NCBI GenBank assembly: GCA_903891325.1
Contig: CAITEC010000029.1
Coordinates: 126,539 to 190,538 of the forward strand
Source of the DNA: an uncultured Opitutaceae bacterium
GTDB taxonomy: Bacteria > Verrucomicrobiota > Verrucomicrobiia > Opitutales > Opitutaceae
DNA: 64,000 nucleotides
Direction of reading: 5' to 3'
The translations under genes and the position numbers were made by a program. Below, one piece after another: positions 1 to 64,000 of this stretch (the first letter of the stretch is position 1; each line of letters opens with the position of its first letter). The notes beneath the pieces were generated by a model, which saw only the letters and a program-made list of their open reading frames with translations, ran no database searches and was not told the origin of the DNA.

Positions 1-1479
1 CAGCTCCACGAGCTTTCCACCGTTGACGTCCGCCCCAAGGATTTCATCGCCGGCCAGGGGGACCTGGATCCGGTTTGGCAGCACCGTCCTCGCGCGGAGC
101 GCGGGCAACTGCGCCCGCAGCGTCGTTTCGCCGTCGGCAACGACCAGGTTCCCGTCCACCGCGCCGAAGTACTCCGTGATCCCGGTTGCCTTGCGGCCAT
201 TGATGGTGGTGGTGATCCGCATCGAGTCGAAGGCGGTCCCGTCGAGCTTGAGGGCGTCCTTCGTGAACGTGTTGTGTTGCTCGACCGCAATGGCGGATTT
301 GGCGGGCTTCAGGAGTCCGTCTGCCGGTAGGTTGAAGACCTGGGCGTCCTCAAAGTACTTGCGGGCCGCATCGCTGCCAACGTGTCCGGAGATGGCGTAG
401 AAATACCGGGGGCTCGCCGTGCGTGTCCGGCCATCCCGGGTGACCGAGACGTCGATATTGCCCGCTGCTCCGCCGTCGACCGAATCGCCTATCGCCAGGT
501 AGTCTGTCCTGAACGATTTCAGCTTCTCGGCAAAGGGCGGGTAATCGACGGCAATCAGCAAATCGAGCACGTGGTCCATGAGGTCCCGCTGGGCCGCCGG
601 GTTGTAGCGCGCGGCAAATGCAACCAGTGCGTCGCCCCGCACGAAGTCGGCCACCGCAGGCAGGGGACCGGGCGGGTAGCTGAGGGAATTGCCGATCGGC
701 GACCCGGGATTGAACTGGTACGACCCGGTGAGGGATATCCCCTTGTCGCCCAGGGTGAGCCCCGCGTCGATTGAGTGCAGTTGCGAGACGAGCGCGCAGA
801 CCACATCCAGATAGGCGAGCGCGGCCTTTCGCTTTGGCTCGGGCAGCGTCTCCAGCTTGGGCCTCAAAGCCTCCCGGACCTTCGCCTTGACCCGCTCGAC
901 GAGGCCGGGGGTCGCGCGAAACCACGCCCGGATGTCCTCTTCCTGCGGCTTTTCGAGCAGGGCGATGACGGCGTCCGGCGAGGCCAGCCTGGAAAAGTCC
1001 CCCTCGTGCTTTGCAAAAAGCGTCCAGTCCCCGTGCCGCGTGTGGGCAAGGTGCTGGGCGTTCGTGAGCAAATTCCACAGCTTTCCCTCCGTGTTCAGCT
1101 TGACGAAAAGGATGAATTTCGGGTCGGTGCGCGCGACGCCTGCGGGCCCGTCGAACAGGGGGGTGAAGGCCAGCCCCACGTTTGATCCGGTCGCGATCTC
1201 CGAGAATTCCGGGTAGCCGAAGGCCGTTGCCTGCATGAGAACGGCGCGCAGCATCGCGGCCTCCGGCACGCCGGCCATCAGCTTTTCCAGGTCCTGGTTG
1301 AGGAGCTTGGGATGGCGGATGCTGACAACCGCCTGGACGCCGGGAACCTCCGTCAGTTGCCCGGTGAACGGCTCGGGGCCGCCCGTCGCCGCGGAGAGCG
1401 TGGGAAGGCAGGCGAGCAGGAGGAGAACGGCGATTGAGGCTGAGCGGGCGGCCGGGGAGTGGCGTCGGGGGTGATTCAT
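1..1479 (-). CDS. Secreted hypothetical protein, 3' end runs off the window
   Basis: Open minus-strand frame from ATG at 1479 (MNHPRRHSPAARSASIAVLLLLACLPTLSAATGG..., signal-peptide-like) with no stop to position 1; missing from the ORF track because it is truncated. Confidence 0.75.
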   Translation of the reverse strand, partial: MNHPRRHSPAARSASIAVLLLLACLPTLSAATGGPEPFTGQLTEVPGVQAVVSIRHPKLLNQDLEKLMAGVPEAAMLRAVLMQATAFGYPEFSEIATGSNVGLAFTPLFDGPAGVARTDPKFILFVKLNTEGKLWNLLTNAQHLAHTRHGDWTLFAKHEGDFSRLASPDAVIALLEKPQEEDIRAWFRATPGLVERVKAKVREALRPKLETLPEPKRKAALAYLDVVCALVSQLHSIDAGLTLGDKGISLTGSYQFNPGSPIGNSLSYPPGPLPAVADFVRGDALVAFAARYNPAAQRDLMDHVLDLLIAVDYPPFAEKLKSFRTDYLAIGDSVDGGAAGNIDVSVTRDGRTRTASPRYFYAISGHVGSDAARKYFEDAQVFNLPADGLLKPAKSAIAVEQHNTFTKDALKLDGTAFDSMRITTTINGRKATGITEYFGAVDGNLVVADGETTLRAQLPALRARTVLPNRIQVPLAGDEILGADVNGGKLVEL

Positions 1480-1646
1480 ATTTGGGGAGCGAACCGCCCC
1501 TTTGATGGCAAACCAGCCCCCGGGGGTCGATTTTAATTGAAGTCCGCCCTGGACGGCATTTTGGGCGTAAATGCAAATTTCCGGCGTCCACTTTTCCCGC
1601 TTGCGACTCGTTTGGTCGGCGGCAACCCTCGGCGGGGTCCACGCCC

Positions 1647-4886
<3,240 letters not shown>

Positions 4887-4889
4887 CCC

Positions 4890-5756
4890 ATGGCGCCCTC
4901 CCGTTCATTGATCGCCCTCCTTCACGGGCCGGACAAGCCCGGCCTGGTGGCCCGCGTGGCCGGATGGATTTTCGAGCGGGGCGGCAACATCCTCCACGCC
5001 GACCAGCACAACGACCCGGAGGCCGGAGTGTTCTTCCAGCGGGTGGAGTGGGAGCCGCGCGCGGTCGCCCCCGGCCAGGCGCCGGGCGCCGAGGCGGCGG
5101 CATTTGCGCAGTTCGCCGCGACCCTGGGCATGGCCGCGCACGTCACCTCCGCGGCGGCCCGGCCGCGGGTCGCCCTCTTCGTCTCCAAGGCCGACCACTG
5201 CTTCCACGATCTGGCGCTGCGCTGGCGGGCCGGCGAGTTTGCCTGCGACATCGCCGCGGTCGTCTCCAACCACCCCGACCTGGCCGGGGCGGCCCGGACC
5301 TACGGGCTGCCCTTTCACCTGGTCCCGGTCACCCCCGCGACCAAGTCGGAGGCGGAGGCCCGGATCCTGGCGATCCTGCGGGAGGGCGGCGCGGAACTGG
5401 CGGTCCTCGCCCGCTACATGCAGGTGCTCTCCGCCGACTTCCTGAAGGCCTTCGGCCGCCCGGTCATCAATATCCACCACTCCTTCCTGCCCGCCTTTGC
5501 GGGGGGCCGGCCCTACCACCAGGCGCATGAGCGCGGGGTGAAGCTGATCGGGGCGACCGCGCATTACGCGACCGCGGAATTGGACGACGGCCCGATCATC
5601 CAGCAGGACGTCGTCCGGGTGACCCACCGCCACAGCGTCGAGGATCTTGTCCGCAAGGGACGCGACCTGGAGAAGATGGTCCTGGCCCAGGCGGTCCGCT
5701 GGCACCTGGAGAGCCGCGTGCTCGCCTACGGCCGCAAGACGGTTGTCTTCGATTGA
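4890..5756 (+). CDS. purU: Formyltetrahydrofolate deformylase
   Basis: N-terminal ACT-like region plus formyl-transferase motif INIHHSFLPAFAGGRPYHQAHERGVKLIGATAHYAT. Confidence 0.93.
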   Translation: MAPSRSLIALLHGPDKPGLVARVAGWIFERGGNILHADQHNDPEAGVFFQRVEWEPRAVAPGQAPGAEAAAFAQFAATLGMAAHVTSAAARPRVALFVSKADHCFHDLALRWRAGEFACDIAAVVSNHPDLAGAARTYGLPFHLVPVTPATKSEAEARILAILREGGAELAVLARYMQVLSADFLKAFGRPVINIHHSFLPAFAGGRPYHQAHERGVKLIGATAHYATAELDDGPIIQQDVVRVTHRHSVEDLVRKGRDLEKMVLAQAVRWHLESRVLAYGRKTVVFD

Positions 5757-5844
5757 ACGGCCGGCCCGGAGCCCAATTTCCATCATTTACACTGCCGGGG
5801 CCTTTTGCTCTGCTCTACCTCCCGCTCGAACAATCCCTCCCTTC

Positions 5845-6564
5845 ATGCCCCTGCGCCCGCCAACATCCAAGTCGAGTCAGTCCGCCGCCTCCGTGCCGGC
5901 CGTCCCCGCCGCCCCCTCGGCCGCCGATCTCGACCATCACCTGAAGAACTTCTGGGAGAAGTACAACCGGGTGATCTATGCCGTTTGCTGCGTCATCCTG
6001 GCCGCGATCCTTGTGAAGGGCGGATGGGACTATTTCGCCGGGCAGCGCGAGGCCGCCATCGGGAATGAATTTGTGGCCGCGGCGACGCCGGCCTCGCTGA
6101 AGGCCTTTGTCAGCGCGCACCCGGACCATCCCCTGGCGGGGGTGGCGGAGCTTCAGATGGCTGACGCGGCCTACAGCGCCAACCAGGTCGGCGAGGCGCT
6201 GGCCGGCTACGCCCAGGCCGCCGACATCCTCAAGACCGGCCCCCTCGCGGCCCGGGCCCGGCTCGGCCTGGCGATGGCGAAGATCCAGACCGGCAGGCAG
6301 GATGAGGGCGCCGCGGAGCTGCGCAGCCTCCTTGATGACGCCCAGGGCTACAAGACGATCCGTGCCGAGGCGGCCTACCACCTGGCAAGCCTCGCCGCGG
6401 CCGGCGGCCGGGCGGCCGAGCTCCAGGGCATTTCCACCCAGCTCATGCAGATGGATCCTGACGGCCCCTGGACCCAGCGCGTCTTCGCGCTCCAGGCCCA
6501 GCAGATGGCCGCCGCCGGTGACAAGCCGGCCATCGCGCCCATCGGCTCCGCGTCCAGGCCCTGA
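5845..6564 (+). CDS. TPR-like membrane-anchored protein (YfgM/Tetratricopeptide-like)
   Basis: Single N-terminal TM after a short cytosolic stretch, followed by helical repeats (HPLAGVAELQMADAAYSANQVGEALAGYAQAADIL). Confidence 0.65.
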   Translation: MPLRPPTSKSSQSAASVPAVPAAPSAADLDHHLKNFWEKYNRVIYAVCCVILAAILVKGGWDYFAGQREAAIGNEFVAAATPASLKAFVSAHPDHPLAGVAELQMADAAYSANQVGEALAGYAQAADILKTGPLAARARLGLAMAKIQTGRQDEGAAELRSLLDDAQGYKTIRAEAAYHLASLAAAGGRAAELQGISTQLMQMDPDGPWTQRVFALQAQQMAAAGDKPAIAPIGSASRP

Positions 6565-6580
6565 AGCGGCAGCCACGGCT

Positions 6581-7561
6581 ATGAAGGCGCCGATTTTCGT
6601 CCTGGAATTCGAGAAGCCGCTGGCCGAGCTGGCCCGCAAGCTCGACGAGCTGCGGCAACAGTCGATCGAGACCAACCAGGACCTGTCCAAGGAAATCAAG
6701 GAGGCCGAGGAGGCGATTTCCGACCTCCAGCGCAGCATCCACTCCAGCCTCACGCCCTGGCAGAGGGTCCAGATCGCCCGCCACGCCAAGCGTCCGCATT
6801 CGCTGGAATACGTCGATATCGTATTCGAGGGCTTCCAGGAGCTGCATGGCGACCGGCAGTTCAACGACGACCACGCGATGGTCGGGGGATTCGCGTTTTT
6901 TGAGGGCGAGGCGGTCATGGTTATCGCCCAGCAGAAGGGCCTGGGCACCAAGGAGCAGATCGCGCGCAACTTCGGGATGCCCCATCCTGAGGGATATCGG
7001 AAGGCACTGAGGATCATGCGCCTTGCCGAGAAGTTCGGGCTTCCGCTCTTCACCTTCATCGACACCCCGGGCGCCTTTCCCGGGATCGGCTCGGAGGAGC
7101 GGCACGTTTCGGAGGCGATCGCGGTCAACCTGCGCGAGATGTCGCTGCTGCGCGTCCCGACAATTTCCGTCGTCGTGGGCGAGGGCGGGTCGGGCGGGGC
7201 GCTGGGCATCGGGGTCACGGACCGGATGATCATCCTGGAGAACAGCTACTACTCGGTCATTTCGCCGGAGGGATGCGCGGCGATCCTGTGGAAGGACGGC
7301 GCCGCCGCGGGCCAGGCCGCCTCCGCGCTCAAGTTGAGCGCGCACAATCTCAAGGAACTGGGAGTGGTCGACGAGGTGATCGCCGAGCCGCTGGGCGGCG
7401 CGCACCTCGACCCGGAGTCGACCGCCGCCGCCCTGAAGGCGGCGCTTGGCAGGCACCTCAAGGAACTGCGCGCGCTCAGCGTCGAGAATTTGCTCCAGAC
7501 CCGCTACGACCGCTACCGCACCCTCGGGGTCTACGACGAGGCCGGCACGATAAGGAGCTGA
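6581..7561 (+). CDS. accA: Acetyl-CoA carboxylase carboxyltransferase subunit alpha
   Basis: LEFEKPLAELARKLDELR...LHGDRQFNDDHAMVGGFA...GTKEQIARNFGMPHPEGYRKALRIMRLAEKFGLPLFTFIDTPGAFPG. Confidence 0.97.
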   Translation: MKAPIFVLEFEKPLAELARKLDELRQQSIETNQDLSKEIKEAEEAISDLQRSIHSSLTPWQRVQIARHAKRPHSLEYVDIVFEGFQELHGDRQFNDDHAMVGGFAFFEGEAVMVIAQQKGLGTKEQIARNFGMPHPEGYRKALRIMRLAEKFGLPLFTFIDTPGAFPGIGSEERHVSEAIAVNLREMSLLRVPTISVVVGEGGSGGALGIGVTDRMIILENSYYSVISPEGCAAILWKDGAAAGQAASALKLSAHNLKELGVVDEVIAEPLGGAHLDPESTAAALKAALGRHLKELRALSVENLLQTRYDRYRTLGVYDEAGTIRS

Positions 7562-7574
7562 GAAAACGGACCGG

Positions 7575-8369
7575 TCAGTGCCGGACCGCCCGCCAGACGG
7601 CCAGGCAGGAGGCGATCAGCGCGGGGAGCTCGACCAGGGGAATCATGCTGTCGGCGTCGCTGATGGCGGAGGCCGGGTCCGGGTGGGTCTCGATAAAGAG
7701 CCCGTCGGCGCCGGCCGCGAGGGCCGCCCGCGCAAGCGGCGGCACGAATTCCCTCTGGCCGCCGCTCCGGCCGCCGGCGGCCCCCGGAAGCTGGACGCTG
7801 TGCGTCGCATCGAAGACCGTCGGGAGGCCGTTCTGGCGCATGATGGGAAAGGAGCGCATGTCCACGACCAGGTTCTGGTACCCGAAGGTCGTCCCCCGCT
7901 CCGTCTGCCAGATCTCCGCTGCGCCGCCCATGCGCAGCTTGCCCGTCACGTGCGCCATCTCCTGCGGGGAGAGGAACTGGCCCTTCTTCACGTTGACCGC
8001 CTTCCCCGTGGCCGCCGCGGCCAGGAGCAGGTCGGTCTGCCGGCAGAGGAAGGCGGGGATCTGGATCACGTCGCAGACCGCCGCGACCGCCGCCACCTGG
8101 GCGACCTCGTGCACGTCGGTGAGGATCGGGAAGCCGAAATCGCGCCGGATAAGGTCGAGCAGCGCGAGGCCTGCCTCGAGCCCGAGGCCCCGCTTGCCCG
8201 CCCCGGAGGTCCGGTTGGCCTTGTCGAACGAGCCCTTGAAGACGATGCGCAGCTCCGGATGCAGCCTTCCGATCGCCCGAAGGTTCTCGGCCACCGTGCG
8301 GCTCACCGCCTCGCTCTCAAGCGAGCAGGGCCCGGCGATCAGGAGGAGCTTGGCGGGGTCGAAGATCAT
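7575..8369 (-). CDS. kdsA: 3-deoxy-8-phosphooctulonate synthase
   Basis: [11 protein letters not shown]...[15 protein letters not shown]...[28 protein letters not shown]. Confidence 0.95.
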
Positions 8370-8388
8370 CGCGGAGGGCTCTCCGGGC

Positions 8389-10044
<1,656 letters not shown>

Positions 10045-10212
10045 CTATTTGAGCAGAAATTTCGCGGCCGCGATGGCGCAGGCAGCGATGGCGGCCACGA
10101 TCACCAGCCACATGAGCCACTTGACGGCCTTTAACAGGATCCACACCAGGATCCCCGCGGCGGCCACGCCGCAGGCGATCAGCAGCCAGGGGGGCCAGTC
10201 GGGGAGGGGCAT
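10045..10212 (-). CDS. Small (55 aa) hydrophobic membrane protein
   Basis: MPLPDWPPWLLIACGVAAAGILVWILLKAVKWLMWLVIVAAIAACAIAAAKFLLK, two hydrophobic stretches, sits between pyrG and the PfkB gene. Confidence 0.5.
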   Translation of the reverse strand: MPLPDWPPWLLIACGVAAAGILVWILLKAVKWLMWLVIVAAIAACAIAAAKFLLK

Positions 10213-10350
10213 GCCGAAGGAGAACAGGTGCGGGCCCGGAGGGAAAGGCCGGAGTGCATTTGGTTTGCCCAGCCCGGGACGCCGTCCACATTCGCTGCTC
10301 GTCGAGAGGGACAGCACCCTCCCGCTCGCAACCCGTCTTCCCGTTATCCA

Positions 10351-11304
10351 ATGAGCGCCTCCCGCACCCCGTCCCCCGGTCCCTATCCCCGCAACGCCCG
10401 CGCCGCCCTGATCGTCGGCTCGGTCGCGATCGACAGCGTGGCAACGCCCGCTGCCGAGCGGAAAAACATCCTCGGTGGGGCGGCCAGCTACGCCTCGATT
10501 GCCGCGAGCTACTTCGCGCCGACCCGGCTCCTGGGAATCGTGGGAGGGGACTTCCCCCCGGCCTTCCTCCGGCGGCTCCGGAGGCACGGCATCGACCTGA
10601 CCGGGCTGCGAATCGACCCGGCCGGCCGCACCTTCTACTGGTCCGGCCGCTACCGGGAAAACTTCGAGGGCCGCGACACCCTCGAGGTCCAGCTCAACGT
10701 CTACGAGAAGTTCTCCCCGGAGATCCCCCCGGCCTACCGCGACACAGACTTCGTGATGCTCGGGGCGATCCAACCCGCGCTCCAGGCCGCCGTGATCGAC
10801 GGATTCGCCCGTCGGCCCCGCTATATCGTGGCCGACACCTTCGACCTGTGGATTCACACCAGCCGCCCCGAGCTCGAGGCGTTGCTGAAGCGGATCGACC
10901 TTTTTGTCATCAACGAGGAGGAGTCGCTCCTGCTCACCGGCGAGCGCAACCCGGTCCTCGCGGGCCGGAAGCTGCGGAAAATGGGTCCGCGCTCGGTCGT
11001 CATCAAGAAGGGCGCGCACGGCTCCCTGCTCTTCCACCGCGACGGCTACTTTGCGATCAGCTCCTATCCGGTCACCCGGCTCGTCGACCCCACGGGGGCC
11101 GGGGACAGCTATGCCGGGGCCCTGACCGGCTACCTTGCATCGGTCAACCGGACCGACTTCGCGGCGCTCAAGCAGGCCGTGGTCTACGCGACCGCCGCGT
11201 CGAGCCTGACCGTGGAGAGCTTCAGCGTGGACCGCCTGTCGGCCGCCGGCCGAAAGACGATCAACGCCCGGTACGCCGCCCTGCGCGAGATCACGCGGTT
11301 CTGA
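10351..11304 (+). CDS. PfkB-family carbohydrate/nucleoside kinase
   Basis: GGAASYASIAASYF and C-terminal DPTGAGDSYAGALTGYLA PfkB signature. Confidence 0.9.
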   Translation: MSASRTPSPGPYPRNARAALIVGSVAIDSVATPAAERKNILGGAASYASIAASYFAPTRLLGIVGGDFPPAFLRRLRRHGIDLTGLRIDPAGRTFYWSGRYRENFEGRDTLEVQLNVYEKFSPEIPPAYRDTDFVMLGAIQPALQAAVIDGFARRPRYIVADTFDLWIHTSRPELEALLKRIDLFVINEEESLLLTGERNPVLAGRKLRKMGPRSVVIKKGAHGSLLFHRDGYFAISSYPVTRLVDPTGAGDSYAGALTGYLASVNRTDFAALKQAVVYATAASSLTVESFSVDRLSAAGRKTINARYAALREITRF

Positions 11305-11308
11305 GGTT

Positions 11309-12103
11309 TCAGTACTCGAGGCGCGAGAATCGCCATTCGCACCAGAGTTGACCGGCGAAGGCTGCGACCAGGATGAGGAGCCAATACAGGGGCTGGTTGG
11401 CCGCAAATGAGAGGAAGACCTGCTTGCCGAACGACATCGCGCCCAGCGTGCGCGTCAGCGGCGGGATATACGGGGCCGCCAGGGGCCCAAAGGCCAGGAC
11501 ACTGAACACCAGCCAGAAGACAAAGCGCCGGTATTTGAACCGGTGAATGGCGTAGATGAGAATCTGGACCGCGGCGGCGACCGCCAGCATTGACCAAAGG
11601 TGCCACGCGGCGAACAGTACTTTTCCATTGGGGACGAAGACGAGGTTTGGAAAGTCGGGCATGGTGGTAACCGCGGAACTTCCGGGAATGTGGCTGAGGC
11701 ACAGGAGCCCGACCTCCCTTGAATAGGGGGCGACATTCAGCCCCGGGCTCTGCTGCGCGATCAGCAGCATGGCGGCTGGTCCGATCAGGACGATGAAGAG
11801 GAAAAAGGCGGTCCTGGCCCGAGCGACCACGTTCCTGTTTAACGCCCGTGTCAGCAGGTAATCTGTGCCGTATCCGAGAGACGGACCCTGGGGTGCCATT
11901 GCGAGGAACTCGGGCGCCAACATCAGGCATCCGTAGATGCCGACCAGGAACAGATTCGGACTCGCGATGAGAAGGTCCAGGGAGGGGTGGGGACCGTGCA
12001 TCCAAATGAGGGGGAAGCAGAAGATAAGTGAAATGACGAGGAAGCCCGGATAGGCTGCGAATTGCCCCTTCACGAGGGCCCAGAGTTGTTTGGTCGGGTT
12101 CAT
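11309..12103 (-). CDS. ABC transporter permease (GntR-ABC module 1)
   Basis: Multi-TM protein directly after the ABC ATPase gene. Confidence 0.75.
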   Translation of the reverse strand: MNPTKQLWALVKGQFAAYPGFLVISLIFCFPLIWMHGPHPSLDLLIASPNLFLVGIYGCLMLAPEFLAMAPQGPSLGYGTDYLLTRALNRNVVARARTAFFLFIVLIGPAAMLLIAQQSPGLNVAPYSREVGLLCLSHIPGSSAVTTMPDFPNLVFVPNGKVLFAAWHLWSMLAVAAAVQILIYAIHRFKYRRFVFWLVFSVLAFGPLAAPYIPPLTRTLGAMSFGKQVFLSFAANQPLYWLLILVAAFAGQLWCEWRFSRLEY

Positions 12104-12112
12104 GGCGGTTCC

Positions 12113-12994
12113 TTAGTTGCTGGAGAGTTCGACGAAGATGTCCTCGAGACCCAGGATGCGGGTCTCCTGCCGGCACGACCACCGTGCGGCGAGGCTCTCG
12201 GGCGTGACGCCCGAATTGGTTCGCAGGGTCATGACGATTTCGTCCTTTCCCCGGACCGTCCGGAAGCTCTGGGGGATACCCGCTGTCGGCAGCGCGCCGC
12301 TGAACCCGAAAAAGCGAACCTGGCGGATCGAGTCCTTGAGCGTGTCGAGCGGTTCGCTCACACGGAGCGCGCCATTGGCGAGGATGCCCACCTGGTCGGC
12401 CACCCGCTCCACGTCGCCGAGGATGTGGGTGGACATGAGGACGGTGCAGCCGCAGTCGCGAATGAGGGTGAGGATGTCGTCGAGGACCTCCCGCCGTGCG
12501 ATGACATCAAGGTTGGCCGCCGGTTCGTCCAGGAGCAGGACCTTCGGCCGCGGGGCGATAGCCATGATGAAGCCGAGGATGCGCTGGCTCCCCTGTGAGA
12601 GGGTGGAGAAGCGCTTCTCGACCGACAGGCCGTATTTGCCGACCAGGGACTCGGCGAGCGATGCGTCCCAGGTCGGATAGAGATCGCGGCCCAGGTTGAG
12701 GACGGCCCGCACCTTCGACCGCGGGGGAATCGCGAGCCTCTCGGGCAGATAGCCGAGCCACTCGCGTTCCGCGGCGCCCATGGAGAACGGATCGATGTCG
12801 AGGATCCGAGCCGTCCCCGAATCCGGTCTGATGAGCCCGGCCAGCATCCGGAGAGCGGTTGTCTTGCCCGCCGCGTTCCGTCCCAGGAAGCCGTAGATGC
12901 TCCCGGCCTGCACGTTCAGGGTCAGGTTCTTGATGACGGGCACGCCGCGAAAGGAGCGGCTGGCGTCCTGGAGCTGGATTGGTATCGGGTTCAT
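12113..12994 (-). CDS. ABC transporter ATP-binding protein (module 1)
   Basis: Walker A GRNAAGKTTALRML, Walker B KVLLLDEPAANLD. Confidence 0.93.
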   Translation of the reverse strand: MNPIPIQLQDASRSFRGVPVIKNLTLNVQAGSIYGFLGRNAAGKTTALRMLAGLIRPDSGTARILDIDPFSMGAAEREWLGYLPERLAIPPRSKVRAVLNLGRDLYPTWDASLAESLVGKYGLSVEKRFSTLSQGSQRILGFIMAIAPRPKVLLLDEPAANLDVIARREVLDDILTLIRDCGCTVLMSTHILGDVERVADQVGILANGALRVSEPLDTLKDSIRQVRFFGFSGALPTAGIPQSFRTVRGKDEIVMTLRTNSGVTPESLAARWSCRQETRILGLEDIFVELSSN

Positions 12995-13000
12995 GGGTTT

Positions 13001-13384
13001 TCAGTCCTGGGGTTTGAGTTTCCGAAATTTTTCCGCGAGGAGCGCCTGGACCTCCGCTTCGCCGATGCCCAGGTGGATCGCCTCCGAAGCGAGCTGCTCC
13101 AGGGCCGGGTCGAGCTGCGCCCGCCGTGCGTCCATCTTCAGGGTGGGGGACTGCCCGGACACATAGGTTCCGATCCCCCGCCTGGTCTCGACCAGCCCGT
13201 CCCGCTCGAGGATCTGGTACACTTTCGCCACTGTGAGCGGGTTGACATGCAATTCCGCGGAGAGGTCTCGAACCGACGGCAACTGTGTCCCCTGCGTGAG
13301 CTGTCCCGTCAGGATGCGCTGCCGAATCTGCTGGTGCAGCTGAACGTAGAGGGGAACGCCACTGGATGGATTGAGGAGAAACAC
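13001..13384 (-). CDS. GntR-family (YtrA-like) transcriptional regulator (module 1)
   Basis: PLYVQLHQQIRQRILTGQLTQGTQLPSVRDLSAELHVNPLTVAKVYQILERDGLVETRRGIGTYV; GTG start. Confidence 0.93.
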   Translation of the reverse strand: MFLLNPSSGVPLYVQLHQQIRQRILTGQLTQGTQLPSVRDLSAELHVNPLTVAKVYQILERDGLVETRRGIGTYVSGQSPTLKMDARRAQLDPALEQLASEAIHLGIGEAEVQALLAEKFRKLKPQD

Positions 13385-13425
13385 GGTGTATTGCTGTAGT
13401 ATTACACTAAGTTATCCTCTGTCAA
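13385..13425 (-). promoter_or_regulatory. Promoter/operator of the GntR-ABC module 1
   Basis: On the minus strand a perfect TTGACA (13420-13425), then an imperfect inverted repeat GTGTAATACTACAGCAATACAC (13386-13407) abutting the GTG start. Confidence 0.65.
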
Positions 13426-13512
13426 TAGGGAAGTGCGGCTAGTCGAAGCGGTGCATTTAGGCTTCGCTATGCCGCCCTTTTCTCGGGACAATCAGGCGTA
13501 ACCCTTTCCTCG

Positions 13513-14940
13513 ATGGCCGTCTCTGCAAACATCTATTCCAAGTACGCTTGGTCGCAGATCAAGCGACAGGCCCCGCCAAAGCGTCCCGCGGGCGAGAGGG
13601 TGGGTGACTATCGGGAGATTTACTCTGAGTACGATGAGGATGTCGTCCGGGAGCAGGCAGCCCGCTGCCTGCAGTGTCCAAACCCCCTGTGCCGCGAAGG
13701 GTGTCCGCTCGCCAATCGCATCCCCGAGTGGATGGCGCTGACCGCCGAGGGGCGCTTCATCGAGGCCGCGGAACTCTCGCGCCAGACCAGCAATTTGCCC
13801 GAGGTGTGCTCGAGGGTCTGCCCCCAGGAAAGGCTGTGCGAGGGCAGTTGCATCCTCAACTACCGGGGCGACCCGGTCTCAATCGGTGGCGTCGAGCGCT
13901 TCATCAACGAGTACGCCTTTGCCCATGGCGCCGTCACGGCGGTGCCGGCGGATCCAAATGGATTCCGTGTGGCCGTTATCGGCTCCGGGCCGGCGGGGAT
14001 CGCCTGCGCGGACCAGCTGGCGGGCCTCGGTTACGCGGTCACCGTCTACGAGTCGCAGATGCTGCCCGGAGGCCTGCTCGTCAACGGCATCCCCTCGTTC
14101 AAACTTGAGAAGCGCATCGTCGAGCGCCGGCTCGATCTCCTGGCCAAGCGCGGCGTTGTCTTCCGCCTGGGCGTGGCCGTCGGTCGCGACATCACGCTGG
14201 CCGAGGTGCGGGGCACCCATGATGCGGTCTTCCTGGGACACGGGGCACAGAAGCCCAAGGACGCGGGGGTTCCCGGCGAAACCCTTGGGGGCGTCGAGAA
14301 GGCACTCCCGTTCCTGATCCAAAAAAACGTGGCTTCCGACCTCCTGTCCATTCCGCCGGTGGACGTGAAAGGCAAGAATGTGGCCGTCCTGGGAGGCGGG
14401 GATACGGCCATGGATTGTCTTCGGACGGCGCTGCGCGCGGGAGCGAAGGCTTCGGTCTGCATCTATCGCAGGGACCTCGCGAACATGCCCGGCAGCCGGA
14501 AGGAATATGCCAATGCCGTTGAGGAGGGTGCCCAGTTCAAGTTTCTCACCAACCCGGTTGCCATCATCGACGATGGATCGGGAAACGTCAGCGCGGTCCA
14601 ATGTGTTCAGATGGAACTGGGTCAGCCCGATGCCTCTGGGCGCAGGAAGCCCCGTGCCGTCAAGGGTTCGGAATTCACGGTGCCGGCCGACATCCTGATC
14701 GTCGCCTACGGATTTGAACCGGTGGACTTTCCGGGCGACAGCGAGTTTGCCGCGATCAAGCTCAATGAGTGGGGCGGCATCGTAGTCGATTCATCCGGCA
14801 TGACCTCCCTTCCGGGCGTATTTGCCGGGGGCGATTCGTCCCGCGGGCCCAGCCTGGTGGTTCATGCCATCCGGGATGCCCGCCTGGCTGCCGGTGGTAT
14901 CCACCAATACCTCGCGGCGCGGAAAACTGCTGTCGCCTGA
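13513..14940 (+). CDS. gltD: Glutamate synthase small (NADPH) subunit-type oxidoreductase
   Basis: RCLQCPNPLCREGCPLANRIPEW...VCSRVCPQERLCEGSCIL cysteine clusters plus two dinucleotide-binding motifs (VIGSGPAGIACADQLAGLG, VLGGGDTAMDCLRTALR). Confidence 0.92.
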   Translation: MAVSANIYSKYAWSQIKRQAPPKRPAGERVGDYREIYSEYDEDVVREQAARCLQCPNPLCREGCPLANRIPEWMALTAEGRFIEAAELSRQTSNLPEVCSRVCPQERLCEGSCILNYRGDPVSIGGVERFINEYAFAHGAVTAVPADPNGFRVAVIGSGPAGIACADQLAGLGYAVTVYESQMLPGGLLVNGIPSFKLEKRIVERRLDLLAKRGVVFRLGVAVGRDITLAEVRGTHDAVFLGHGAQKPKDAGVPGETLGGVEKALPFLIQKNVASDLLSIPPVDVKGKNVAVLGGGDTAMDCLRTALRAGAKASVCIYRRDLANMPGSRKEYANAVEEGAQFKFLTNPVAIIDDGSGNVSAVQCVQMELGQPDASGRRKPRAVKGSEFTVPADILIVAYGFEPVDFPGDSEFAAIKLNEWGGIVVDSSGMTSLPGVFAGGDSSRGPSLVVHAIRDARLAAGGIHQYLAARKTAVA

Positions 14941-15035
14941 ATAGGCCGCTCGCGCCTTTTGGCCAGTCCTTCAGGGTCCGACCGGCGGGGTCACATCTGG
15001 AAATCGGACATCCGTGGGGTCATATCCGATTCCAG

Positions 15036-15110
15036 ACGGGGTCAGGCTCTGAAATCTGTAATTCGAATCGGCGATTCCCCAGAATTACAGATTTCAGAGC
15101 CTGACCCCGT
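15036..15110. repeat. REP-type inverted repeat: perfect 29-bp arms
   Basis: ACGGGGTCAGGCTCTGAAATCTGTAATTC at 15036-15064 and its exact reverse complement at 15082-15110; loop contains nested palindrome GAATCG-G-CGATTC. Confidence 0.95.
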
Positions 15111-15182
15111 GGATGGAGTTGCGAAACGCGGTGGGCCCCAAAAAAGGTGGTTTTACAGATAAATTAGGCTTAACTGGACCCT

Positions 15183-16457
15183 GTGGCAGCGGACTTTACA
15201 GAACTGGTGACCGACATGGCCCGGCGCGCGCGCGCGGCGTCGCTTGTGCTCGCAAACTGCGCGACGGCGGCGAAGAACGACGCCCTGCATCGGCTGGCCG
15301 ACGCGATCGACGCCGCCCACGGGCCCCTGCTCGAGGCGAACCGGCTGGATCTCGACGCCGCGGCGGCCAACGGGCTCGGCGCAGCCCAGGTGGACCGGCT
15401 GGCGCTCAATCCGGCCCGGCTCACCAAGCTGGCCGTGTCTGTCCGGGAGGTCGCCCTTCTGCCCGACCCCGTCGGCGACACCCTGGAGGAGTGGTCCAGG
15501 CCCAATGGGCTGAAGATCCGCAAGGTTCGGGTCCCAATCGGGGTGATCGGCATCATCTACGAGGCCCGCCCCAACGTCACGATCGACTGCGCGATCCTCT
15601 GCCTGAAGTCCGGCAATGCCTGCATCCTTCGCGGCGGCCGGGAGATCTTCAACACGAACACCGCGCTGGCCGCGCTGATCACCGCCGCCCTGGCAGGGGC
15701 CGGGCTGCCCGCAGACTCGGTTCAACTCATCCCGACCACGGACCGGGCCGCGCTCAACACGCTCCTCAAGCTCGACGCCTACATCCACTGCATCATCCCG
15801 CGGGGCGGCGAGAACCTGATCCGGTTTGTCGCGGAGAACAGCACGATCCCGGTCATCAAGCACTACACCGGCGTCTGCTTTGTCTACGTGGACCGGGCGG
15901 CCGATCCGGAGATCGCCGTTAATGTCCTCGTAAATGCCAAGGTCCAGCGCCCCGGGGTGTGCAACGCCGCCGAGCAGTTGCTGGTCCATATTGACGTCGC
16001 CGAGACGCTCCTTCCCTCCCTGGCGAGGGCGCTTGAGGCGAAGGGCGTCCAGCTTCGCTGCGACGCGCGCAGCGCCGTCATCCTGGAACGAAGCGGGATC
16101 CCCCGCATGATCGCCCAGCCGTCCGATTTCACGGCCGAGTTCCTCGACCTCATCCTGGCCGTCCGGGTGGTCGACTCGCTTGAGGAGGCGATCGCGGTCG
16201 TGAACCGCGACGGCTCCGGGCACAGCGACGCCATCATCACCGCCGACCCGGTCGCCGCTCGCCGTTTCCAGGCCGGCGTGGACAGCGCCGTCGTCTTCTG
16301 GAACGCGAGCACCCGCTTCAACGACGGCTTCGAGTTCGGCTTCGGCGCTGAAATCGGGATCAGCACCGACCGGCTTCACGCCCGCGGACCGATGGGCCTG
16401 CCCGAGCTTTGCATCCACAAGTTCCTGGTCGACGGCGACGGGCAGGTGAGGGGGTGA
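15183..16457 (+). CDS. proA: Glutamate-5-semialdehyde dehydrogenase
   Basis: VRVPIGVIGIIYEARPNVTIDCAILCLKSGNACILRGGREIFNTN; NAKVQRPGVCNAAEQLLV; GLPELCIHKFLVDGDGQVRG; GTG start. Confidence 0.95.
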   Translation: MAADFTELVTDMARRARAASLVLANCATAAKNDALHRLADAIDAAHGPLLEANRLDLDAAAANGLGAAQVDRLALNPARLTKLAVSVREVALLPDPVGDTLEEWSRPNGLKIRKVRVPIGVIGIIYEARPNVTIDCAILCLKSGNACILRGGREIFNTNTALAALITAALAGAGLPADSVQLIPTTDRAALNTLLKLDAYIHCIIPRGGENLIRFVAENSTIPVIKHYTGVCFVYVDRAADPEIAVNVLVNAKVQRPGVCNAAEQLLVHIDVAETLLPSLARALEAKGVQLRCDARSAVILERSGIPRMIAQPSDFTAEFLDLILAVRVVDSLEEAIAVVNRDGSGHSDAIITADPVAARRFQAGVDSAVVFWNASTRFNDGFEFGFGAEIGISTDRLHARGPMGLPELCIHKFLVDGDGQVRG

Positions 16458-16513
16458 CGCCCCCAAGAAAGGTTGCATGGAACCGCCGGTCGGCCCAGGT
16501 TACTGACTCCTTC

Positions 16514-17146
16514 ATGAGACCCTTCAACCCCGTGGTTCCGCTCTGTGCAATGGCCGCCGGGCTTTGCGCGTCGGCCGCCTTCGGCCAGTCCGCCCCCGCA
16601 GTCCCGGCCGAGCGGGAGGACCCGACCCCGGCCGCCCTGGCGGCCCACCCCCAGGCCGCGCCGGACGTGGCGCTCACCGCCCCCAAGATAATTTCCTCGG
16701 AAATGGCCGCCCGGCTCAGCGCCGGGCTGCCCGCATTCGCCCCGCCCAAGCCGGGGACCGTCCCGCCGGTCGACGACGGTTCCGACGACGAGAAGCCGAA
16801 GAACGGGATCATCCGGCTTCCCAGCTATATAGTGAACGAGCGCCCGCCGCCGGTCTTCACCAAGCGCGAGATCCTGACCAAGGCCGCGCGCGTGGCCCAG
16901 GTCTACAAGGATCACCCGGGCCTGGACCTCTGGGGCCTGATGCCCCTCTCCTCGCTGAACGCCACCTTTGCCGAGCAGATCTTCGAGGAGGACGAGCGGC
17001 TTCAGAACATCTCGGACATGAGGGACTCCGCCATCACGGTGGGCAGGGGCGGGGACGCGGCCGGCTCCGACAAGCTGAAGGAGGAAACCCGGGGCACGTT
17101 CATGCACGATGTGTGGGGCAGCGGCGACATGGAAGACGGGAAGTAG
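16514..17146 (+). CDS. Secreted hypothetical protein
   Basis: Signal-peptide-like N-terminus (MRPFNPVVPLCAMAAGLCASAAFGQ), low-complexity Pro/Ala stretch. Confidence 0.6.
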   Translation: MRPFNPVVPLCAMAAGLCASAAFGQSAPAVPAEREDPTPAALAAHPQAAPDVALTAPKIISSEMAARLSAGLPAFAPPKPGTVPPVDDGSDDEKPKNGIIRLPSYIVNERPPPVFTKREILTKAARVAQVYKDHPGLDLWGLMPLSSLNATFAEQIFEEDERLQNISDMRDSAITVGRGGDAAGSDKLKEETRGTFMHDVWGSGDMEDGK

Positions 17147-17162
17147 GAAAAACGGGGAAAGG

Positions 17163-18152
17163 GTGCCAACACCTGAATATCTCATTTTGCGGGAAATGCT
17201 CACCCGCGAACCGGAATGGGTCTCGGGCGCGGCGCTGGCCGCCCGGCTCGGCGTAAGCCGGGTGACGGTCTGGCACCACATGGAAAAGCTGCGGGCGCAG
17301 GGCTTTTCCTTCGAGGCGCAGCGCTCGAGGGGCTACCGGATCTCGGGGCGGCCCGAATTGCTCAACGCCTCGCTGGTCGACATCCAGCTGAAGGTCCGGC
17401 CGCGGGGATTTACCTTTGTCCTCCTCGACGAGGTCGACAGCACCAATGACGAGGCGGTCCGCCAGCTTGCCGCGGGGCGCGCCGCCCCCTTTGCCGTCCT
17501 CGCCCGCCGCCAGACGCGCGGCCGCGGCCGCTTCGGCCGCCAGTGGCACAGCGAGGCCAACGGCAACCTCTATGCAAGCTTCGCCTTCCGGCCGGGCGTC
17601 GCGCCGGGCCGAATGCAGACCTTCACCCTGTGGATGGGCGCCAACGTCTGCGAATTGATCGCCAATTTCGCGCGCCTTTCCCCCGGGCTGAAGTGGCCCA
17701 ACGACATCCTCTTCGACGGCCGGAAGGCCGGCGGCATGCTCACCGAGGCGCGCGTGGACGCCGACCAGATCCGCGACCTGGTCTTCGGGCTGGGCCTGAA
17801 CGTGAACAGCCTCCCGGGCGGGTGGCCGGAGGAGCTCGGGCGCAGCGCCGTCTCGCTTCGCGAGGTGGCGGGGGCGCCGCTCGACCTGAATCGCCTGACC
17901 GCCGCGCTTGTCGGCCGGGTGCTTCTGGCGTATTCCCGTTTTGTGGACAACGACCATGTCGAGAATTTCGCCGACCTGTGGAACCGCTACGACGCGCTGA
18001 AGGGGCGCCAGGTGGCCGTGATCGAGGGCGGTCGGCGCCATTCCGGGACGGTCATCGGGGTCGATGACGAGGGCTCGCTGCTGCTCCGCGACGAGCGCGG
18101 CCGGACCCAGCGCTACCGCGCCGGCGAGGTGACGCTGGGAAAAGCCGCCTGA
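17163..18152 (+). CDS. birA: Biotin--[acetyl-CoA-carboxylase] ligase with N-terminal HTH
   Basis: HTH (SGAALAARLGVSRVTVWHHMEKLRAQGFSFEAQRSRGYRI), ligase motif ARRQTRGRGRFGRQWHSEANGNLYASFAFRP, KWPNDIL. Confidence 0.93.
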   Translation: MPTPEYLILREMLTREPEWVSGAALAARLGVSRVTVWHHMEKLRAQGFSFEAQRSRGYRISGRPELLNASLVDIQLKVRPRGFTFVLLDEVDSTNDEAVRQLAAGRAAPFAVLARRQTRGRGRFGRQWHSEANGNLYASFAFRPGVAPGRMQTFTLWMGANVCELIANFARLSPGLKWPNDILFDGRKAGGMLTEARVDADQIRDLVFGLGLNVNSLPGGWPEELGRSAVSLREVAGAPLDLNRLTAALVGRVLLAYSRFVDNDHVENFADLWNRYDALKGRQVAVIEGGRRHSGTVIGVDDEGSLLLRDERGRTQRYRAGEVTLGKAA

Positions 18153-19138
18153 TGCCCGAGCCGACCCCCAGCGCCATCTCCGTTTCGCACCTGGTGAAGA
18201 CGTTCGCCGGCGTCGCCGCCGTCAACGACATCAGCTTTTCGGTCGCCCGCGGGGAAATCATCGGCTTCCTCGGGCCCAACGGCGCGGGCAAGTCGACGAC
18301 GATGCGAATCCTGACCGGCTATCTCCCGGCCACCTCCGGGTCGGTGGCGATCTGCGGCTTCCCGGTGGCGACCCAGCCCGAGGAGATCAAGCGGCGGATC
18401 GGGTACATGCCCGAGAACAACCCCCTGCCCGAGGACATGCGCGTGAGCGAGTACCTCTACTACCGGGGCCGCCTCAAGGAGCTTCCGCGGGCCAAGCTGG
18501 GACCGCGCATCGACGAGGTCCTCGAGGCCTGCGACCTGAAGCGGGTCCGGCACAAGATCATCGGCAGGCTCTCCAAGGGTTATCGCCAGCGCGTCGGGAT
18601 CGCCGAGGCGATCCTGGCCGAGCCGCCGGTCATCATCATGGACGAGCCGACGATCGGCCTGGATCCCCACCAGATCCTGATCGTGCGCGACCTGATCGCG
18701 AGCCTTCGCGGCAGGATGACGGTCATCATCTCCAGCCACATCCTCCCGGAGATCGAGATGACCTGCGACCGGGTCCTGATCATCAACCAGGGGCGGATCG
18801 TCGCCCAGGGAACGCCCGCGGAGCTCCGCGCGGAAATCCTCGGTCGCAACGCCTACACGCTGGAGCTCGCGGGCGACTTTGGCGCGCTTCCCGGGCTGCT
18901 GGCCGGGATCGGTTCCCCGCTGCACGTGGCCTCGCAGGGCGAGCCCGACCCGTCGGGCTTTCGCACCGTCACCCTTGTGACCGACGCGGCCGGGGAGCTG
19001 GGCGAGTCGCTCCTGGGCACCCTCATCGGCGCCGGGTGGAGGGTTCGGGCGATCAGCCGGTCCCATCCGACCCTTGAGGACGTATTCCTGGCCGCCACGC
19101 GGAGGAGTTGGGACGCCGTCGACACCGCGAAGAAATGA
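18152..19138 (+). CDS. ABC transporter ATP-binding protein, GldA-type
   Basis: Walker A GPNGAGKSTTMRIL, signature LSKGYRQRVGIAEAIL, Walker B VIIMDEPTIGLDP. Confidence 0.94.
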   Translation: MPEPTPSAISVSHLVKTFAGVAAVNDISFSVARGEIIGFLGPNGAGKSTTMRILTGYLPATSGSVAICGFPVATQPEEIKRRIGYMPENNPLPEDMRVSEYLYYRGRLKELPRAKLGPRIDEVLEACDLKRVRHKIIGRLSKGYRQRVGIAEAILAEPPVIIMDEPTIGLDPHQILIVRDLIASLRGRMTVIISSHILPEIEMTCDRVLIINQGRIVAQGTPAELRAEILGRNAYTLELAGDFGALPGLLAGIGSPLHVASQGEPDPSGFRTVTLVTDAAGELGESLLGTLIGAGWRVRAISRSHPTLEDVFLAATRRSWDAVDTAKK

Positions 19139-19896
19139 AGCATTTCCTGACCATCCTCAGCCACGAGATCCGCATGCTGCTGGTGAGCCCGGGCACGTAC
19201 GTGGCCGCGGTCGCCTTCCTCGCCGTCATGGGCTTTGAATTCACGCGGATCCTCGACAGCTACAGCCAGGCCCCGCAGGACGCCTCGCCCGCCGGGATGT
19301 TCTTCGCCCAGTTCTGGCTGCCGGTCCTCTTCATGGTGCCGCTGCTCACCATGAAGTGCCTGGCCGACGAGCGGCGGCTCGGCACGATCGAGACCCTGCT
19401 GACGACCCCGGTGACCACCACCGAGGTCGTGCTGGGCAAGTACGGGGCGGCCTACGCCCTTTATGTCGGCCTGTGGGGTTCGACCGCCGGGTTCTTCTTC
19501 ATCCTGCGCAGGTTCTCGAGCGACGCCCGGCTCTTCGACCTGGGCCCGCTCATCGGGGGCTACCTCTTCATCGCCGTCTCCGGGCTGCTCTTTGTCGCCC
19601 TCGGGGTGTTTGCGAGCTCGCTGGCCCGCAACCAGATGGTCGCCGCCATCCTCACCTGCGTCCTGCTCTTCGCGATCCTCTTCGGCGGGCTTTATCTTTC
19701 GACCGCCCCGTGGCTCAAGCCGGAGGCCTTCCAGCCGGTCCGCGAAGCGGTCGCCTACGCGCAGGTGTTCCGCCACTACGAGGACTTCACGCGCGGGGTG
19801 GTGGACATGAGGCAGCTCCTCTTCTACCTGAGCGGCACGGTCCTGGCGCTCATCTTCAGCATCCTGAGCGTCGAGGGGAAGATCCTCCACAGCTAA
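19135..19896 (+). CDS. ABC-2 type permease, GldF-like
   Basis: MKHFLTILSHEIRMLLVSPGTYVAAVAFLAVMG, several TMs, CLADERRLGTIETLLTTPVTTTEVVLGKYGAAY. Confidence 0.88.
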   Translation: MKHFLTILSHEIRMLLVSPGTYVAAVAFLAVMGFEFTRILDSYSQAPQDASPAGMFFAQFWLPVLFMVPLLTMKCLADERRLGTIETLLTTPVTTTEVVLGKYGAAYALYVGLWGSTAGFFFILRRFSSDARLFDLGPLIGGYLFIAVSGLLFVALGVFASSLARNQMVAAILTCVLLFAILFGGLYLSTAPWLKPEAFQPVREAVAYAQVFRHYEDFTRGVVDMRQLLFYLSGTVLALIFSILSVEGKILHS

Positions 19897-19899
19897 GCC

Positions 19900-21399
19900 A
19901 TGGCCGCCCACGACAGCTTCCGCACCACCCGGTGGATCCGCACGGCAAACCTGCTGCTCCAGGCCGCGCTCTTCCTCACGCTGGTGGGTGGGATCAACTA
20001 CATCGCCGGGAACCACGTATGGCGGGACGATCCCTGGCGCTACGACCTGACCCGCTACCGCCGCTATTCGCTCTCGCCGGAGACGCTTGCCTACCTGAAG
20101 GACCTCCAGTCGCCGGTGCGGGTGATCGTGACCGTTGCGGAGAGCTCGGCGGATCCGGAGGTCCGCGGGCTTCTCCGCGAGTACGCCTATGCCGCCGAGG
20201 CGAACCCGGACGGGAACCGGATCTCGGTGGAGTACCTGGACGTCTACCTGAACCGGCGCGAGGCCGACAAGGCGGGCGTGGACCGGGACAACTCGATTGT
20301 CCTCATCTGCGGCGGGCAGCGCCGGACGATACCGATCGGCAGGCTCTTCCTCTACGCCGACGGGGAGCGGACGGCCTTCCAGGGCGAGCAGGCGATCACC
20401 TCCGCGATCCTCAATGTGTCCAGCCCGGAGAGGAAGAAGATCTATTTCCTGGTCGGCCACGGCGAGCTGCGGCCCGACGAGGTCGACCCGGTGAGCGGGC
20501 TGTCGATCGCGAGCAGCGAGCTGGCCCTGCGCAATTACCGGGTCGATACGCTCGACCTGTCGCTGGAGCGCCGGATGCCCCCGGACGCGGCCCTTCTGAT
20601 CGCCGTGTCGCCGAAGAGCCCGTACAAGGCCAAGGAGCAGGAGATGCTCCGGCAGTACCTGGGCGCAGGCGCCGGACGGCTCCTCCTTTTCCTCGCCCCC
20701 CATTACCCGCATCCGGGAATCGGGCTGGAAAACCTTCTCTCGGACTGGGCGGTGACCGTCGACGACGACCTTCTCTGCGAGAGGGGCTCGGCCAACGAGA
20801 CGGAGGACGAGGACCTGATCATCCGCTGCTTTGCGCAGCACCCGGTGACGCAGACCCTCAGCAACGCGAAGGACGGGCTGCGGATCGGCGCAGCCCGGAC
20901 GGTGCGGCCGGACCCGGCCCGCGCCGCCGGCTACGACCTGTCGGCTGTCACCGTCGCGGCCAGCTCGACCTCGGCCTGGGGGGAGGTCAGTTTCGGCTCC
21001 GGCGGCGAGCACTCGTACAGCCCGGCGGTGGACCTGCGCCCGCTTCCGGGGATGGATCCCCCCGGGAGGCTGGGCATCGCGGTGGCCTCCGAGCGGGTCG
21101 CAGCCCGCGACAACCTTCCCTTCAGCGTCCCGGGGGGCCGCCTCCTGGTGGTCGGCACCGGCGACCTGATCTCCAACGCGCGGATCGCCAACGTGGGCGC
21201 GCTCGACTTCCTGCTCGGCGCGGTTTCCTGGGCGGTGAACGGCGACACCCAGCTTGCGATCCCCGTCAGGCCCATTGAGCGGTTCCAGCTTTCCCTCAGC
21301 GCCGGCGAGCTCCACAATCTGCGCTACTCCGTGCTTCTCGCCCTTCCCGGTGCCGCGGCCCTTCTGGGGATCCTCGTCTATTGGACAAGGCGCCGCTGA
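19900..21399 (+). CDS. GldG-like ABC auxiliary protein (ABC_transp_aux type)
   Basis: N-terminal TM, large extracytoplasmic domain (KKIYFLVGHGELRPDE...), C-terminal TM. Confidence 0.8.
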   Translation: MAAHDSFRTTRWIRTANLLLQAALFLTLVGGINYIAGNHVWRDDPWRYDLTRYRRYSLSPETLAYLKDLQSPVRVIVTVAESSADPEVRGLLREYAYAAEANPDGNRISVEYLDVYLNRREADKAGVDRDNSIVLICGGQRRTIPIGRLFLYADGERTAFQGEQAITSAILNVSSPERKKIYFLVGHGELRPDEVDPVSGLSIASSELALRNYRVDTLDLSLERRMPPDAALLIAVSPKSPYKAKEQEMLRQYLGAGAGRLLLFLAPHYPHPGIGLENLLSDWAVTVDDDLLCERGSANETEDEDLIIRCFAQHPVTQTLSNAKDGLRIGAARTVRPDPARAAGYDLSAVTVAASSTSAWGEVSFGSGGEHSYSPAVDLRPLPGMDPPGRLGIAVASERVAARDNLPFSVPGGRLLVVGTGDLISNARIANVGALDFLLGAVSWAVNGDTQLAIPVRPIERFQLSLSAGELHNLRYSVLLALPGAAALLGILVYWTRRR

Positions 21400-21412
21400 A
21401 TCCCCCCAATCC

Positions 21413-23335
21413 ATGCGCACCAAAGTCACCCTTGTCCTGCTCTTCCTGAACGTCGCCCTGTTTTTCTTCATCTTTCACTTCGAGCGGAACTGGAGGACCG
21501 AGAATGTCGCTCTGCAGGTGAGGCACCGGGTGCTCGGCGCCGAGGCGGCCGACATCCGCTCCCTGGACGTCGAAAGCGCGGCTCCCGGCGGGTCCTTCAG
21601 CCTCGTGCGGCGCGGCGCGGCCTGGTTCCTTGTCCGGCCGGTCGCCTGGAGGGCCAACCCGCTGGCGGTGAACCGGATCATCAGCGACCTGCAGTTCCTC
21701 GAAAACCTGACCAGCTTCAGCGTGGGCGACGTCGAGAAAAACGGGCAGTCCCTGGCCGACTACGGCCTGGACCACCCGAGGCTGACGGTGACCTTCACCT
21801 CCGGCGGCGCGGACACGACGGGCGGGGCACCGGTCACCACCACGCTGCGGATCGGCAGCGCGACGAAGTTTGGCCAGCGGCTCTACCTCCTGTCGTCGGG
21901 CGGGGACAGGATCCATGTCGTCGAGCACGGCCTGGCCGAGAGCCTTTCCCTGGCCCCCGACCAGCTTCGCGACGACTCGGTGCTGACGATCCCCGTCTTT
22001 GAGGCCAACTCCCTCAACCTCCAGACCGCGGCGCCGGCCGACCTGCACGTCCGGATCCGCCGCGACGGGACGCGGTGGTCGTTCGAGACCCCCATCCTCG
22101 CCCGCGCCGACAGGACCGCGATCGAGCTTGCGATCGGGGGCCTGGACGCGCTGCGCGTCCGCTCCTTCGTGGGGGCGAATCTCCCGGCGGCGCTTCCGTC
22201 CTCGTCCCCGCTTATGAGCGTGACGATCGAGGGCGACAACCGCCACGAGACGCTGATGGTCGGCCAGCCGGTCGTCCCGGCCCGTCCCGATGAGTATTAC
22301 GCCCAGCTCGAGGGCGGCGACACGCTCTTCACGGTCCGGTTCCCGGCGGAGCTGATGAACCGCCTGCGCAACGCCCAGGAGTCCCTGCGCGACCGCCACG
22401 TGCTTGAGTTCGACCCGCGCTCGGTCACCGGGATCACGCTTTCGGCCCCGAACCAGCCCGAACTCTCCCTGCAGCGCGATGCGCCCGGCGGCAACGGCGC
22501 ACCCGACGAGCCCCACTGGCAGATCGTGCAAAGGGGGGACGGATCCCAGGGTCCGCGCACGCTGGCCGCCGACGCCGGGGCCGTCCAGCGGCTGCTCGAG
22601 CGCCTCGCCCTCCTTGCAGCCGTCCGGTTCCAGAGCGACGCACCCCAGGCGAGCGACCTGGAAAACTGGGGATTCAACCGCCCGGAGCGCGAGGTCGCGC
22701 TCGCCCTTGCCGGGCCCCGAACGGCCGCCGACGGGCAGGGTTCCGCGGGGGGCTCCTCCGTTCTCCTTGAGGTCGGCCTGCCCACCCAGCGCGACAATGT
22801 CGCCTACGCGCGCGTGCCCGGCGCCCCGTCGATCTTCGCTGTGAATCCCGATATCCTGGCCGAGACCCAGGTCGGGGCCGGGGCCTGGCGCGAGCGCCTC
22901 CTTCGCTCGGTGCCCGCCGGGGCCCGGATAACGGGGCTGAAACTCTCCGACCTGCGGGATGGCGCGGTCCTGCTCGACTGGAAGCCCGGGGCGGCGCTTC
23001 CTCCCGACCGGCAGGCCGCCGTGCAGGACGCCCTCGCGGCGATCCGAACCCTCCGCGCGCGGCGATTCCTGCAGGATGGCTTCGCTCCCGCGGCCCGGAT
23101 CGACGGCCAGGAGCATCCCTGGCGGTACCGCCTGGACGCGACCATTTCCCTTCCGGGCGGAGCCACCGTCCAGACCGGGGACAGCAGCCTTTGGATCGCC
23201 GAGCGGACCGGCGGCGCGGAGCAGGCCGCCGGATCCCGCGAGTTCAACGCGGTCTTCCTGGTGGAGCAGCCGCTGCTCGACGCGCTGTGGACGCTGACCT
23301 ACGGCGGGCACGCGCCTCCCCCGCCATCCCCATGA
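21413..23335 (+). CDS. DUF4340-like envelope protein
   Basis: N-terminal TM MRTKVTLVLLFLNVALFFFIFHFE, then VRRGAAWFLVRPVAWRANPLAVNRIISDLQFLENL typical of DUF4340 proteins; position directly after gldG-like gene. Confidence 0.75.
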   Translation: MRTKVTLVLLFLNVALFFFIFHFERNWRTENVALQVRHRVLGAEAADIRSLDVESAAPGGSFSLVRRGAAWFLVRPVAWRANPLAVNRIISDLQFLENLTSFSVGDVEKNGQSLADYGLDHPRLTVTFTSGGADTTGGAPVTTTLRIGSATKFGQRLYLLSSGGDRIHVVEHGLAESLSLAPDQLRDDSVLTIPVFEANSLNLQTAAPADLHVRIRRDGTRWSFETPILARADRTAIELAIGGLDALRVRSFVGANLPAALPSSSPLMSVTIEGDNRHETLMVGQPVVPARPDEYYAQLEGGDTLFTVRFPAELMNRLRNAQESLRDRHVLEFDPRSVTGITLSAPNQPELSLQRDAPGGNGAPDEPHWQIVQRGDGSQGPRTLAADAGAVQRLLERLALLAAVRFQSDAPQASDLENWGFNRPEREVALALAGPRTAADGQGSAGGSSVLLEVGLPTQRDNVAYARVPGAPSIFAVNPDILAETQVGAGAWRERLLRSVPAGARITGLKLSDLRDGAVLLDWKPGAALPPDRQAAVQDALAAIRTLRARRFLQDGFAPAARIDGQEHPWRYRLDATISLPGGATVQTGDSSLWIAERTGGAEQAAGSREFNAVFLVEQPLLDALWTLTYGGHAPPPPSP

Positions 23336-26139
23336 AGTTTCACCGACTGGCGTGGTCCGGCTGCGCCTGGGCGGCTCGCGGGGTGTGGACGCTCGCGGTA
23401 TGGACCCTCTGGCTTGTCCTCTGCGTGCTGATCGCGGTCCAGGCCTACATCGCCTCGACCCGGCGGCTCGACGCGCCGGCCTTTGTCATGCACGCCCTGG
23501 AAAAGCGGCTGGCGGCATCCGGAATGCACGCGACCTTCGGCCGGACCACGTTTGACCCCTCGGGGCGCGTCCTTTTCGAGAACGTCCGGGTCTCGCTGCC
23601 CGGATTCGAGGACCCGATCGTCGATGCGCGCGCCGTCTTCGTCAGGCTCGACCCCTGGGCCCTCGTGCAGGGCCGCTTCGAGTCAGCGGACCTGCGGGCG
23701 ACCGGGGTCACCCTGCGGGTGCCCGCGATGATCTCGTCCACGGGACAGGCCGACGACGTGATTCGCGACCTGGACGCCGGGTTTGCGCCCCGCGAGGGCG
23801 AGTTCGGCATCGAATACCTGAACTTCAAGCTGGGGGGCGTCCGCGTGTCCGCGCACGGGGCGGTGCACCTTGCTCCCGCGGGGAAGACAGCGGCAGGATC
23901 CCTGCCGCTCGCCGACTTCCTCTCGAGGGACTACGCGACCCTCAGCCGCAAGCTCGACGACGCGATCGAGACGCTGTCGGCCCTCGACCAGCCGATGCTC
24001 CGGGTCGAACTGGAGCCGTCCGAGGCCTCCGGGGCGGTCGCGGATGTCTCCCTGTTCGCCGACGGACTGAGGATTTCAAGTCCGATCGAGCTTCATGCCC
24101 GGGCCCTCCAACTGTCGGGCCGGTTTCCCTTCGCGGCCCCGGCGGGCGCGCCGCTGCCCGCCGAGCTGGACTTTGCCGCGTCCGAGCTGGACCTTCCGCG
24201 CCGCGCGGTCGCCCGCGGCGTCCGGGCGAGGGTGTCGCTCGTCCTCCCCCCGGGGCGCCTTCGCGTCGACACGGGATCCTTCCGCGACATCGAGCTGGCG
24301 GCGGCGCGCGTGAGCGCTGACGGGATGGCGGTCGAGGAGCCGCTCGTCTCGCTCTCGGCCGGGCCCCTGCCGGCCCTGCGGGTCCACGCCCGGGGAGTTC
24401 TCGCCGGTTCGCCCGTGTCGGTTCGTTCCGAGGTCGACCTGAAGGCCGGCGCGGCCCGGGTCTCCTTCGAGGGTTCCTTTGCGCCGGGGCTCATGGAGCC
24501 CGTGGGCCGGATCCTCGGAAAGGACCTTCGCAAGTACGCGCAATTGACGCAGCCCGTCGCCCTTTCCGGTGTCGCCCTCTTCGGCCCGAAATGGGCGTTC
24601 CAGCGGGTGACCGGCCGCATCGACACGAGAAAGGCCACGGCCTGGCACGTGCCCCTCGACGAGGTCCGGGGATTGATCGTCTACGACGGAAAGCGGCTGC
24701 TTGCGCCCGAGGCCTTTCTCCGGCTCGGCGACAGCTTTGCCCGGGGCAGCTACGAGCAGGACGTGGCCACCAGGGACTACAGGCTCCTGCTGGCCGGGGC
24801 CCTGAGGCCCCCGGTGATCGGTCCCTGGTTTCCGCCCCAGAGCTGGTGGCACGAGTTCTTCCAGCCCTTCGAGTTCCCGGTGGCGCCCCCCTCGGCCAAG
24901 GTCGACGTCCGCGGGTCCTGGGTCAGCGGCCGCAAGACGCTGGTCTTTGTCGCGGTCGACAGCGCCCATCCGGTGTTCCGCGGGGTTCGGTTTGACCGCG
25001 TCCGCACGCGGCTCTCCATCGGGCCGGGTTTTGACGACGGCCTGGACTTCGCCGCCTCGGCGGGAGGCCGCAGCGCGAGCGGCACGTTTTCCCGCCGCTA
25101 TGATGTCGCGACGGGCGCTTGGCGGGACATGGACTTCGACCTGACCTCCACCTTTGACATCGGCTCGGCCCGGAAGGTCCTGGGCCCGAAGGCGGCGTCG
25201 ATCCTCGATCCGTATGAGTTCGACCAGGCTCCCGTCGCTCGGGTGACCGTCCACCTGCAGGGGCCGGCGGACCGCTCGGGGCCGCCGGACACGGCCCACG
25301 TCGTCGCAAGCACCGGGGCGCCGTTCCGTTTCCACGATTTTCCCTTCACCAGCGTCTCCTTCACCGCCGACATGCGGGGCGACTCAGTTGTGATCGGCAA
25401 CGTGAAGGCGGGTCTTGCCGGGGGCGTTGTCTCCGGCGGTGGCACGATCGCCGGGCGCGGCGACCGGCAGCGGATCGCCTTCAACGGGTCGATCGCCGCC
25501 GCGAGCCTTGGCGGGACGATCGCGGCCGCGGAGGTGTTCTTTGCCAGGCGCTCGAAGACGCCCCGGCCCGACCCGGGCAAGTTTGTGAAGGCGAAGTCCA
25601 GCGTCCGGCTCGATCTCGCCGCCTCCGGCGAGGGACCGGCCGGCAATTTCCTGGATTTCCACGGCGGCGGCAAGGCGCAGATCCAGGGAGCGGAGCTGGG
25701 AGAATTGCGGATGCTCGGGATGCTCTCGCCCCTGCTTCCCTTCGCCTCGCTGCGCTTCACCTCCGCCCGCGCGGATTTCAAGCTCAACGGCCCGGTGCTG
25801 GAATTTCCCGACGTCTCGGTTTCGGGCGCGAACTCGGCGATCCAGGCCCACGGCTCCTACGCGCTCGACCGGCGGCAACTCGCCTTCAAGGCGAAGTTCT
25901 TTCCCTTCCAGAAGAGCAGGTCCTTGCCGCGGGTCCTGATTGGCAGCGTGCTCTCGCCCCTCTCCGAATTCCTGGAGGTCAAGCTGACCGGCAGCATCGA
26001 GAACCCGTCGTGGGAGTTTGAGCGCGGCCCCACGAACATTCTTCAAAAGCTTTCCGCCCCTTCGCCGGCGGCCCCTCAGTCGCCGCCATCTTCGCCGTCC
26101 GCCGCCCCCGCCGTTCGCCCGCCGGCCGCCGGCAAGTGA
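23332..26139 (+). CDS. AsmA-like (bridge-type) envelope protein
   Basis: N-terminal TM, long beta-rich body, C-terminal AsmA-like block (GELRMLGMLSPLLPFASLRFTSARADFKLNGPVLEFPDVSVSGANSAIQAHGSYALDRRQLAFKAKFFPF); ATG overlaps previous stop. Confidence 0.7.
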   Translation: MKFHRLAWSGCAWAARGVWTLAVWTLWLVLCVLIAVQAYIASTRRLDAPAFVMHALEKRLAASGMHATFGRTTFDPSGRVLFENVRVSLPGFEDPIVDARAVFVRLDPWALVQGRFESADLRATGVTLRVPAMISSTGQADDVIRDLDAGFAPREGEFGIEYLNFKLGGVRVSAHGAVHLAPAGKTAAGSLPLADFLSRDYATLSRKLDDAIETLSALDQPMLRVELEPSEASGAVADVSLFADGLRISSPIELHARALQLSGRFPFAAPAGAPLPAELDFAASELDLPRRAVARGVRARVSLVLPPGRLRVDTGSFRDIELAAARVSADGMAVEEPLVSLSAGPLPALRVHARGVLAGSPVSVRSEVDLKAGAARVSFEGSFAPGLMEPVGRILGKDLRKYAQLTQPVALSGVALFGPKWAFQRVTGRIDTRKATAWHVPLDEVRGLIVYDGKRLLAPEAFLRLGDSFARGSYEQDVATRDYRLLLAGALRPPVIGPWFPPQSWWHEFFQPFEFPVAPPSAKVDVRGSWVSGRKTLVFVAVDSAHPVFRGVRFDRVRTRLSIGPGFDDGLDFAASAGGRSASGTFSRRYDVATGAWRDMDFDLTSTFDIGSARKVLGPKAASILDPYEFDQAPVARVTVHLQGPADRSGPPDTAHVVASTGAPFRFHDFPFTSVSFTADMRGDSVVIGNVKAGLAGGVVSGGGTIAGRGDRQRIAFNGSIAAASLGGTIAAAEVFFARRSKTPRPDPGKFVKAKSSVRLDLAASGEGPAGNFLDFHGGGKAQIQGAELGELRMLGMLSPLLPFASLRFTSARADFKLNGPVLEFPDVSVSGANSAIQAHGSYALDRRQLAFKAKFFPFQKSRSLPRVLIGSVLSPLSEFLEVKLTGSIENPSWEFERGPTNILQKLSAPSPAAPQSPPSSPSAAPAVRPPAAGK

Positions 26140-26183
26140 ACGGCTGGGGATAAATCGTATTGCGAATCATGAGGATATGGTAT

Positions 26184-26199
26184 TAGGGTAAATACCCTA
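26184..26199. promoter_or_regulatory. Palindromic operator TAGGGTA-AA-TACCCTA
   Basis: 7-bp perfect arms, ends 1 bp before the kinase ATG at 26201. Confidence 0.6.
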
Positions 26200-26200
26200 G

Positions 26201-29200
26201 ATGATAGCGCTGCCGACATTGCCGCGAAGGACTTGGCTTGAGCGAATCCTTTTCGGCTTCGCGGCGTTGCTGATCCTGGTCGGTGTCGGCGGCCTGGCGG
26301 GCTGGTGGCTCCACATCGACGGCTTGATTCTCCCGTGGGGCGCCTCCGAGCCGATCCAGCCCGACGAGGCGCTTTCCTTCGCGGTCCTCGGCGCGGTCCT
26401 CGTCTGCCTGGAACTGGGATGGCGGTCCGCGGCGTGGCTGTGCGCGCTGCCGATCGGCTTCTCGGCGCTCACGCTGGTCGAGGCGGCGATCGGCCGGGAC
26501 GTGCACATCAGCGACGTCTTCCTGATCGACCACCTCTATGCGGCGGCGGCGCACGCGGGACGAGGGGCGGCAATCGGCGGCGCCTGCATCGGGCTGGGGG
26601 CCCTGGTCGTCGCCTGGCCGCCGGCCTGGAGGTTTCCGCGCACGCGCACGCTCTGCGGAGCGGTGGCCGGCTCGCTCCTCTCCTCGGTCGGCTTCTCCAC
26701 CCTGGTGGGCTACGCCGGCGACATGCGGCGGGTCTACAGCTGGAGCGGCGAGATCGCGATGTCCCCCGGCACGGCGATCGCGCTTTTCCTGCTCGGGTCG
26801 AGCCTCCTGCTGCTGGTCTGGCGGGACAGCGTCCGCGAGCGGGACGAATTCCCGTCGTGGACGCCGATGCCCGCCGTCATCGGCTGCCTGACGCTGACCC
26901 TGATCGTCTGGACGGGCCTGCGCGAGCGCGAGCGGGTCGGGCTCGAGAACCAGACCAACGAGGCGATGAAGGGGCTCGCGATGACGATCCATGCGAAGAT
27001 CGAGGAGCAAAACGACGCCCTTGAGCGCCTTGCCCGGAGCTGGGCGGAGGCCCCGGAATACGACACGATCATTTGGGAGGCCGATGCGCACACGCAGCTG
27101 GACCGCTCGAACGCGGCCGGCGCCTACGGCTGCCAGTCGATCGCCTACCTGGACTCCTCGGGCCAGACCCGGTGGATTTACCCGAGGGTGGGCAACGAGT
27201 GGGCCATTGATTTCAACCACCTCTCCGTGGCCGCCCGGTCCGAGGCGATCGCCGATGCGCGCGCGAAGGGGCATCCGTCCGTGTCGGCGACGACGACGAT
27301 CAGCGGCGGCTCGCAGGCCGGGTTTGCGATCTACGCCCCGGTGACGCGGGAGGGGAGGCTGGCCGGCTACGTTGCCGCCGAGTACGGCTACCTGCGATTC
27401 TTCGGCAAGGTGGTGGACTCGCTCGGCTACACCCGGGCCTCGGACGTGCTCGGGCCCGCCTACCGCGTGACGGTCACCCTGGGCAAGGACGTCTTCTATG
27501 ACGGGGGGGCGCCGGTTACCGGCGCGAATTCCGATTACACGGCCAACGGAAACTACCCGATTTTTGACCGGCGCGTGCAGCTTTCCGTGACCCCCTCGGA
27601 GGAGCAGCTGGCCCGCGGCCGCGGGTCGCTGGCGGAGTTCGTGCTGCTGGGGGGCATCGGCATCTCCGCCCTGCTCGGCCTGACCGTCTACCTCGCCTGC
27701 CGCGCCCGCGCAGGCCAGCTCGCGAGCGAGCTGTCCAACCGCAAGCTCCAGGTGGAGAATGAGGAGCGCCGCCGGATCGAGACCCGGCTGAAGATATCCG
27801 ACGAGCGCCTGCGCCTCGCCCTGGACTCCACGGAGATCGGCATCTTCGAGTGGAACGTCGCGACCGGCCACGTCTACTACAGCAGCGGGCTGTGGGCGAT
27901 GCTCGGGTACGAGCACGACAGGATGCCCGGAACGCTCGAGGCGTGGCAGTCGCTCATCCACCCCGACGACCTGGCGGTCTACCGTCCCCGCGTCGAGTCC
28001 CAGTTGAACGGCTCGGCGACCTACATCGAGCTGGAGTACCGGATCCGCACCCGGACCGGCGACTGGCGCTGGATCTACGGGCGCTCCAAGTCCATATCCA
28101 CGGACACCGAGGGCAGGCCGGCGCGGATCATCGGGACGGTGCAGGACGTGACCGCGCGGGTTGAGACCGAGCACCACCTGCGCAGGGCCAAGGCGGAGGC
28201 CGACGCGGCGTCGCGGGCCAAGAGCGACTTCCTCGCGTCGATGTCGCACGAGATCCGCACGCCGATGAACGGCATCATCGGCATGACGAGCCTCATCACG
28301 GAGACGCCGCTCACCGTCGAGCAGCGCGACTACGTCAACACGATCCGGACCTCGAGCGAGGCGCTGCTCACGATCATCAACGACATCCTGGACTTCTCCA
28401 AGATCGAGTCCGGGAAGATGGAGATTGAGAACACGCCCTTCGGCCTCGCGCTCTGCCTGGAGGAGACCCTCGACCTCTTCGCGGTGAAGGCCGCCGAGAA
28501 GAACATCGAGATCGGCTACAGCATCGCGCGGGACGTGCCGCCGTGGATCTCCGGGGACGTGACGCGGCTCTGGCAGGTGATCACCAACCTGGTGAACAAC
28601 GCGGTGAAGTTCACCTCCTTTGGCAGCGTCTCCGTCGAGGTGAAGCGCGGCGCCCCGGCGGAGGGAAACCGCTTCCTCCTGGAGTTTGCGATCCGGGACA
28701 CGGGGATCGGCATCCCCTCGGATCGGTTGAACAGGCTCTTCAAGGCGTTCAGCCAGGTCGACTCGTCGACGACCCGAAAGTACGGCGGCACGGGCCTGGG
28801 GCTGGCGATTTCGCAGCGCCTCAGCCACCTGATGGGGGGAAGCATCCGCGTCGAGAGCGAGGTCGGCAAGGGCTCGGCCTTCATCTTCACGATCCTCACC
28901 GAGCCGGCGCCCCTTCCGATCGACATCGACTACCTTCCCCCGCTGCCCGCGCCGCTGCGCGGGGGCACGGTCCTTTGCATCGAGGACAACCCCGTGACCC
29001 AGGCCCGGCTGCGCGGGCTGCTCGAAAAGTGGGGCGTCACCTGCGTGATCGTCCCGGACCTTCCGGCGGCCGAGAAGCTGGTTGCGGCCAACGGCGTGGT
29101 CCCCGTGATGGCGGTCGTCGACCACGGCGCGCTCGAGTACCAGGCCGTCCCGGAGCGATTCGCGGCGCTGCAGTGCCCCCGGCTCGTCATGGTTCCCTTT

Positions 29201-29773
29201 GGGCGGACGGTGGCCAGCTCGGCCGCGGACGGGCGGCCCTTCGCCAGCGTGACCAAGCCCCTCAAGGACTCCTCGTTCATGCACGCGGTCGAGACCCTGT
29301 TCTCTACGGTCTCGACCGAGGAGGCGGCCGTGGTGTCCTCGGAGTCGCACATCCTTGCCCAGGACTTCCCCCTGAGCGTCCTGCTCGCCGAGGACAACCC
29401 GGTGAACCAGAAGGTCGCCCTCGGGTACCTCGAGCGGATGGGCTACCGGGCGGGCCTGGTCGTCAACGGCATCGAGGCGGTCGCCGCCGTCGAGAGCCGC
29501 CCCTACGACCTGGTCCTGATGGACCTGCAGATGCCCGAGATGGACGGACTCGAGGCGAGCCGCCAGATCCGGCGGCGCGTGCCGGCGGAGCGCCAGCCGA
29601 AGATCATCGCGCTCACCGCCAACGCCATGGAGGGGGACCGGGAGCTTTGCGAGGCGGCCGGCATGGACGACTACATTTCAAAGCCGGTCAAGCTGAACGA
29701 GATGGCGGCGGCCATCCGTCGGCAGTTCGCGAAGACGGCCAAGCCGGCCAAGAGGGAGCAGATCGCCGGCTAG
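26201..29773 (+). CDS. Hybrid sensor histidine kinase (TM domain, CHASE-like, PAS, HisKA, HATPase, two receiver domains)
   Basis: SHEIRTPMNGIIGMTSLI (H box), NAVKFTSFG, GGTGLGLAISQRLSHLMGG, C-terminal VLLAEDNPVNQKVALGYLERMGY...DLVLMDLQMPEMDGLE. Confidence 0.95.
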   Translation: MIALPTLPRRTWLERILFGFAALLILVGVGGLAGWWLHIDGLILPWGASEPIQPDEALSFAVLGAVLVCLELGWRSAAWLCALPIGFSALTLVEAAIGRDVHISDVFLIDHLYAAAAHAGRGAAIGGACIGLGALVVAWPPAWRFPRTRTLCGAVAGSLLSSVGFSTLVGYAGDMRRVYSWSGEIAMSPGTAIALFLLGSSLLLLVWRDSVRERDEFPSWTPMPAVIGCLTLTLIVWTGLRERERVGLENQTNEAMKGLAMTIHAKIEEQNDALERLARSWAEAPEYDTIIWEADAHTQLDRSNAAGAYGCQSIAYLDSSGQTRWIYPRVGNEWAIDFNHLSVAARSEAIADARAKGHPSVSATTTISGGSQAGFAIYAPVTREGRLAGYVAAEYGYLRFFGKVVDSLGYTRASDVLGPAYRVTVTLGKDVFYDGGAPVTGANSDYTANGNYPIFDRRVQLSVTPSEEQLARGRGSLAEFVLLGGIGISALLGLTVYLACRARAGQLASELSNRKLQVENEERRRIETRLKISDERLRLALDSTEIGIFEWNVATGHVYYSSGLWAMLGYEHDRMPGTLEAWQSLIHPDDLAVYRPRVESQLNGSATYIELEYRIRTRTGDWRWIYGRSKSISTDTEGRPARIIGTVQDVTARVETEHHLRRAKAEADAASRAKSDFLASMSHEIRTPMNGIIGMTSLITETPLTVEQRDYVNTIRTSSEALLTIINDILDFSKIESGKMEIENTPFGLALCLEETLDLFAVKAAEKNIEIGYSIARDVPPWISGDVTRLWQVITNLVNNAVKFTSFGSVSVEVKRGAPAEGNRFLLEFAIRDTGIGIPSDRLNRLFKAFSQVDSSTTRKYGGTGLGLAISQRLSHLMGGSIRVESEVGKGSAFIFTILTEPAPLPIDIDYLPPLPAPLRGGTVLCIEDNPVTQARLRGLLEKWGVTCVIVPDLPAAEKLVAANGVVPVMAVVDHGALEYQAVPERFAALQCPRLVMVPFGRTVASSAADGRPFASVTKPLKDSSFMHAVETLFSTVSTEEAAVVSSESHILAQDFPLSVLLAEDNPVNQKVALGYLERMGYRAGLVVNGIEAVAAVESRPYDLVLMDLQMPEMDGLEASRQIRRRVPAERQPKIIALTANAMEGDRELCEAAGMDDYISKPVKLNEMAAAIRRQFAKTAKPAKREQIAG

Positions 29774-29810
29774 AGCCCGCGGGCACGAATTCAAGCGAGG
29801 GGCAATTACT

Positions 29811-29878
29811 GTAGCCGGGGTCCCAGACCCCGGATCCGGCCTCTGGGAGGCCGGCTACATCGATCCGGAACGCCCACA
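29811..29878. repeat. Dispersed cloverleaf-like palindrome, copy A
   Basis: GTAGCCGGGGTCCCAGACCCCGGATCCGGCCTCTGGGAGGCCGGCTACATCGATCCGGAACG; outer stem GTAGCCGG/CCGGCTAC, inner hairpins GGGGTC/GACCCC and CCGGCCTC/GAGGCCGG. Confidence 0.9.
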
Positions 29879-29886
29879 GGACCAAT

Positions 29887-31110
29887 TTAGACCCTCCCGC
29901 GCAGAGCCGCGATTTCCGGGGCGTGGGAGGGACTGTCCGCGAGATTCCTCATCTCGTGCGGATCGTCCTTCAGGTTGAAATAGAGCCAGGGCGTGCCGTC
30001 CCCGTTTAGGACCAGCTTTTGCGTGGAAGTCCTGATCCCGCGCCAGGCCCGGTCGCACTGGTAGGGCAGGGCGACCACGCTGGGCATCGAGATCCGCGCG
30101 GCGGAAGTGGGCGGGAGCGGTGAGGGGGGAGGCACCGCGGTCTCACCCCGCGACCAGCCCATCGTCCACTGCGGCAAGTCGATCAGGGAAACCGGCGCCG
30201 CGGACGCCTCGCCCCTCCGGTCGCCCCCGCGCGCCGCGCGCACGATCAACGGGACCCGGACGCTCTCCTCGTGCGGCCAGCCCTTGCGGAAAAGCCCGTG
30301 CGCGCCGTGCATGTCGCCGTGGACCGACGTGAACGCGACCACGCCCTCCCGGGCTGCCTCCGTCGCAATAAGCCCGCCGATCGCCCGGTCCGTGGCCTCG
30401 ATGTGGGCGTGGTACCCTGCCAGTTCCCGCCGCGCCCGCTCCTCGACAGGACCGCCCCGGGGCACGTTGGATGCCAGGCGCAGGTCGGCGGGCCGGCGGC
30501 GCTTGATGCCCGCGGCGGGCGCGTCGTAGGGAGGGTGGGGCGCCTCAAGGCTCACCACGCAGAAGAAAGGCCGGCTCGCGCGTTTCATCCAGTCCGCCGC
30601 CCGCCGGCAGAGGACGTCGGACTGGTAGCCCTCGAAGCGCACGGGCTCGGGGAGCCGGCTGCCGTGCAGCCAGGGATTGTTGAGCTGGAAGCCGCCCTCG
30701 AACCCCTCCCAGAAGTCGAAGCCGCCGCGCTCGCCCGGCGGCACCACCATCCGCGCATGCGCCTCGCCGACCAGCGCAGCCGCGGGATCGCGCCGGGCCA
30801 GGTGCCATTTCCCGATGAAGCCGGTGGTGTAGCCCTGCCCGGCGAGCCGGTGGGCGATCGTGCGGGCGCCCGGCGGCAGGGGATCAAAGTAGTTGGTGAC
30901 GCCGTTTTCCGGCGACGGCACGCCGGTCAGGAGCGCCGCCCGGGCGAACGGACCGAAGGGATGCGGCGTGACCGCCTGCGTGAAATTGACGCTCTTGGAC
31001 GCGAAGGCGTCGATGGAGGGCGTGCGGGCGTTCGGATCCCCCGCGTGCCCGAAGGCCTGGGCGCGCCACTGCGTGGTCACGATCCAGATGATATCGGGCG
31101 GGCGGGGCAT
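29887..31110 (-). CDS. Sulfatase-family protein, probably catalytically inactive
   Basis: MPRPPDIIWIVTTQWRAQAFGHAGDPNARTPSIDAF...GYTTGFIGKWHLARRDP...VAFTSVHGDMHGAHGLFRKGWPHEESVRVPLIVR. Confidence 0.85.
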   Translation of the reverse strand: MPRPPDIIWIVTTQWRAQAFGHAGDPNARTPSIDAFASKSVNFTQAVTPHPFGPFARAALLTGVPSPENGVTNYFDPLPPGARTIAHRLAGQGYTTGFIGKWHLARRDPAAALVGEAHARMVVPPGERGGFDFWEGFEGGFQLNNPWLHGSRLPEPVRFEGYQSDVLCRRAADWMKRASRPFFCVVSLEAPHPPYDAPAAGIKRRRPADLRLASNVPRGGPVEERARRELAGYHAHIEATDRAIGGLIATEAAREGVVAFTSVHGDMHGAHGLFRKGWPHEESVRVPLIVRAARGGDRRGEASAAPVSLIDLPQWTMGWSRGETAVPPPSPLPPTSAARISMPSVVALPYQCDRAWRGIRTSTQKLVLNGDGTPWLYFNLKDDPHEMRNLADSPSHAPEIAALRGRV

Positions 31111-31198
31111 CGGAAAAACATTGGACCGGATCAACGCGATGGGAAATCCTATACTTCGTGGTTTGTGCCGGCGAATGGCGGCCGGGCCGACCCTTGAC

Positions 31199-32095
31199 AT
31201 GACCGAAAAGCCGATCCCAAGCCCGTCCCTGGCGCCCATTGCCGAGCGACCCCACTGGTGGCAGTGGATCACCGTGCTCTCGCTGGACGCCCCGCTGGTG
31301 GCCGTCCTCTGGCAGTGGCAGCTGGCTCGGGTGGCCGGCGTGCAACTCCGCGCTGCGCCCATCTTCATCCTGGGGTCGTCGGTCTGGCTCGCCTATGCGG
31401 CGGACCGGTGGCTTGAGGGCTGGAGGCTGGAGCCGGACCGGGTCCGCACGCAGCGGCACCGCTTTTACCAACGGCGGCGCTGGCCGGTCGCGGTCATTTG
31501 GTTCGTGCTGATTGCTGGGGACGTGGCGACGGCGGCTTCAGCCCTTGATCGCAGGGCGCTGGCGGCCGGGTGCGCGCTCCTCCTGCTGGTCGCCGCCTAC
31601 CTGCTCTCCCACCAATTGCTGCACCGGCACCTGCCGCTCCGCCCGCCCAAGGAGGCCTGTGTCGCCCTGCTGATGGGAATGGGAGCCGCCCTCTTTGTGT
31701 TCAGCGCCCCGGGCGCGGTGATTTCCCGGCTTCCGGGGCCGCTGGCCCTCTTCATCCTGCTCTGCCTGGCCAACTGCCTCCTGATCTCTGCCTGGGAGAT
31801 TCCCGTGGACGAGGTCCACGGCCAGACGTCGCTGGTCCGCCAGTTTCCCGCAGCCGGCGCCCTGAGCCGGGTTTTCCCCTGGGCCGTGGCCGCGGCCTGC
31901 CTTCTTTTCTCCGCCTGGGCCGAGGGCCCCGCCCGGAGCGCGGCTCTCAGCGCCGCCGCGGGTTGCCTGCTCCTGGTCCTGGTTGACCGAATCGAGCGCC
32001 GGGTCGGGTGGGCGCTCGCCCGGGTCCTTTCCGACGTGGCGCTCATGACCCCCCTGATCCCGCTCTGCCGCCATCTAGCCTCGGTCGGGCGATGA
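31199..32095 (+). CDS. Multi-TM membrane protein (possibly UbiA-like)
   Basis: About 8 hydrophobic stretches, TM organisation and SVWLAYAADRWLEGW motif; weak resemblance to UbiA-family. Confidence 0.5.
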   Translation: MTEKPIPSPSLAPIAERPHWWQWITVLSLDAPLVAVLWQWQLARVAGVQLRAAPIFILGSSVWLAYAADRWLEGWRLEPDRVRTQRHRFYQRRRWPVAVIWFVLIAGDVATAASALDRRALAAGCALLLLVAAYLLSHQLLHRHLPLRPPKEACVALLMGMGAALFVFSAPGAVISRLPGPLALFILLCLANCLLISAWEIPVDEVHGQTSLVRQFPAAGALSRVFPWAVAAACLLFSAWAEGPARSAALSAAAGCLLLVLVDRIERRVGWALARVLSDVALMTPLIPLCRHLASVGR

Positions 32096-32751
32096 CGATG
32101 ATCACCGAGCCTGCCCCGAACTTCGACAGCCTGGCCCGTGCCTACCGGCTGCTCGAGGTCATCGCCTTCGGGCGGACACTCGAACGGGCGCGTTTCTGCA
32201 TGCTCGATCGGCTGGCCGGCTGCCGCGATATCCTCGTCCTTGGCGAGGGCGACGGGCGCTGCCTTGCGCGCCTTGTGTCCGCGGTGCCGGCCGCGCGGAT
32301 TCACTGCGTGGACGCCAGCGCCGCAATGCTGGACCGGGCGGCGCGGCGGATCGCCGGAACGGAGGCGGCCCGGCGCGTGACCTTCGTGCGGGCGGACGCC
32401 TTCGCCGCCGACTTTCCGCCGGCGGGCTACGACGCGGTCGTCACGCTCTTCTTTCTGGACTGCTTCCGGGCGGAGCAGGTGGCGCTCCTGGTGGAGCGTG
32501 TCGCGGCGGCCGTGAAGCCGGGCGGCCTCTGGCTATTCGCGGATTTTGCGATCCCGGCGGCGGGGCTGGCGCGAATCCGTGCCCGGCTCGTGCTTGCCGT
32601 CCTCTACGCGTTTTTCCGCTGGAGGACAGGACTGCCGGCGCGGGAACTGCCGCCGTCCGAGAAGATCCTGTGCAAGGCCGGATTCTTCCCGGTGGATGAG
32701 CGGTCCTTCAGCGGAGGCTTCATCCGCAGCGCCCTGCTGGAGAGGCGGTGA
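32092..32751 (+). CDS. SAM-dependent methyltransferase
   Basis: ILVLGEGDGRCLARLV motif I, CVDASAAMLDRAARRI, YDAVVTLFFLDCF. Confidence 0.88.
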   Translation: MTMITEPAPNFDSLARAYRLLEVIAFGRTLERARFCMLDRLAGCRDILVLGEGDGRCLARLVSAVPAARIHCVDASAAMLDRAARRIAGTEAARRVTFVRADAFAADFPPAGYDAVVTLFFLDCFRAEQVALLVERVAAAVKPGGLWLFADFAIPAAGLARIRARLVLAVLYAFFRWRTGLPARELPPSEKILCKAGFFPVDERSFSGGFIRSALLERR

Positions 32752-32835
32752 GGGATTGCCCGTCCTGCGGCCCCCGAAATTGCATCGACCCGTCCGCCGA
32801 ATTTCGGCAATTCTCACCCCGTCTCCCCGACCACG

Positions 32836-33753
32836 ATGCCCGTCTCCACCTCACTGTCCTGCTTTGGCTGCGAGCTTGACGCGTCGCCCGGCGCCTTTGG
32901 TCATGTGCGGGAGTCGGCCGACTGCCTGGGTTCGCCCGCCGAGCTCCGTCGCCGCCTCGAGGAGGACGGCTACCTTTACGTCCCGGGATTCCTCGACAGG
33001 GACCTGATTCACGCCGCACGCGCCTCGGTCTGCGAGCGCCTGGCGGCCGAGGGTGCGCTCGACCCGGCCTATCCGGTGATCGAGGGGATGAGCCATCCGG
33101 ACAAGGTCACCAATTTCAATGCCGCACTCGCCCGCCGAAACGCGGAGGTCTCCCGCGTCGTCTACGGCCCGGAGATCCTCGGGTTTTACGAGACGCTCTT
33201 TGGCGAGCCGGTCCGCCATTTCGACTACACGTGGTTCCGCGCGCTGAGCCGGGGGCAGGGTTCCCCGCCGCACTGCGACCTGGTATACATGGGCCGCGGC
33301 ACCCATGAGCTCCTCACCTGCTGGATTCCCTACGGGGATGTCCCGCTGGAGATGGGCGGGCTCATGCTCCTGGAGGGGTCCCACCGCCAGTCCGAGCGGA
33401 TCAAGCGCTACCTTGAGGTCGATGTGGACGCCTATTGCGAAAACAAGCCCAAGCAGGTCGACAAGGTCGTCAACCGCCTGGGCTGGAGCCACCCGGGATT
33501 CCTCAGCAAGAACCCGGCGACCCTTCGCGAGAAGCTGGGCGGACGCTGGCTCACGGCCCGCGACTGGAAGGCGGGCGACTTCATCACCTTTGGGATGACG
33601 GTTGTCCACGCCGGCCTGGACAACCACACCTCGCGCGTCCGCCTCTCCTCCGACACCCGCTACCAGCGCGCCAGCCAGCCCGCCGACGAGCGCTGGATCG
33701 GCGAGGACCCGATCGCAAACACCCTCGCCGGCAAGCGCGGACGGGTATGCTGA
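32836..33753 (+). CDS. Phytanoyl-CoA dioxygenase (PhyH)-family protein
   Basis: LEEDGYLYVPGFLDRDLIHAAR...GSPPHCDLVYMGRGTHELLTCWIPYGDVPLEMGGLMLLEGSH...TFGMTVVHAGLDNHTSRVRLSSDTRYQ. Confidence 0.85.
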   Translation: MPVSTSLSCFGCELDASPGAFGHVRESADCLGSPAELRRRLEEDGYLYVPGFLDRDLIHAARASVCERLAAEGALDPAYPVIEGMSHPDKVTNFNAALARRNAEVSRVVYGPEILGFYETLFGEPVRHFDYTWFRALSRGQGSPPHCDLVYMGRGTHELLTCWIPYGDVPLEMGGLMLLEGSHRQSERIKRYLEVDVDAYCENKPKQVDKVVNRLGWSHPGFLSKNPATLREKLGGRWLTARDWKAGDFITFGMTVVHAGLDNHTSRVRLSSDTRYQRASQPADERWIGEDPIANTLAGKRGRVC

Positions 33754-33795
33754 GAAGTCAACGCCGAGGCAAAAATAATCCTTGCCGTCTTATCC

Positions 33796-33805
33796 GTACT
33801 AGTAC
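33796..33805. promoter_or_regulatory. Palindrome GTACTAGTAC upstream of second GntR-ABC module
   Basis: Perfect 10-bp palindrome 12 bp before the GTG start. Confidence 0.5.
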
Positions 33806-33817
33806 AACTAGGACGGC

Positions 33818-34207
33818 GTGCTGCCTTTCACCGTTGAACTCAAGCCGGGGATTCCGATCGCGAACCAGATCCTGTACGCGGTGAAGAAGGCGGTTGTGTC
33901 GGGGCAGATGGCGGCGGGGACTCGATTCCCGTCGGTCCGGCAGCTCAGCCAGGAGCTCCGGATCAATCCGAACACGGCGCACAAGATCGCGATGCAGCTC
34001 GTCGCCGAGGGCGTGCTCACGACCACGCCGGGTGTGGGCAGCGTCGTCGCCGAGCACCGGCCCGCGGAGCCCCGGGAGCGGGCGGAGCTGCTTGGTGGCA
34101 CCGTCGAGCAACTCGTGGTCGAGGCGAAGAACCTCGGCGTGCCGCTCGAGGACGTGCAGTCGAGCGTCGACGCCCACTGGCGCAGGCTGGGCGGGGATTC
34201 GAAATAG
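33818..34207 (+). CDS. GntR-family (YtrA-like) regulator (module 2)
   Basis: PIANQILYAVKKAVVSGQMAAGTRFPSVRQLSQELRINPNTAHKIAMQLVAEGVLTTTPGVGSVV. Confidence 0.92.
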   Translation: MLPFTVELKPGIPIANQILYAVKKAVVSGQMAAGTRFPSVRQLSQELRINPNTAHKIAMQLVAEGVLTTTPGVGSVVAEHRPAEPRERAELLGGTVEQLVVEAKNLGVPLEDVQSSVDAHWRRLGGDSK

Positions 34208-34216
34208 GTCTTTCCA

Positions 34217-35131
34217 ATGAACATCATCGAAACCAAGCAACTGTCCCGGCGGTACGGCCGAACCGAGGCCCTCAACGGCCTCGACCTGGCCGTGCCCGAG
34301 GGAAGCATGTTCGGCCTCCTCGGGCCGAATGGCGCCGGCAAGACCACGACGATCAAGCTGCTCATGAACCTGCTGGCGCCCACGTCGGGCACCGCCCGCG
34401 TCCTGGGAGTTGATTCCCGGAAGCTGGGCCCCGCGGAGATGGCGGCGATCGGCTACGTTTCCGAGAACCAGCAGCTCCCCGTCTGGATGACGGTGGAGGG
34501 CTTCATCGGCTATTGCCGACCGCTCTACCCGACCTGGGATCTCGCCCTCGAGGGGACACTGCTCGATCAGTTCGAGCTTCCCCTGGATCGGAAGCTCAAG
34601 CACCTCTCCCGCGGAATGCTGATGAAGGCGGCGCTCCTCGTCTCGATGGCCTACCGGCCGCGGCTGCTGGTGCTCGACGAGCCGTTCAGCGGGCTCGATC
34701 CGCTCACGCGCGACGAGTTTGTCCGGGGCCTGCTTGAAGTCTCCACTGTTGGCGAATGGACGATCCTCGTTTCCTCGCACGACATCGAGGAGATCGAGCG
34801 GCTCTGCGACTGGATCGGCGTGATCGACTCAGGAAGGCTCCAGTCCGCGGAGGCGACCGACTCTCTCCTGGAGCGACACCGGCGGGTTGAGGTTGCCGGT
34901 TTACCCCCTTCCGGCGGCACCCGGGTCATGCCTGGCTCCTGGATTGATCGCGAGGAGTCGGCCGGGCTCGTGCGCTTCGTGGACAGCGGCTATGCCGGCG
35001 AGGATGCCGAGCGGCTCTACCGTGAGACATTTCCCGGCGGCGCCGTGTCGGTGCGCCCGATGGCGCTTCGGGAGATATTCATCGCGCAGGCACGCGCCCA
35101 GCGGGCAATCCGGAAGGGAGCGGCAGCATGA
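34217..35131 (+). CDS. ABC transporter ATP-binding protein (module 2)
   Basis: GPNGAGKTTTIKLLMNLL, LLVLDEPFSGLDPLTRDEF. Confidence 0.94.
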   Translation: MNIIETKQLSRRYGRTEALNGLDLAVPEGSMFGLLGPNGAGKTTTIKLLMNLLAPTSGTARVLGVDSRKLGPAEMAAIGYVSENQQLPVWMTVEGFIGYCRPLYPTWDLALEGTLLDQFELPLDRKLKHLSRGMLMKAALLVSMAYRPRLLVLDEPFSGLDPLTRDEFVRGLLEVSTVGEWTILVSSHDIEEIERLCDWIGVIDSGRLQSAEATDSLLERHRRVEVAGLPPSGGTRVMPGSWIDREESAGLVRFVDSGYAGEDAERLYRETFPGGAVSVRPMALREIFIAQARAQRAIRKGAAA

Positions 35132-36798
35132 GCGCGTTTCTTCACCACTTCCGGAAGGATTGCCGGCGGATGTCACTTCCCTTTGCGCTGCTTCTCCTTT
35201 GCCTGGCTCTCCTGCTTGCGCGGGACTTCGTCGCCCTGGATCACACCACGGGCAATCTTGGGCCGTTGATTGAGATCGCGAAGCTTTCAACCAGCATCAT
35301 TTACCAGATCGTGACGCTTATCCTGGCAGTGGGGGTCATCCTTGAGGACCCTCCGAAGGGCACGACGGCCTTTTGGCTGACCCGGCCGCACTCGAGACGG
35401 GTCATCGCGATGGAGAAGCTGTGCTTCCTGGCGGTGGTCATCCTGATCCCCGTGCTGGTGAACCTCGTGGTTATTGCCTGCTGCGGGGCCGGGCCGCGCA
35501 TTCTCGCGGTGGCCGCCGCCAGCGGTATCGTGGACCGCACCCCGGTGGTCCTGGCGTTGGCCGCGATCGCAATAACCGCTGAGACATTCGGGCAGTTTGC
35601 GATAACGGGGATATTGATCCTCATCGGCACGGGGATTGCCACCGGGATCACGGTTGCGCTGATCAAGATGCACAGTCTCCACACTGCGGGGGTGACAGTG
35701 GGGACATCATCCGCCCACCTGGAATCCTCGCGAATTCTGGTGGTGCAGGTGGCGGTCGCGGTGCTCTCCGGGCTGATTGTTGTCTGGCGCTACCTTTGCC
35801 GGCATGGGCGCTTGTCGGTGGCCGTGGTTTCAGCGGCCGCGTTTGCCTCGATGCTGACGGCGGTCTACTGGCCCTGGGATTTCCTTTCCCGAGCAGCGGA
35901 CCCTATTCCACAAGTGAACGATGTTGCGGGGCGATTTTCCTATCATCCCAGACTCAGGCCGTCGGCAGGGGGCACCGACCTGCTGGAAGGGAACATGCCT
36001 TCTATTTCCCTGCCTAGCGGGGAGGTTGTGGTCCCGGAAGACGCAACCAACGTCACCGTGACGTGGCCAAGCGGGGAATCGATCCCGGAAGCGGGGCACT
36101 TCCTGCTGAGCCCGTCGAGGGGAGACCGATGGGAAATTGGAGCGGTGATTGCTGCAGTGGCGCCCGCGACGATCCTCAATTTGCCTCATGCCGTCGCCAG
36201 GCGGGGCGCGAGCCTGACGATACCCGTCCGTGGTCGGGTGCGCGACCGGCTCGAAGGTGAGCGCGGCAAGCTTTCCGGTACGGTCTATGCGGCCATTGAT
36301 CGCCTGGAATTTTCCGGCGGCCTCCCGCTCTCGGTCGGATCCAGGGCTTCGTGGGGAATTCGTCAGGTCCGGGTTGACTCTATCGAGGCGAGCGCAACAG
36401 GCGCATCGGCCGTGGTCAGGGTCGCACTGAGTGAGGGGTTTTATCCGTCAAACCTGGCCAATGCGATTGACCGGAGCGGGCGGATTTTTCCGACCAATTT
36501 CGGTAGTGGATACCGCTTCCTCGGAGCAGCGGATTCAAACGGCGTATTTGTCCTGGTGAATGGGCGCCGAAATGAGGCGCTGTTGGCATCGATCCTTCCC
36601 GGCGAGGGGCAGCGGCCCGACATCGACGATGTCGCTGGCTACGCGATGACCAGGAGAAACCTTGAGTTCGTTGGCCCGGGAATCGATCAGGCCTGGCTGG
36701 AGGGAGCCACGTTGGTTCGATATCGGTTGATCGAGGTCGGCCGGACGACCGGCACTTTTGAGGCGGACGATGTCGGGCTGGGCCAGCCGGAATTCTAG
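35128..36798 (+). CDS. ABC-associated membrane protein with large C-terminal extracytoplasmic domain (module 2)
   Basis: About 6 TMs in the first 260 aa then about 290 aa soluble; overlaps the ATPase stop. Confidence 0.75.
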   Translation: MSAFLHHFRKDCRRMSLPFALLLLCLALLLARDFVALDHTTGNLGPLIEIAKLSTSIIYQIVTLILAVGVILEDPPKGTTAFWLTRPHSRRVIAMEKLCFLAVVILIPVLVNLVVIACCGAGPRILAVAAASGIVDRTPVVLALAAIAITAETFGQFAITGILILIGTGIATGITVALIKMHSLHTAGVTVGTSSAHLESSRILVVQVAVAVLSGLIVVWRYLCRHGRLSVAVVSAAAFASMLTAVYWPWDFLSRAADPIPQVNDVAGRFSYHPRLRPSAGGTDLLEGNMPSISLPSGEVVVPEDATNVTVTWPSGESIPEAGHFLLSPSRGDRWEIGAVIAAVAPATILNLPHAVARRGASLTIPVRGRVRDRLEGERGKLSGTVYAAIDRLEFSGGLPLSVGSRASWGIRQVRVDSIEASATGASAVVRVALSEGFYPSNLANAIDRSGRIFPTNFGSGYRFLGAADSNGVFVLVNGRRNEALLASILPGEGQRPDIDDVAGYAMTRRNLEFVGPGIDQAWLEGATLVRYRLIEVGRTTGTFEADDVGLGQPEF

Positions 36799-36841
36799 AC
36801 CCCGGAACCGGCCTCTAGGAGGCCGGCTACATCCGATCCGG
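36784..36841. repeat. Dispersed cloverleaf-like palindrome, copy B, overlapping the permease stop codon
   Basis: CAGCCGGAATTCTAGACCCCGGAACCGGCCTCTAGGAGGCCGGCTACATCCGATCCGG aligns with copies A and C. Confidence 0.8.
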
Positions 36842-36854
36842 CCTTGGCCCGAAA

Positions 36855-36886
36855 TTTCAGGTTTCAGGTCTCAGGTTTCAGGTTTC
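36855..36886. repeat. Short 7-bp tandem repeat (TTTCAGG)x4 plus partial
   Basis: tttcagg tttcagg tctcagg tttcagg tttc in a convergent intergenic region. Confidence 0.8.
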
Positions 36887-36891
36887 TGCAG

Positions 36892-38289
36892 CTACTGCAG
36901 GTCGTCGGGCATCGACTTGATCCGGCTGCCGAGGTCGTCGAGGATCTGGCCGGTTTGCTCGGATGCGGTGCTGTCGCCGGTCCGGATTGAGCGCGCGGGC
37001 GAGAAATCCTTGATCAGGGCGCAGTAGTCATTGTTCACCATGATCCCGAGCAGTTCCCCCGCGTGGCTGAAGACCAGGTCGCCGGTCGACGGGGCGAAGT
37101 CCCCGAAGAGCCGCTTGAAGAAACGGTTGTCCACGCGGACGTACCCGGGCCTGTCGGCATCCAGCTTGAAGCCGACTTCCCCGTAGCCCTTGCCGCCGCC
37201 GCTGATCAGGACCGCATCGGCGAACCGGAAGGGGTTGAGCGCGAGCGGGTACACCTTCACCCCGAGCGCGGCCACCTGGCTCGCCTCGACCGGAAGCACG
37301 ACCACGCGGGGATCCACCCCGAGGAATTCAAGCTGCGAGCCCTCGGTGTGGTAGAACGGCGGCTTGTCGAAACGGATCCCGATCTTCGACCAGTCGTAGG
37401 CGTCGGGCCCGAAGGAAAACGTGGTCTCGTCGATATGGACGAGGGCGTAGACCCGGTTCCCGTCCGTCGTGAAGATGACCGAGGCCTCCTTCGATTTGTC
37501 CACCGCTCCGAAGAAACCCCGGCGCGTGGTTGAAAACGTCGTCTGGACGCGGTTGGCGAGAAAATCGCTGAACAGGACGTTGATGTTGATCGGCCGATTG
37601 TCGCGGATCTCCTTGGTGAGCTCGCCCGAGTTCTGGGCGAGCTGGCCCACCCCCTGCGCGAGCTGGGCGGTGGTCGCCTGGACCTTCAGGCGTTCCGTGC
37701 GCTCGGTCTGGACCTGGGTCTGGAGCTGGGCGGCCTGCTGCTGCAGGTGCTGCTTCTCGTTTTCATCGACGACTACGGCCATCGTGAGCCCCTCGATCTC
37801 CTTCCGGGCGTTCGCGTCCTGCGCCTCGAGCGCCGCATAGGCATGCTTCTGGCGCTCCGCCTCGGCGTTCTTCTCGTCGAGCTCCCGCTCGAGCTGGGCG
37901 ATCTCGTCCTTGGTGAGGGTCTGCTCCTGGTGCGCCGCGGCGACCTGCTCGCCGAGTTGCGCGGCCGCCGCCTGGGTCGCGTCCAGCCTGGACGCGAGCT
38001 TCTCCCGCTCGGCCTGCGCCGCCGAAAGGCTCTGCTCCCGGGAGGCGATCGCGGCGTCCGCCGAGGAGAGCTTCCGGGCGAGATCCTCGCGGTTGGTCTG
38101 CTCGTCGGCGAGCGCGTCGCGCATGGTCGCAACCAGGTCCTGGTCCCGGCTCGACGCGGGCGCATTTGCCGCCACCTGTGCGACCGGGGGACGGCTCGGC
38201 CGCACCGGCTCCGAGTTCTCCCAACGCGTGAGCGCGATCAGGTTGAGGAACAGGAAGTCGACGATGATCAGTAGAAGGGTCTTATTCAT
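36892..38289 (-). CDS. MotB/ExbD-like single-TM protein with long coiled coil and C-terminal trypsin-like-looking domain
   Basis: MNKTLLLIIVDFLFLNLIALTRWEN (Asp within N-terminal TM), about 180 aa coiled coil, C-terminal ...DAVLISGGGKGYGEVGFKLDADRPGYVRVDNRFFKRLFGDFAPSTGDLVFSHAGELLGIMVNN. Confidence 0.6.
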   Translation of the reverse strand: MNKTLLLIIVDFLFLNLIALTRWENSEPVRPSRPPVAQVAANAPASSRDQDLVATMRDALADEQTNREDLARKLSSADAAIASREQSLSAAQAEREKLASRLDATQAAAAQLGEQVAAAHQEQTLTKDEIAQLERELDEKNAEAERQKHAYAALEAQDANARKEIEGLTMAVVVDENEKQHLQQQAAQLQTQVQTERTERLKVQATTAQLAQGVGQLAQNSGELTKEIRDNRPININVLFSDFLANRVQTTFSTTRRGFFGAVDKSKEASVIFTTDGNRVYALVHIDETTFSFGPDAYDWSKIGIRFDKPPFYHTEGSQLEFLGVDPRVVVLPVEASQVAALGVKVYPLALNPFRFADAVLISGGGKGYGEVGFKLDADRPGYVRVDNRFFKRLFGDFAPSTGDLVFSHAGELLGIMVNNDYCALIKDFSPARSIRTGDSTASEQTGQILDDLGSRIKSMPDDLQ

Positions 38290-39954
38290 TCACGCCACAC
38301 CCGCCTTTGCGGCCGCGTTGTTCTCGATGATCAGGTTGCGCTTGAAGGCGCGGACATGCCGGATCTTCACCAGGGCGACGCACACGATCCCAAAGAGATT
38401 GGACGAATAGGCGGCGAGCAGGTTGGGCTGGATGACGCCCAGGACCTGAAGGACGAGCGCGGTCGCCGTGCCCATCATCCCCACGTAGAGCCCGCTGTCG
38501 AAGAGGTTCTCCTCATTTTCCATCAGCCGGAGCTTGAGGGCGGGAGTGGCCTCCTCGCGGGTGATCTGGTTGATTTTCCGCAGGCAGACGAGGTAGACGG
38601 CCACCTGCAGCAGGGCAAAGAACGCGATAGATATGAGTGTGGAGGAATCCATGGTGACGATGTTTTTGGATGAATCGGGAGAATGCAATGGCTGGCCGCT
38701 CGCCGCGAGCATGGGAAGCCGGAGGACGGGACGATATTCGGAGAGGGGGGCCGCCCGCAGGAGGAAGGGCTCCGTGGCCACAATCACCAGCCCTGCGAGA
38801 AAGAAGGCCATCACCCCGGCGGTCGCCCGGGGCACCGCGCTTCCGGCGCCGGTCGGGGGGCTGACGATCCATCGGTCGAGCCCGCGCAGGACGATGAAGA
38901 GCCCCAGCAGGTAGCCGAGGTATTTCACGACGAGCATCAACCGGGGGTGGGCGAGGACCAGCGCGCCCGCTGAGCCGAGGGCCGGGCCGGCCGACCGGTT
39001 GACGGGCACCTGGCGCAACACGAGCTGCCGCACCGCGCCGCGGCCGTCGGCGAGCGCAAGCCGCAGGTCGGTCGCGCCGGCCTTGCCGTAGAGAAGAAGG
39101 TACGAGGCCACCCGGTCGGCCGAGTCGGTCAGGAGGGCGGCCGCGTAGATGGCGGAAAACTGGTCGGGGGCGACCCGGGCGAGCTGCGCGTAGGCGGCGA
39201 CCGTCTTGACGCTATCGGTGCGCCGGAGCAGCTCGGTGAGCTGGACCCAGTCGAGCCGCCGGCCCAGGGCCATGAGGTCCAGGAAGTAGGGGCCCAGGTC
39301 GCCGAGCTGCTTCTGGGCAATGGCCGTCTCTGTAAGATAGCGCAGTTCCCGCTGCAGGGGCGGGGCGAGGTGCTCGCCCTGGTAGAGCAGTGCGGTGAGC
39401 AGGATCAGGGAGTCGAGGGGCTGGCCCCCGGGCTTTGTCGCCGGTGCGAAGCGGCCGGTGTTGTCGATCTTTCGGGCCTGCAGCAAAAGCTGCACGCCGA
39501 TTGAGCCGGAGTCGGAGAGTGAGCTGAGGAGTTTTTCGCGAGCCTGCCCGGGGATGAGGAAGGTCAGGACCGGGGTGCTTCCGGTGCGGCCCGACGGCGC
39601 GCGCAGGTTGAAGAGGGGGTCGAGGAACGGATCCCATCCGCCCCACGCGGTGAGATTGGGCTGCCGGGCCTTGAGCCGGTCGAGCGCCCGGGCCAGCGCG
39701 GGGGCCTGCGGATCGCCGACCGATTTGGCGGCAGCGAGGACCAGGGCGGCGGGGCCGATTTTCTCGGAATCAACGAGCTGGCCGCCGATGTCCGAGAGCG
39801 AGGGCGTGTCCTGGCCGGCGGCTGCCAGCAGGGTCGGGCTCACCGACTTCAGGTTCACGGGCACCACCCAGGCCGCCAGCGCGACGACCAGGCCCGCGAG
39901 GACCAGGATCGGCGCAGTCGGCCGGAAACCCGGTGCTGGCGTGGATGCGCTCAT
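38290..39954 (-). CDS. Polytopic membrane protein with ExbB/TolQ/MotA-like C-terminus
   Basis: N-terminal TM, about 280 aa extracytoplasmic helical region, then TMs and DSGLYVGMMGTATALVLQVLGVIQPNLLAAYSSNLFGIVCVALVKIRHVR resembling the TolQ/ExbB YIGLFGTVWGIM block. Confidence 0.55.
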   Translation of the reverse strand: MSASTPAPGFRPTAPILVLAGLVVALAAWVVPVNLKSVSPTLLAAAGQDTPSLSDIGGQLVDSEKIGPAALVLAAAKSVGDPQAPALARALDRLKARQPNLTAWGGWDPFLDPLFNLRAPSGRTGSTPVLTFLIPGQAREKLLSSLSDSGSIGVQLLLQARKIDNTGRFAPATKPGGQPLDSLILLTALLYQGEHLAPPLQRELRYLTETAIAQKQLGDLGPYFLDLMALGRRLDWVQLTELLRRTDSVKTVAAYAQLARVAPDQFSAIYAAALLTDSADRVASYLLLYGKAGATDLRLALADGRGAVRQLVLRQVPVNRSAGPALGSAGALVLAHPRLMLVVKYLGYLLGLFIVLRGLDRWIVSPPTGAGSAVPRATAGVMAFFLAGLVIVATEPFLLRAAPLSEYRPVLRLPMLAASGQPLHSPDSSKNIVTMDSSTLISIAFFALLQVAVYLVCLRKINQITREEATPALKLRLMENEENLFDSGLYVGMMGTATALVLQVLGVIQPNLLAAYSSNLFGIVCVALVKIRHVRAFKRNLIIENNAAAKAGVA

Positions 39955-40017
39955 GGCTGAATAGTATTGATTTGCGAGGCGGCCCGGCGGGACCCACCTT
40001 GTAGGAAATACTGACCG

Positions 40018-40608
40018 ATGACCCTGGAAATTGTTCACTACAACCATCCGGTATTGCGGAAAAAAGGCGAGAAAATCGCCGTATTTGACGCCGCGCTCAG
40101 GAAATTGGCCGCCGACATGATCGACACGATGCACGCGGCACCGGGAATCGGGCTCGCCGCGCAGCAGGTCGGCCGGGCGATCCAGCTGTGCGTCGTCGAC
40201 CTGCGGGCCAGCGATTCGGAATATTCACTGACCCTGGACGGGCTGCGGAAACCCCCGGAACTGCTGATGCCGCTGGTCCTGGCCAACCCCGTTGTGACAC
40301 CCGTGCCGGGCGCCGATCCGGAAGTGGTCGAGGAGGGCTGCCTGTCCTTTCCCGAGATCCGGGGGGATGTCGGGCGGCCGGAGGCCGTCACGGTCACCTA
40401 CAACGACGAGCGGGGCGGATTCCACACGATGACCTGCGACGGGCTCCTGGCGCGCTGCATCCAGCATGAGGTCGATCACCTGAACGGGGTCCTCTTCATC
40501 GACCGGATGGACAAGAAGGCCCGGGTCGCGATCGATGCGGCGGTCAAGGAACTGGCCCGCGCGACGAGGCTGGAGGCGAAGGCGGGAAAGCCGGCGAAGC
40601 CGGTCTAG
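40018..40608 (+). CDS. def: Peptide deformylase
   Basis: GIGLAAQQVG, EGCLSFPEI, QHEVDHLNGVLFID. Confidence 0.96.
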   Translation: MTLEIVHYNHPVLRKKGEKIAVFDAALRKLAADMIDTMHAAPGIGLAAQQVGRAIQLCVVDLRASDSEYSLTLDGLRKPPELLMPLVLANPVVTPVPGADPEVVEEGCLSFPEIRGDVGRPEAVTVTYNDERGGFHTMTCDGLLARCIQHEVDHLNGVLFIDRMDKKARVAIDAAVKELARATRLEAKAGKPAKPV

Positions 40609-40955
40609 GTCTCGGTCCCCGGATTCTTGAGAATTTCCTTCCAGCCCTGGATCTTCGCCTGGGCGCCGAAGTGCTCCGCCTTGGCCTTGTCCCCCTTTTC
40701 CATCCAGATCCGCGACAGCGAGGTGTTGATGAACAGGTCGTCGGGCCGAACGGAGTGCGCCCTCTGGGCCGCGTCCAGGGCGGCGTCCAGCCGGCGAAGC
40801 GAGAAGTTGATCTCCGCGATCGCATGCCACGCCTCAAACGAACCCGGCGCGGCGGCGGCGGCCCGCGCGAGCTTGGCCAGCGCTGCGTCCGTCTCCCCCA
40901 TGGCATGGTCGTAGGTTGCCTCCTCGATCAGGTCCTGGAGTTCGGTGGGCGACAT
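40605..40955 (-). CDS. TPR-repeat protein
   Basis: MSPTELQDLIEEATYDHAMGETDAALAKLARAAAAAPGSFEAWHAIAEINFSLRRLDAALDAAQRAHSVRPDDLFINTSLSRIWMEKGDKAKA. Confidence 0.8.
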   Translation of the reverse strand: MSPTELQDLIEEATYDHAMGETDAALAKLARAAAAAPGSFEAWHAIAEINFSLRRLDAALDAAQRAHSVRPDDLFINTSLSRIWMEKGDKAKAEHFGAQAKIQGWKEILKNPGTET

Positions 40956-41005
40956 GGGGTGCGAATCGGACAGGGTAAAGCGCGGGCACGCAAGCCCGGC
41001 CTCGC

Positions 41006-42076
41006 TCAGAGGATCAGCATGGCGTCGCCATAGCTGAAGAACCGGTAGCGCAGAGAGATTGCCTCGGCGTAGATCTCCCTCAGCCAGCCGACTCCCTCCG
41101 TCCCGCCCGGCGCGAGGAAGGCGGCGACCAGGCAGAGCAGGGTCGAGCGGGGCTGGTGAAAATTGGTGATGAGGCAGTCGACCCCGCGAAAAGTTCGGGG
41201 AGGGTGGATGAATATCCCGGCCTCGGCGACGTGGGGCGCGGTGCCGGGCCGGTCGGCGCCTGAGAGATAATCCTCGATGCTTCGCACGGCCGTCGTTCCG
41301 ACGGCCACCCGGCGGCCGGGCGGGGCGTGCAGCGTTCGCTGGGTCGAGACCGGGATCTCGTAGAGCTCCCGGTGGATCGCATGCTCCTCGATGTTCGGGC
41401 TCGAGATGGGCCGGAAAGTGCCCAGCCCGACGTGGAGGGTGAGGTCGGCGAAACCGACCCCCCCGCCGGCAAGGGTTGCGAGGAGCTCGGGCGTGAAGTG
41501 AAGGCCGGCGGTTGGCGCGGCGACCGCGACCGTCCTCGCGGGATCGGCATACACCGTCTGGTACCGCGCCCGGTCCGAATCGCGGGCGGATCCGTCGCCG
41601 CGGCGAATGTAGGGCGGGAGGGGGACTTCGCCGCACCGCGCGGCCACGGCGGTCATCGGCGCGCCGTCCTTTGTTGTGAAACGGACCAGCACCGACCCGT
41701 CGGGATCGCGGCCGGTGATTTCCGCGTGATACCCGGCCCCGGGATCGTCGAAGGTCGCCCCGACCGGCAGCCTGCGGCCCGGCTTCACCAGGCAGCGCCA
41801 GAGTCCGTCCCCGTCCGCCGGCCGGAGCAGCAGGCACTCGACGCTCCCGCCCGTCGGGCGCCGCGCCCTGAGCCGGGCGGCAAGGACGGCGGCGTTGTTG
41901 CGCAAGAGCGTGTCGCCGCGCCGCAGGAACCCGGGCAGGTCGGAAAAATGATGGTGGGAGACCGCATGGGCGGCGCGGTCGACGACCAGGAGCCGCGACT
42001 GGTCGCGGCGGGCGGCCGGCGCCTGCGCGACCAGCTCGATCGGCAGCGCGTAGTCGAATAGCTCCGTGCTCAGCAT
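41006..42076 (-). CDS. queA: S-adenosylmethionine:tRNA ribosyltransferase-isomerase
   Basis: MLSTELFDYALPIELVAQAPAARRDQSRLLVVDR...APTAGLHFTPELL...HVGLGTFRPI...LITNFHQPRSTLLCLVAAF. Confidence 0.95.
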   Translation of the reverse strand: MLSTELFDYALPIELVAQAPAARRDQSRLLVVDRAAHAVSHHHFSDLPGFLRRGDTLLRNNAAVLAARLRARRPTGGSVECLLLRPADGDGLWRCLVKPGRRLPVGATFDDPGAGYHAEITGRDPDGSVLVRFTTKDGAPMTAVAARCGEVPLPPYIRRGDGSARDSDRARYQTVYADPARTVAVAAPTAGLHFTPELLATLAGGGVGFADLTLHVGLGTFRPISSPNIEEHAIHRELYEIPVSTQRTLHAPPGRRVAVGTTAVRSIEDYLSGADRPGTAPHVAEAGIFIHPPRTFRGVDCLITNFHQPRSTLLCLVAAFLAPGGTEGVGWLREIYAEAISLRYRFFSYGDAMLIL

Positions 42077-42807
42077 GACCCGGCTCTCCCGGCGCCGGTC
42101 TGCCGCAGCATTCGCCGGACCGCCAGCATTTCCCAGAAGGGGTGCCAGGCCATGACCCTCAGCCCGTACTTGGCCCGGCCCGCGCGGCGGGGCCGGTGGC
42201 GCACCGGCCGCTCGGCGACGCGGAATCCGGCTGCGATCGCGAACGCAGGCATGAAGCAGTTGAGCATCGGCACGGGGCGAAAACTGCCGGCCACCTCGCG
42301 CCTGAAGACCTTGAGGGCGCAGCCGGCGTCGCTCACCCCGTCCCCGATCAGCCTGCCGCGCACGCGGTTTGCCAGCCGGGAGAGCCCGCGGCGCAGGAGG
42401 GAGTCCCGCCGGGGTGTCCGGACGCCAACGGCAAGGTCGGCGAATTCGAGCAACGGCAGGAGGGTCGCGACCTCCCCGGGGGGATTCTGGCCGTCGCCGT
42501 CCATCGTTGCGATCCGGGGGGCCCGCGCCTCCGCTATGCCGCGGTACAGGGCCGGCCCCTGCCCGCAATTGGCCGGGAGCCTGAGGATCCGGCACCGGGT
42601 CCAGGCCCGGCGGCCCCGCTCGAGCTCCCCGGCCGTCCGATCGGTGCTCCCGTCGTCCACCAGGATCGCCTCCCAGGCGCCGCCGAATTCCTCGAGCGCG
42701 CCTCCGATCTCATCGACCACGCCGTAGGCCGCCTCCTCCTCGTTGAAGAAGGGCACGACCAGGGAAATCTCGGGAGTGGAACCGGCCGCGGGCATTCGGG
42801 CCCCCAT
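42070..42807 (-). CDS. Family 2 glycosyltransferase (DPM/GtrB-like)
   Basis: EISLVVPFFNEEEAAYGVVDEI...AILVDDGSTDRTAGEL...RIATMDGDGQNPPGE. Confidence 0.9.
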   Translation of the reverse strand: MGARMPAAGSTPEISLVVPFFNEEEAAYGVVDEIGGALEEFGGAWEAILVDDGSTDRTAGELERGRRAWTRCRILRLPANCGQGPALYRGIAEARAPRIATMDGDGQNPPGEVATLLPLLEFADLAVGVRTPRRDSLLRRGLSRLANRVRGRLIGDGVSDAGCALKVFRREVAGSFRPVPMLNCFMPAFAIAAGFRVAERPVRHRPRRAGRAKYGLRVMAWHPFWEMLAVRRMLRQTGAGRAGSC

Positions 42808-42835
42808 TCGACGGAAACGGCCGGCGCCGACGCAA

Positions 42836-43747
42836 TCAGTTTTTCCCGGTCAGCTTCGGCGCCTCGTGCCGGGCGATGGCCCGGCGGATCTTGCCGAGGG
42901 CCGCGTACTCGAGCTGGCGGATCCGCTCCCGGGTGACGTGAAAGCGCTTTCCAACCTCCTCGAGCGTGAGTTCGTCCCGCCCCCCGATCCCGAAGCGCAG
43001 GCGGACGATCTGCGCCTCGCGCTCGTCCAGCGAGTCGATGATCGCGACCAGGTCCGCTCTCAGGTTCTTTTCGCAAAGCCCCTCGTAGGGGCTGGACGCG
43101 TTCTCGTCGCCCACGATCTCGCCGAGGGTGGATGCCTCCGGATCGCCGCCGATCGGCGCGTCCAGCGATGCGGGGGCCACGCTGACCGACCGGAGGTGCG
43201 CCACCCGCGAGGTGGGTATCTGCAATTCCGCCGCCAACTCCTCGTCGGTCGGGTCCCTCCCGAGGCCCTCGGCAAGCCGCATGGCCGTCTTGCGCATCCG
43301 CGAAAGCTTGTCGACGAGGTGGACCGGGAGCCGGATCGTCTTGGACTGGTTCGCCAGCGCCCGCTTGATCGACTGCTTGATCCACCACGACGCGTAGGTC
43401 GAGAGCTTCCCCCCCTTGCGCGGGTCGAAGCGGGCGACGGCCTTGACCAGCCCGATGTTTCCCTCGCTGATCAGGTCGGAAAGCAGGAGGCCGAAATCCT
43501 TGTAGTCCATCGCGATCCTCACCACCAGCCGGAGATTGGCCTTGATCATGTGGTCGCGCGCCGCGCGGTCGCCGCGCCGGATCCGCCTGGCCAGAACCAC
43601 CTCCTCGGCGATCGTCAGAAGCGGGGTCTTGCCGATTTCTCCCAGGTAGACCTGAAGGCTGCTCCTGCCGAGGGTGTCGGAGTCAACGGAACCCGCGCCC
43701 GGGGTTTCCCGGGGCAATTGACCTGAGCGGTCCGCCAATGAATTCAT
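42836..43747 (-). CDS. Sigma-70 family RNA polymerase sigma factor (group 2-like)
   Basis: LVVRIAMDYKDFGLLLSDLISEGNIGLVKAVARFDPRKGGKLSTYASWWIKQSIKRALANQSKTIRLPVHL; region 4 LTLEEVGKRFHVTRERIRQLE. Confidence 0.94.
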   Translation of the reverse strand: MNSLADRSGQLPRETPGAGSVDSDTLGRSSLQVYLGEIGKTPLLTIAEEVVLARRIRRGDRAARDHMIKANLRLVVRIAMDYKDFGLLLSDLISEGNIGLVKAVARFDPRKGGKLSTYASWWIKQSIKRALANQSKTIRLPVHLVDKLSRMRKTAMRLAEGLGRDPTDEELAAELQIPTSRVAHLRSVSVAPASLDAPIGGDPEASTLGEIVGDENASSPYEGLCEKNLRADLVAIIDSLDEREAQIVRLRFGIGGRDELTLEEVGKRFHVTRERIRQLEYAALGKIRRAIARHEAPKLTGKN

Positions 43748-43753
43748 CGTGCG

Positions 43754-43771
43754 TCCGGATTTTCATCCGGA
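43754..43771 (-). promoter_or_regulatory. GNRA-capped hairpin in the sigma-factor leader
   Basis: Minus strand TCCGGAT-GAAA-ATCCGGA, 6 nt before the ATG. Confidence 0.6.
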
Positions 43772-43817
43772 TATCAAGCATAGTACGCGCCAGAGGGTGA
43801 AAAGTTTCCCCAAACCA

Positions 43818-45317
43818 TCAGAAATTCGCTGAAATCTGGACCGCCTTGAAGAGGGCCCGGGCCTTGTTGACCGTTTCCTGGTATTCGGCGGTTGGGTTCG
43901 AATCGGCCACGACCCCGGCCCCCGCCTGGATGTGGACGGTGCCATCCTTGAGCAGGGAGGTTCGTAACATGATGCAGGAATCGAGGTTGCCGTCGTAGCT
44001 GAAGTAGCCGAGGGCCCCGGCGTAAAAGCTCCTCTGGACGGGCTCCTGCTGCGCTATGATCTGCATTGCCCGGATCTTGGGGGCGCCGCTCACCGTCCCG
44101 GCCGGGAAGGTCGCGCGCATCAGGTCGAAGGCGTTGCGGTCGGGGCGGATCCGCCCCTCGACCTGGGACATGATGTGCATCACATGCGAGTAGCGCTCGA
44201 CCACCATGAGCTCCGGGACGTGCACGCTCCCGAATTCACACACCCGCCCGATGTCGTTGCGGGCCAGGTCGACGAGCATCAGGTGCTCGGCCCGCTCCTT
44301 CTCGTCGGCCAGCAGTTCCTTTTCCAGGGCCAAATCCTCGGCCACGGTCTCGCCGCGCTTCCGGGTGCCCGCCAGGGGCCGGATCTCGACCAGGCCGTCC
44401 GTCAGCCGGACGTGCACCTCGGGGGAGGCGCCGACCAGGGCGAAGTCCCCCGCGTCGAGGATGAACATGTAGGGCGAGGGATTCACCGATCGCAGGGCCC
44501 TGTACAGATCCAGCGGCGGCTTTGCAAAGGGCAGGCTGAAGCGCTGGGAGGGCACGACCTGGATGATGTCGCCGGCCCGGATGTATTCCTTGGTCCGCTC
44601 GACCATCGCCTCGAAGGAGGCCTGGGTGAAGTTGCCGGGAGGCACGGGCCCCGCGGGCGAATCGTCGAGGGGAGCGGGGACAAGGTCCCGCGGCTTGCGC
44701 AGCAGGTCGTAGAGCCGGTTCAGCTCGGCCACCGCCGCCTCGTAGGCCTTCTCCGCCCCCTCCGGCGCGCCGGGCGCCCCGGGAATGTGGGCGTTCACGC
44801 ACAGCCGGAGCGTCTGCTTCACCCGGTCGAAGATCACGAGCGTGTCCGACAGCATGAAGTAGATCATCGGGACGCCGAGTTCATCGGTCGCCGCCGCGGG
44901 GACGCTCGGCTCTATCCGCGTCATGTACTCGTAGCCGATATAGCCGACGGCCCCGCCGGTGAAGCGGGGCATTCCGGGGAGCTTGACGGGCCGGTAGCCG
45001 GCGATCTCGCGCTGGATGAGGGTGAGGGGGTCCTGGGGGGTGGGAATCCGCTCCACGGGCAGTCCCGGCCGCCGGACCTCGGTGGTCTGCGGACCGCAGG
45101 CATAGACCAGCCGCGGCCTGCAGCCGATGAAGCTGTAGCGGTAGAGGTTTTCGCCGCCCTCGACCGACTCGAGCAGGTAGGCCGGCCCGTCGTCCTTCAG
45201 CTTGGCATAGGCCGACACCGGGGTCTCAAAATCCGCGGCCAGGTCCGCGTAGACCGGGATGACGTTCCCCTCCCGAGCCAACCGGGCAAAGGCGTCCCTT
45301 GCCGGATGGAAGTTCAT
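43818..45317 (-). CDS. trpE: Anthranilate synthase component I
   Basis: MNFHPARDAFARLAREGNVIPVYADLAADFETPVSAYAKL...PSPYMFILDAGDFALVGASPEVHVRL...IRPLAGTRKRGET...GTVSGAPKIRAMQII. Confidence 0.95.
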   Translation of the reverse strand: MNFHPARDAFARLAREGNVIPVYADLAADFETPVSAYAKLKDDGPAYLLESVEGGENLYRYSFIGCRPRLVYACGPQTTEVRRPGLPVERIPTPQDPLTLIQREIAGYRPVKLPGMPRFTGGAVGYIGYEYMTRIEPSVPAAATDELGVPMIYFMLSDTLVIFDRVKQTLRLCVNAHIPGAPGAPEGAEKAYEAAVAELNRLYDLLRKPRDLVPAPLDDSPAGPVPPGNFTQASFEAMVERTKEYIRAGDIIQVVPSQRFSLPFAKPPLDLYRALRSVNPSPYMFILDAGDFALVGASPEVHVRLTDGLVEIRPLAGTRKRGETVAEDLALEKELLADEKERAEHLMLVDLARNDIGRVCEFGSVHVPELMVVERYSHVMHIMSQVEGRIRPDRNAFDLMRATFPAGTVSGAPKIRAMQIIAQQEPVQRSFYAGALGYFSYDGNLDSCIMLRTSLLKDGTVHIQAGAGVVADSNPTAEYQETVNKARALFKAVQISANF

Positions 45318-46138
45318 CGGGCGAAGAACGGGTTGTGCCGCTTCTCCTGGTCGACGGAGGTCAGGGGCCCGTGGCCGCTTGCGATCACCGTGTCGCGCGG
45401 GAGCGTGAGGATCTTCCGGGAGGTGTTGTTGAATTGGTCCTCGAAGTTCGTCGCGCTGCCCCCCATCGAGCTCGCGAAGAGCGAGTCGCCGACGATCGCC
45501 AGCGGCCAGCTCAGCCCGGTGATGTAGTAGGTTGTCTGCCCGGGCGAATGCCCCCAGGTCGACAGGGTCTTGATCGCGAGCGAGCCGTGGTGGAAGTGCT
45601 CGTTCTCCTTGAACGTCTTTGCGCCGGGAAAATCCACGGGCTCCCGCTCGCTCGCCCAGACGCTGGCCCCGGTCGCCGCGTGAAGCTTGGCCAGGTCCGC
45701 AATGTGGTCCACGTGGGTGTGGGTGAGGTAGATCGCCGCGACCCGCAGCTTCTCGGCCTTGATGACGTCGAGCATCCCGTCGCAGTTGCCGCCGGTGTCG
45801 AACGCCGCCGCGGCGCGGGTGCTGGAGTCCCAGACCAGGTAGCTGTTCACGGTCATGTCCTCGTAGGGCGTGTTGAAGATGGCAAAGCCGTGCTTGAACT
45901 CCGGCTGCTCGGGGTACCAGGCCTGGTGGGCCATGGCCTCCAGGGCGTCGGGGCTCAGGCGCAGGTGCCGGGCGATCCGCCGGATGACCGCGTCGATCGG
46001 CCGGCCGGCCTTGACCGCGGCCAGGTCGGCCGGGGTGACCTCGGCCAGTTCGCACAGGCGGGCGTCGTCGACCTTTAGGCCGCGTTGCGACTTTCCGATC
46101 ACGTCGGTGTAGTTGTCCTCAAGGGGAAGGCGTGGCAT
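45314..46138 (-). CDS. Metallo-beta-lactamase-fold hydrolase with N-terminal XRE-like helical domain
   Basis: LTHTHVDHIADL, TWGHSPGQTTYYI, VGDSLF; N-terminus LCELAEVTPADLAAVKAGRPIDAVIRRIARHLRLSPDALEAM. Confidence 0.82.
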   Translation of the reverse strand: MPRLPLEDNYTDVIGKSQRGLKVDDARLCELAEVTPADLAAVKAGRPIDAVIRRIARHLRLSPDALEAMAHQAWYPEQPEFKHGFAIFNTPYEDMTVNSYLVWDSSTRAAAAFDTGGNCDGMLDVIKAEKLRVAAIYLTHTHVDHIADLAKLHAATGASVWASEREPVDFPGAKTFKENEHFHHGSLAIKTLSTWGHSPGQTTYYITGLSWPLAIVGDSLFASSMGGSATNFEDQFNNTSRKILTLPRDTVIASGHGPLTSVDQEKRHNPFFAR

Positions 46139-46296
46139 GGGTAGACACGGAACACGCGGAACGGGCCAAAGTGGAGCATAAAAAGTCGCGGATTCGGGTG
46201 CATTCCAGTGTCCCTTTGCCGCTTGGGGCGGGTGCGACGCATGCCGGCGACGAACTGAAGATTGTGAATTGTCAAATGACAGGCCCGGGATCGCAC

Positions 46297-46334
46297 GTAC
46301 TCGAATTAGAGTACTGGTACCCGAATTCGGGTAT
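46297..46334. promoter_or_regulatory. Two tandem related palindromic operators, 20 bp centre-to-centre
   Basis: GTACTCGAATTAGAGTAC (46297-46314) and GTACCCGAATTCGGGTAT (46317-46334); 14/18 identical, second contains a perfect 16-bp palindrome. Confidence 0.7.
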
Positions 46335-46375
46335 TTATTGACTTACTATAGACATGGTGGGAGATTCAACCCCTT

Positions 46376-46750
46376 ATGGTAACTGATAAGATCAAACAAC
46401 TGGAGGCCACGAAGGCCAAGCTGGCCAAACTGGAGCGGGCTGTTGCCGCGCACCTCGAGCGCGAGCTCGCCTCCCTCCCCGGCAAATACGGTTTCGCCAC
46501 CGTGAAGGAATTTGCCTCAGCCGTCGCGGCCGCCGCCTCCGGGCGCCGCTCTGGAAGCCGCGCCGCGGCCAAGCCCGCCAAGGCCAGGCGCCGCCGCCGC
46601 GCCGTCATCACCGACAAGACCCGCGAGCAGGTGAAGAAGCTCGTCGACGCGGGCCAGACGGGATCGGCGATCGCCAAGGCGCTTCATATATCGCTGCCGA
46701 CCGTGCAGAATATCAAGAAGGCGCTCGGGCTCGTGAAGGCCCGCAAGTAG
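46376..46750 (+). CDS. Small basic protein: N-terminal coiled coil, Arg/Lys-rich linker, C-terminal resolvase-type HTH
   Basis: MVTDKIKQLEATKAKLAKLERAVAAHLERELASLPGKYGF...RRRRRAVITDKTREQVKKLVDAGQTGSAIAKALHISLPTVQNIKKALGL. Confidence 0.75.
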   Translation: MVTDKIKQLEATKAKLAKLERAVAAHLERELASLPGKYGFATVKEFASAVAAAASGRRSGSRAAAKPAKARRRRRAVITDKTREQVKKLVDAGQTGSAIAKALHISLPTVQNIKKALGLVKARK

Positions 46751-46753
46751 CAT

Positions 46754-47668
46754 TTGAATTTCGTCCAGGCCAATACAAACGGCCGGCTGCACGCCGCGCA
46801 CGAGCCATCGCTCGCGCCGCTCAGCCGGGGGTTTCTCTACGGCGACGCCGTCTACGAGGTCTGGCGCAGCTACCACGGCTTCCTCTTTGCCTGGGAGGAG
46901 CACTGGAGGCGGCTGGAGGCCTCCGCCCGGGGCCTTCACCTGGCCCTTCCCCTCGCCCCGGCGCAGGTGCTGGCCGAGATCCGGCGGACGGCCGCCGCGC
47001 TCCGGGAGGCGACGGGGCACGCGGGCGACCTCTATGTGCGGCTCCAGATTTCGCGCGGCTGCGGCCCGATCGGCTTGGACGTGGCCCTGGCGGACCGGCC
47101 GGACACCGTGATCCTTGTCCAGCCCCTTGCGCAGCTTTCCCCGGAAAAGGCCGCTTCCGGCCTGGCGTTATCCCAGGCGACAACGATGCGCCGCAATCCG
47201 GCCACGGCCCTGGACCCGGCCTGGAAGACCGGGAACTACCTCAACAATCTCCTCTGCCTTCGCGAGGCGAAGACCCGCGGCGCCGACGACGTGGTCATCC
47301 TCAACCTCGCCGGCGAGGTGACGGAGGCGGCCACCTCGAACATCGCCTTTGTCCGCGGCGGGGTGCTGGTCACCCCGCCCCTGTCCGCCGGGATACTTTC
47401 CGGGATCACCCGCGGGCTGATCCTCTCCGCGATCGCCGCGTCGGCGGGCATCCCCGTCCGGGAGGAAACCGTCCTGCCGGGCGACTTTGCCGCGATGGAC
47501 GAGTGCATGCTCCTCTCGACCACGCGCGACGTCGTGCCCGTGGCGTCGATTGACGGTGCGCGCTTTGCGGTCGGCCCGGGGAGCGTAACCGCGCGGCTCA
47601 AGGCGGCGTTTGCCTCCTACGCGCGGGCGTACGCCGATCGCCACCCCGAACTGCGGGTGACGGCCTGA
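46754..47668 (+). CDS. Class IV aminotransferase (PabC/IlvE/DAAT-type)
   Basis: SRGFLYGDAVYEVWRSY...KTGNYLNNLLCLREAKTRGADDVVILNLAGEVTEAATSNIAFV; TTG start. Confidence 0.9.
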   Translation: MNFVQANTNGRLHAAHEPSLAPLSRGFLYGDAVYEVWRSYHGFLFAWEEHWRRLEASARGLHLALPLAPAQVLAEIRRTAAALREATGHAGDLYVRLQISRGCGPIGLDVALADRPDTVILVQPLAQLSPEKAASGLALSQATTMRRNPATALDPAWKTGNYLNNLLCLREAKTRGADDVVILNLAGEVTEAATSNIAFVRGGVLVTPPLSAGILSGITRGLILSAIAASAGIPVREETVLPGDFAAMDECMLLSTTRDVVPVASIDGARFAVGPGSVTARLKAAFASYARAYADRHPELRVTA

Positions 47669-47673
47669 CGGGG

Positions 47674-48090
47674 ATGCGCTTCCTGGGCATCGACTTCGGG
47701 ACGCGCCGCTGGGGGCTGGCCTTTGGCGACGACCTGGGGGTCGCGACGCCGCTTCCCGCCCTGGTCGAGTCGGAAGAGGCCGCCCGCTTTGCCGGCCTCA
47801 GGGTTGTTGTCCGGGATCGCCGGATCACGGAACTGGTGGTGGGCTATCCCTTGAACATGGACGGGACGGCGGGCTTCAAGGCGAAGGACTCGGAGGCCTT
47901 TGCGGAGCGCCTGCGGCTGGAATTCGGGCTTGCCGTCCACCTTGCCGACGAGCGCCTGACCTCCTACGACGCGGAATCGATCACCCCGAAGAGGAAGCGG
48001 CGGGGCCTGCGGGCCGGCGGGACGATCGACTCGCGGTCGGCCACGATCATGCTCCAGGACTTCCTGAATGAGAAGCTGCACTTGCCATAA
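47674..48090 (+). CDS. ruvX: Putative pre-16S rRNA nuclease / Holliday junction resolvase-like (YqgF)
   Basis: MRFLGIDFGTRRWGLAFGDDLGVATPL...VGYPLNMDGTAGFKAKDSEAFAERL...DERLTSYDAE. Confidence 0.93.
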   Translation: MRFLGIDFGTRRWGLAFGDDLGVATPLPALVESEEAARFAGLRVVVRDRRITELVVGYPLNMDGTAGFKAKDSEAFAERLRLEFGLAVHLADERLTSYDAESITPKRKRRGLRAGGTIDSRSATIMLQDFLNEKLHLP

Positions 48091-48117
48091 TGGTCGCGGG
48101 CAACGGCCCTAAATCCG

Positions 48118-48897
48118 ATGAGTTCCCCCCAAAAATCACGCCGCTGGAAGTGCGTGTGCGCCTATGATGGGACGGGCTTCTCGGGCTGGCAGAGCCAGGC
48201 GGGCGGGCTCGCCATCCAGGATGTGATCGAGGCCTGCCTCGCCCGGATATTCAAGGGTCCGGTCCGAATCCACGGCAGCGGCAGGACCGACGCGGGGGTG
48301 CACGCCCGGGGGCAGGTGTTTCACTTTGACGCCGCCTGGGGCCACGCGCCGGAAAAGCTGCTCGCCGCGATGGCGGCGGGGCTGCCCCCCGCCATCCAGA
48401 TCCGCTCCGTCCGCGCGGTTGCCGCCGGGTTTCATGCGCGCTTCGCGGCGACGGGCAAGATCTACACCTACGACCTTCACCTGGGCGACGCCGACCCGTT
48501 CGCCCGCCCGCGCTGCTGGCCGGTGTACCGACCGCTGGACTTCGGAGCCATGGAGACGGCTGCCGCCCTCCTACGGGGCCGGCACGACTTCGGGGGGTTC
48601 TCGGCCCGCCGAGGTCCCGGCGAGGAGGACACGGTGCGCACCCTTCGCCGGCTCGCGATTACCAGGCGGGGGCGCCGGGTGCGGATCACGGCCGAGGCAG
48701 ACGGGTTCCTCTACAAGATGGTCCGCGGCCTGGTCGGGGCCCTGGTTGCGGTCGGGGAGGGGAAGCTCACCCCGGCCCGGGTTGCCGCGCTGCTGGAGGC
48801 GCCGCGAAGGACCCCCGAGGTCGTGACCGCCCCGCCGCAGGGGCTTTTCCTGGAACGGGTGATCTACGCCGCGAGGCCGGCGGCCGACGCGCGTTGA
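48118..48897 (+). CDS. truA: tRNA pseudouridine(38-40) synthase
   Basis: CAYDGTGFSGWQSQAGGLAIQDVIEACLARIFKGPVRIHGSGRTDAGVHARGQVFHFD. Confidence 0.96.
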   Translation: MSSPQKSRRWKCVCAYDGTGFSGWQSQAGGLAIQDVIEACLARIFKGPVRIHGSGRTDAGVHARGQVFHFDAAWGHAPEKLLAAMAAGLPPAIQIRSVRAVAAGFHARFAATGKIYTYDLHLGDADPFARPRCWPVYRPLDFGAMETAAALLRGRHDFGGFSARRGPGEEDTVRTLRRLAITRRGRRVRITAEADGFLYKMVRGLVGALVAVGEGKLTPARVAALLEAPRRTPEVVTAPPQGLFLERVIYAARPAADAR

Positions 48898-49559
48898 ACG
48901 GGCTCCTGTCAGCGCTGGCGGACGTCGTCTTCCCCCCGGTTTGCGTCCACTGCCGGGGGCTGGTCGAGGACAGCGGGTTTCGGAGCCTCTGCGCCTGCTG
49001 CGCCCGGGAGATCGTTCCGGCCGGCGGGCCCCCGGAACGCCCGGGCCCGGACCAGGCCTTTGGGCGGGGCTGCGCGGCGGTCATGTCCCGGGGACCGGCC
49101 CGGGCGCTGGTCATCGAGCTGAAATACCACCGCGGCCTGCACGTCCTGGCGGATATGGGGGAAGTATTCCGAAAATCCGCCGCCGTCGTGGAATGCGCCC
49201 GCGGCTCGATCCTTGTCCCCGTGCCCCTCCATCCCCGAAAGCTCCGGGAGCGCGGCTTCAACCAAAGCGCGCTCCTGGCGGAGGCCCTCGCCGCGGCCGC
49301 GGGGGGCGGCGCCACCCTGGCCCACCTCCTGCGCAGGACAGTGGACACCCCGACCCAGACCGCGCTTGACCGCCCGGGGCGCCGGGCGAACCTGAAAAAT
49401 GCCTTTGCACTGGCGGGGGGTCGTCGCTTGGATCCCCGGCAGCATTATATCCTTGTTGATGACGTATTCACGACCGGTTCAACCCTTGACAGCTGCGCCC
49501 GCGTCCTGCGGCGGGCGGGCTGCCTGAATCTGGACGTCATCACCTTCGGCCACGGCTGA
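48894..49559 (+). CDS. ComF-family phosphoribosyltransferase-like protein
   Basis: FPPVCVHCRG...CACCAREI, LVPVPLHPRKLRERGFNQSALLAEALA, YILVDDVFTTGSTLDSCARVLRRAG; TTG start. Confidence 0.92.
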   Translation: MNGLLSALADVVFPPVCVHCRGLVEDSGFRSLCACCAREIVPAGGPPERPGPDQAFGRGCAAVMSRGPARALVIELKYHRGLHVLADMGEVFRKSAAVVECARGSILVPVPLHPRKLRERGFNQSALLAEALAAAAGGGATLAHLLRRTVDTPTQTALDRPGRRANLKNAFALAGGRRLDPRQHYILVDDVFTTGSTLDSCARVLRRAGCLNLDVITFGHG

Positions 49560-49570
49560 ACCCCAAAACG

Positions 49571-50416
49571 ATGCATTTCGACAAACCGACCTACACAGTC
49601 CACAAGACCCGGAAAAAGGACATACCCAAGGGCCTTTACCGGAAGGATCCGGTCACAGGGGAGATCTTCTTCAACAAGGAGATCGAGGACAACCAGATGG
49701 TCGTCCCGAAGAGCGGGCATCACTTTCGGATCGGCGCCCAGCAGCGGATTGCGAAGCTCGTGGACGAGGGCACCTGGGTTGAGGCCCATGCCGGCGTGCG
49801 CTCGACCGACCCCCTGGGATTTGTGGACTCGCAGCCCTATTCCGAGCGGCTGAAGCGCTATGAAAAGGACACCGGCATGCCCGAGGCGGTCGTCGTCGGG
49901 ACCGGAAGCGTCCACGGGATTCCCGTGTCGATCGCGGTCATGGATTTTCGGTACTGCGGGGGCTCGATGGGGGCGGCGGTCGGGGAGAAGATCACCCGGG
50001 CGATCGAGACGGCCCTGGAAAGGAAGATCCCCTGCATCATCTTCAGCGCCTCGAGCGGCGCGCGCATGCAGGAGGGGATCTATTCGCTCATGCAGATGGC
50101 CAAGACGAGCGCGGCGCTCGGGCGCCTCGCGCAGGCCCGGCTGCCCTACATTTCGGTGCTGACCGACCCCACGACCGGCGGCGTATCGGCGAGCTTCGCG
50201 ACCCTGGGGGATGTCATCCTCGCCGAGCCCGGGGCCCAGATCGGCTTTGCCGGGGCGCGTGTCATCAAGGACACGACCAAGCAGACGCTCCCGCCGGGTT
50301 TTCAGACCGCCGAATTCCTGCTCAAGCACGGATTGATCGACCAGATCGTCAGCCGCCTGGATATGCGCGACCGGATTGCCGACATCCTCCGCGCGCTCCA
50401 CGTGAGGAAGAAGTGA
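49571..50416 (+). CDS. accD: Acetyl-CoA carboxylase carboxyltransferase subunit beta lacking zinc-ribbon cysteines
   Basis: FRYCGGSMGAAVGEKITRAIETALERKIPCIIFSASSGARMQEGIYSLMQMAKTSAAL...TDPTTGGVSASFATLGDVILAEPGAQIGFAGARVI. Confidence 0.94.
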   Translation: MHFDKPTYTVHKTRKKDIPKGLYRKDPVTGEIFFNKEIEDNQMVVPKSGHHFRIGAQQRIAKLVDEGTWVEAHAGVRSTDPLGFVDSQPYSERLKRYEKDTGMPEAVVVGTGSVHGIPVSIAVMDFRYCGGSMGAAVGEKITRAIETALERKIPCIIFSASSGARMQEGIYSLMQMAKTSAALGRLAQARLPYISVLTDPTTGGVSASFATLGDVILAEPGAQIGFAGARVIKDTTKQTLPPGFQTAEFLLKHGLIDQIVSRLDMRDRIADILRALHVRKK

Positions 50417-50423
50417 CCGGGAC

Positions 50424-51698
50424 GTGCAGGACTACCTGTACAGCCTCAAGGCCCAGGGGTTGAAGTTCGGCGTCGACCGGATGCGCCTGCTGGCCGCCCA
50501 GATCGGCCACCCGGAGCGATCCGTGCCCTGCGTCCACGTGGCGGGAACCAACGGGAAGGGTTCGGTTTCAGCCATGATCGAGAGCATCCTGCGGGCCGCC
50601 GGGTGGCGGACCGGGCTTTACACCTCCCCGCACCTGGTCCGGCTGGGCGAGCGCGTCCAGGTGAACCGCGTGCTCCTCACCGACCCGGAGATCGCCGCCT
50701 ATGTCGGCGAGCTTCGCCCCGTCGCCGAGCGGCTCGCCGCCGCCGGGGGGGCGGACGACCGGCCCAGTTTCTTTGAGTTCATGACCGCGATGGCCTTCCT
50801 CCAGTTCGCCCGGAAGGGCTGCGAGGTGAACGTGATCGAGGTGGGCCTTGGCGGCCGGCTCGACGCGACCAACATCGTCGACCCGGAGGTGAGCGTTGTC
50901 ACCTCAATCGGTCTGGACCATACCGACATGCTTGGCGACACGCTGGAGAGCATTGCCACCGAGAAGGCCGGGATCATCAAACCCGGGCGCCCGGTCGTCC
51001 TGGGCCGGATGCCACCGGTGGCCGAGGCCGTCATCCGCGGAATCGCCGCGCGCTGCGGTTCCGAGGTCCATTCCGTCGCCGAGAAGTTTGGCGGGGACAT
51101 CGCCCGCTATCCGCAGACCTGCTTTGAGGGCGACTACCAGCGCTGGAACGCGGCGACGGCCTCGCTCGCGGTGGCCGCCCTGGCGCCCCGCTGGCGGCTG
51201 ACCCCCGAGGTGATCGCCCGGGGCCTGGGCGAGGTGGACTGGCCGGGCCGGTGGCAGCGGACCCGGGTCGGCGGCCGCCTCGTCATCCTCGACGCGGCCC
51301 ACAATCCCGAGGCGGCCGGGGTCCTCGACGTCAACCTGGCGCGGCTCGTGGCGGAGACCGGCCGCGGCCCGGTCGTCGTAACCGGCGTTCTGGGAGCCTT
51401 GCGGGCGCGCCCGCTCCTGGAGGTCATCTGCCGGCATGCCCGGGAGCTCTGCCTCGTCGTGCCGAAGCAGGCCCGGGCCTGCAGCCACGAGGAGCTCGAG
51501 TCCCTGGTCCCCCCGTCCTTTTCCGGTTCCATCCGTCGCTCGACGGTGGAGGAGCTCTTCCCCGGGCCGGACTCCTGCGCGGCCGGCGGCCCCGACGACG
51601 CGGTCGTTGTCACCGGTTCGATCTACCTGCTCGGCGAAGTGCTCGCCCGGCTGGAACCCCAGCGCGGCGCCGGCCAGGGCCGGCTCCAGGACTTCTGA
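50424..51698 (+). CDS. folC: Folylpolyglutamate/dihydrofolate synthase
   Basis: VHVAGTNGKGSVSAMIESILRAAGWRTGLYTSPHLVRLGERVQVN; EVGLGGRLDATNIVDPEVSVVTSIGLDHTDMLG; GTG start. Confidence 0.95.
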   Translation: MQDYLYSLKAQGLKFGVDRMRLLAAQIGHPERSVPCVHVAGTNGKGSVSAMIESILRAAGWRTGLYTSPHLVRLGERVQVNRVLLTDPEIAAYVGELRPVAERLAAAGGADDRPSFFEFMTAMAFLQFARKGCEVNVIEVGLGGRLDATNIVDPEVSVVTSIGLDHTDMLGDTLESIATEKAGIIKPGRPVVLGRMPPVAEAVIRGIAARCGSEVHSVAEKFGGDIARYPQTCFEGDYQRWNAATASLAVAALAPRWRLTPEVIARGLGEVDWPGRWQRTRVGGRLVILDAAHNPEAAGVLDVNLARLVAETGRGPVVVTGVLGALRARPLLEVICRHARELCLVVPKQARACSHEELESLVPPSFSGSIRRSTVEELFPGPDSCAAGGPDDAVVVTGSIYLLGEVLARLEPQRGAGQGRLQDF

Positions 51699-51704
51699 AC
51701 GGCG

Positions 51705-53237
51705 TCAGGCCAGCTTCACCAGGTCGGCGGTCGCCGGCACGTCCTTGATGATCTGGGAGGGCAGCGGGCCGACCCCGAGATAGCGCAGGTTGGGAAGCTG
51801 CGCGGGGCGCGCCTCGCCGGCGTAGGCCACGTCCAGGACCGCCTTGATCATCCCGGCCACGTAGCGCCGGGCGTTGACCGGCAGGCCGGAGAAGGTGCGG
51901 ACCTTCGAGACGTCCTCGCTCCAGCCCGGGTAGCGGGCGTAGACGGGGCGGAGAGACTTTCGGACCGCCTCGTTGCGCGGCACGTGGGCATGCCGCCGCC
52001 CGGTCGGATCCTCGTAGGCGGTGCACAGCAGCAGCTCCCCGCTCCAGTCCCCGGAGTAGGTGAGCGCGTCGAGCTTGTTGATCATCAGGTCCTGGAAGCC
52101 GCCGTAGCGCAGCGTGTCGCCCTTCTCCACGGCGTCGTACCAGCCCACCATGCGCTGCCGGCCGGTGGTCGAGCCGAACTCAAGCACCTTGAGCTTGGCG
52201 CACAGGGGGTGGGCGTCGTCCATCTGGGTCGAGAAGGTGTGGGTCCCGACCTTGGTGTCGTAGGCCTTGGCCACGCCGAAGGTGTGGATGCGCTGCACGG
52301 GAATGTTGGCGCTTTCGAAGAATTCCGGCGTGAAGGTGTGCGATGAGGTCGACGAAAAGCCGTGCCGCTTGTCGAGCCAGTAGGCCTGGCCGAACTCCCC
52401 GACGATCGTCCGGCCCGCGCGCAGTTCGCCGAGGATCAGCTCGCGCACCTCGCCGATGTTGGCGGCCAGGGCGGTGCCGGCCCGCCAGTAGGTCTCCGTC
52501 AGGCGGTCGAGGTTCAGCGTGAAGGGAGCGTCGCCCTTGAAGCCCCGGAAGTCGAATTCGTCCGCAGGGAAGACCCCCATCTCGATCGCCTCGGCGTTCG
52601 CGCGCTGCTCGGCGGTCGTCAGCTTCTCGAAGAAATCGTTCCAGCTCTTCTCGCTGGCGCGGTAGACGTGCTGGATCGTGCGGCAGGCGCGGTCGGCGCG
52701 CTGCGCGAGCTTGCGGGCAAAGTAGTTCGGGCCCGCCTGGAAGTCCGAGAAATACATCTGCCAGTGGGCGGTCTCCTCGCTGTAGGCCGCCGAGATGCCG
52801 CGCCCGGTCGAGCCGCGCGGCTCCTCGTTGAGCGTATGGACGCGGTACTCCTCCTCCGCCAGGTCGAGCAGCCGGTGGGTGAGGTCGGAGACCATCGTCC
52901 GCTCGTCGATCAGCAGGCGCGAGAGGACCCCGTAGCCCTTTTTCTCGAGCGGGCGGGCCTCCCACCAGAACTTGCGCGGATCGGCGACCACCCCGCTGCC
53001 GATGCAAAGGTGGGGCACGTCGCGCACGACAACACCGGAGGGCAGCAGGTTCAGCTTGATCCCGTCGGCGGTGTGCCCGGCGTTGGCGCCGCCGTTGACC
53101 TTGAGCACCACCGAGACGGGCGCCCCCGTGGCGCGGAGCTCGTCGGCGATCTCCGGGATGAGCCGGCCCTTGCCCTCGTCACCGAGGGAAATGCCGACGT
53201 CGGCGATCAACTGGCTGGAAAAGGGGGTGAGGGACAT
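51705..53237 (-). CDS. purA: Adenylosuccinate synthetase-family protein, divergent and extended
   Basis: [34 protein letters not shown]...[24 protein letters not shown]...[21 protein letters not shown]...[10 protein letters not shown]. Confidence 0.8.
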
Positions 53238-53347
53238 GGTTGGCGCGGCAACCGAAGTCAAAAACCCCTGTTGCAGGGGATTAAAGAGCCAGCCGGACGG
53301 GGAAGATCAACGGAAAAACGTCGGGACCGGAAAATGGCCCGGTACGG

Positions 53348-54409
53348 TCAGAATACGACCCCGTTGTCCGCGCACCAGCGCAGGGAGCGGCGCATTCCCT
53401 CCTCGAGCTCGACGGCGGGGCGGTACCCCAGCTCCCGCTCCGCCCGCCCGACCGAGCAGGCGATCGTCTGGTTCATCTCCGACAGGACGTGGATCTTCTG
53501 GTTGTAGAGCCCGACCGACTGGAGCGCCGCGTCGGCCGCCCGCGCAATGTCGCTGGCGATCCCGGGGAGCCGGAGGCGCCGGTGGGCGCAGTGCTGGCCG
53601 AACTCCTTCTCGAGCAGCCGCTCGATCGTGTCCACGATCTCGTTCATCGAGTAGGGCCGCCGGTCCGCGATCCAGTACGCCTGGCCGGCGGCGGCCTCGG
53701 TTCGGGCGGCGAGAAGCAGGCCCTGGCACAGGTTGTCGAGGTAACTCATCGAACGCAGGTTCGCTCCGCCGCCGACAATCGGCGCCTTCCCGTCGCGGAT
53801 CATGGCAAAGAAAAGGGTCTGCCGCGGCGGCTGCTGCGTGCCGTAGAACCAGGGCGTGCGGATGAGCACCGTCTCGATTGCCCCGGCCTGCTGGCGGGCC
53901 CGGACCGCCAGTTCCATTTTCATCTTCGAGCGGCCGTAGTTCATGTAGGGCCGGTAGGGCGCCGACTCGTCGAAGGGTTTCCGCGGATCCGCATTGCAGC
54001 CGAAGGGCGAATTGGAGGAGACGACGACCGCCCTTCTCACGCCGGCGCCGATGGCCGCGTCCAGGAGGTTCTCCGTGCCCCGGAGGTTGACGGCGTAAAA
54101 TTCCGAAACCCGCCGGGGGTGGATGATCCCGGCGGTGTGAAAAAGGACCGACCCTTTCGCGCCCGCGACAAACCGGGCGCAGTCCGCGGCCGAGCGGACG
54201 TCCCCCTCGACGACGGTCACCCGGTCCGCGAAGCCCGCGAACGGCGCCGGGTCCTGGCCGGGAAGCGCGAGCACCCGCACGCGCGTGTCGGCCCGCGGCG
54301 TCCGGAGCGCCTCGTGGTCGGGCAGGCCCAGGAGGACCGACTCCACGAGCCTGCGGCCGAGCCAGCCCAGGCCGCCGCTGACAAGGACAAGCGGGGAGTC
54401 CGAAGCCAC
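53348..54409 (-). CDS. NAD-dependent epimerase/dehydratase
   Basis: LVSGGLGWLGRRLVESVL, YxxxK-type YGRSKMKMEL. Confidence 0.88.
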   Translation of the reverse strand: MASDSPLVLVSGGLGWLGRRLVESVLLGLPDHEALRTPRADTRVRVLALPGQDPAPFAGFADRVTVVEGDVRSAADCARFVAGAKGSVLFHTAGIIHPRRVSEFYAVNLRGTENLLDAAIGAGVRRAVVVSSNSPFGCNADPRKPFDESAPYRPYMNYGRSKMKMELAVRARQQAGAIETVLIRTPWFYGTQQPPRQTLFFAMIRDGKAPIVGGGANLRSMSYLDNLCQGLLLAARTEAAAGQAYWIADRRPYSMNEIVDTIERLLEKEFGQHCAHRRLRLPGIASDIARAADAALQSVGLYNQKIHVLSEMNQTIACSVGRAERELGYRPAVELEEGMRRSLRWCADNGVVF

Positions 54410-54410
54410 G

Positions 54411-55979
54411 TCAGGTGTTCTTGCGGGTCGAGACCTCTATGATGTCGTGCGGCTCGGCCTCCTTCTGGCCGGCCGGGCTCACCCGGATATAGCGGGCCTT
54501 GGCCCGGAGCGCGGCCAGGTCGGGGGCGCCCAGGTAGCCCATGCCGCTTTGCACGCCGCCGATCAGGTTCCCGAGGACATCGTCAATCGATCCGCTGACC
54601 TCCTTCAGGGCCTCGATCCCCTCGGCTGCGAGCTTCCGGTTCTTGTCTGCCTTGTCCTGGCCGTAGCGCGCTGCGCTTCCGGCCTTCATCGCCGAGAGGG
54701 AGCCCATGCCCCGGTACTGCTTGTAGATTTTCCCGCCGATCTCGATGATCTCGCCCGGCGCCTCGTGGCAGCCGGCGAGCAGGCCCCCGCAGATGACCGC
54801 GTCGGCCAGGGTGAGGGCCTTCACGATGTCGCCGGATTTCACCAGGCCGCCGTCGGCGATCAGGCGCACCTTTTTCTTCCGGGCCGCCGTACCGGCGACG
54901 TAAAGGGCGGTGAGCTGCGGAATGCCGACCCCGGCCACGACGCGGGTCGTGCAGATGGACCCCGGGCCCTGGCCGACCTTGACCGCGTCGGCGCCGCAGG
55001 AGGCCAGGAAGCCGACGCCGGCCGCGCTGGTCACGTTTCCGGCGATGATCGTCAGCGAGGGGAAGGCGCCGCGCACCAGCTTCACCATTTCGCCCACGCC
55101 GCGGGTGTGCCCGTGCGCGGTCGAGACGGCGACCACGTCGGCGTGCTCGTCGGTCAGGTGCCCGACGTGGGAAAGGATGGCGTCGCGGTCGAGCGAACCG
55201 TCGGGCTTGCGGACCGGGGAGAGGGCGGCGCCGACCACCAGCCGGAAGCTCGAGTCGCGGGCCGGTTTCCGGCGCGATTTCGCCTCGGTGGTGATCCGCT
55301 CGGTGTCGGAGGCGGTGACCAGCCCGCGGAGATGCCCGGCCCGGTCGACGACAAGCATCTTGTTGATCCCCACGTGCCGGCTGAAGAAGAGATCCGCCGC
55401 CTTGATCGGATCGGCGGCGACGGTGGATTCCAGCTCGGTGATCAGCTGGGCGCGCGGGGTCATCACCTCGGAAACGCGCCGGCCCCGGTACCGGTCCTTC
55501 ACGACGTTCCCGGAGAGAAGCCCCGCCAGCCGGCCCTGCTCGTCGACGACCGGGAAGGTGGAAAAGGCGAAGCGCTTGGCCTCGATCATCGCAAGGACGT
55601 CGCCGATCAGCTGCCCGGGCCCGACGGTGATCGGGTCCTGGATCAGGCCGTGGATGTGGCGCTTCACGCGGGCGACCTCCTTCACCTGCTCGCGCGCGGG
55701 CATATTGTAATGGATGAGGCCCAGCCCGCCGTTGAGCGCCATGGCAATCGCCATCCGCGACTCGGTGACCGTGTCCATGTCCGAGGAGATGATCGGGATC
55801 GCCAGCCGCAGCGAATCGGAGAGGGCCGTCGAGGTGTCCGCGTCCTTCGGGAGGATATCGGAGTAGAGCGTCGCGAGCGAGACGTCGTCGAAGGTCAGGG
55901 CGGTCGGCCGATTGGCCCGAAAAAACGCGTCGGCGGGCAGGAAAAAAGCGGAGTCTACGGGCGAGGCAACCTTCGTCAT
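54411..55979 (-). CDS. guaB: IMP dehydrogenase
   Basis: [69 protein letters not shown] domains; [21 protein letters not shown]. Confidence 0.95.
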
Positions 55980-56049
55980 AAGTTGCCATGATCGGGTTAA
56001 GGTCTTTTCTCAAAAAAACAACCCTTTTAAATCGCCCCAAACCCCGTCG

Positions 56050-57066
56050 ATGACCTGGAGCCTCGCCTACCGCCGCTACCGACTGCCCTTCCGGGCCCCG
56101 GTTCGCACCGCCCACGGGGCGTGGCTGGTGCGCGAGGGGCTGGTTGTCCTTCTGGCCGGCGAGAACGGAACGGTCGGTTACGCCGAGGTTGCTCCGCTGC
56201 CCGTTTACGGCACGGAGACCGTGGACGAGGCCGAGGCGGCCTGCCGCGCCCTCGGGGGAAAGGTGGAGGGGGATGCGTTCGCCGACCTGGCCCCGGGCTT
56301 GCCCTGCCTGAGCAACGCGCTGCAGGCCGCCCGGAGGGCGGCCTCCGGCATGCCGCCGCCGCATGCCCATCTCTCCGTCGCCGCGCTCCTGCCGGCCGGC
56401 CGGCCGGCGCTGGCCGCCGCGGTCGAAAAAGCGGAGGCTGGGTTTCGGGTCTTCAAGTGGAAGGTTGGGATGGGGGAGCCGGACGCGGAAATCGGGCTGC
56501 TCGACGAACTCTGTGCGGTCCTGCCGGGAGGATCCCGGCTGAGGCTTGACGCAAACGGGGCCTGGGACCGCAGGACCGCGGAAAAGTGGCTGAAGCACTG
56601 CGCCGACCGGCCGATCGAACATGTCGAGCAACCCTGCCTTGGTTCCCGGCGGGGCGACAGGAACCTGGACGACCTGCTGCTCGGGCTCGCCCATGACTAC
56701 CCGACCCCGCTGGCGCTCGACGAGTCGCTGGCAGGCGACGGCGACGCGGATCGCTGGCTGGGGCTGGGCTGGCCGGGCGTCTATGTCGTGAAGCCGATCC
56801 TCTTCGCGGACCTGGGGGGGGTCCTGCGCCGGCTCGAGATGGCGAGGGCGCCGGTCGTGTTCTCGTCCATCCTTGAGACGGCGGTCGGAGCGCGGACCGG
56901 GCTGCGCGCGGCCTTTGAGTGGAAGGGCGAGTCGCGGGCCCTGGGGTATGGCGTCTGGCCGCTCTTTGCCGACCCGCGCTTTGACGGTCCGGCCACCGGG
57001 CCCTTCATTCGCTGGACGGACGTTGAGCGGATCAACCCGGAGGCCGTGTGGAACGCGCTGAGCTAG
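56050..57066 (+). CDS. menC: o-Succinylbenzoate synthase-like enolase superfamily enzyme
   Basis: FRVFKWKVGMGEPDAEI, LRLDANGAWDRRTAEKWL, ALDESLAGD, VVKPILFADLGG. Confidence 0.82.
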   Translation: MTWSLAYRRYRLPFRAPVRTAHGAWLVREGLVVLLAGENGTVGYAEVAPLPVYGTETVDEAEAACRALGGKVEGDAFADLAPGLPCLSNALQAARRAASGMPPPHAHLSVAALLPAGRPALAAAVEKAEAGFRVFKWKVGMGEPDAEIGLLDELCAVLPGGSRLRLDANGAWDRRTAEKWLKHCADRPIEHVEQPCLGSRRGDRNLDDLLLGLAHDYPTPLALDESLAGDGDADRWLGLGWPGVYVVKPILFADLGGVLRRLEMARAPVVFSSILETAVGARTGLRAAFEWKGESRALGYGVWPLFADPRFDGPATGPFIRWTDVERINPEAVWNALS

Positions 57067-58277
57067 CCCGCAGGCTCTGGCAGACCATCCCGGGCGCGGC
57101 CGGCGCGGCCCCGGCCTTCGATGCACCGGGAGGGGTGCTGATCGTCGAGGAGCGCGATCCCGCCCGGTTCATGGCGGCTTTTGCCAGGGCGGTTTCTTCG
57201 CCCGGCCTCGTGTTTCTTGCCGATCCGGCCTGGGGACCGGCCGAGAGGTCGGACCTTGCGGCGCTCACCGCGCTGGCGCCCGAGGGCGGGGAAGGCGGAG
57301 CCGGCTGGCTGATGGTCCCCTCGGGCGGCACGGGAGGCCGGCTGAAGTTTGCGCGGCACGATGGGGCGACGATCGAGGCCGCGGTGCGGGGCTTTTGCAC
57401 CCACTTCCAGGCCCCGGCCGTGAACTCCGTCGGCCTCCTTCCTCTCCATCACGTGAGCGGTCTCATGGCGTGGATGCGCTCGGCCCTTTCCGGAGGGACC
57501 TGCCTTCCCTGGGAGTGGAAGCGGATCGAGTCGGGCGACTACCCGGCGCGGCCGCCGGGCCGGTGCTTCATCTCGCTCGTGCCCACCCAGCTCCAGCGGC
57601 TCCTTGGGCGGCCTGAGGCCGCTGGGTGGCTGGCGGGGTTCGACACCGTTTTTGTCGGCGGCGGGCCCGTCTGGCCCGAACTGGCCAATGCGGCGGCCCG
57701 GGCGGGCATTCCGGTTTCCCTCGGCTACGGCATGACGGAAACCGCGGCGATGGTGACCGCCCTTCATCCGCGCGAATTCCAGGCCGGGAACCGCAGTTCC
57801 GGCGCGGCGATGCCCCATGCCGAAATCAAGATAACCGGGGACGGGCTGGTTCAAATTTTCGGGGAATCGGTCTTTCGCGGATACTATCCTGATTTCAGTT
57901 CCCAGAGATCCTTGATCACGGCGGATTTGGGTAGCCTGGACTCAAGTGGGCATCTGCACATTTCCGGCCGGAAGGACTCGGTCATAATCACCGGAGGAAA
58001 GAAAGTTGACCCGCAGGAGGTCGAGGCGGCCCTGATGGCCAGCGGCGAGTTCAGCGATGTTGCCGTCCTGGGCGTTCCCGACCCGGAATGGGGCGAGGCG
58101 GTCGTCGCCTGCTATCCGGCGGCCGGCGATCCCCCGGATGCCGATCGGATAACCTCGCAACTTTCGTCCCTGGCCTCGTTCAAGCGCCCCCGCCGCTTCA
58201 TCCCCATCCGCGATTGGCCGCGAAACGACCAGTGGAAGCTCAACCGAGCGGCGCTTCTGGCGATCGTCCGGGCCTGA
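57048..58277 (+). CDS. menE: o-Succinylbenzoate-CoA ligase-like AMP-binding enzyme
   Basis: MVPSGGTGGRLKFARHDGATI, LGYGMTETAAMVTAL, LHISGRKDSVIITGGKKVDPQEVEAAL. Confidence 0.85.
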   Translation: MERAELARRLWQTIPGAAGAAPAFDAPGGVLIVEERDPARFMAAFARAVSSPGLVFLADPAWGPAERSDLAALTALAPEGGEGGAGWLMVPSGGTGGRLKFARHDGATIEAAVRGFCTHFQAPAVNSVGLLPLHHVSGLMAWMRSALSGGTCLPWEWKRIESGDYPARPPGRCFISLVPTQLQRLLGRPEAAGWLAGFDTVFVGGGPVWPELANAAARAGIPVSLGYGMTETAAMVTALHPREFQAGNRSSGAAMPHAEIKITGDGLVQIFGESVFRGYYPDFSSQRSLITADLGSLDSSGHLHISGRKDSVIITGGKKVDPQEVEAALMASGEFSDVAVLGVPDPEWGEAVVACYPAAGDPPDADRITSQLSSLASFKRPRRFIPIRDWPRNDQWKLNRAALLAIVRA

Positions 58278-58290
58278 GGCATTTTAAATT

Positions 58291-58384
58291 GTAGCCGGGG
58301 TCCTAGACCCCGGCCCGGCCTCCAGGCTTGCCCGGCGGAACGAAGTGGAGACGGGAGGCCGGCTACATCGAACCGGAACGGCCA
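58291..58384. repeat. Dispersed cloverleaf-like palindrome, copy C (longer loop)
   Basis: GTAGCCGGGGTCCTAGACCCCGGCCCGGCCTCC...GGGAGGCCGGCTACATCGAACCGGAACG. Confidence 0.9.
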
Positions 58385-58477
58385 CGAACCCCTCGGACTC
58401 ATTCCGTCAGGCAAACGTGCTGTTGCCATAATGCTTCTGTAACAGCGCATGCGGCGGAATAAATAGTTTAAAAAAGG

Positions 58478-58483
58478 TATAAT
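58478..58483 (+). promoter_or_regulatory. Probable -10 box TATAAT upstream of the antitoxin-like gene
   Basis: Perfect TATAAT in an AT-rich patch (aaaaaggtataataattaat); no convincing -35. Confidence 0.45.
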
Positions 58484-58616
58484 AATTAATCTTGAGTCGG
58501 CGGGAAATTCGGAAAGTATCGAATCGCTGATTTTCGAGTTCGCCCCATCACCAACCGTGGAAAAAACATCCGAATCATCTCAATCCGCCGGGCCCGCAAA
58601 AAGGAGGAAAGGCTCT

Positions 58617-58886
58617 ATGAGCGCGGGAGCTGACACCATCACCAGCCGCGATGGGAAGGAGACCATCACAGCCGAGGAATTCGACCGGCGCTTTGAGTCG
58701 GGCAGGGATGTGAGCAAATTCTTCGATGTTGCCAACGCCCGGCGACCGGGGCGCGACGTGCAGCGCGTGAATGTGGATTTCCCAAAGGACCTGCTGGCTG
58801 AAATTGACCGCGAGGCCGATCGGATCGGGGTTACCCGGCAGGGCTGGATCAAGTTTGTCCTGGCCGATAGGCTCAAGACGGGCTGA
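58617..58886 (+). CDS. BrnA/CopG-like antitoxin-type protein without adjacent toxin
   Basis: ITAEEFDRRFESGRDVSKFFDVANARRPGRDVQRVNVDFPKDLLAEIDREADRIGVTRQGWIKFVLADRL; strong Shine-Dalgarno AGGAGG at 58602-58607 favours ATG 58617 over the ORF-track start. Confidence 0.72.
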   Translation: MSAGADTITSRDGKETITAEEFDRRFESGRDVSKFFDVANARRPGRDVQRVNVDFPKDLLAEIDREADRIGVTRQGWIKFVLADRLKTG

Positions 58887-58895
58887 GTCGGCTCG

Positions 58896-59852
58896 CTACT
58901 GCCCGGCAGCCTGGGCCCGGGCAGCCTTGTTCACGTTTTGGATGAACAGGTTCCGCTGGCGGGCCACCGTCTGGCTCGCCTTGAGGACGGCGAGCTGATC
59001 AGGCGAAAGCAGCATGCCGGCCCGGTTGACCAGCTCCTCGTCGATGGCGGTGTAGCCGGTTTGCGGGTCGATCACCTGCACCCGAAGGTCCCTGGAATTA
59101 AGCGTCGTGTTGGGATCCCAAAGATCGCGGACGATCCGCGCCAGCGCGACCGTCTGGTCCTGGGTCATGGGCACCCCGGCATACGCCATGTCCGTCACGT
59201 ACTGGTCCCTGACTCCCCTGAGCGGACCCTGCAGGGTGGCGAAATCCTTGAACCTCGCATAGTCCGCGTCGCCCAAGAGCGAGTTTATCTCCTGGCTGAC
59301 GTCATCGTCGGCCTGCTTGACCGCCGCGGCCAGGGACTGGGGGTCGGTCACGCCCATGTCCTTCGCCGCGCTCCGCGCGTCGGCCGCGCTCTCCATGCGC
59401 TCGGCCATGAGTCGTTTCAGCTTTGCGAGCTTATCCGCCGGAAGGTGGAGGGTCGCGAGGAGGTCGCCGTAGTTCATCTGGATATTTTCCTCGTGCTGGC
59501 GGTGCTCCAACGCCAGGTAACCGGGTTCGTGCTTCATCCGGTCGAGGGTCTGCATGAAAGCGTTGCCGAAGTTCGTCCGTGACGCACCGACCTGCGCGCT
59601 ACTCCTCCGCTCGAGCTTTTGCTCGGCGACCTGCCGGGCCTTGTCCGATGCGACGAGCTTCTCATTTATTGTCCTGACCTGCTCGTGACTCGCGGCCTTC
59701 TCCGACTCGGACTCCCGGTGAAGCCGGAGCAGGTCGTGCCGCAGGATCCAGACCTCCGCCCCGAGGGCCACGGAGAGCAGGACGAAGGCCGCCAGCAGCC
59801 AGGCGGTGATGCGGGAGGGCTTCGCTGGACTGGCTGGAGCCGTTTCCAACAT
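58896..59852 (-). CDS. Single-TM envelope protein with LTxxQ-like motifs, paralog of 62128-63006
   Basis: TM, coiled coil, LHLPADKLAKLKRLMAERMES, EINSLLGDADYARFKDFATLQ, PMTQDQTVALARIV, LLSPDQLAVLKASQ. Confidence 0.65.
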   Translation of the reverse strand: MLETAPASPAKPSRITAWLLAAFVLLSVALGAEVWILRHDLLRLHRESESEKAASHEQVRTINEKLVASDKARQVAEQKLERRSSAQVGASRTNFGNAFMQTLDRMKHEPGYLALEHRQHEENIQMNYGDLLATLHLPADKLAKLKRLMAERMESAADARSAAKDMGVTDPQSLAAAVKQADDDVSQEINSLLGDADYARFKDFATLQGPLRGVRDQYVTDMAYAGVPMTQDQTVALARIVRDLWDPNTTLNSRDLRVQVIDPQTGYTAIDEELVNRAGMLLSPDQLAVLKASQTVARQRNLFIQNVNKAARAQAAGQ

Positions 59853-60283
59853 CAGGAACCGGGTTCAATCCGTGGCGACGCCGGCCGCTTCATCATCTCG
59901 AATCGCTCAAATCCAAATTTCTCATAAAGGCCGTGGGCATCCCTGGTGCCCAGAATGCTCCTCAGGTGGTGCACGTAGGGGTGGGCCGTGACGCAGGACA
60001 TGAGCCACGTGCCCAGCCCCTTCCCGCGGGACCGCTCGTCGACAAACACGTCGCAAACCCACGAGAAGGTCGACTTGTCGGTCACCACCCGGGCAAATCC
60101 GACCTGCCGGCGGCCCTCCGCCTCATAGACGCCAAAGCATAGGGAATTGCGGATCGACTCGGCGACAGCCTCCCGCGACCGATCCTGCGCCCAATAGGTC
60201 CGGTTCAGGCTTTGCCAGACGAAGTCCACATCGAGCAAACCCTGGTCGGTGCTTATGAAATAGCCTTCGCGCTCGTAGTTCAT
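59852..60283 (-). CDS. GNAT-family N-acetyltransferase
   Basis: VGFARVVTDKSTFSWVCDVFVDERSRGKGLGTWLMSCVTAH...LYEKFGFERFEMMKRP. Confidence 0.93.
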   Translation of the reverse strand: MNYEREGYFISTDQGLLDVDFVWQSLNRTYWAQDRSREAVAESIRNSLCFGVYEAEGRRQVGFARVVTDKSTFSWVCDVFVDERSRGKGLGTWLMSCVTAHPYVHHLRSILGTRDAHGLYEKFGFERFEMMKRPASPRIEPGS

Positions 60284-60372
60284 ACCTGCTTCGGGGTGCC
60301 GGACTAGACCCGATCGCCGCCAACCTTGCAACAGCGCAGGCAGTCCGGCCTCCGGGCCGCTTGCGGACGCGG

Positions 60373-61935
60373 TCAGTTGAACCGCTTGAGCCCGGGCCAC
60401 GCCTCCCTGAGGTTGAATTTCAGGCCGCGGCACACGTAAATATCGAACCACTCGTCCCGGCGGGAGTAGGGGTTCGACACGCTTCCGGCCTTCTCGACCG
60501 TGGCGAAGGCCTTTCGATCGCCGCGGCCGTCGGTGCGCAGCACGATGACGACCTTCCCGTTGCAATCACCCGGTCCCCAGAGCCAATAGCTGTCGTGCGG
60601 GCAAATCGCGCGGGGGAGCCCGTACGTCGGCCCAAAGAAGTCGATCGCCGCTGCCTCGCCCCATCCATTTGAGAAAATCACAGCCTGGTTGCGGTCCGCC
60701 AGGGGCAGCGCCTGGTACACCCGCGCCACTTCCCGCACCATGTCGGCCCATCCGAACTCATCGGCGAAATATTGCGGCAGCGGCCCGTTGTTTTGGTTTT
60801 CGGAGGCTGACGGGGTGACATGGATCCACTTCACGTAACGGATGTACGAATCGGGCGCGAGGATCGGGACGGCGATCGGAAGCAGCGCCAACCCGGTCAC
60901 CGCCATTGATGCGGGGTAGGCGACCCGCAACCATTGGCGGTTCCGCGCCCCGGTCACGGCCTCGAAGGCGACCGCGCCCGCGGCGAAGACGACCGGATAG
61001 CACGGGGTGACGTAATAATTCTTGCCCTTGAGCGCGATGAACGAGCCCAGCACGAAGAGGAACGCCCAGCCGAAGGCGCCATACCGGGCGCGCTCCCGCC
61101 CGACCAGGAGCCAGACGGTTCCTCCAATCCAAAGGGGCGCCGTCAACGGCCCCATGATCATCATCTGGTCGAGCAGGAATGCACCGGGCCCGCGGACGAC
61201 GTCCCGGTGCCCCGTCGCGAGGTTTTGCCTCATTTCAACGAAGGGAAAACCATGGTGCAGCTGCCACAGGAAGTTGGGCAGCGCGATTGCGGCGCACACG
61301 AGCAGCCCGATCCAAAGCCTGCCGTCCGCCAGGAATCGCCGCTGAGGCGTTAGCAAAAGCCCGATCAAGACCCCGGCCACCAGGAAGAGCACGGAATACT
61401 TCGTCTCAAACCCGATTCCCGCGAGAACACCGAATCCGAGCCAGGTGCGTCCACTCCCCGTGTTTACTGCCCGAAGCACGCAATAGAAGCAGCCGAGCCA
61501 GATCAGTGGCTCAAAGGCGTTCATCGTCAGCCAACTATCGAAGAGCTGGTAGATTGGGACGACGCAGACGGCCAGCGCCGCCAGGACCTGCGCGACTGAT
61601 CGGCCGCCCATTTCGCGGACGACCTTGGCGGTGAAAATCACAAGCCCCGCACCCGCGAGGGTGGGGAGCAGGCGCAAACCGGGGAGCCAATGGCCGAAGA
61701 TATGATAGGCGATCCAGCCTATCAGGATCCCGCCCGGCGGGTGATCGACATAACCCCAGTCGAGGTGCCGCGCGCAGGCGATGACGTACATCTCGTCGCG
61801 GAAGATCCCGTACCGCCCGGAGGTGAGGAGATGCAGGAGCAGCTTGGCGCCGGCCAGGGCCAGCACGACCCGCGCCCCGACTTTCTCAGACTCATTCGAT
61901 TGATGATTCACTGCCGGGGTGGGAACGGCGGCCAT
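60373..61935 (-). CDS. Polytopic dolichyl-phosphate-mannose/ArnT-like glycosyltransferase (GT39/GT83-type)
   Basis: GYGIFRDEMYVIACARHLDWGYVDHPPGGILIGWIAY, many TMs. Confidence 0.88.
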   Translation of the reverse strand: MAAVPTPAVNHQSNESEKVGARVVLALAGAKLLLHLLTSGRYGIFRDEMYVIACARHLDWGYVDHPPGGILIGWIAYHIFGHWLPGLRLLPTLAGAGLVIFTAKVVREMGGRSVAQVLAALAVCVVPIYQLFDSWLTMNAFEPLIWLGCFYCVLRAVNTGSGRTWLGFGVLAGIGFETKYSVLFLVAGVLIGLLLTPQRRFLADGRLWIGLLVCAAIALPNFLWQLHHGFPFVEMRQNLATGHRDVVRGPGAFLLDQMMIMGPLTAPLWIGGTVWLLVGRERARYGAFGWAFLFVLGSFIALKGKNYYVTPCYPVVFAAGAVAFEAVTGARNRQWLRVAYPASMAVTGLALLPIAVPILAPDSYIRYVKWIHVTPSASENQNNGPLPQYFADEFGWADMVREVARVYQALPLADRNQAVIFSNGWGEAAAIDFFGPTYGLPRAICPHDSYWLWGPGDCNGKVVIVLRTDGRGDRKAFATVEKAGSVSNPYSRRDEWFDIYVCRGLKFNLREAWPGLKRFN

Positions 61936-62127
61936 CGCGGAAAAGTGATGGTACTTGGTTGGTTTCGGCAATTCTGAATTGGAGGCGCGCTCCGTCAAGG
62001 TGGCGACGTGCGTCGCCGTATGAAAGCCGCAGACCCACATCTTGCTGACCCCCCGCGGCCGGGCGCGGTTTGAGTACCCTGTTGCAGCCCTCCGGGAAAT
62101 TTGCAGGATGTCGGACCCCGAAAAGCC

Positions 62128-63006
62128 ATGAGAAACGGAATGATCAACACTGCCCTCGCCATCGTTGCCGTGGCGGCCGTTGTCGCGGCCATCCACGAGC
62201 ACGGCGCCGCCGGGGACGCCCAACGGGCGCTGGCGGACGCCGCAAGCACCACCGCACGCGTTCGCCAGCAGCTCGCCGACCAGAAGGCGGAGACTGAAAA
62301 GGCTATTTCCCGCCCGCCGGCGGCGCCTGCGCCCGAGGTGAAGGCCCGTCCCGCGGCCGCGGGACCGATCAGCCCGTTTGCGTCGCTCCTGAGAATGATG
62401 GCCGATCCTCGGATGCAGCGCCTGACGTCGATCCAGGCCAAGATGCGGCTCGACGGCCAGTATGGGCCGCTCTTCAAGAGCATTAACCTGACGCCCCAGC
62501 AACTCGACCAGTTCAAGAGCCTGCTCGTCGAAAAGGAGATGGTGGCCTTCGACAGCATGGCCGCAGCCCAGGAGCAGGGTATCGACCTGAAGTCCGACCC
62601 GAAGGGATTCTTTGCGGCGGTGGCGGCCGGCCAGAAGTCCGTCGAAAGCCAGATCTCCGATTTGCTCGGGGCGGGCAACTATGGGCAGTTCCAGCAATAT
62701 CAGGAGACCATTCCGGCACGGAACACGGCAAACCTGCTCCAGCAGTCGTTGAGCTACACGTCCACCCCGCTTACCGCGGACCAGTCCGCCGGACTCGTGC
62801 AGATCCTGGCCCAGTATGCCACCCCGCCGCTCCCGGCCAACAATCCCTTTGCCGTCCTGAACAACGACCTCGGGGTGATCAGTCTGGGCAGCGAGGCCTT
62901 TGCCCAGCTCCAGGGAGTCCTGTCAGCCCCGCAAATCGATGCCCTGAAGGCCGATGTCCGGCAGCAGCGGCTCTTGTACCAGGCCCGGCGCCAGTCGGCC
63001 CACTGA
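62128..63006 (+). CDS. Single-TM envelope protein with LTxxQ-like motifs, paralog of 58896-59852
   Basis: INLTPQQLDQFKSLLVEKEMV, VESQISDLLGAGNYGQFQQYQE, PLTADQSAGLVQILAQY, VLSAPQIDALKADVRQQR. Confidence 0.65.
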   Translation: MRNGMINTALAIVAVAAVVAAIHEHGAAGDAQRALADAASTTARVRQQLADQKAETEKAISRPPAAPAPEVKARPAAAGPISPFASLLRMMADPRMQRLTSIQAKMRLDGQYGPLFKSINLTPQQLDQFKSLLVEKEMVAFDSMAAAQEQGIDLKSDPKGFFAAVAAGQKSVESQISDLLGAGNYGQFQQYQETIPARNTANLLQQSLSYTSTPLTADQSAGLVQILAQYATPPLPANNPFAVLNNDLGVISLGSEAFAQLQGVLSAPQIDALKADVRQQRLLYQARRQSAH

Positions 63007-63013
63007 ACGGCCC

Positions 63014-63658
63014 TTAGATCAGCTTGAACCCGAGTGCCCCGAGTTCCTCCAGTGTGAACGGGGCGCAGGCTAGGATTTCCTGCAGCTTTCCCAGCGCCTC
63101 GGCCATCGAGGGAGCCGCAAACAAGGAGGCGCCATCCTCGCCGTCGTGGAGGATAATCGACCAGGGGCCGGGCTTGGCGCCCGTCTCGTACACTTGCCCG
63201 TAGAGATAATTGCCGGGAAGGCCGGGGTGGGGGCCCGACCCCGGGACGAGGACCAGGCTGTGCACGGGATCGTGCTGGACGACCCCGGCCCCGTGGGCCC
63301 TGTGGTGCACGGGCTTTCCGGCCACGACCAGGCGACGGGCCTCGGCCCGGGCGCGGCGCTCGGCCGGCAGCGATTGGACGTAGCGGTCGAAGATGGCCCC
63401 GTTGGCCTCAAGCGCCTCGGGATCGATGCGCCCCGCCACGAGGTCCTCGAGGTTCCCCGCGTGAAACGCGGGCCGACCTGCCAGCGACCGCGCGGTCACG
63501 TAGCCGTCCTTGTGGTCCGCATCCGGATAGACCTGGTGCGACGCGCGGAGCCGGTTCAGCCCGTCCTGGTGGAACGGCGTCGAGGGCACCGCACCGGTCG
63601 CGCTTTGCTCGATGATTTCCAGCAGATGATGGTCAAAATCCTCGTTGGGGTGGGGCAT
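63014..63658 (-). CDS. Hypothetical protein
   Basis: Intact 214 aa ORF with convergent arrangement to the previous gene; no recognised family. Confidence 0.6.
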   Translation of the reverse strand: MPHPNEDFDHHLLEIIEQSATGAVPSTPFHQDGLNRLRASHQVYPDADHKDGYVTARSLAGRPAFHAGNLEDLVAGRIDPEALEANGAIFDRYVQSLPAERRARAEARRLVVAGKPVHHRAHGAGVVQHDPVHSLVLVPGSGPHPGLPGNYLYGQVYETGAKPGPWSIILHDGEDGASLFAAPSMAEALGKLQEILACAPFTLEELGALGFKLI

Positions 63659-63946
63659 TGCGGCAGCGTGAAACGAAATTCGCCGGGACTCAATGGTTCC
63701 AAATGGTTACGGGCATGTAATTAACCTAAATGGAACCGCTGTGTTAAAGCGTCATCATAGTACGGAGAGAACCGCACCTGACACCATTAAATAATGCCGA
63801 TGATCCCCGCAATCACCCCCGCCCCAGAGTCAGTGAATCGGATGCGCAAATGTCGCAACCTCCTGCATGGCATTGGACTTCTGTGGCGCGGTGTGCGAGG
63901 CTCCGCTGCACCCATGTTCCCCACCCCCCGTCTTCACCAGCCGCCC

Positions 63947-64000
63947 ATGCGCCCAATTCGACCGATCCGGAGAGTTGCAGCCTTCGCGGTGCTGCTCCTG
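63947..64000 (+). CDS. Start of a secreted/membrane protein, truncated by window end
   Basis: MRPIRPIRRVAAFAVLLL, Arg-rich N-terminus plus hydrophobic stretch (an in-frame upstream ATG exists at 63914). Confidence 0.4.
   Translation, partial: MRPIRPIRRVAAFAVLLL

Follow-up and report, generated by a model that had tools for sequence, protein, structure and literature searches.

Among described systems, the closest to the locus analysed here are the GldA-GldF-GldG transporter of Flavobacteriia, the LptB2FGC-A-DE machinery and the AsmA-like proteins of E. coli. The flavobacterial transporter combines an ATPase and an ABC-2 permease with a GldG auxiliary subunit, and a gldG mutant of F. psychrophilum is disturbed in protein secretion as well as in gliding (PMC5682007), so that Gld-type transporters in general may be envelope machines. 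In the Lpt machinery, an ABC exporter feeds a periplasm-spanning beta bridge. AsmA-like proteins have been credited with anterograde phospholipid traffic (PMC10665443); those of E. coli have been modelled as diffusion conduits, whereas LPS transport is modelled as ATP-powered, and they have no known ATP-driven partner (PMC8593681). The operon described below bears on two questions, the route of phospholipids to the outer membrane and the powering of AsmA-like bridges.

The window, a 64,000-nucleotide stretch from an uncultured member of the Opitutaceae (source assembly of 3.29 Mb, 94.7% complete, 140 contigs), had been proposed in a first-pass annotation to contain a six-gene coupled operon that starts with birA. 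An ORF check recovered all six reading frames on the + strand at the positions first assigned to them, and Pfam and NCBIfam models back the labels birA, ABC ATPase, ABC-2 permease, ABC_transp_aux (GldG-like) and DUF4340. The tight coupling was likewise borne out, with overlaps of 1–4 bp or gaps of 3–13 bp: birA and the ATPase gene share 1 bp (TGATG), the ATPase and permease genes overlap by 4 bp (ATGA), as do the DUF4340 and AsmA-like genes (also ATGA), and gaps of 3 bp and 13 bp separate the permease gene from the GldG-like gene and the latter from the DUF4340 gene. Median spacings in relatives are 4.5 nt for ATPase-permease (n=96), 6 nt for permease-GldG (n=94), 26.5 nt for GldG-DUF4340 (n=92) and 28 nt for DUF4340-AsmA (n=89). 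No promoter-like site was found within 14900–26400, and terminator-like sites in that interval did not exceed the number in shuffled sequences.

The co-directional run begins upstream of birA (17163, with a GTG start, to 18152; TIGR00121, 155 bits at a cut-off of 83; PF03099), with proA at 15183 followed by a protein of unknown family (16409–17146, + strand). The latter had no Pfam or NCBIfam match and is conserved in the proA/birA interval in Opitutaceae; it is a possible member of the operon, outside its core. The order proA, unknown gene, birA, ATPase, permease, GldG, DUF4340, AsmA recurs among 75 Opitutaceae-type loci, with breaks mainly at contig ends, and one such locus (L031) lacks birA despite sufficient room. 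In none of the 19 loci fetched from other classes was birA found 5' of the ATPase gene. The gene order and coordinates of the proposed operon thus stand, but a six-gene unit that includes birA was rejected, the linkage of birA being restricted to Opitutaceae. The conserved unit is one of five genes, encoding an ABC ATPase, an ABC-2 permease, a GldG-like protein, a triple-DUF4340 protein and an AsmA-like protein.

The first four of these genes encode a predicted ABC-2 exporter with ABC_transp_aux and DUF4340 subunits, the PF00005, PF09822 and PF14238 matches all being above cut-off. The ATPase (18152–19138, 328 aa, GldA/DrrA-like; PF00005, 103 bits) has an intact Walker A motif (GPNGAGKST), signature (LSKGYRQRV), Walker B motif (VIIMDEPTIGLDP) and H-loop (ISSH); its closest solved structures are the phospholipid transporters ABCA4, ABCA3, ABCA7 and ABCA1, a resemblance common to many DrrA/NatA-type ATPases. 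The permease (19135–19896, 253 aa, GldF-like; PF12679, 46 bits) has about six hydrophobic segments by hydropathy. The GldG-like protein (19900–21399, 499 aa; PF09822, 55.7 bits, and PF23357, 30.9 bits, both above cut-off) has one hydrophobic segment at each end (18–36 and 474–496) and is predicted to be a periplasmic subunit; a sequence search against the PDB returned nothing useful. The DUF4340 protein (21413–23335, 640 aa) matches PF14238 in three stretches (136 bits), and its single hydrophobic segment, at the N-terminus, is predicted to anchor it in the membrane. Its AlphaFold model is very confident (pLDDT 93.2), a fold search with the model found no solved counterpart at E<1e-3, and its profile gave nothing useful in a sequence search against the PDB.

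The product of the last gene (23332–26139, 935 aa) scored under all Pfam cut-offs (PF13116, PF05170, PF04357 and PF05359 were tested), with weak signals to YhdP (12.4 bits, cut-off 46) and GspN (24.6 bits, cut-off 50). Among 30 of its homologues, however, 15 match PF13116 YhdP (best E 3.6e-9) and two match the AsmA family. With hhalign, residues 632–859 align modestly to residues 965–1202 of E. coli YhdP (E=2.7e-4, probability 41%), whereas the matches to TamB and YdbH were weaker (E about 0.03) and the TamA control gave 0.45. Because of the YhdP profile match and the presence of PF13116 in half of its homologues, the protein is classed from sequence as a divergent member of the AsmA superfamily nearest to YhdP; since the curated cut-offs are missed, it is filed as related to a subfamily and not as a named member of one. 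Hydropathy indicates a single hydrophobic segment, at the N-terminus, and the AlphaFold model (30 sequences; pLDDT 83.4, pTM 0.60) predicts an anchor helix (residues 2–43), a second helix (50–62) and then mostly strands up to residue 898, about 42 of them long (at least 7 residues). This predicted layout of an inner-membrane anchor, a chorein-N-like helix and a long strand region is that of the AsmA superfamily and is shared with E. coli YhdP, TamB and YdbH, from which the protein differs in reaching no Pfam cut-off and in being encoded with an ABC transporter. The two faces of the strands differ by 2.39 KD units as against 1.31 in shuffled sequences (shuffle maximum 1.83), and 26 of the 42 strands are clearly two-faced, an alternation that is expected of a groove and also of other or globular beta proteins. 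In a Foldseek search against the PDB, LptD chains and ApoB100 came top with low TM-scores, and these matches may reflect long beta-sheets alone; solved TamB chains, which exist by sequence, were not among the matches shown. Both LptD and ApoB100 are lipid-handling beta proteins. A search of the PDB with the sequence profile gave nothing useful. The earlier proposal of an AsmA-like protein with a bridge-like fold therefore withstood modelling, which predicts a membrane anchor joined to a long AsmA/YhdP-type beta structure.

Conservation was surveyed within Verrucomicrobiota, in 57 genomes of the order and 145 across the phylum; genomes were scanned for AsmA with a tighter alignment, the wide one being too divergent. 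Within the order, PF09822 was found in 57 genomes and the AsmA-like and DUF4340 genes in 55 each. The GldG gene of the unit lies on the same strand as the AsmA-like gene and less than 8 kb from it in 46 of 55 genomes, representing 14 families, which is far beyond chance: for a genome of 3 Mb, the probability that an unrelated single-copy gene is that close is well below 1%. In seven of the nine unlinked genomes the genes are on different contigs, and in the other two, both Opitutaceae (G014 and G017), they are separated within one contig. One genome (G054) has the full unit, though it was overlooked by the single-protein search. In the phylum-wide set of 145 genomes, 84 gave a match to the AsmA profile and 110 to DUF4340; outside the class, the two genes lie within about 6 kb of each other in at least 25 genomes. 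Nineteen such loci were fetched, picked for having AsmA and DUF4340 on one contig and hence not an unbiased sample; in 18 of them, from 10 families of other classes, ATPase, permease, GldG, DUF4340 and AsmA genes follow one another on one strand, and the nineteenth has no permease match and a weak AsmA match. In genomes of the window's class from outside its order (L129–L134), the first four genes are together and the AsmA-like gene is elsewhere, so linkage, broken also in G014 and G017, is not obligatory. The AsmA tree agrees in its main clades with that of each partner, and the unit accordingly looks ancestral, with AsmA and its partners vertically co-inherited as far as gene trees indicate; the distance correlations of 0.82–0.87 (19 loci outside Opitutaceae) are not evidence of contact, as shared species history alone yields such values. 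The expectation that the AsmA-like gene would be conserved beside the ABC genes thus held for the greater part of the order and also for further classes of Verrucomicrobiota.

The flanks of the unit are mostly housekeeping genes that change among lineages. Outside the class, the 3' neighbours include helicases, PrmA, GDC-P, PdxJ and an exonuclease, and the 5' neighbours also differ, save for a recurrent envelope protease of the DegP/HtrA type, which was found directly 5' of the ATPase gene in 5 of 10 loci tested (families f34, f39 and f42).

TamB (PF04357) was undetected in the genome that contains the window and in all 13 of 13 genomes of the genus, each of which has the operon AsmA gene; in the order, TamB was found in 17 of 57 genomes. 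A second YhdP-like ORF of about 1060 aa is encoded elsewhere in the genome (G000:C62), where the operon AsmA model does not match it, and the idea that the operon protein is the sole AsmA-type protein was rejected on this ground. The operon protein is thus one of the few large AsmA-type candidates found, and the best conserved. LptFG are encoded outside the unit in 19 of 19 genomes, including that of the window, so LPS export does not depend on the unit, and a replacement for Lpt was rejected. There are also two MlaD-domain genes in the genome, one with an ABC ATPase ORF alongside.

We tentatively favour a reading, plausible if short of probable, in which the five genes encode an envelope machine. 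Its ABC complex would feed an AsmA-type bridge with an amphipathic lipid, probably a phospholipid, or control the passage of that lipid onto the bridge. An ABCA/GldAF-type exporter would be made up of the cytoplasmic ATPase together with the ABC-2 permease, and the GldG-like and DUF4340 proteins would be its membrane-anchored periplasmic subunits. This complex would take up an amphipathic lipid, most likely a glycerophospholipid, or push it laterally out of the inner membrane, and would then hand it to the AsmA-like protein or gate its entry, ATP serving as driving force or as gate. The predicted long beta-groove would cross the periplasm and bring the lipid to the outer membrane. The logic would be comparable with LptB2FG feeding the Lpt bridge, LptD being the top fold match of the AsmA-like protein; unlike the Lpt exporter, the unit has no LptF_LptG match, and its permease matches the ABC2_membrane and GldF models of Pfam and NCBIfam. 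A lipid substrate is suggested indirectly by the type of bridge, by ABCA1/3/4/7 as the nearest solved relatives of the ATPase, by the failure to detect TamB and by the linkage to DegP.

Several other functions would be compatible with parts of this evidence. The ABC complex might gate, anchor or regulate the AsmA-like bridge as an FtsEX-like mechanotransmitter, with lipid diffusing passively, as has been modelled for E. coli TamB, YhdP and YdbH, which lack an ATP-driven partner (PMC8593681). We consider this rather unlikely: the linkage is indeed breakable while the ABC part and the AsmA-like gene are both kept, but a passive bridge alone leaves unexplained why a full transporter and two large periplasmic subunits are co-inherited with it. 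A role in assembly or export of outer-membrane proteins or lipoproteins, TAM-like or Lol-like, with the AsmA-like protein as scaffold and not as lipid conduit, appears unlikely. It would fit the upstream DegP gene of some lineages, the disturbed secretion of the F. psychrophilum gldG mutant (PMC5682007) and the part in outer-membrane protein assembly that has been reported for TamB; however, the unit has no BamA/TamA-like gene, and its AsmA-like protein is closest to YhdP, not TamB. Glycolipids and polysaccharides are common cargo of ABC-2 exporters, which would suit export of another envelope amphiphile or polymer, such as a lipoglycan or special lipid, in place of bulk phospholipid, yet no biosynthesis genes adjoin the unit amid its variable housekeeping flanks, and we regard such a cargo as quite improbable.

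Joint function itself might be doubted, as the AsmA-like gene is unlinked in two Opitutaceae and in members of the window's class that fall outside the order, but a chance or merely co-regulated neighbour would hardly keep its place and orientation over many families and several classes while the flanks change, and this explanation is very improbable. Least of all do we expect a gliding-motility transporter. The best NCBIfam models for the three ABC genes are indeed GldA, GldF and GldG, but all three proteins score far under the equivalog cut-offs (TIGR03522 GldA, 278 against 402.6 bits; TIGR03518 GldF, 115.9 against 288.5; TIGR03521 GldG, 40.4 against 389.85), and a gliding transporter was rejected on these scores. 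Nor was a gliding context found for the unit, which, in contrast to its flavobacterial counterpart, adds DUF4340 and AsmA-like genes, the latter not a Gld protein; SprA, of T9SS and gliding, was found in 0 of 54 genomes in a search run without a positive control. The earlier suggestion of lipid export in place of motility is thus the better reading, given these missed cut-offs and the ABCA-nearest ATPase, although an energising of export by the complex is something we infer.

All parts of the unit belong to or resemble known families, and their combination was not found described: a literature search, with most subscription journals outside its reach, found no AsmA-like protein as standing partner of a GldAFG/DUF4340 transporter and never found DUF4340, GldG and an ABC transporter together. 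In that search, GldG and AsmA came together only in two flavobacterial papers, each of which mentions both a single time. A conserved operon of AsmA-like and ABC exporter genes offers candidate inner-membrane partners and a candidate energy source for the bridge. A periplasm-spanning, ATP-powered exporter of GldAFG-type, DUF4340 and AsmA-bridge proteins might even serve much of Verrucomicrobiota as the principal path of phospholipid to the outer membrane, and would then show that AsmA-like bridges can be driven actively, an extension that we consider doubtful.

The operon also proposes a role for the widespread, poorly characterised DUF4340 and GldG-type subunits, which would extend to the DUF4340 protein of V. 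spinosum, whose DUF4340 domain is essential (PMC12283558). That protein, VSP_RS39600, could be a paralogue rather than the operon-type one. In the genome of the window, a second locus (G000:C139) likewise has ATPase, permease, GldG and DUF4340 genes together, but its GldG frame is larger (about 660 aa), it has a single DUF4340 match, and its 10.6-kb contig carries no AsmA-like gene.

The gene that follows the five-gene unit in the window, on the same strand, encodes a hybrid histidine kinase/response regulator (26201–29773). A strong homologue of this protein is encoded downstream of the AsmA-like gene in approximately two-thirds of the Opitutaceae loci, and none was found in that position among the loci that were read for the other classes of Verrucomicrobiota. 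Upstream of the unit, the gene located between proA and birA (16409–17146) codes for a protein with no matches in Pfam or NCBIfam, and is kept at the same place in Opitutaceae. In several families of the other classes, the ABC ATPase gene is directly preceded by one for a DegP/HtrA-type protease (loci L106, L109, L111, L112 and L122).

TamB (PF04357) had no match in the window's own genome (G000) or in 12 further genomes of its genus but is present in other Opitutaceae; the genus has possibly lost TAM. G000 contains a second large AsmA/YhdP-like open reading frame of 1062 aa (G000:C62:13009–16194, corresponding to 4010–7195 on the minus strand of locus L151). It also encodes, on contig G000:C139 (locus L136), a second GldA/F/G-like locus with one DUF4340 match, which is kept across the order.
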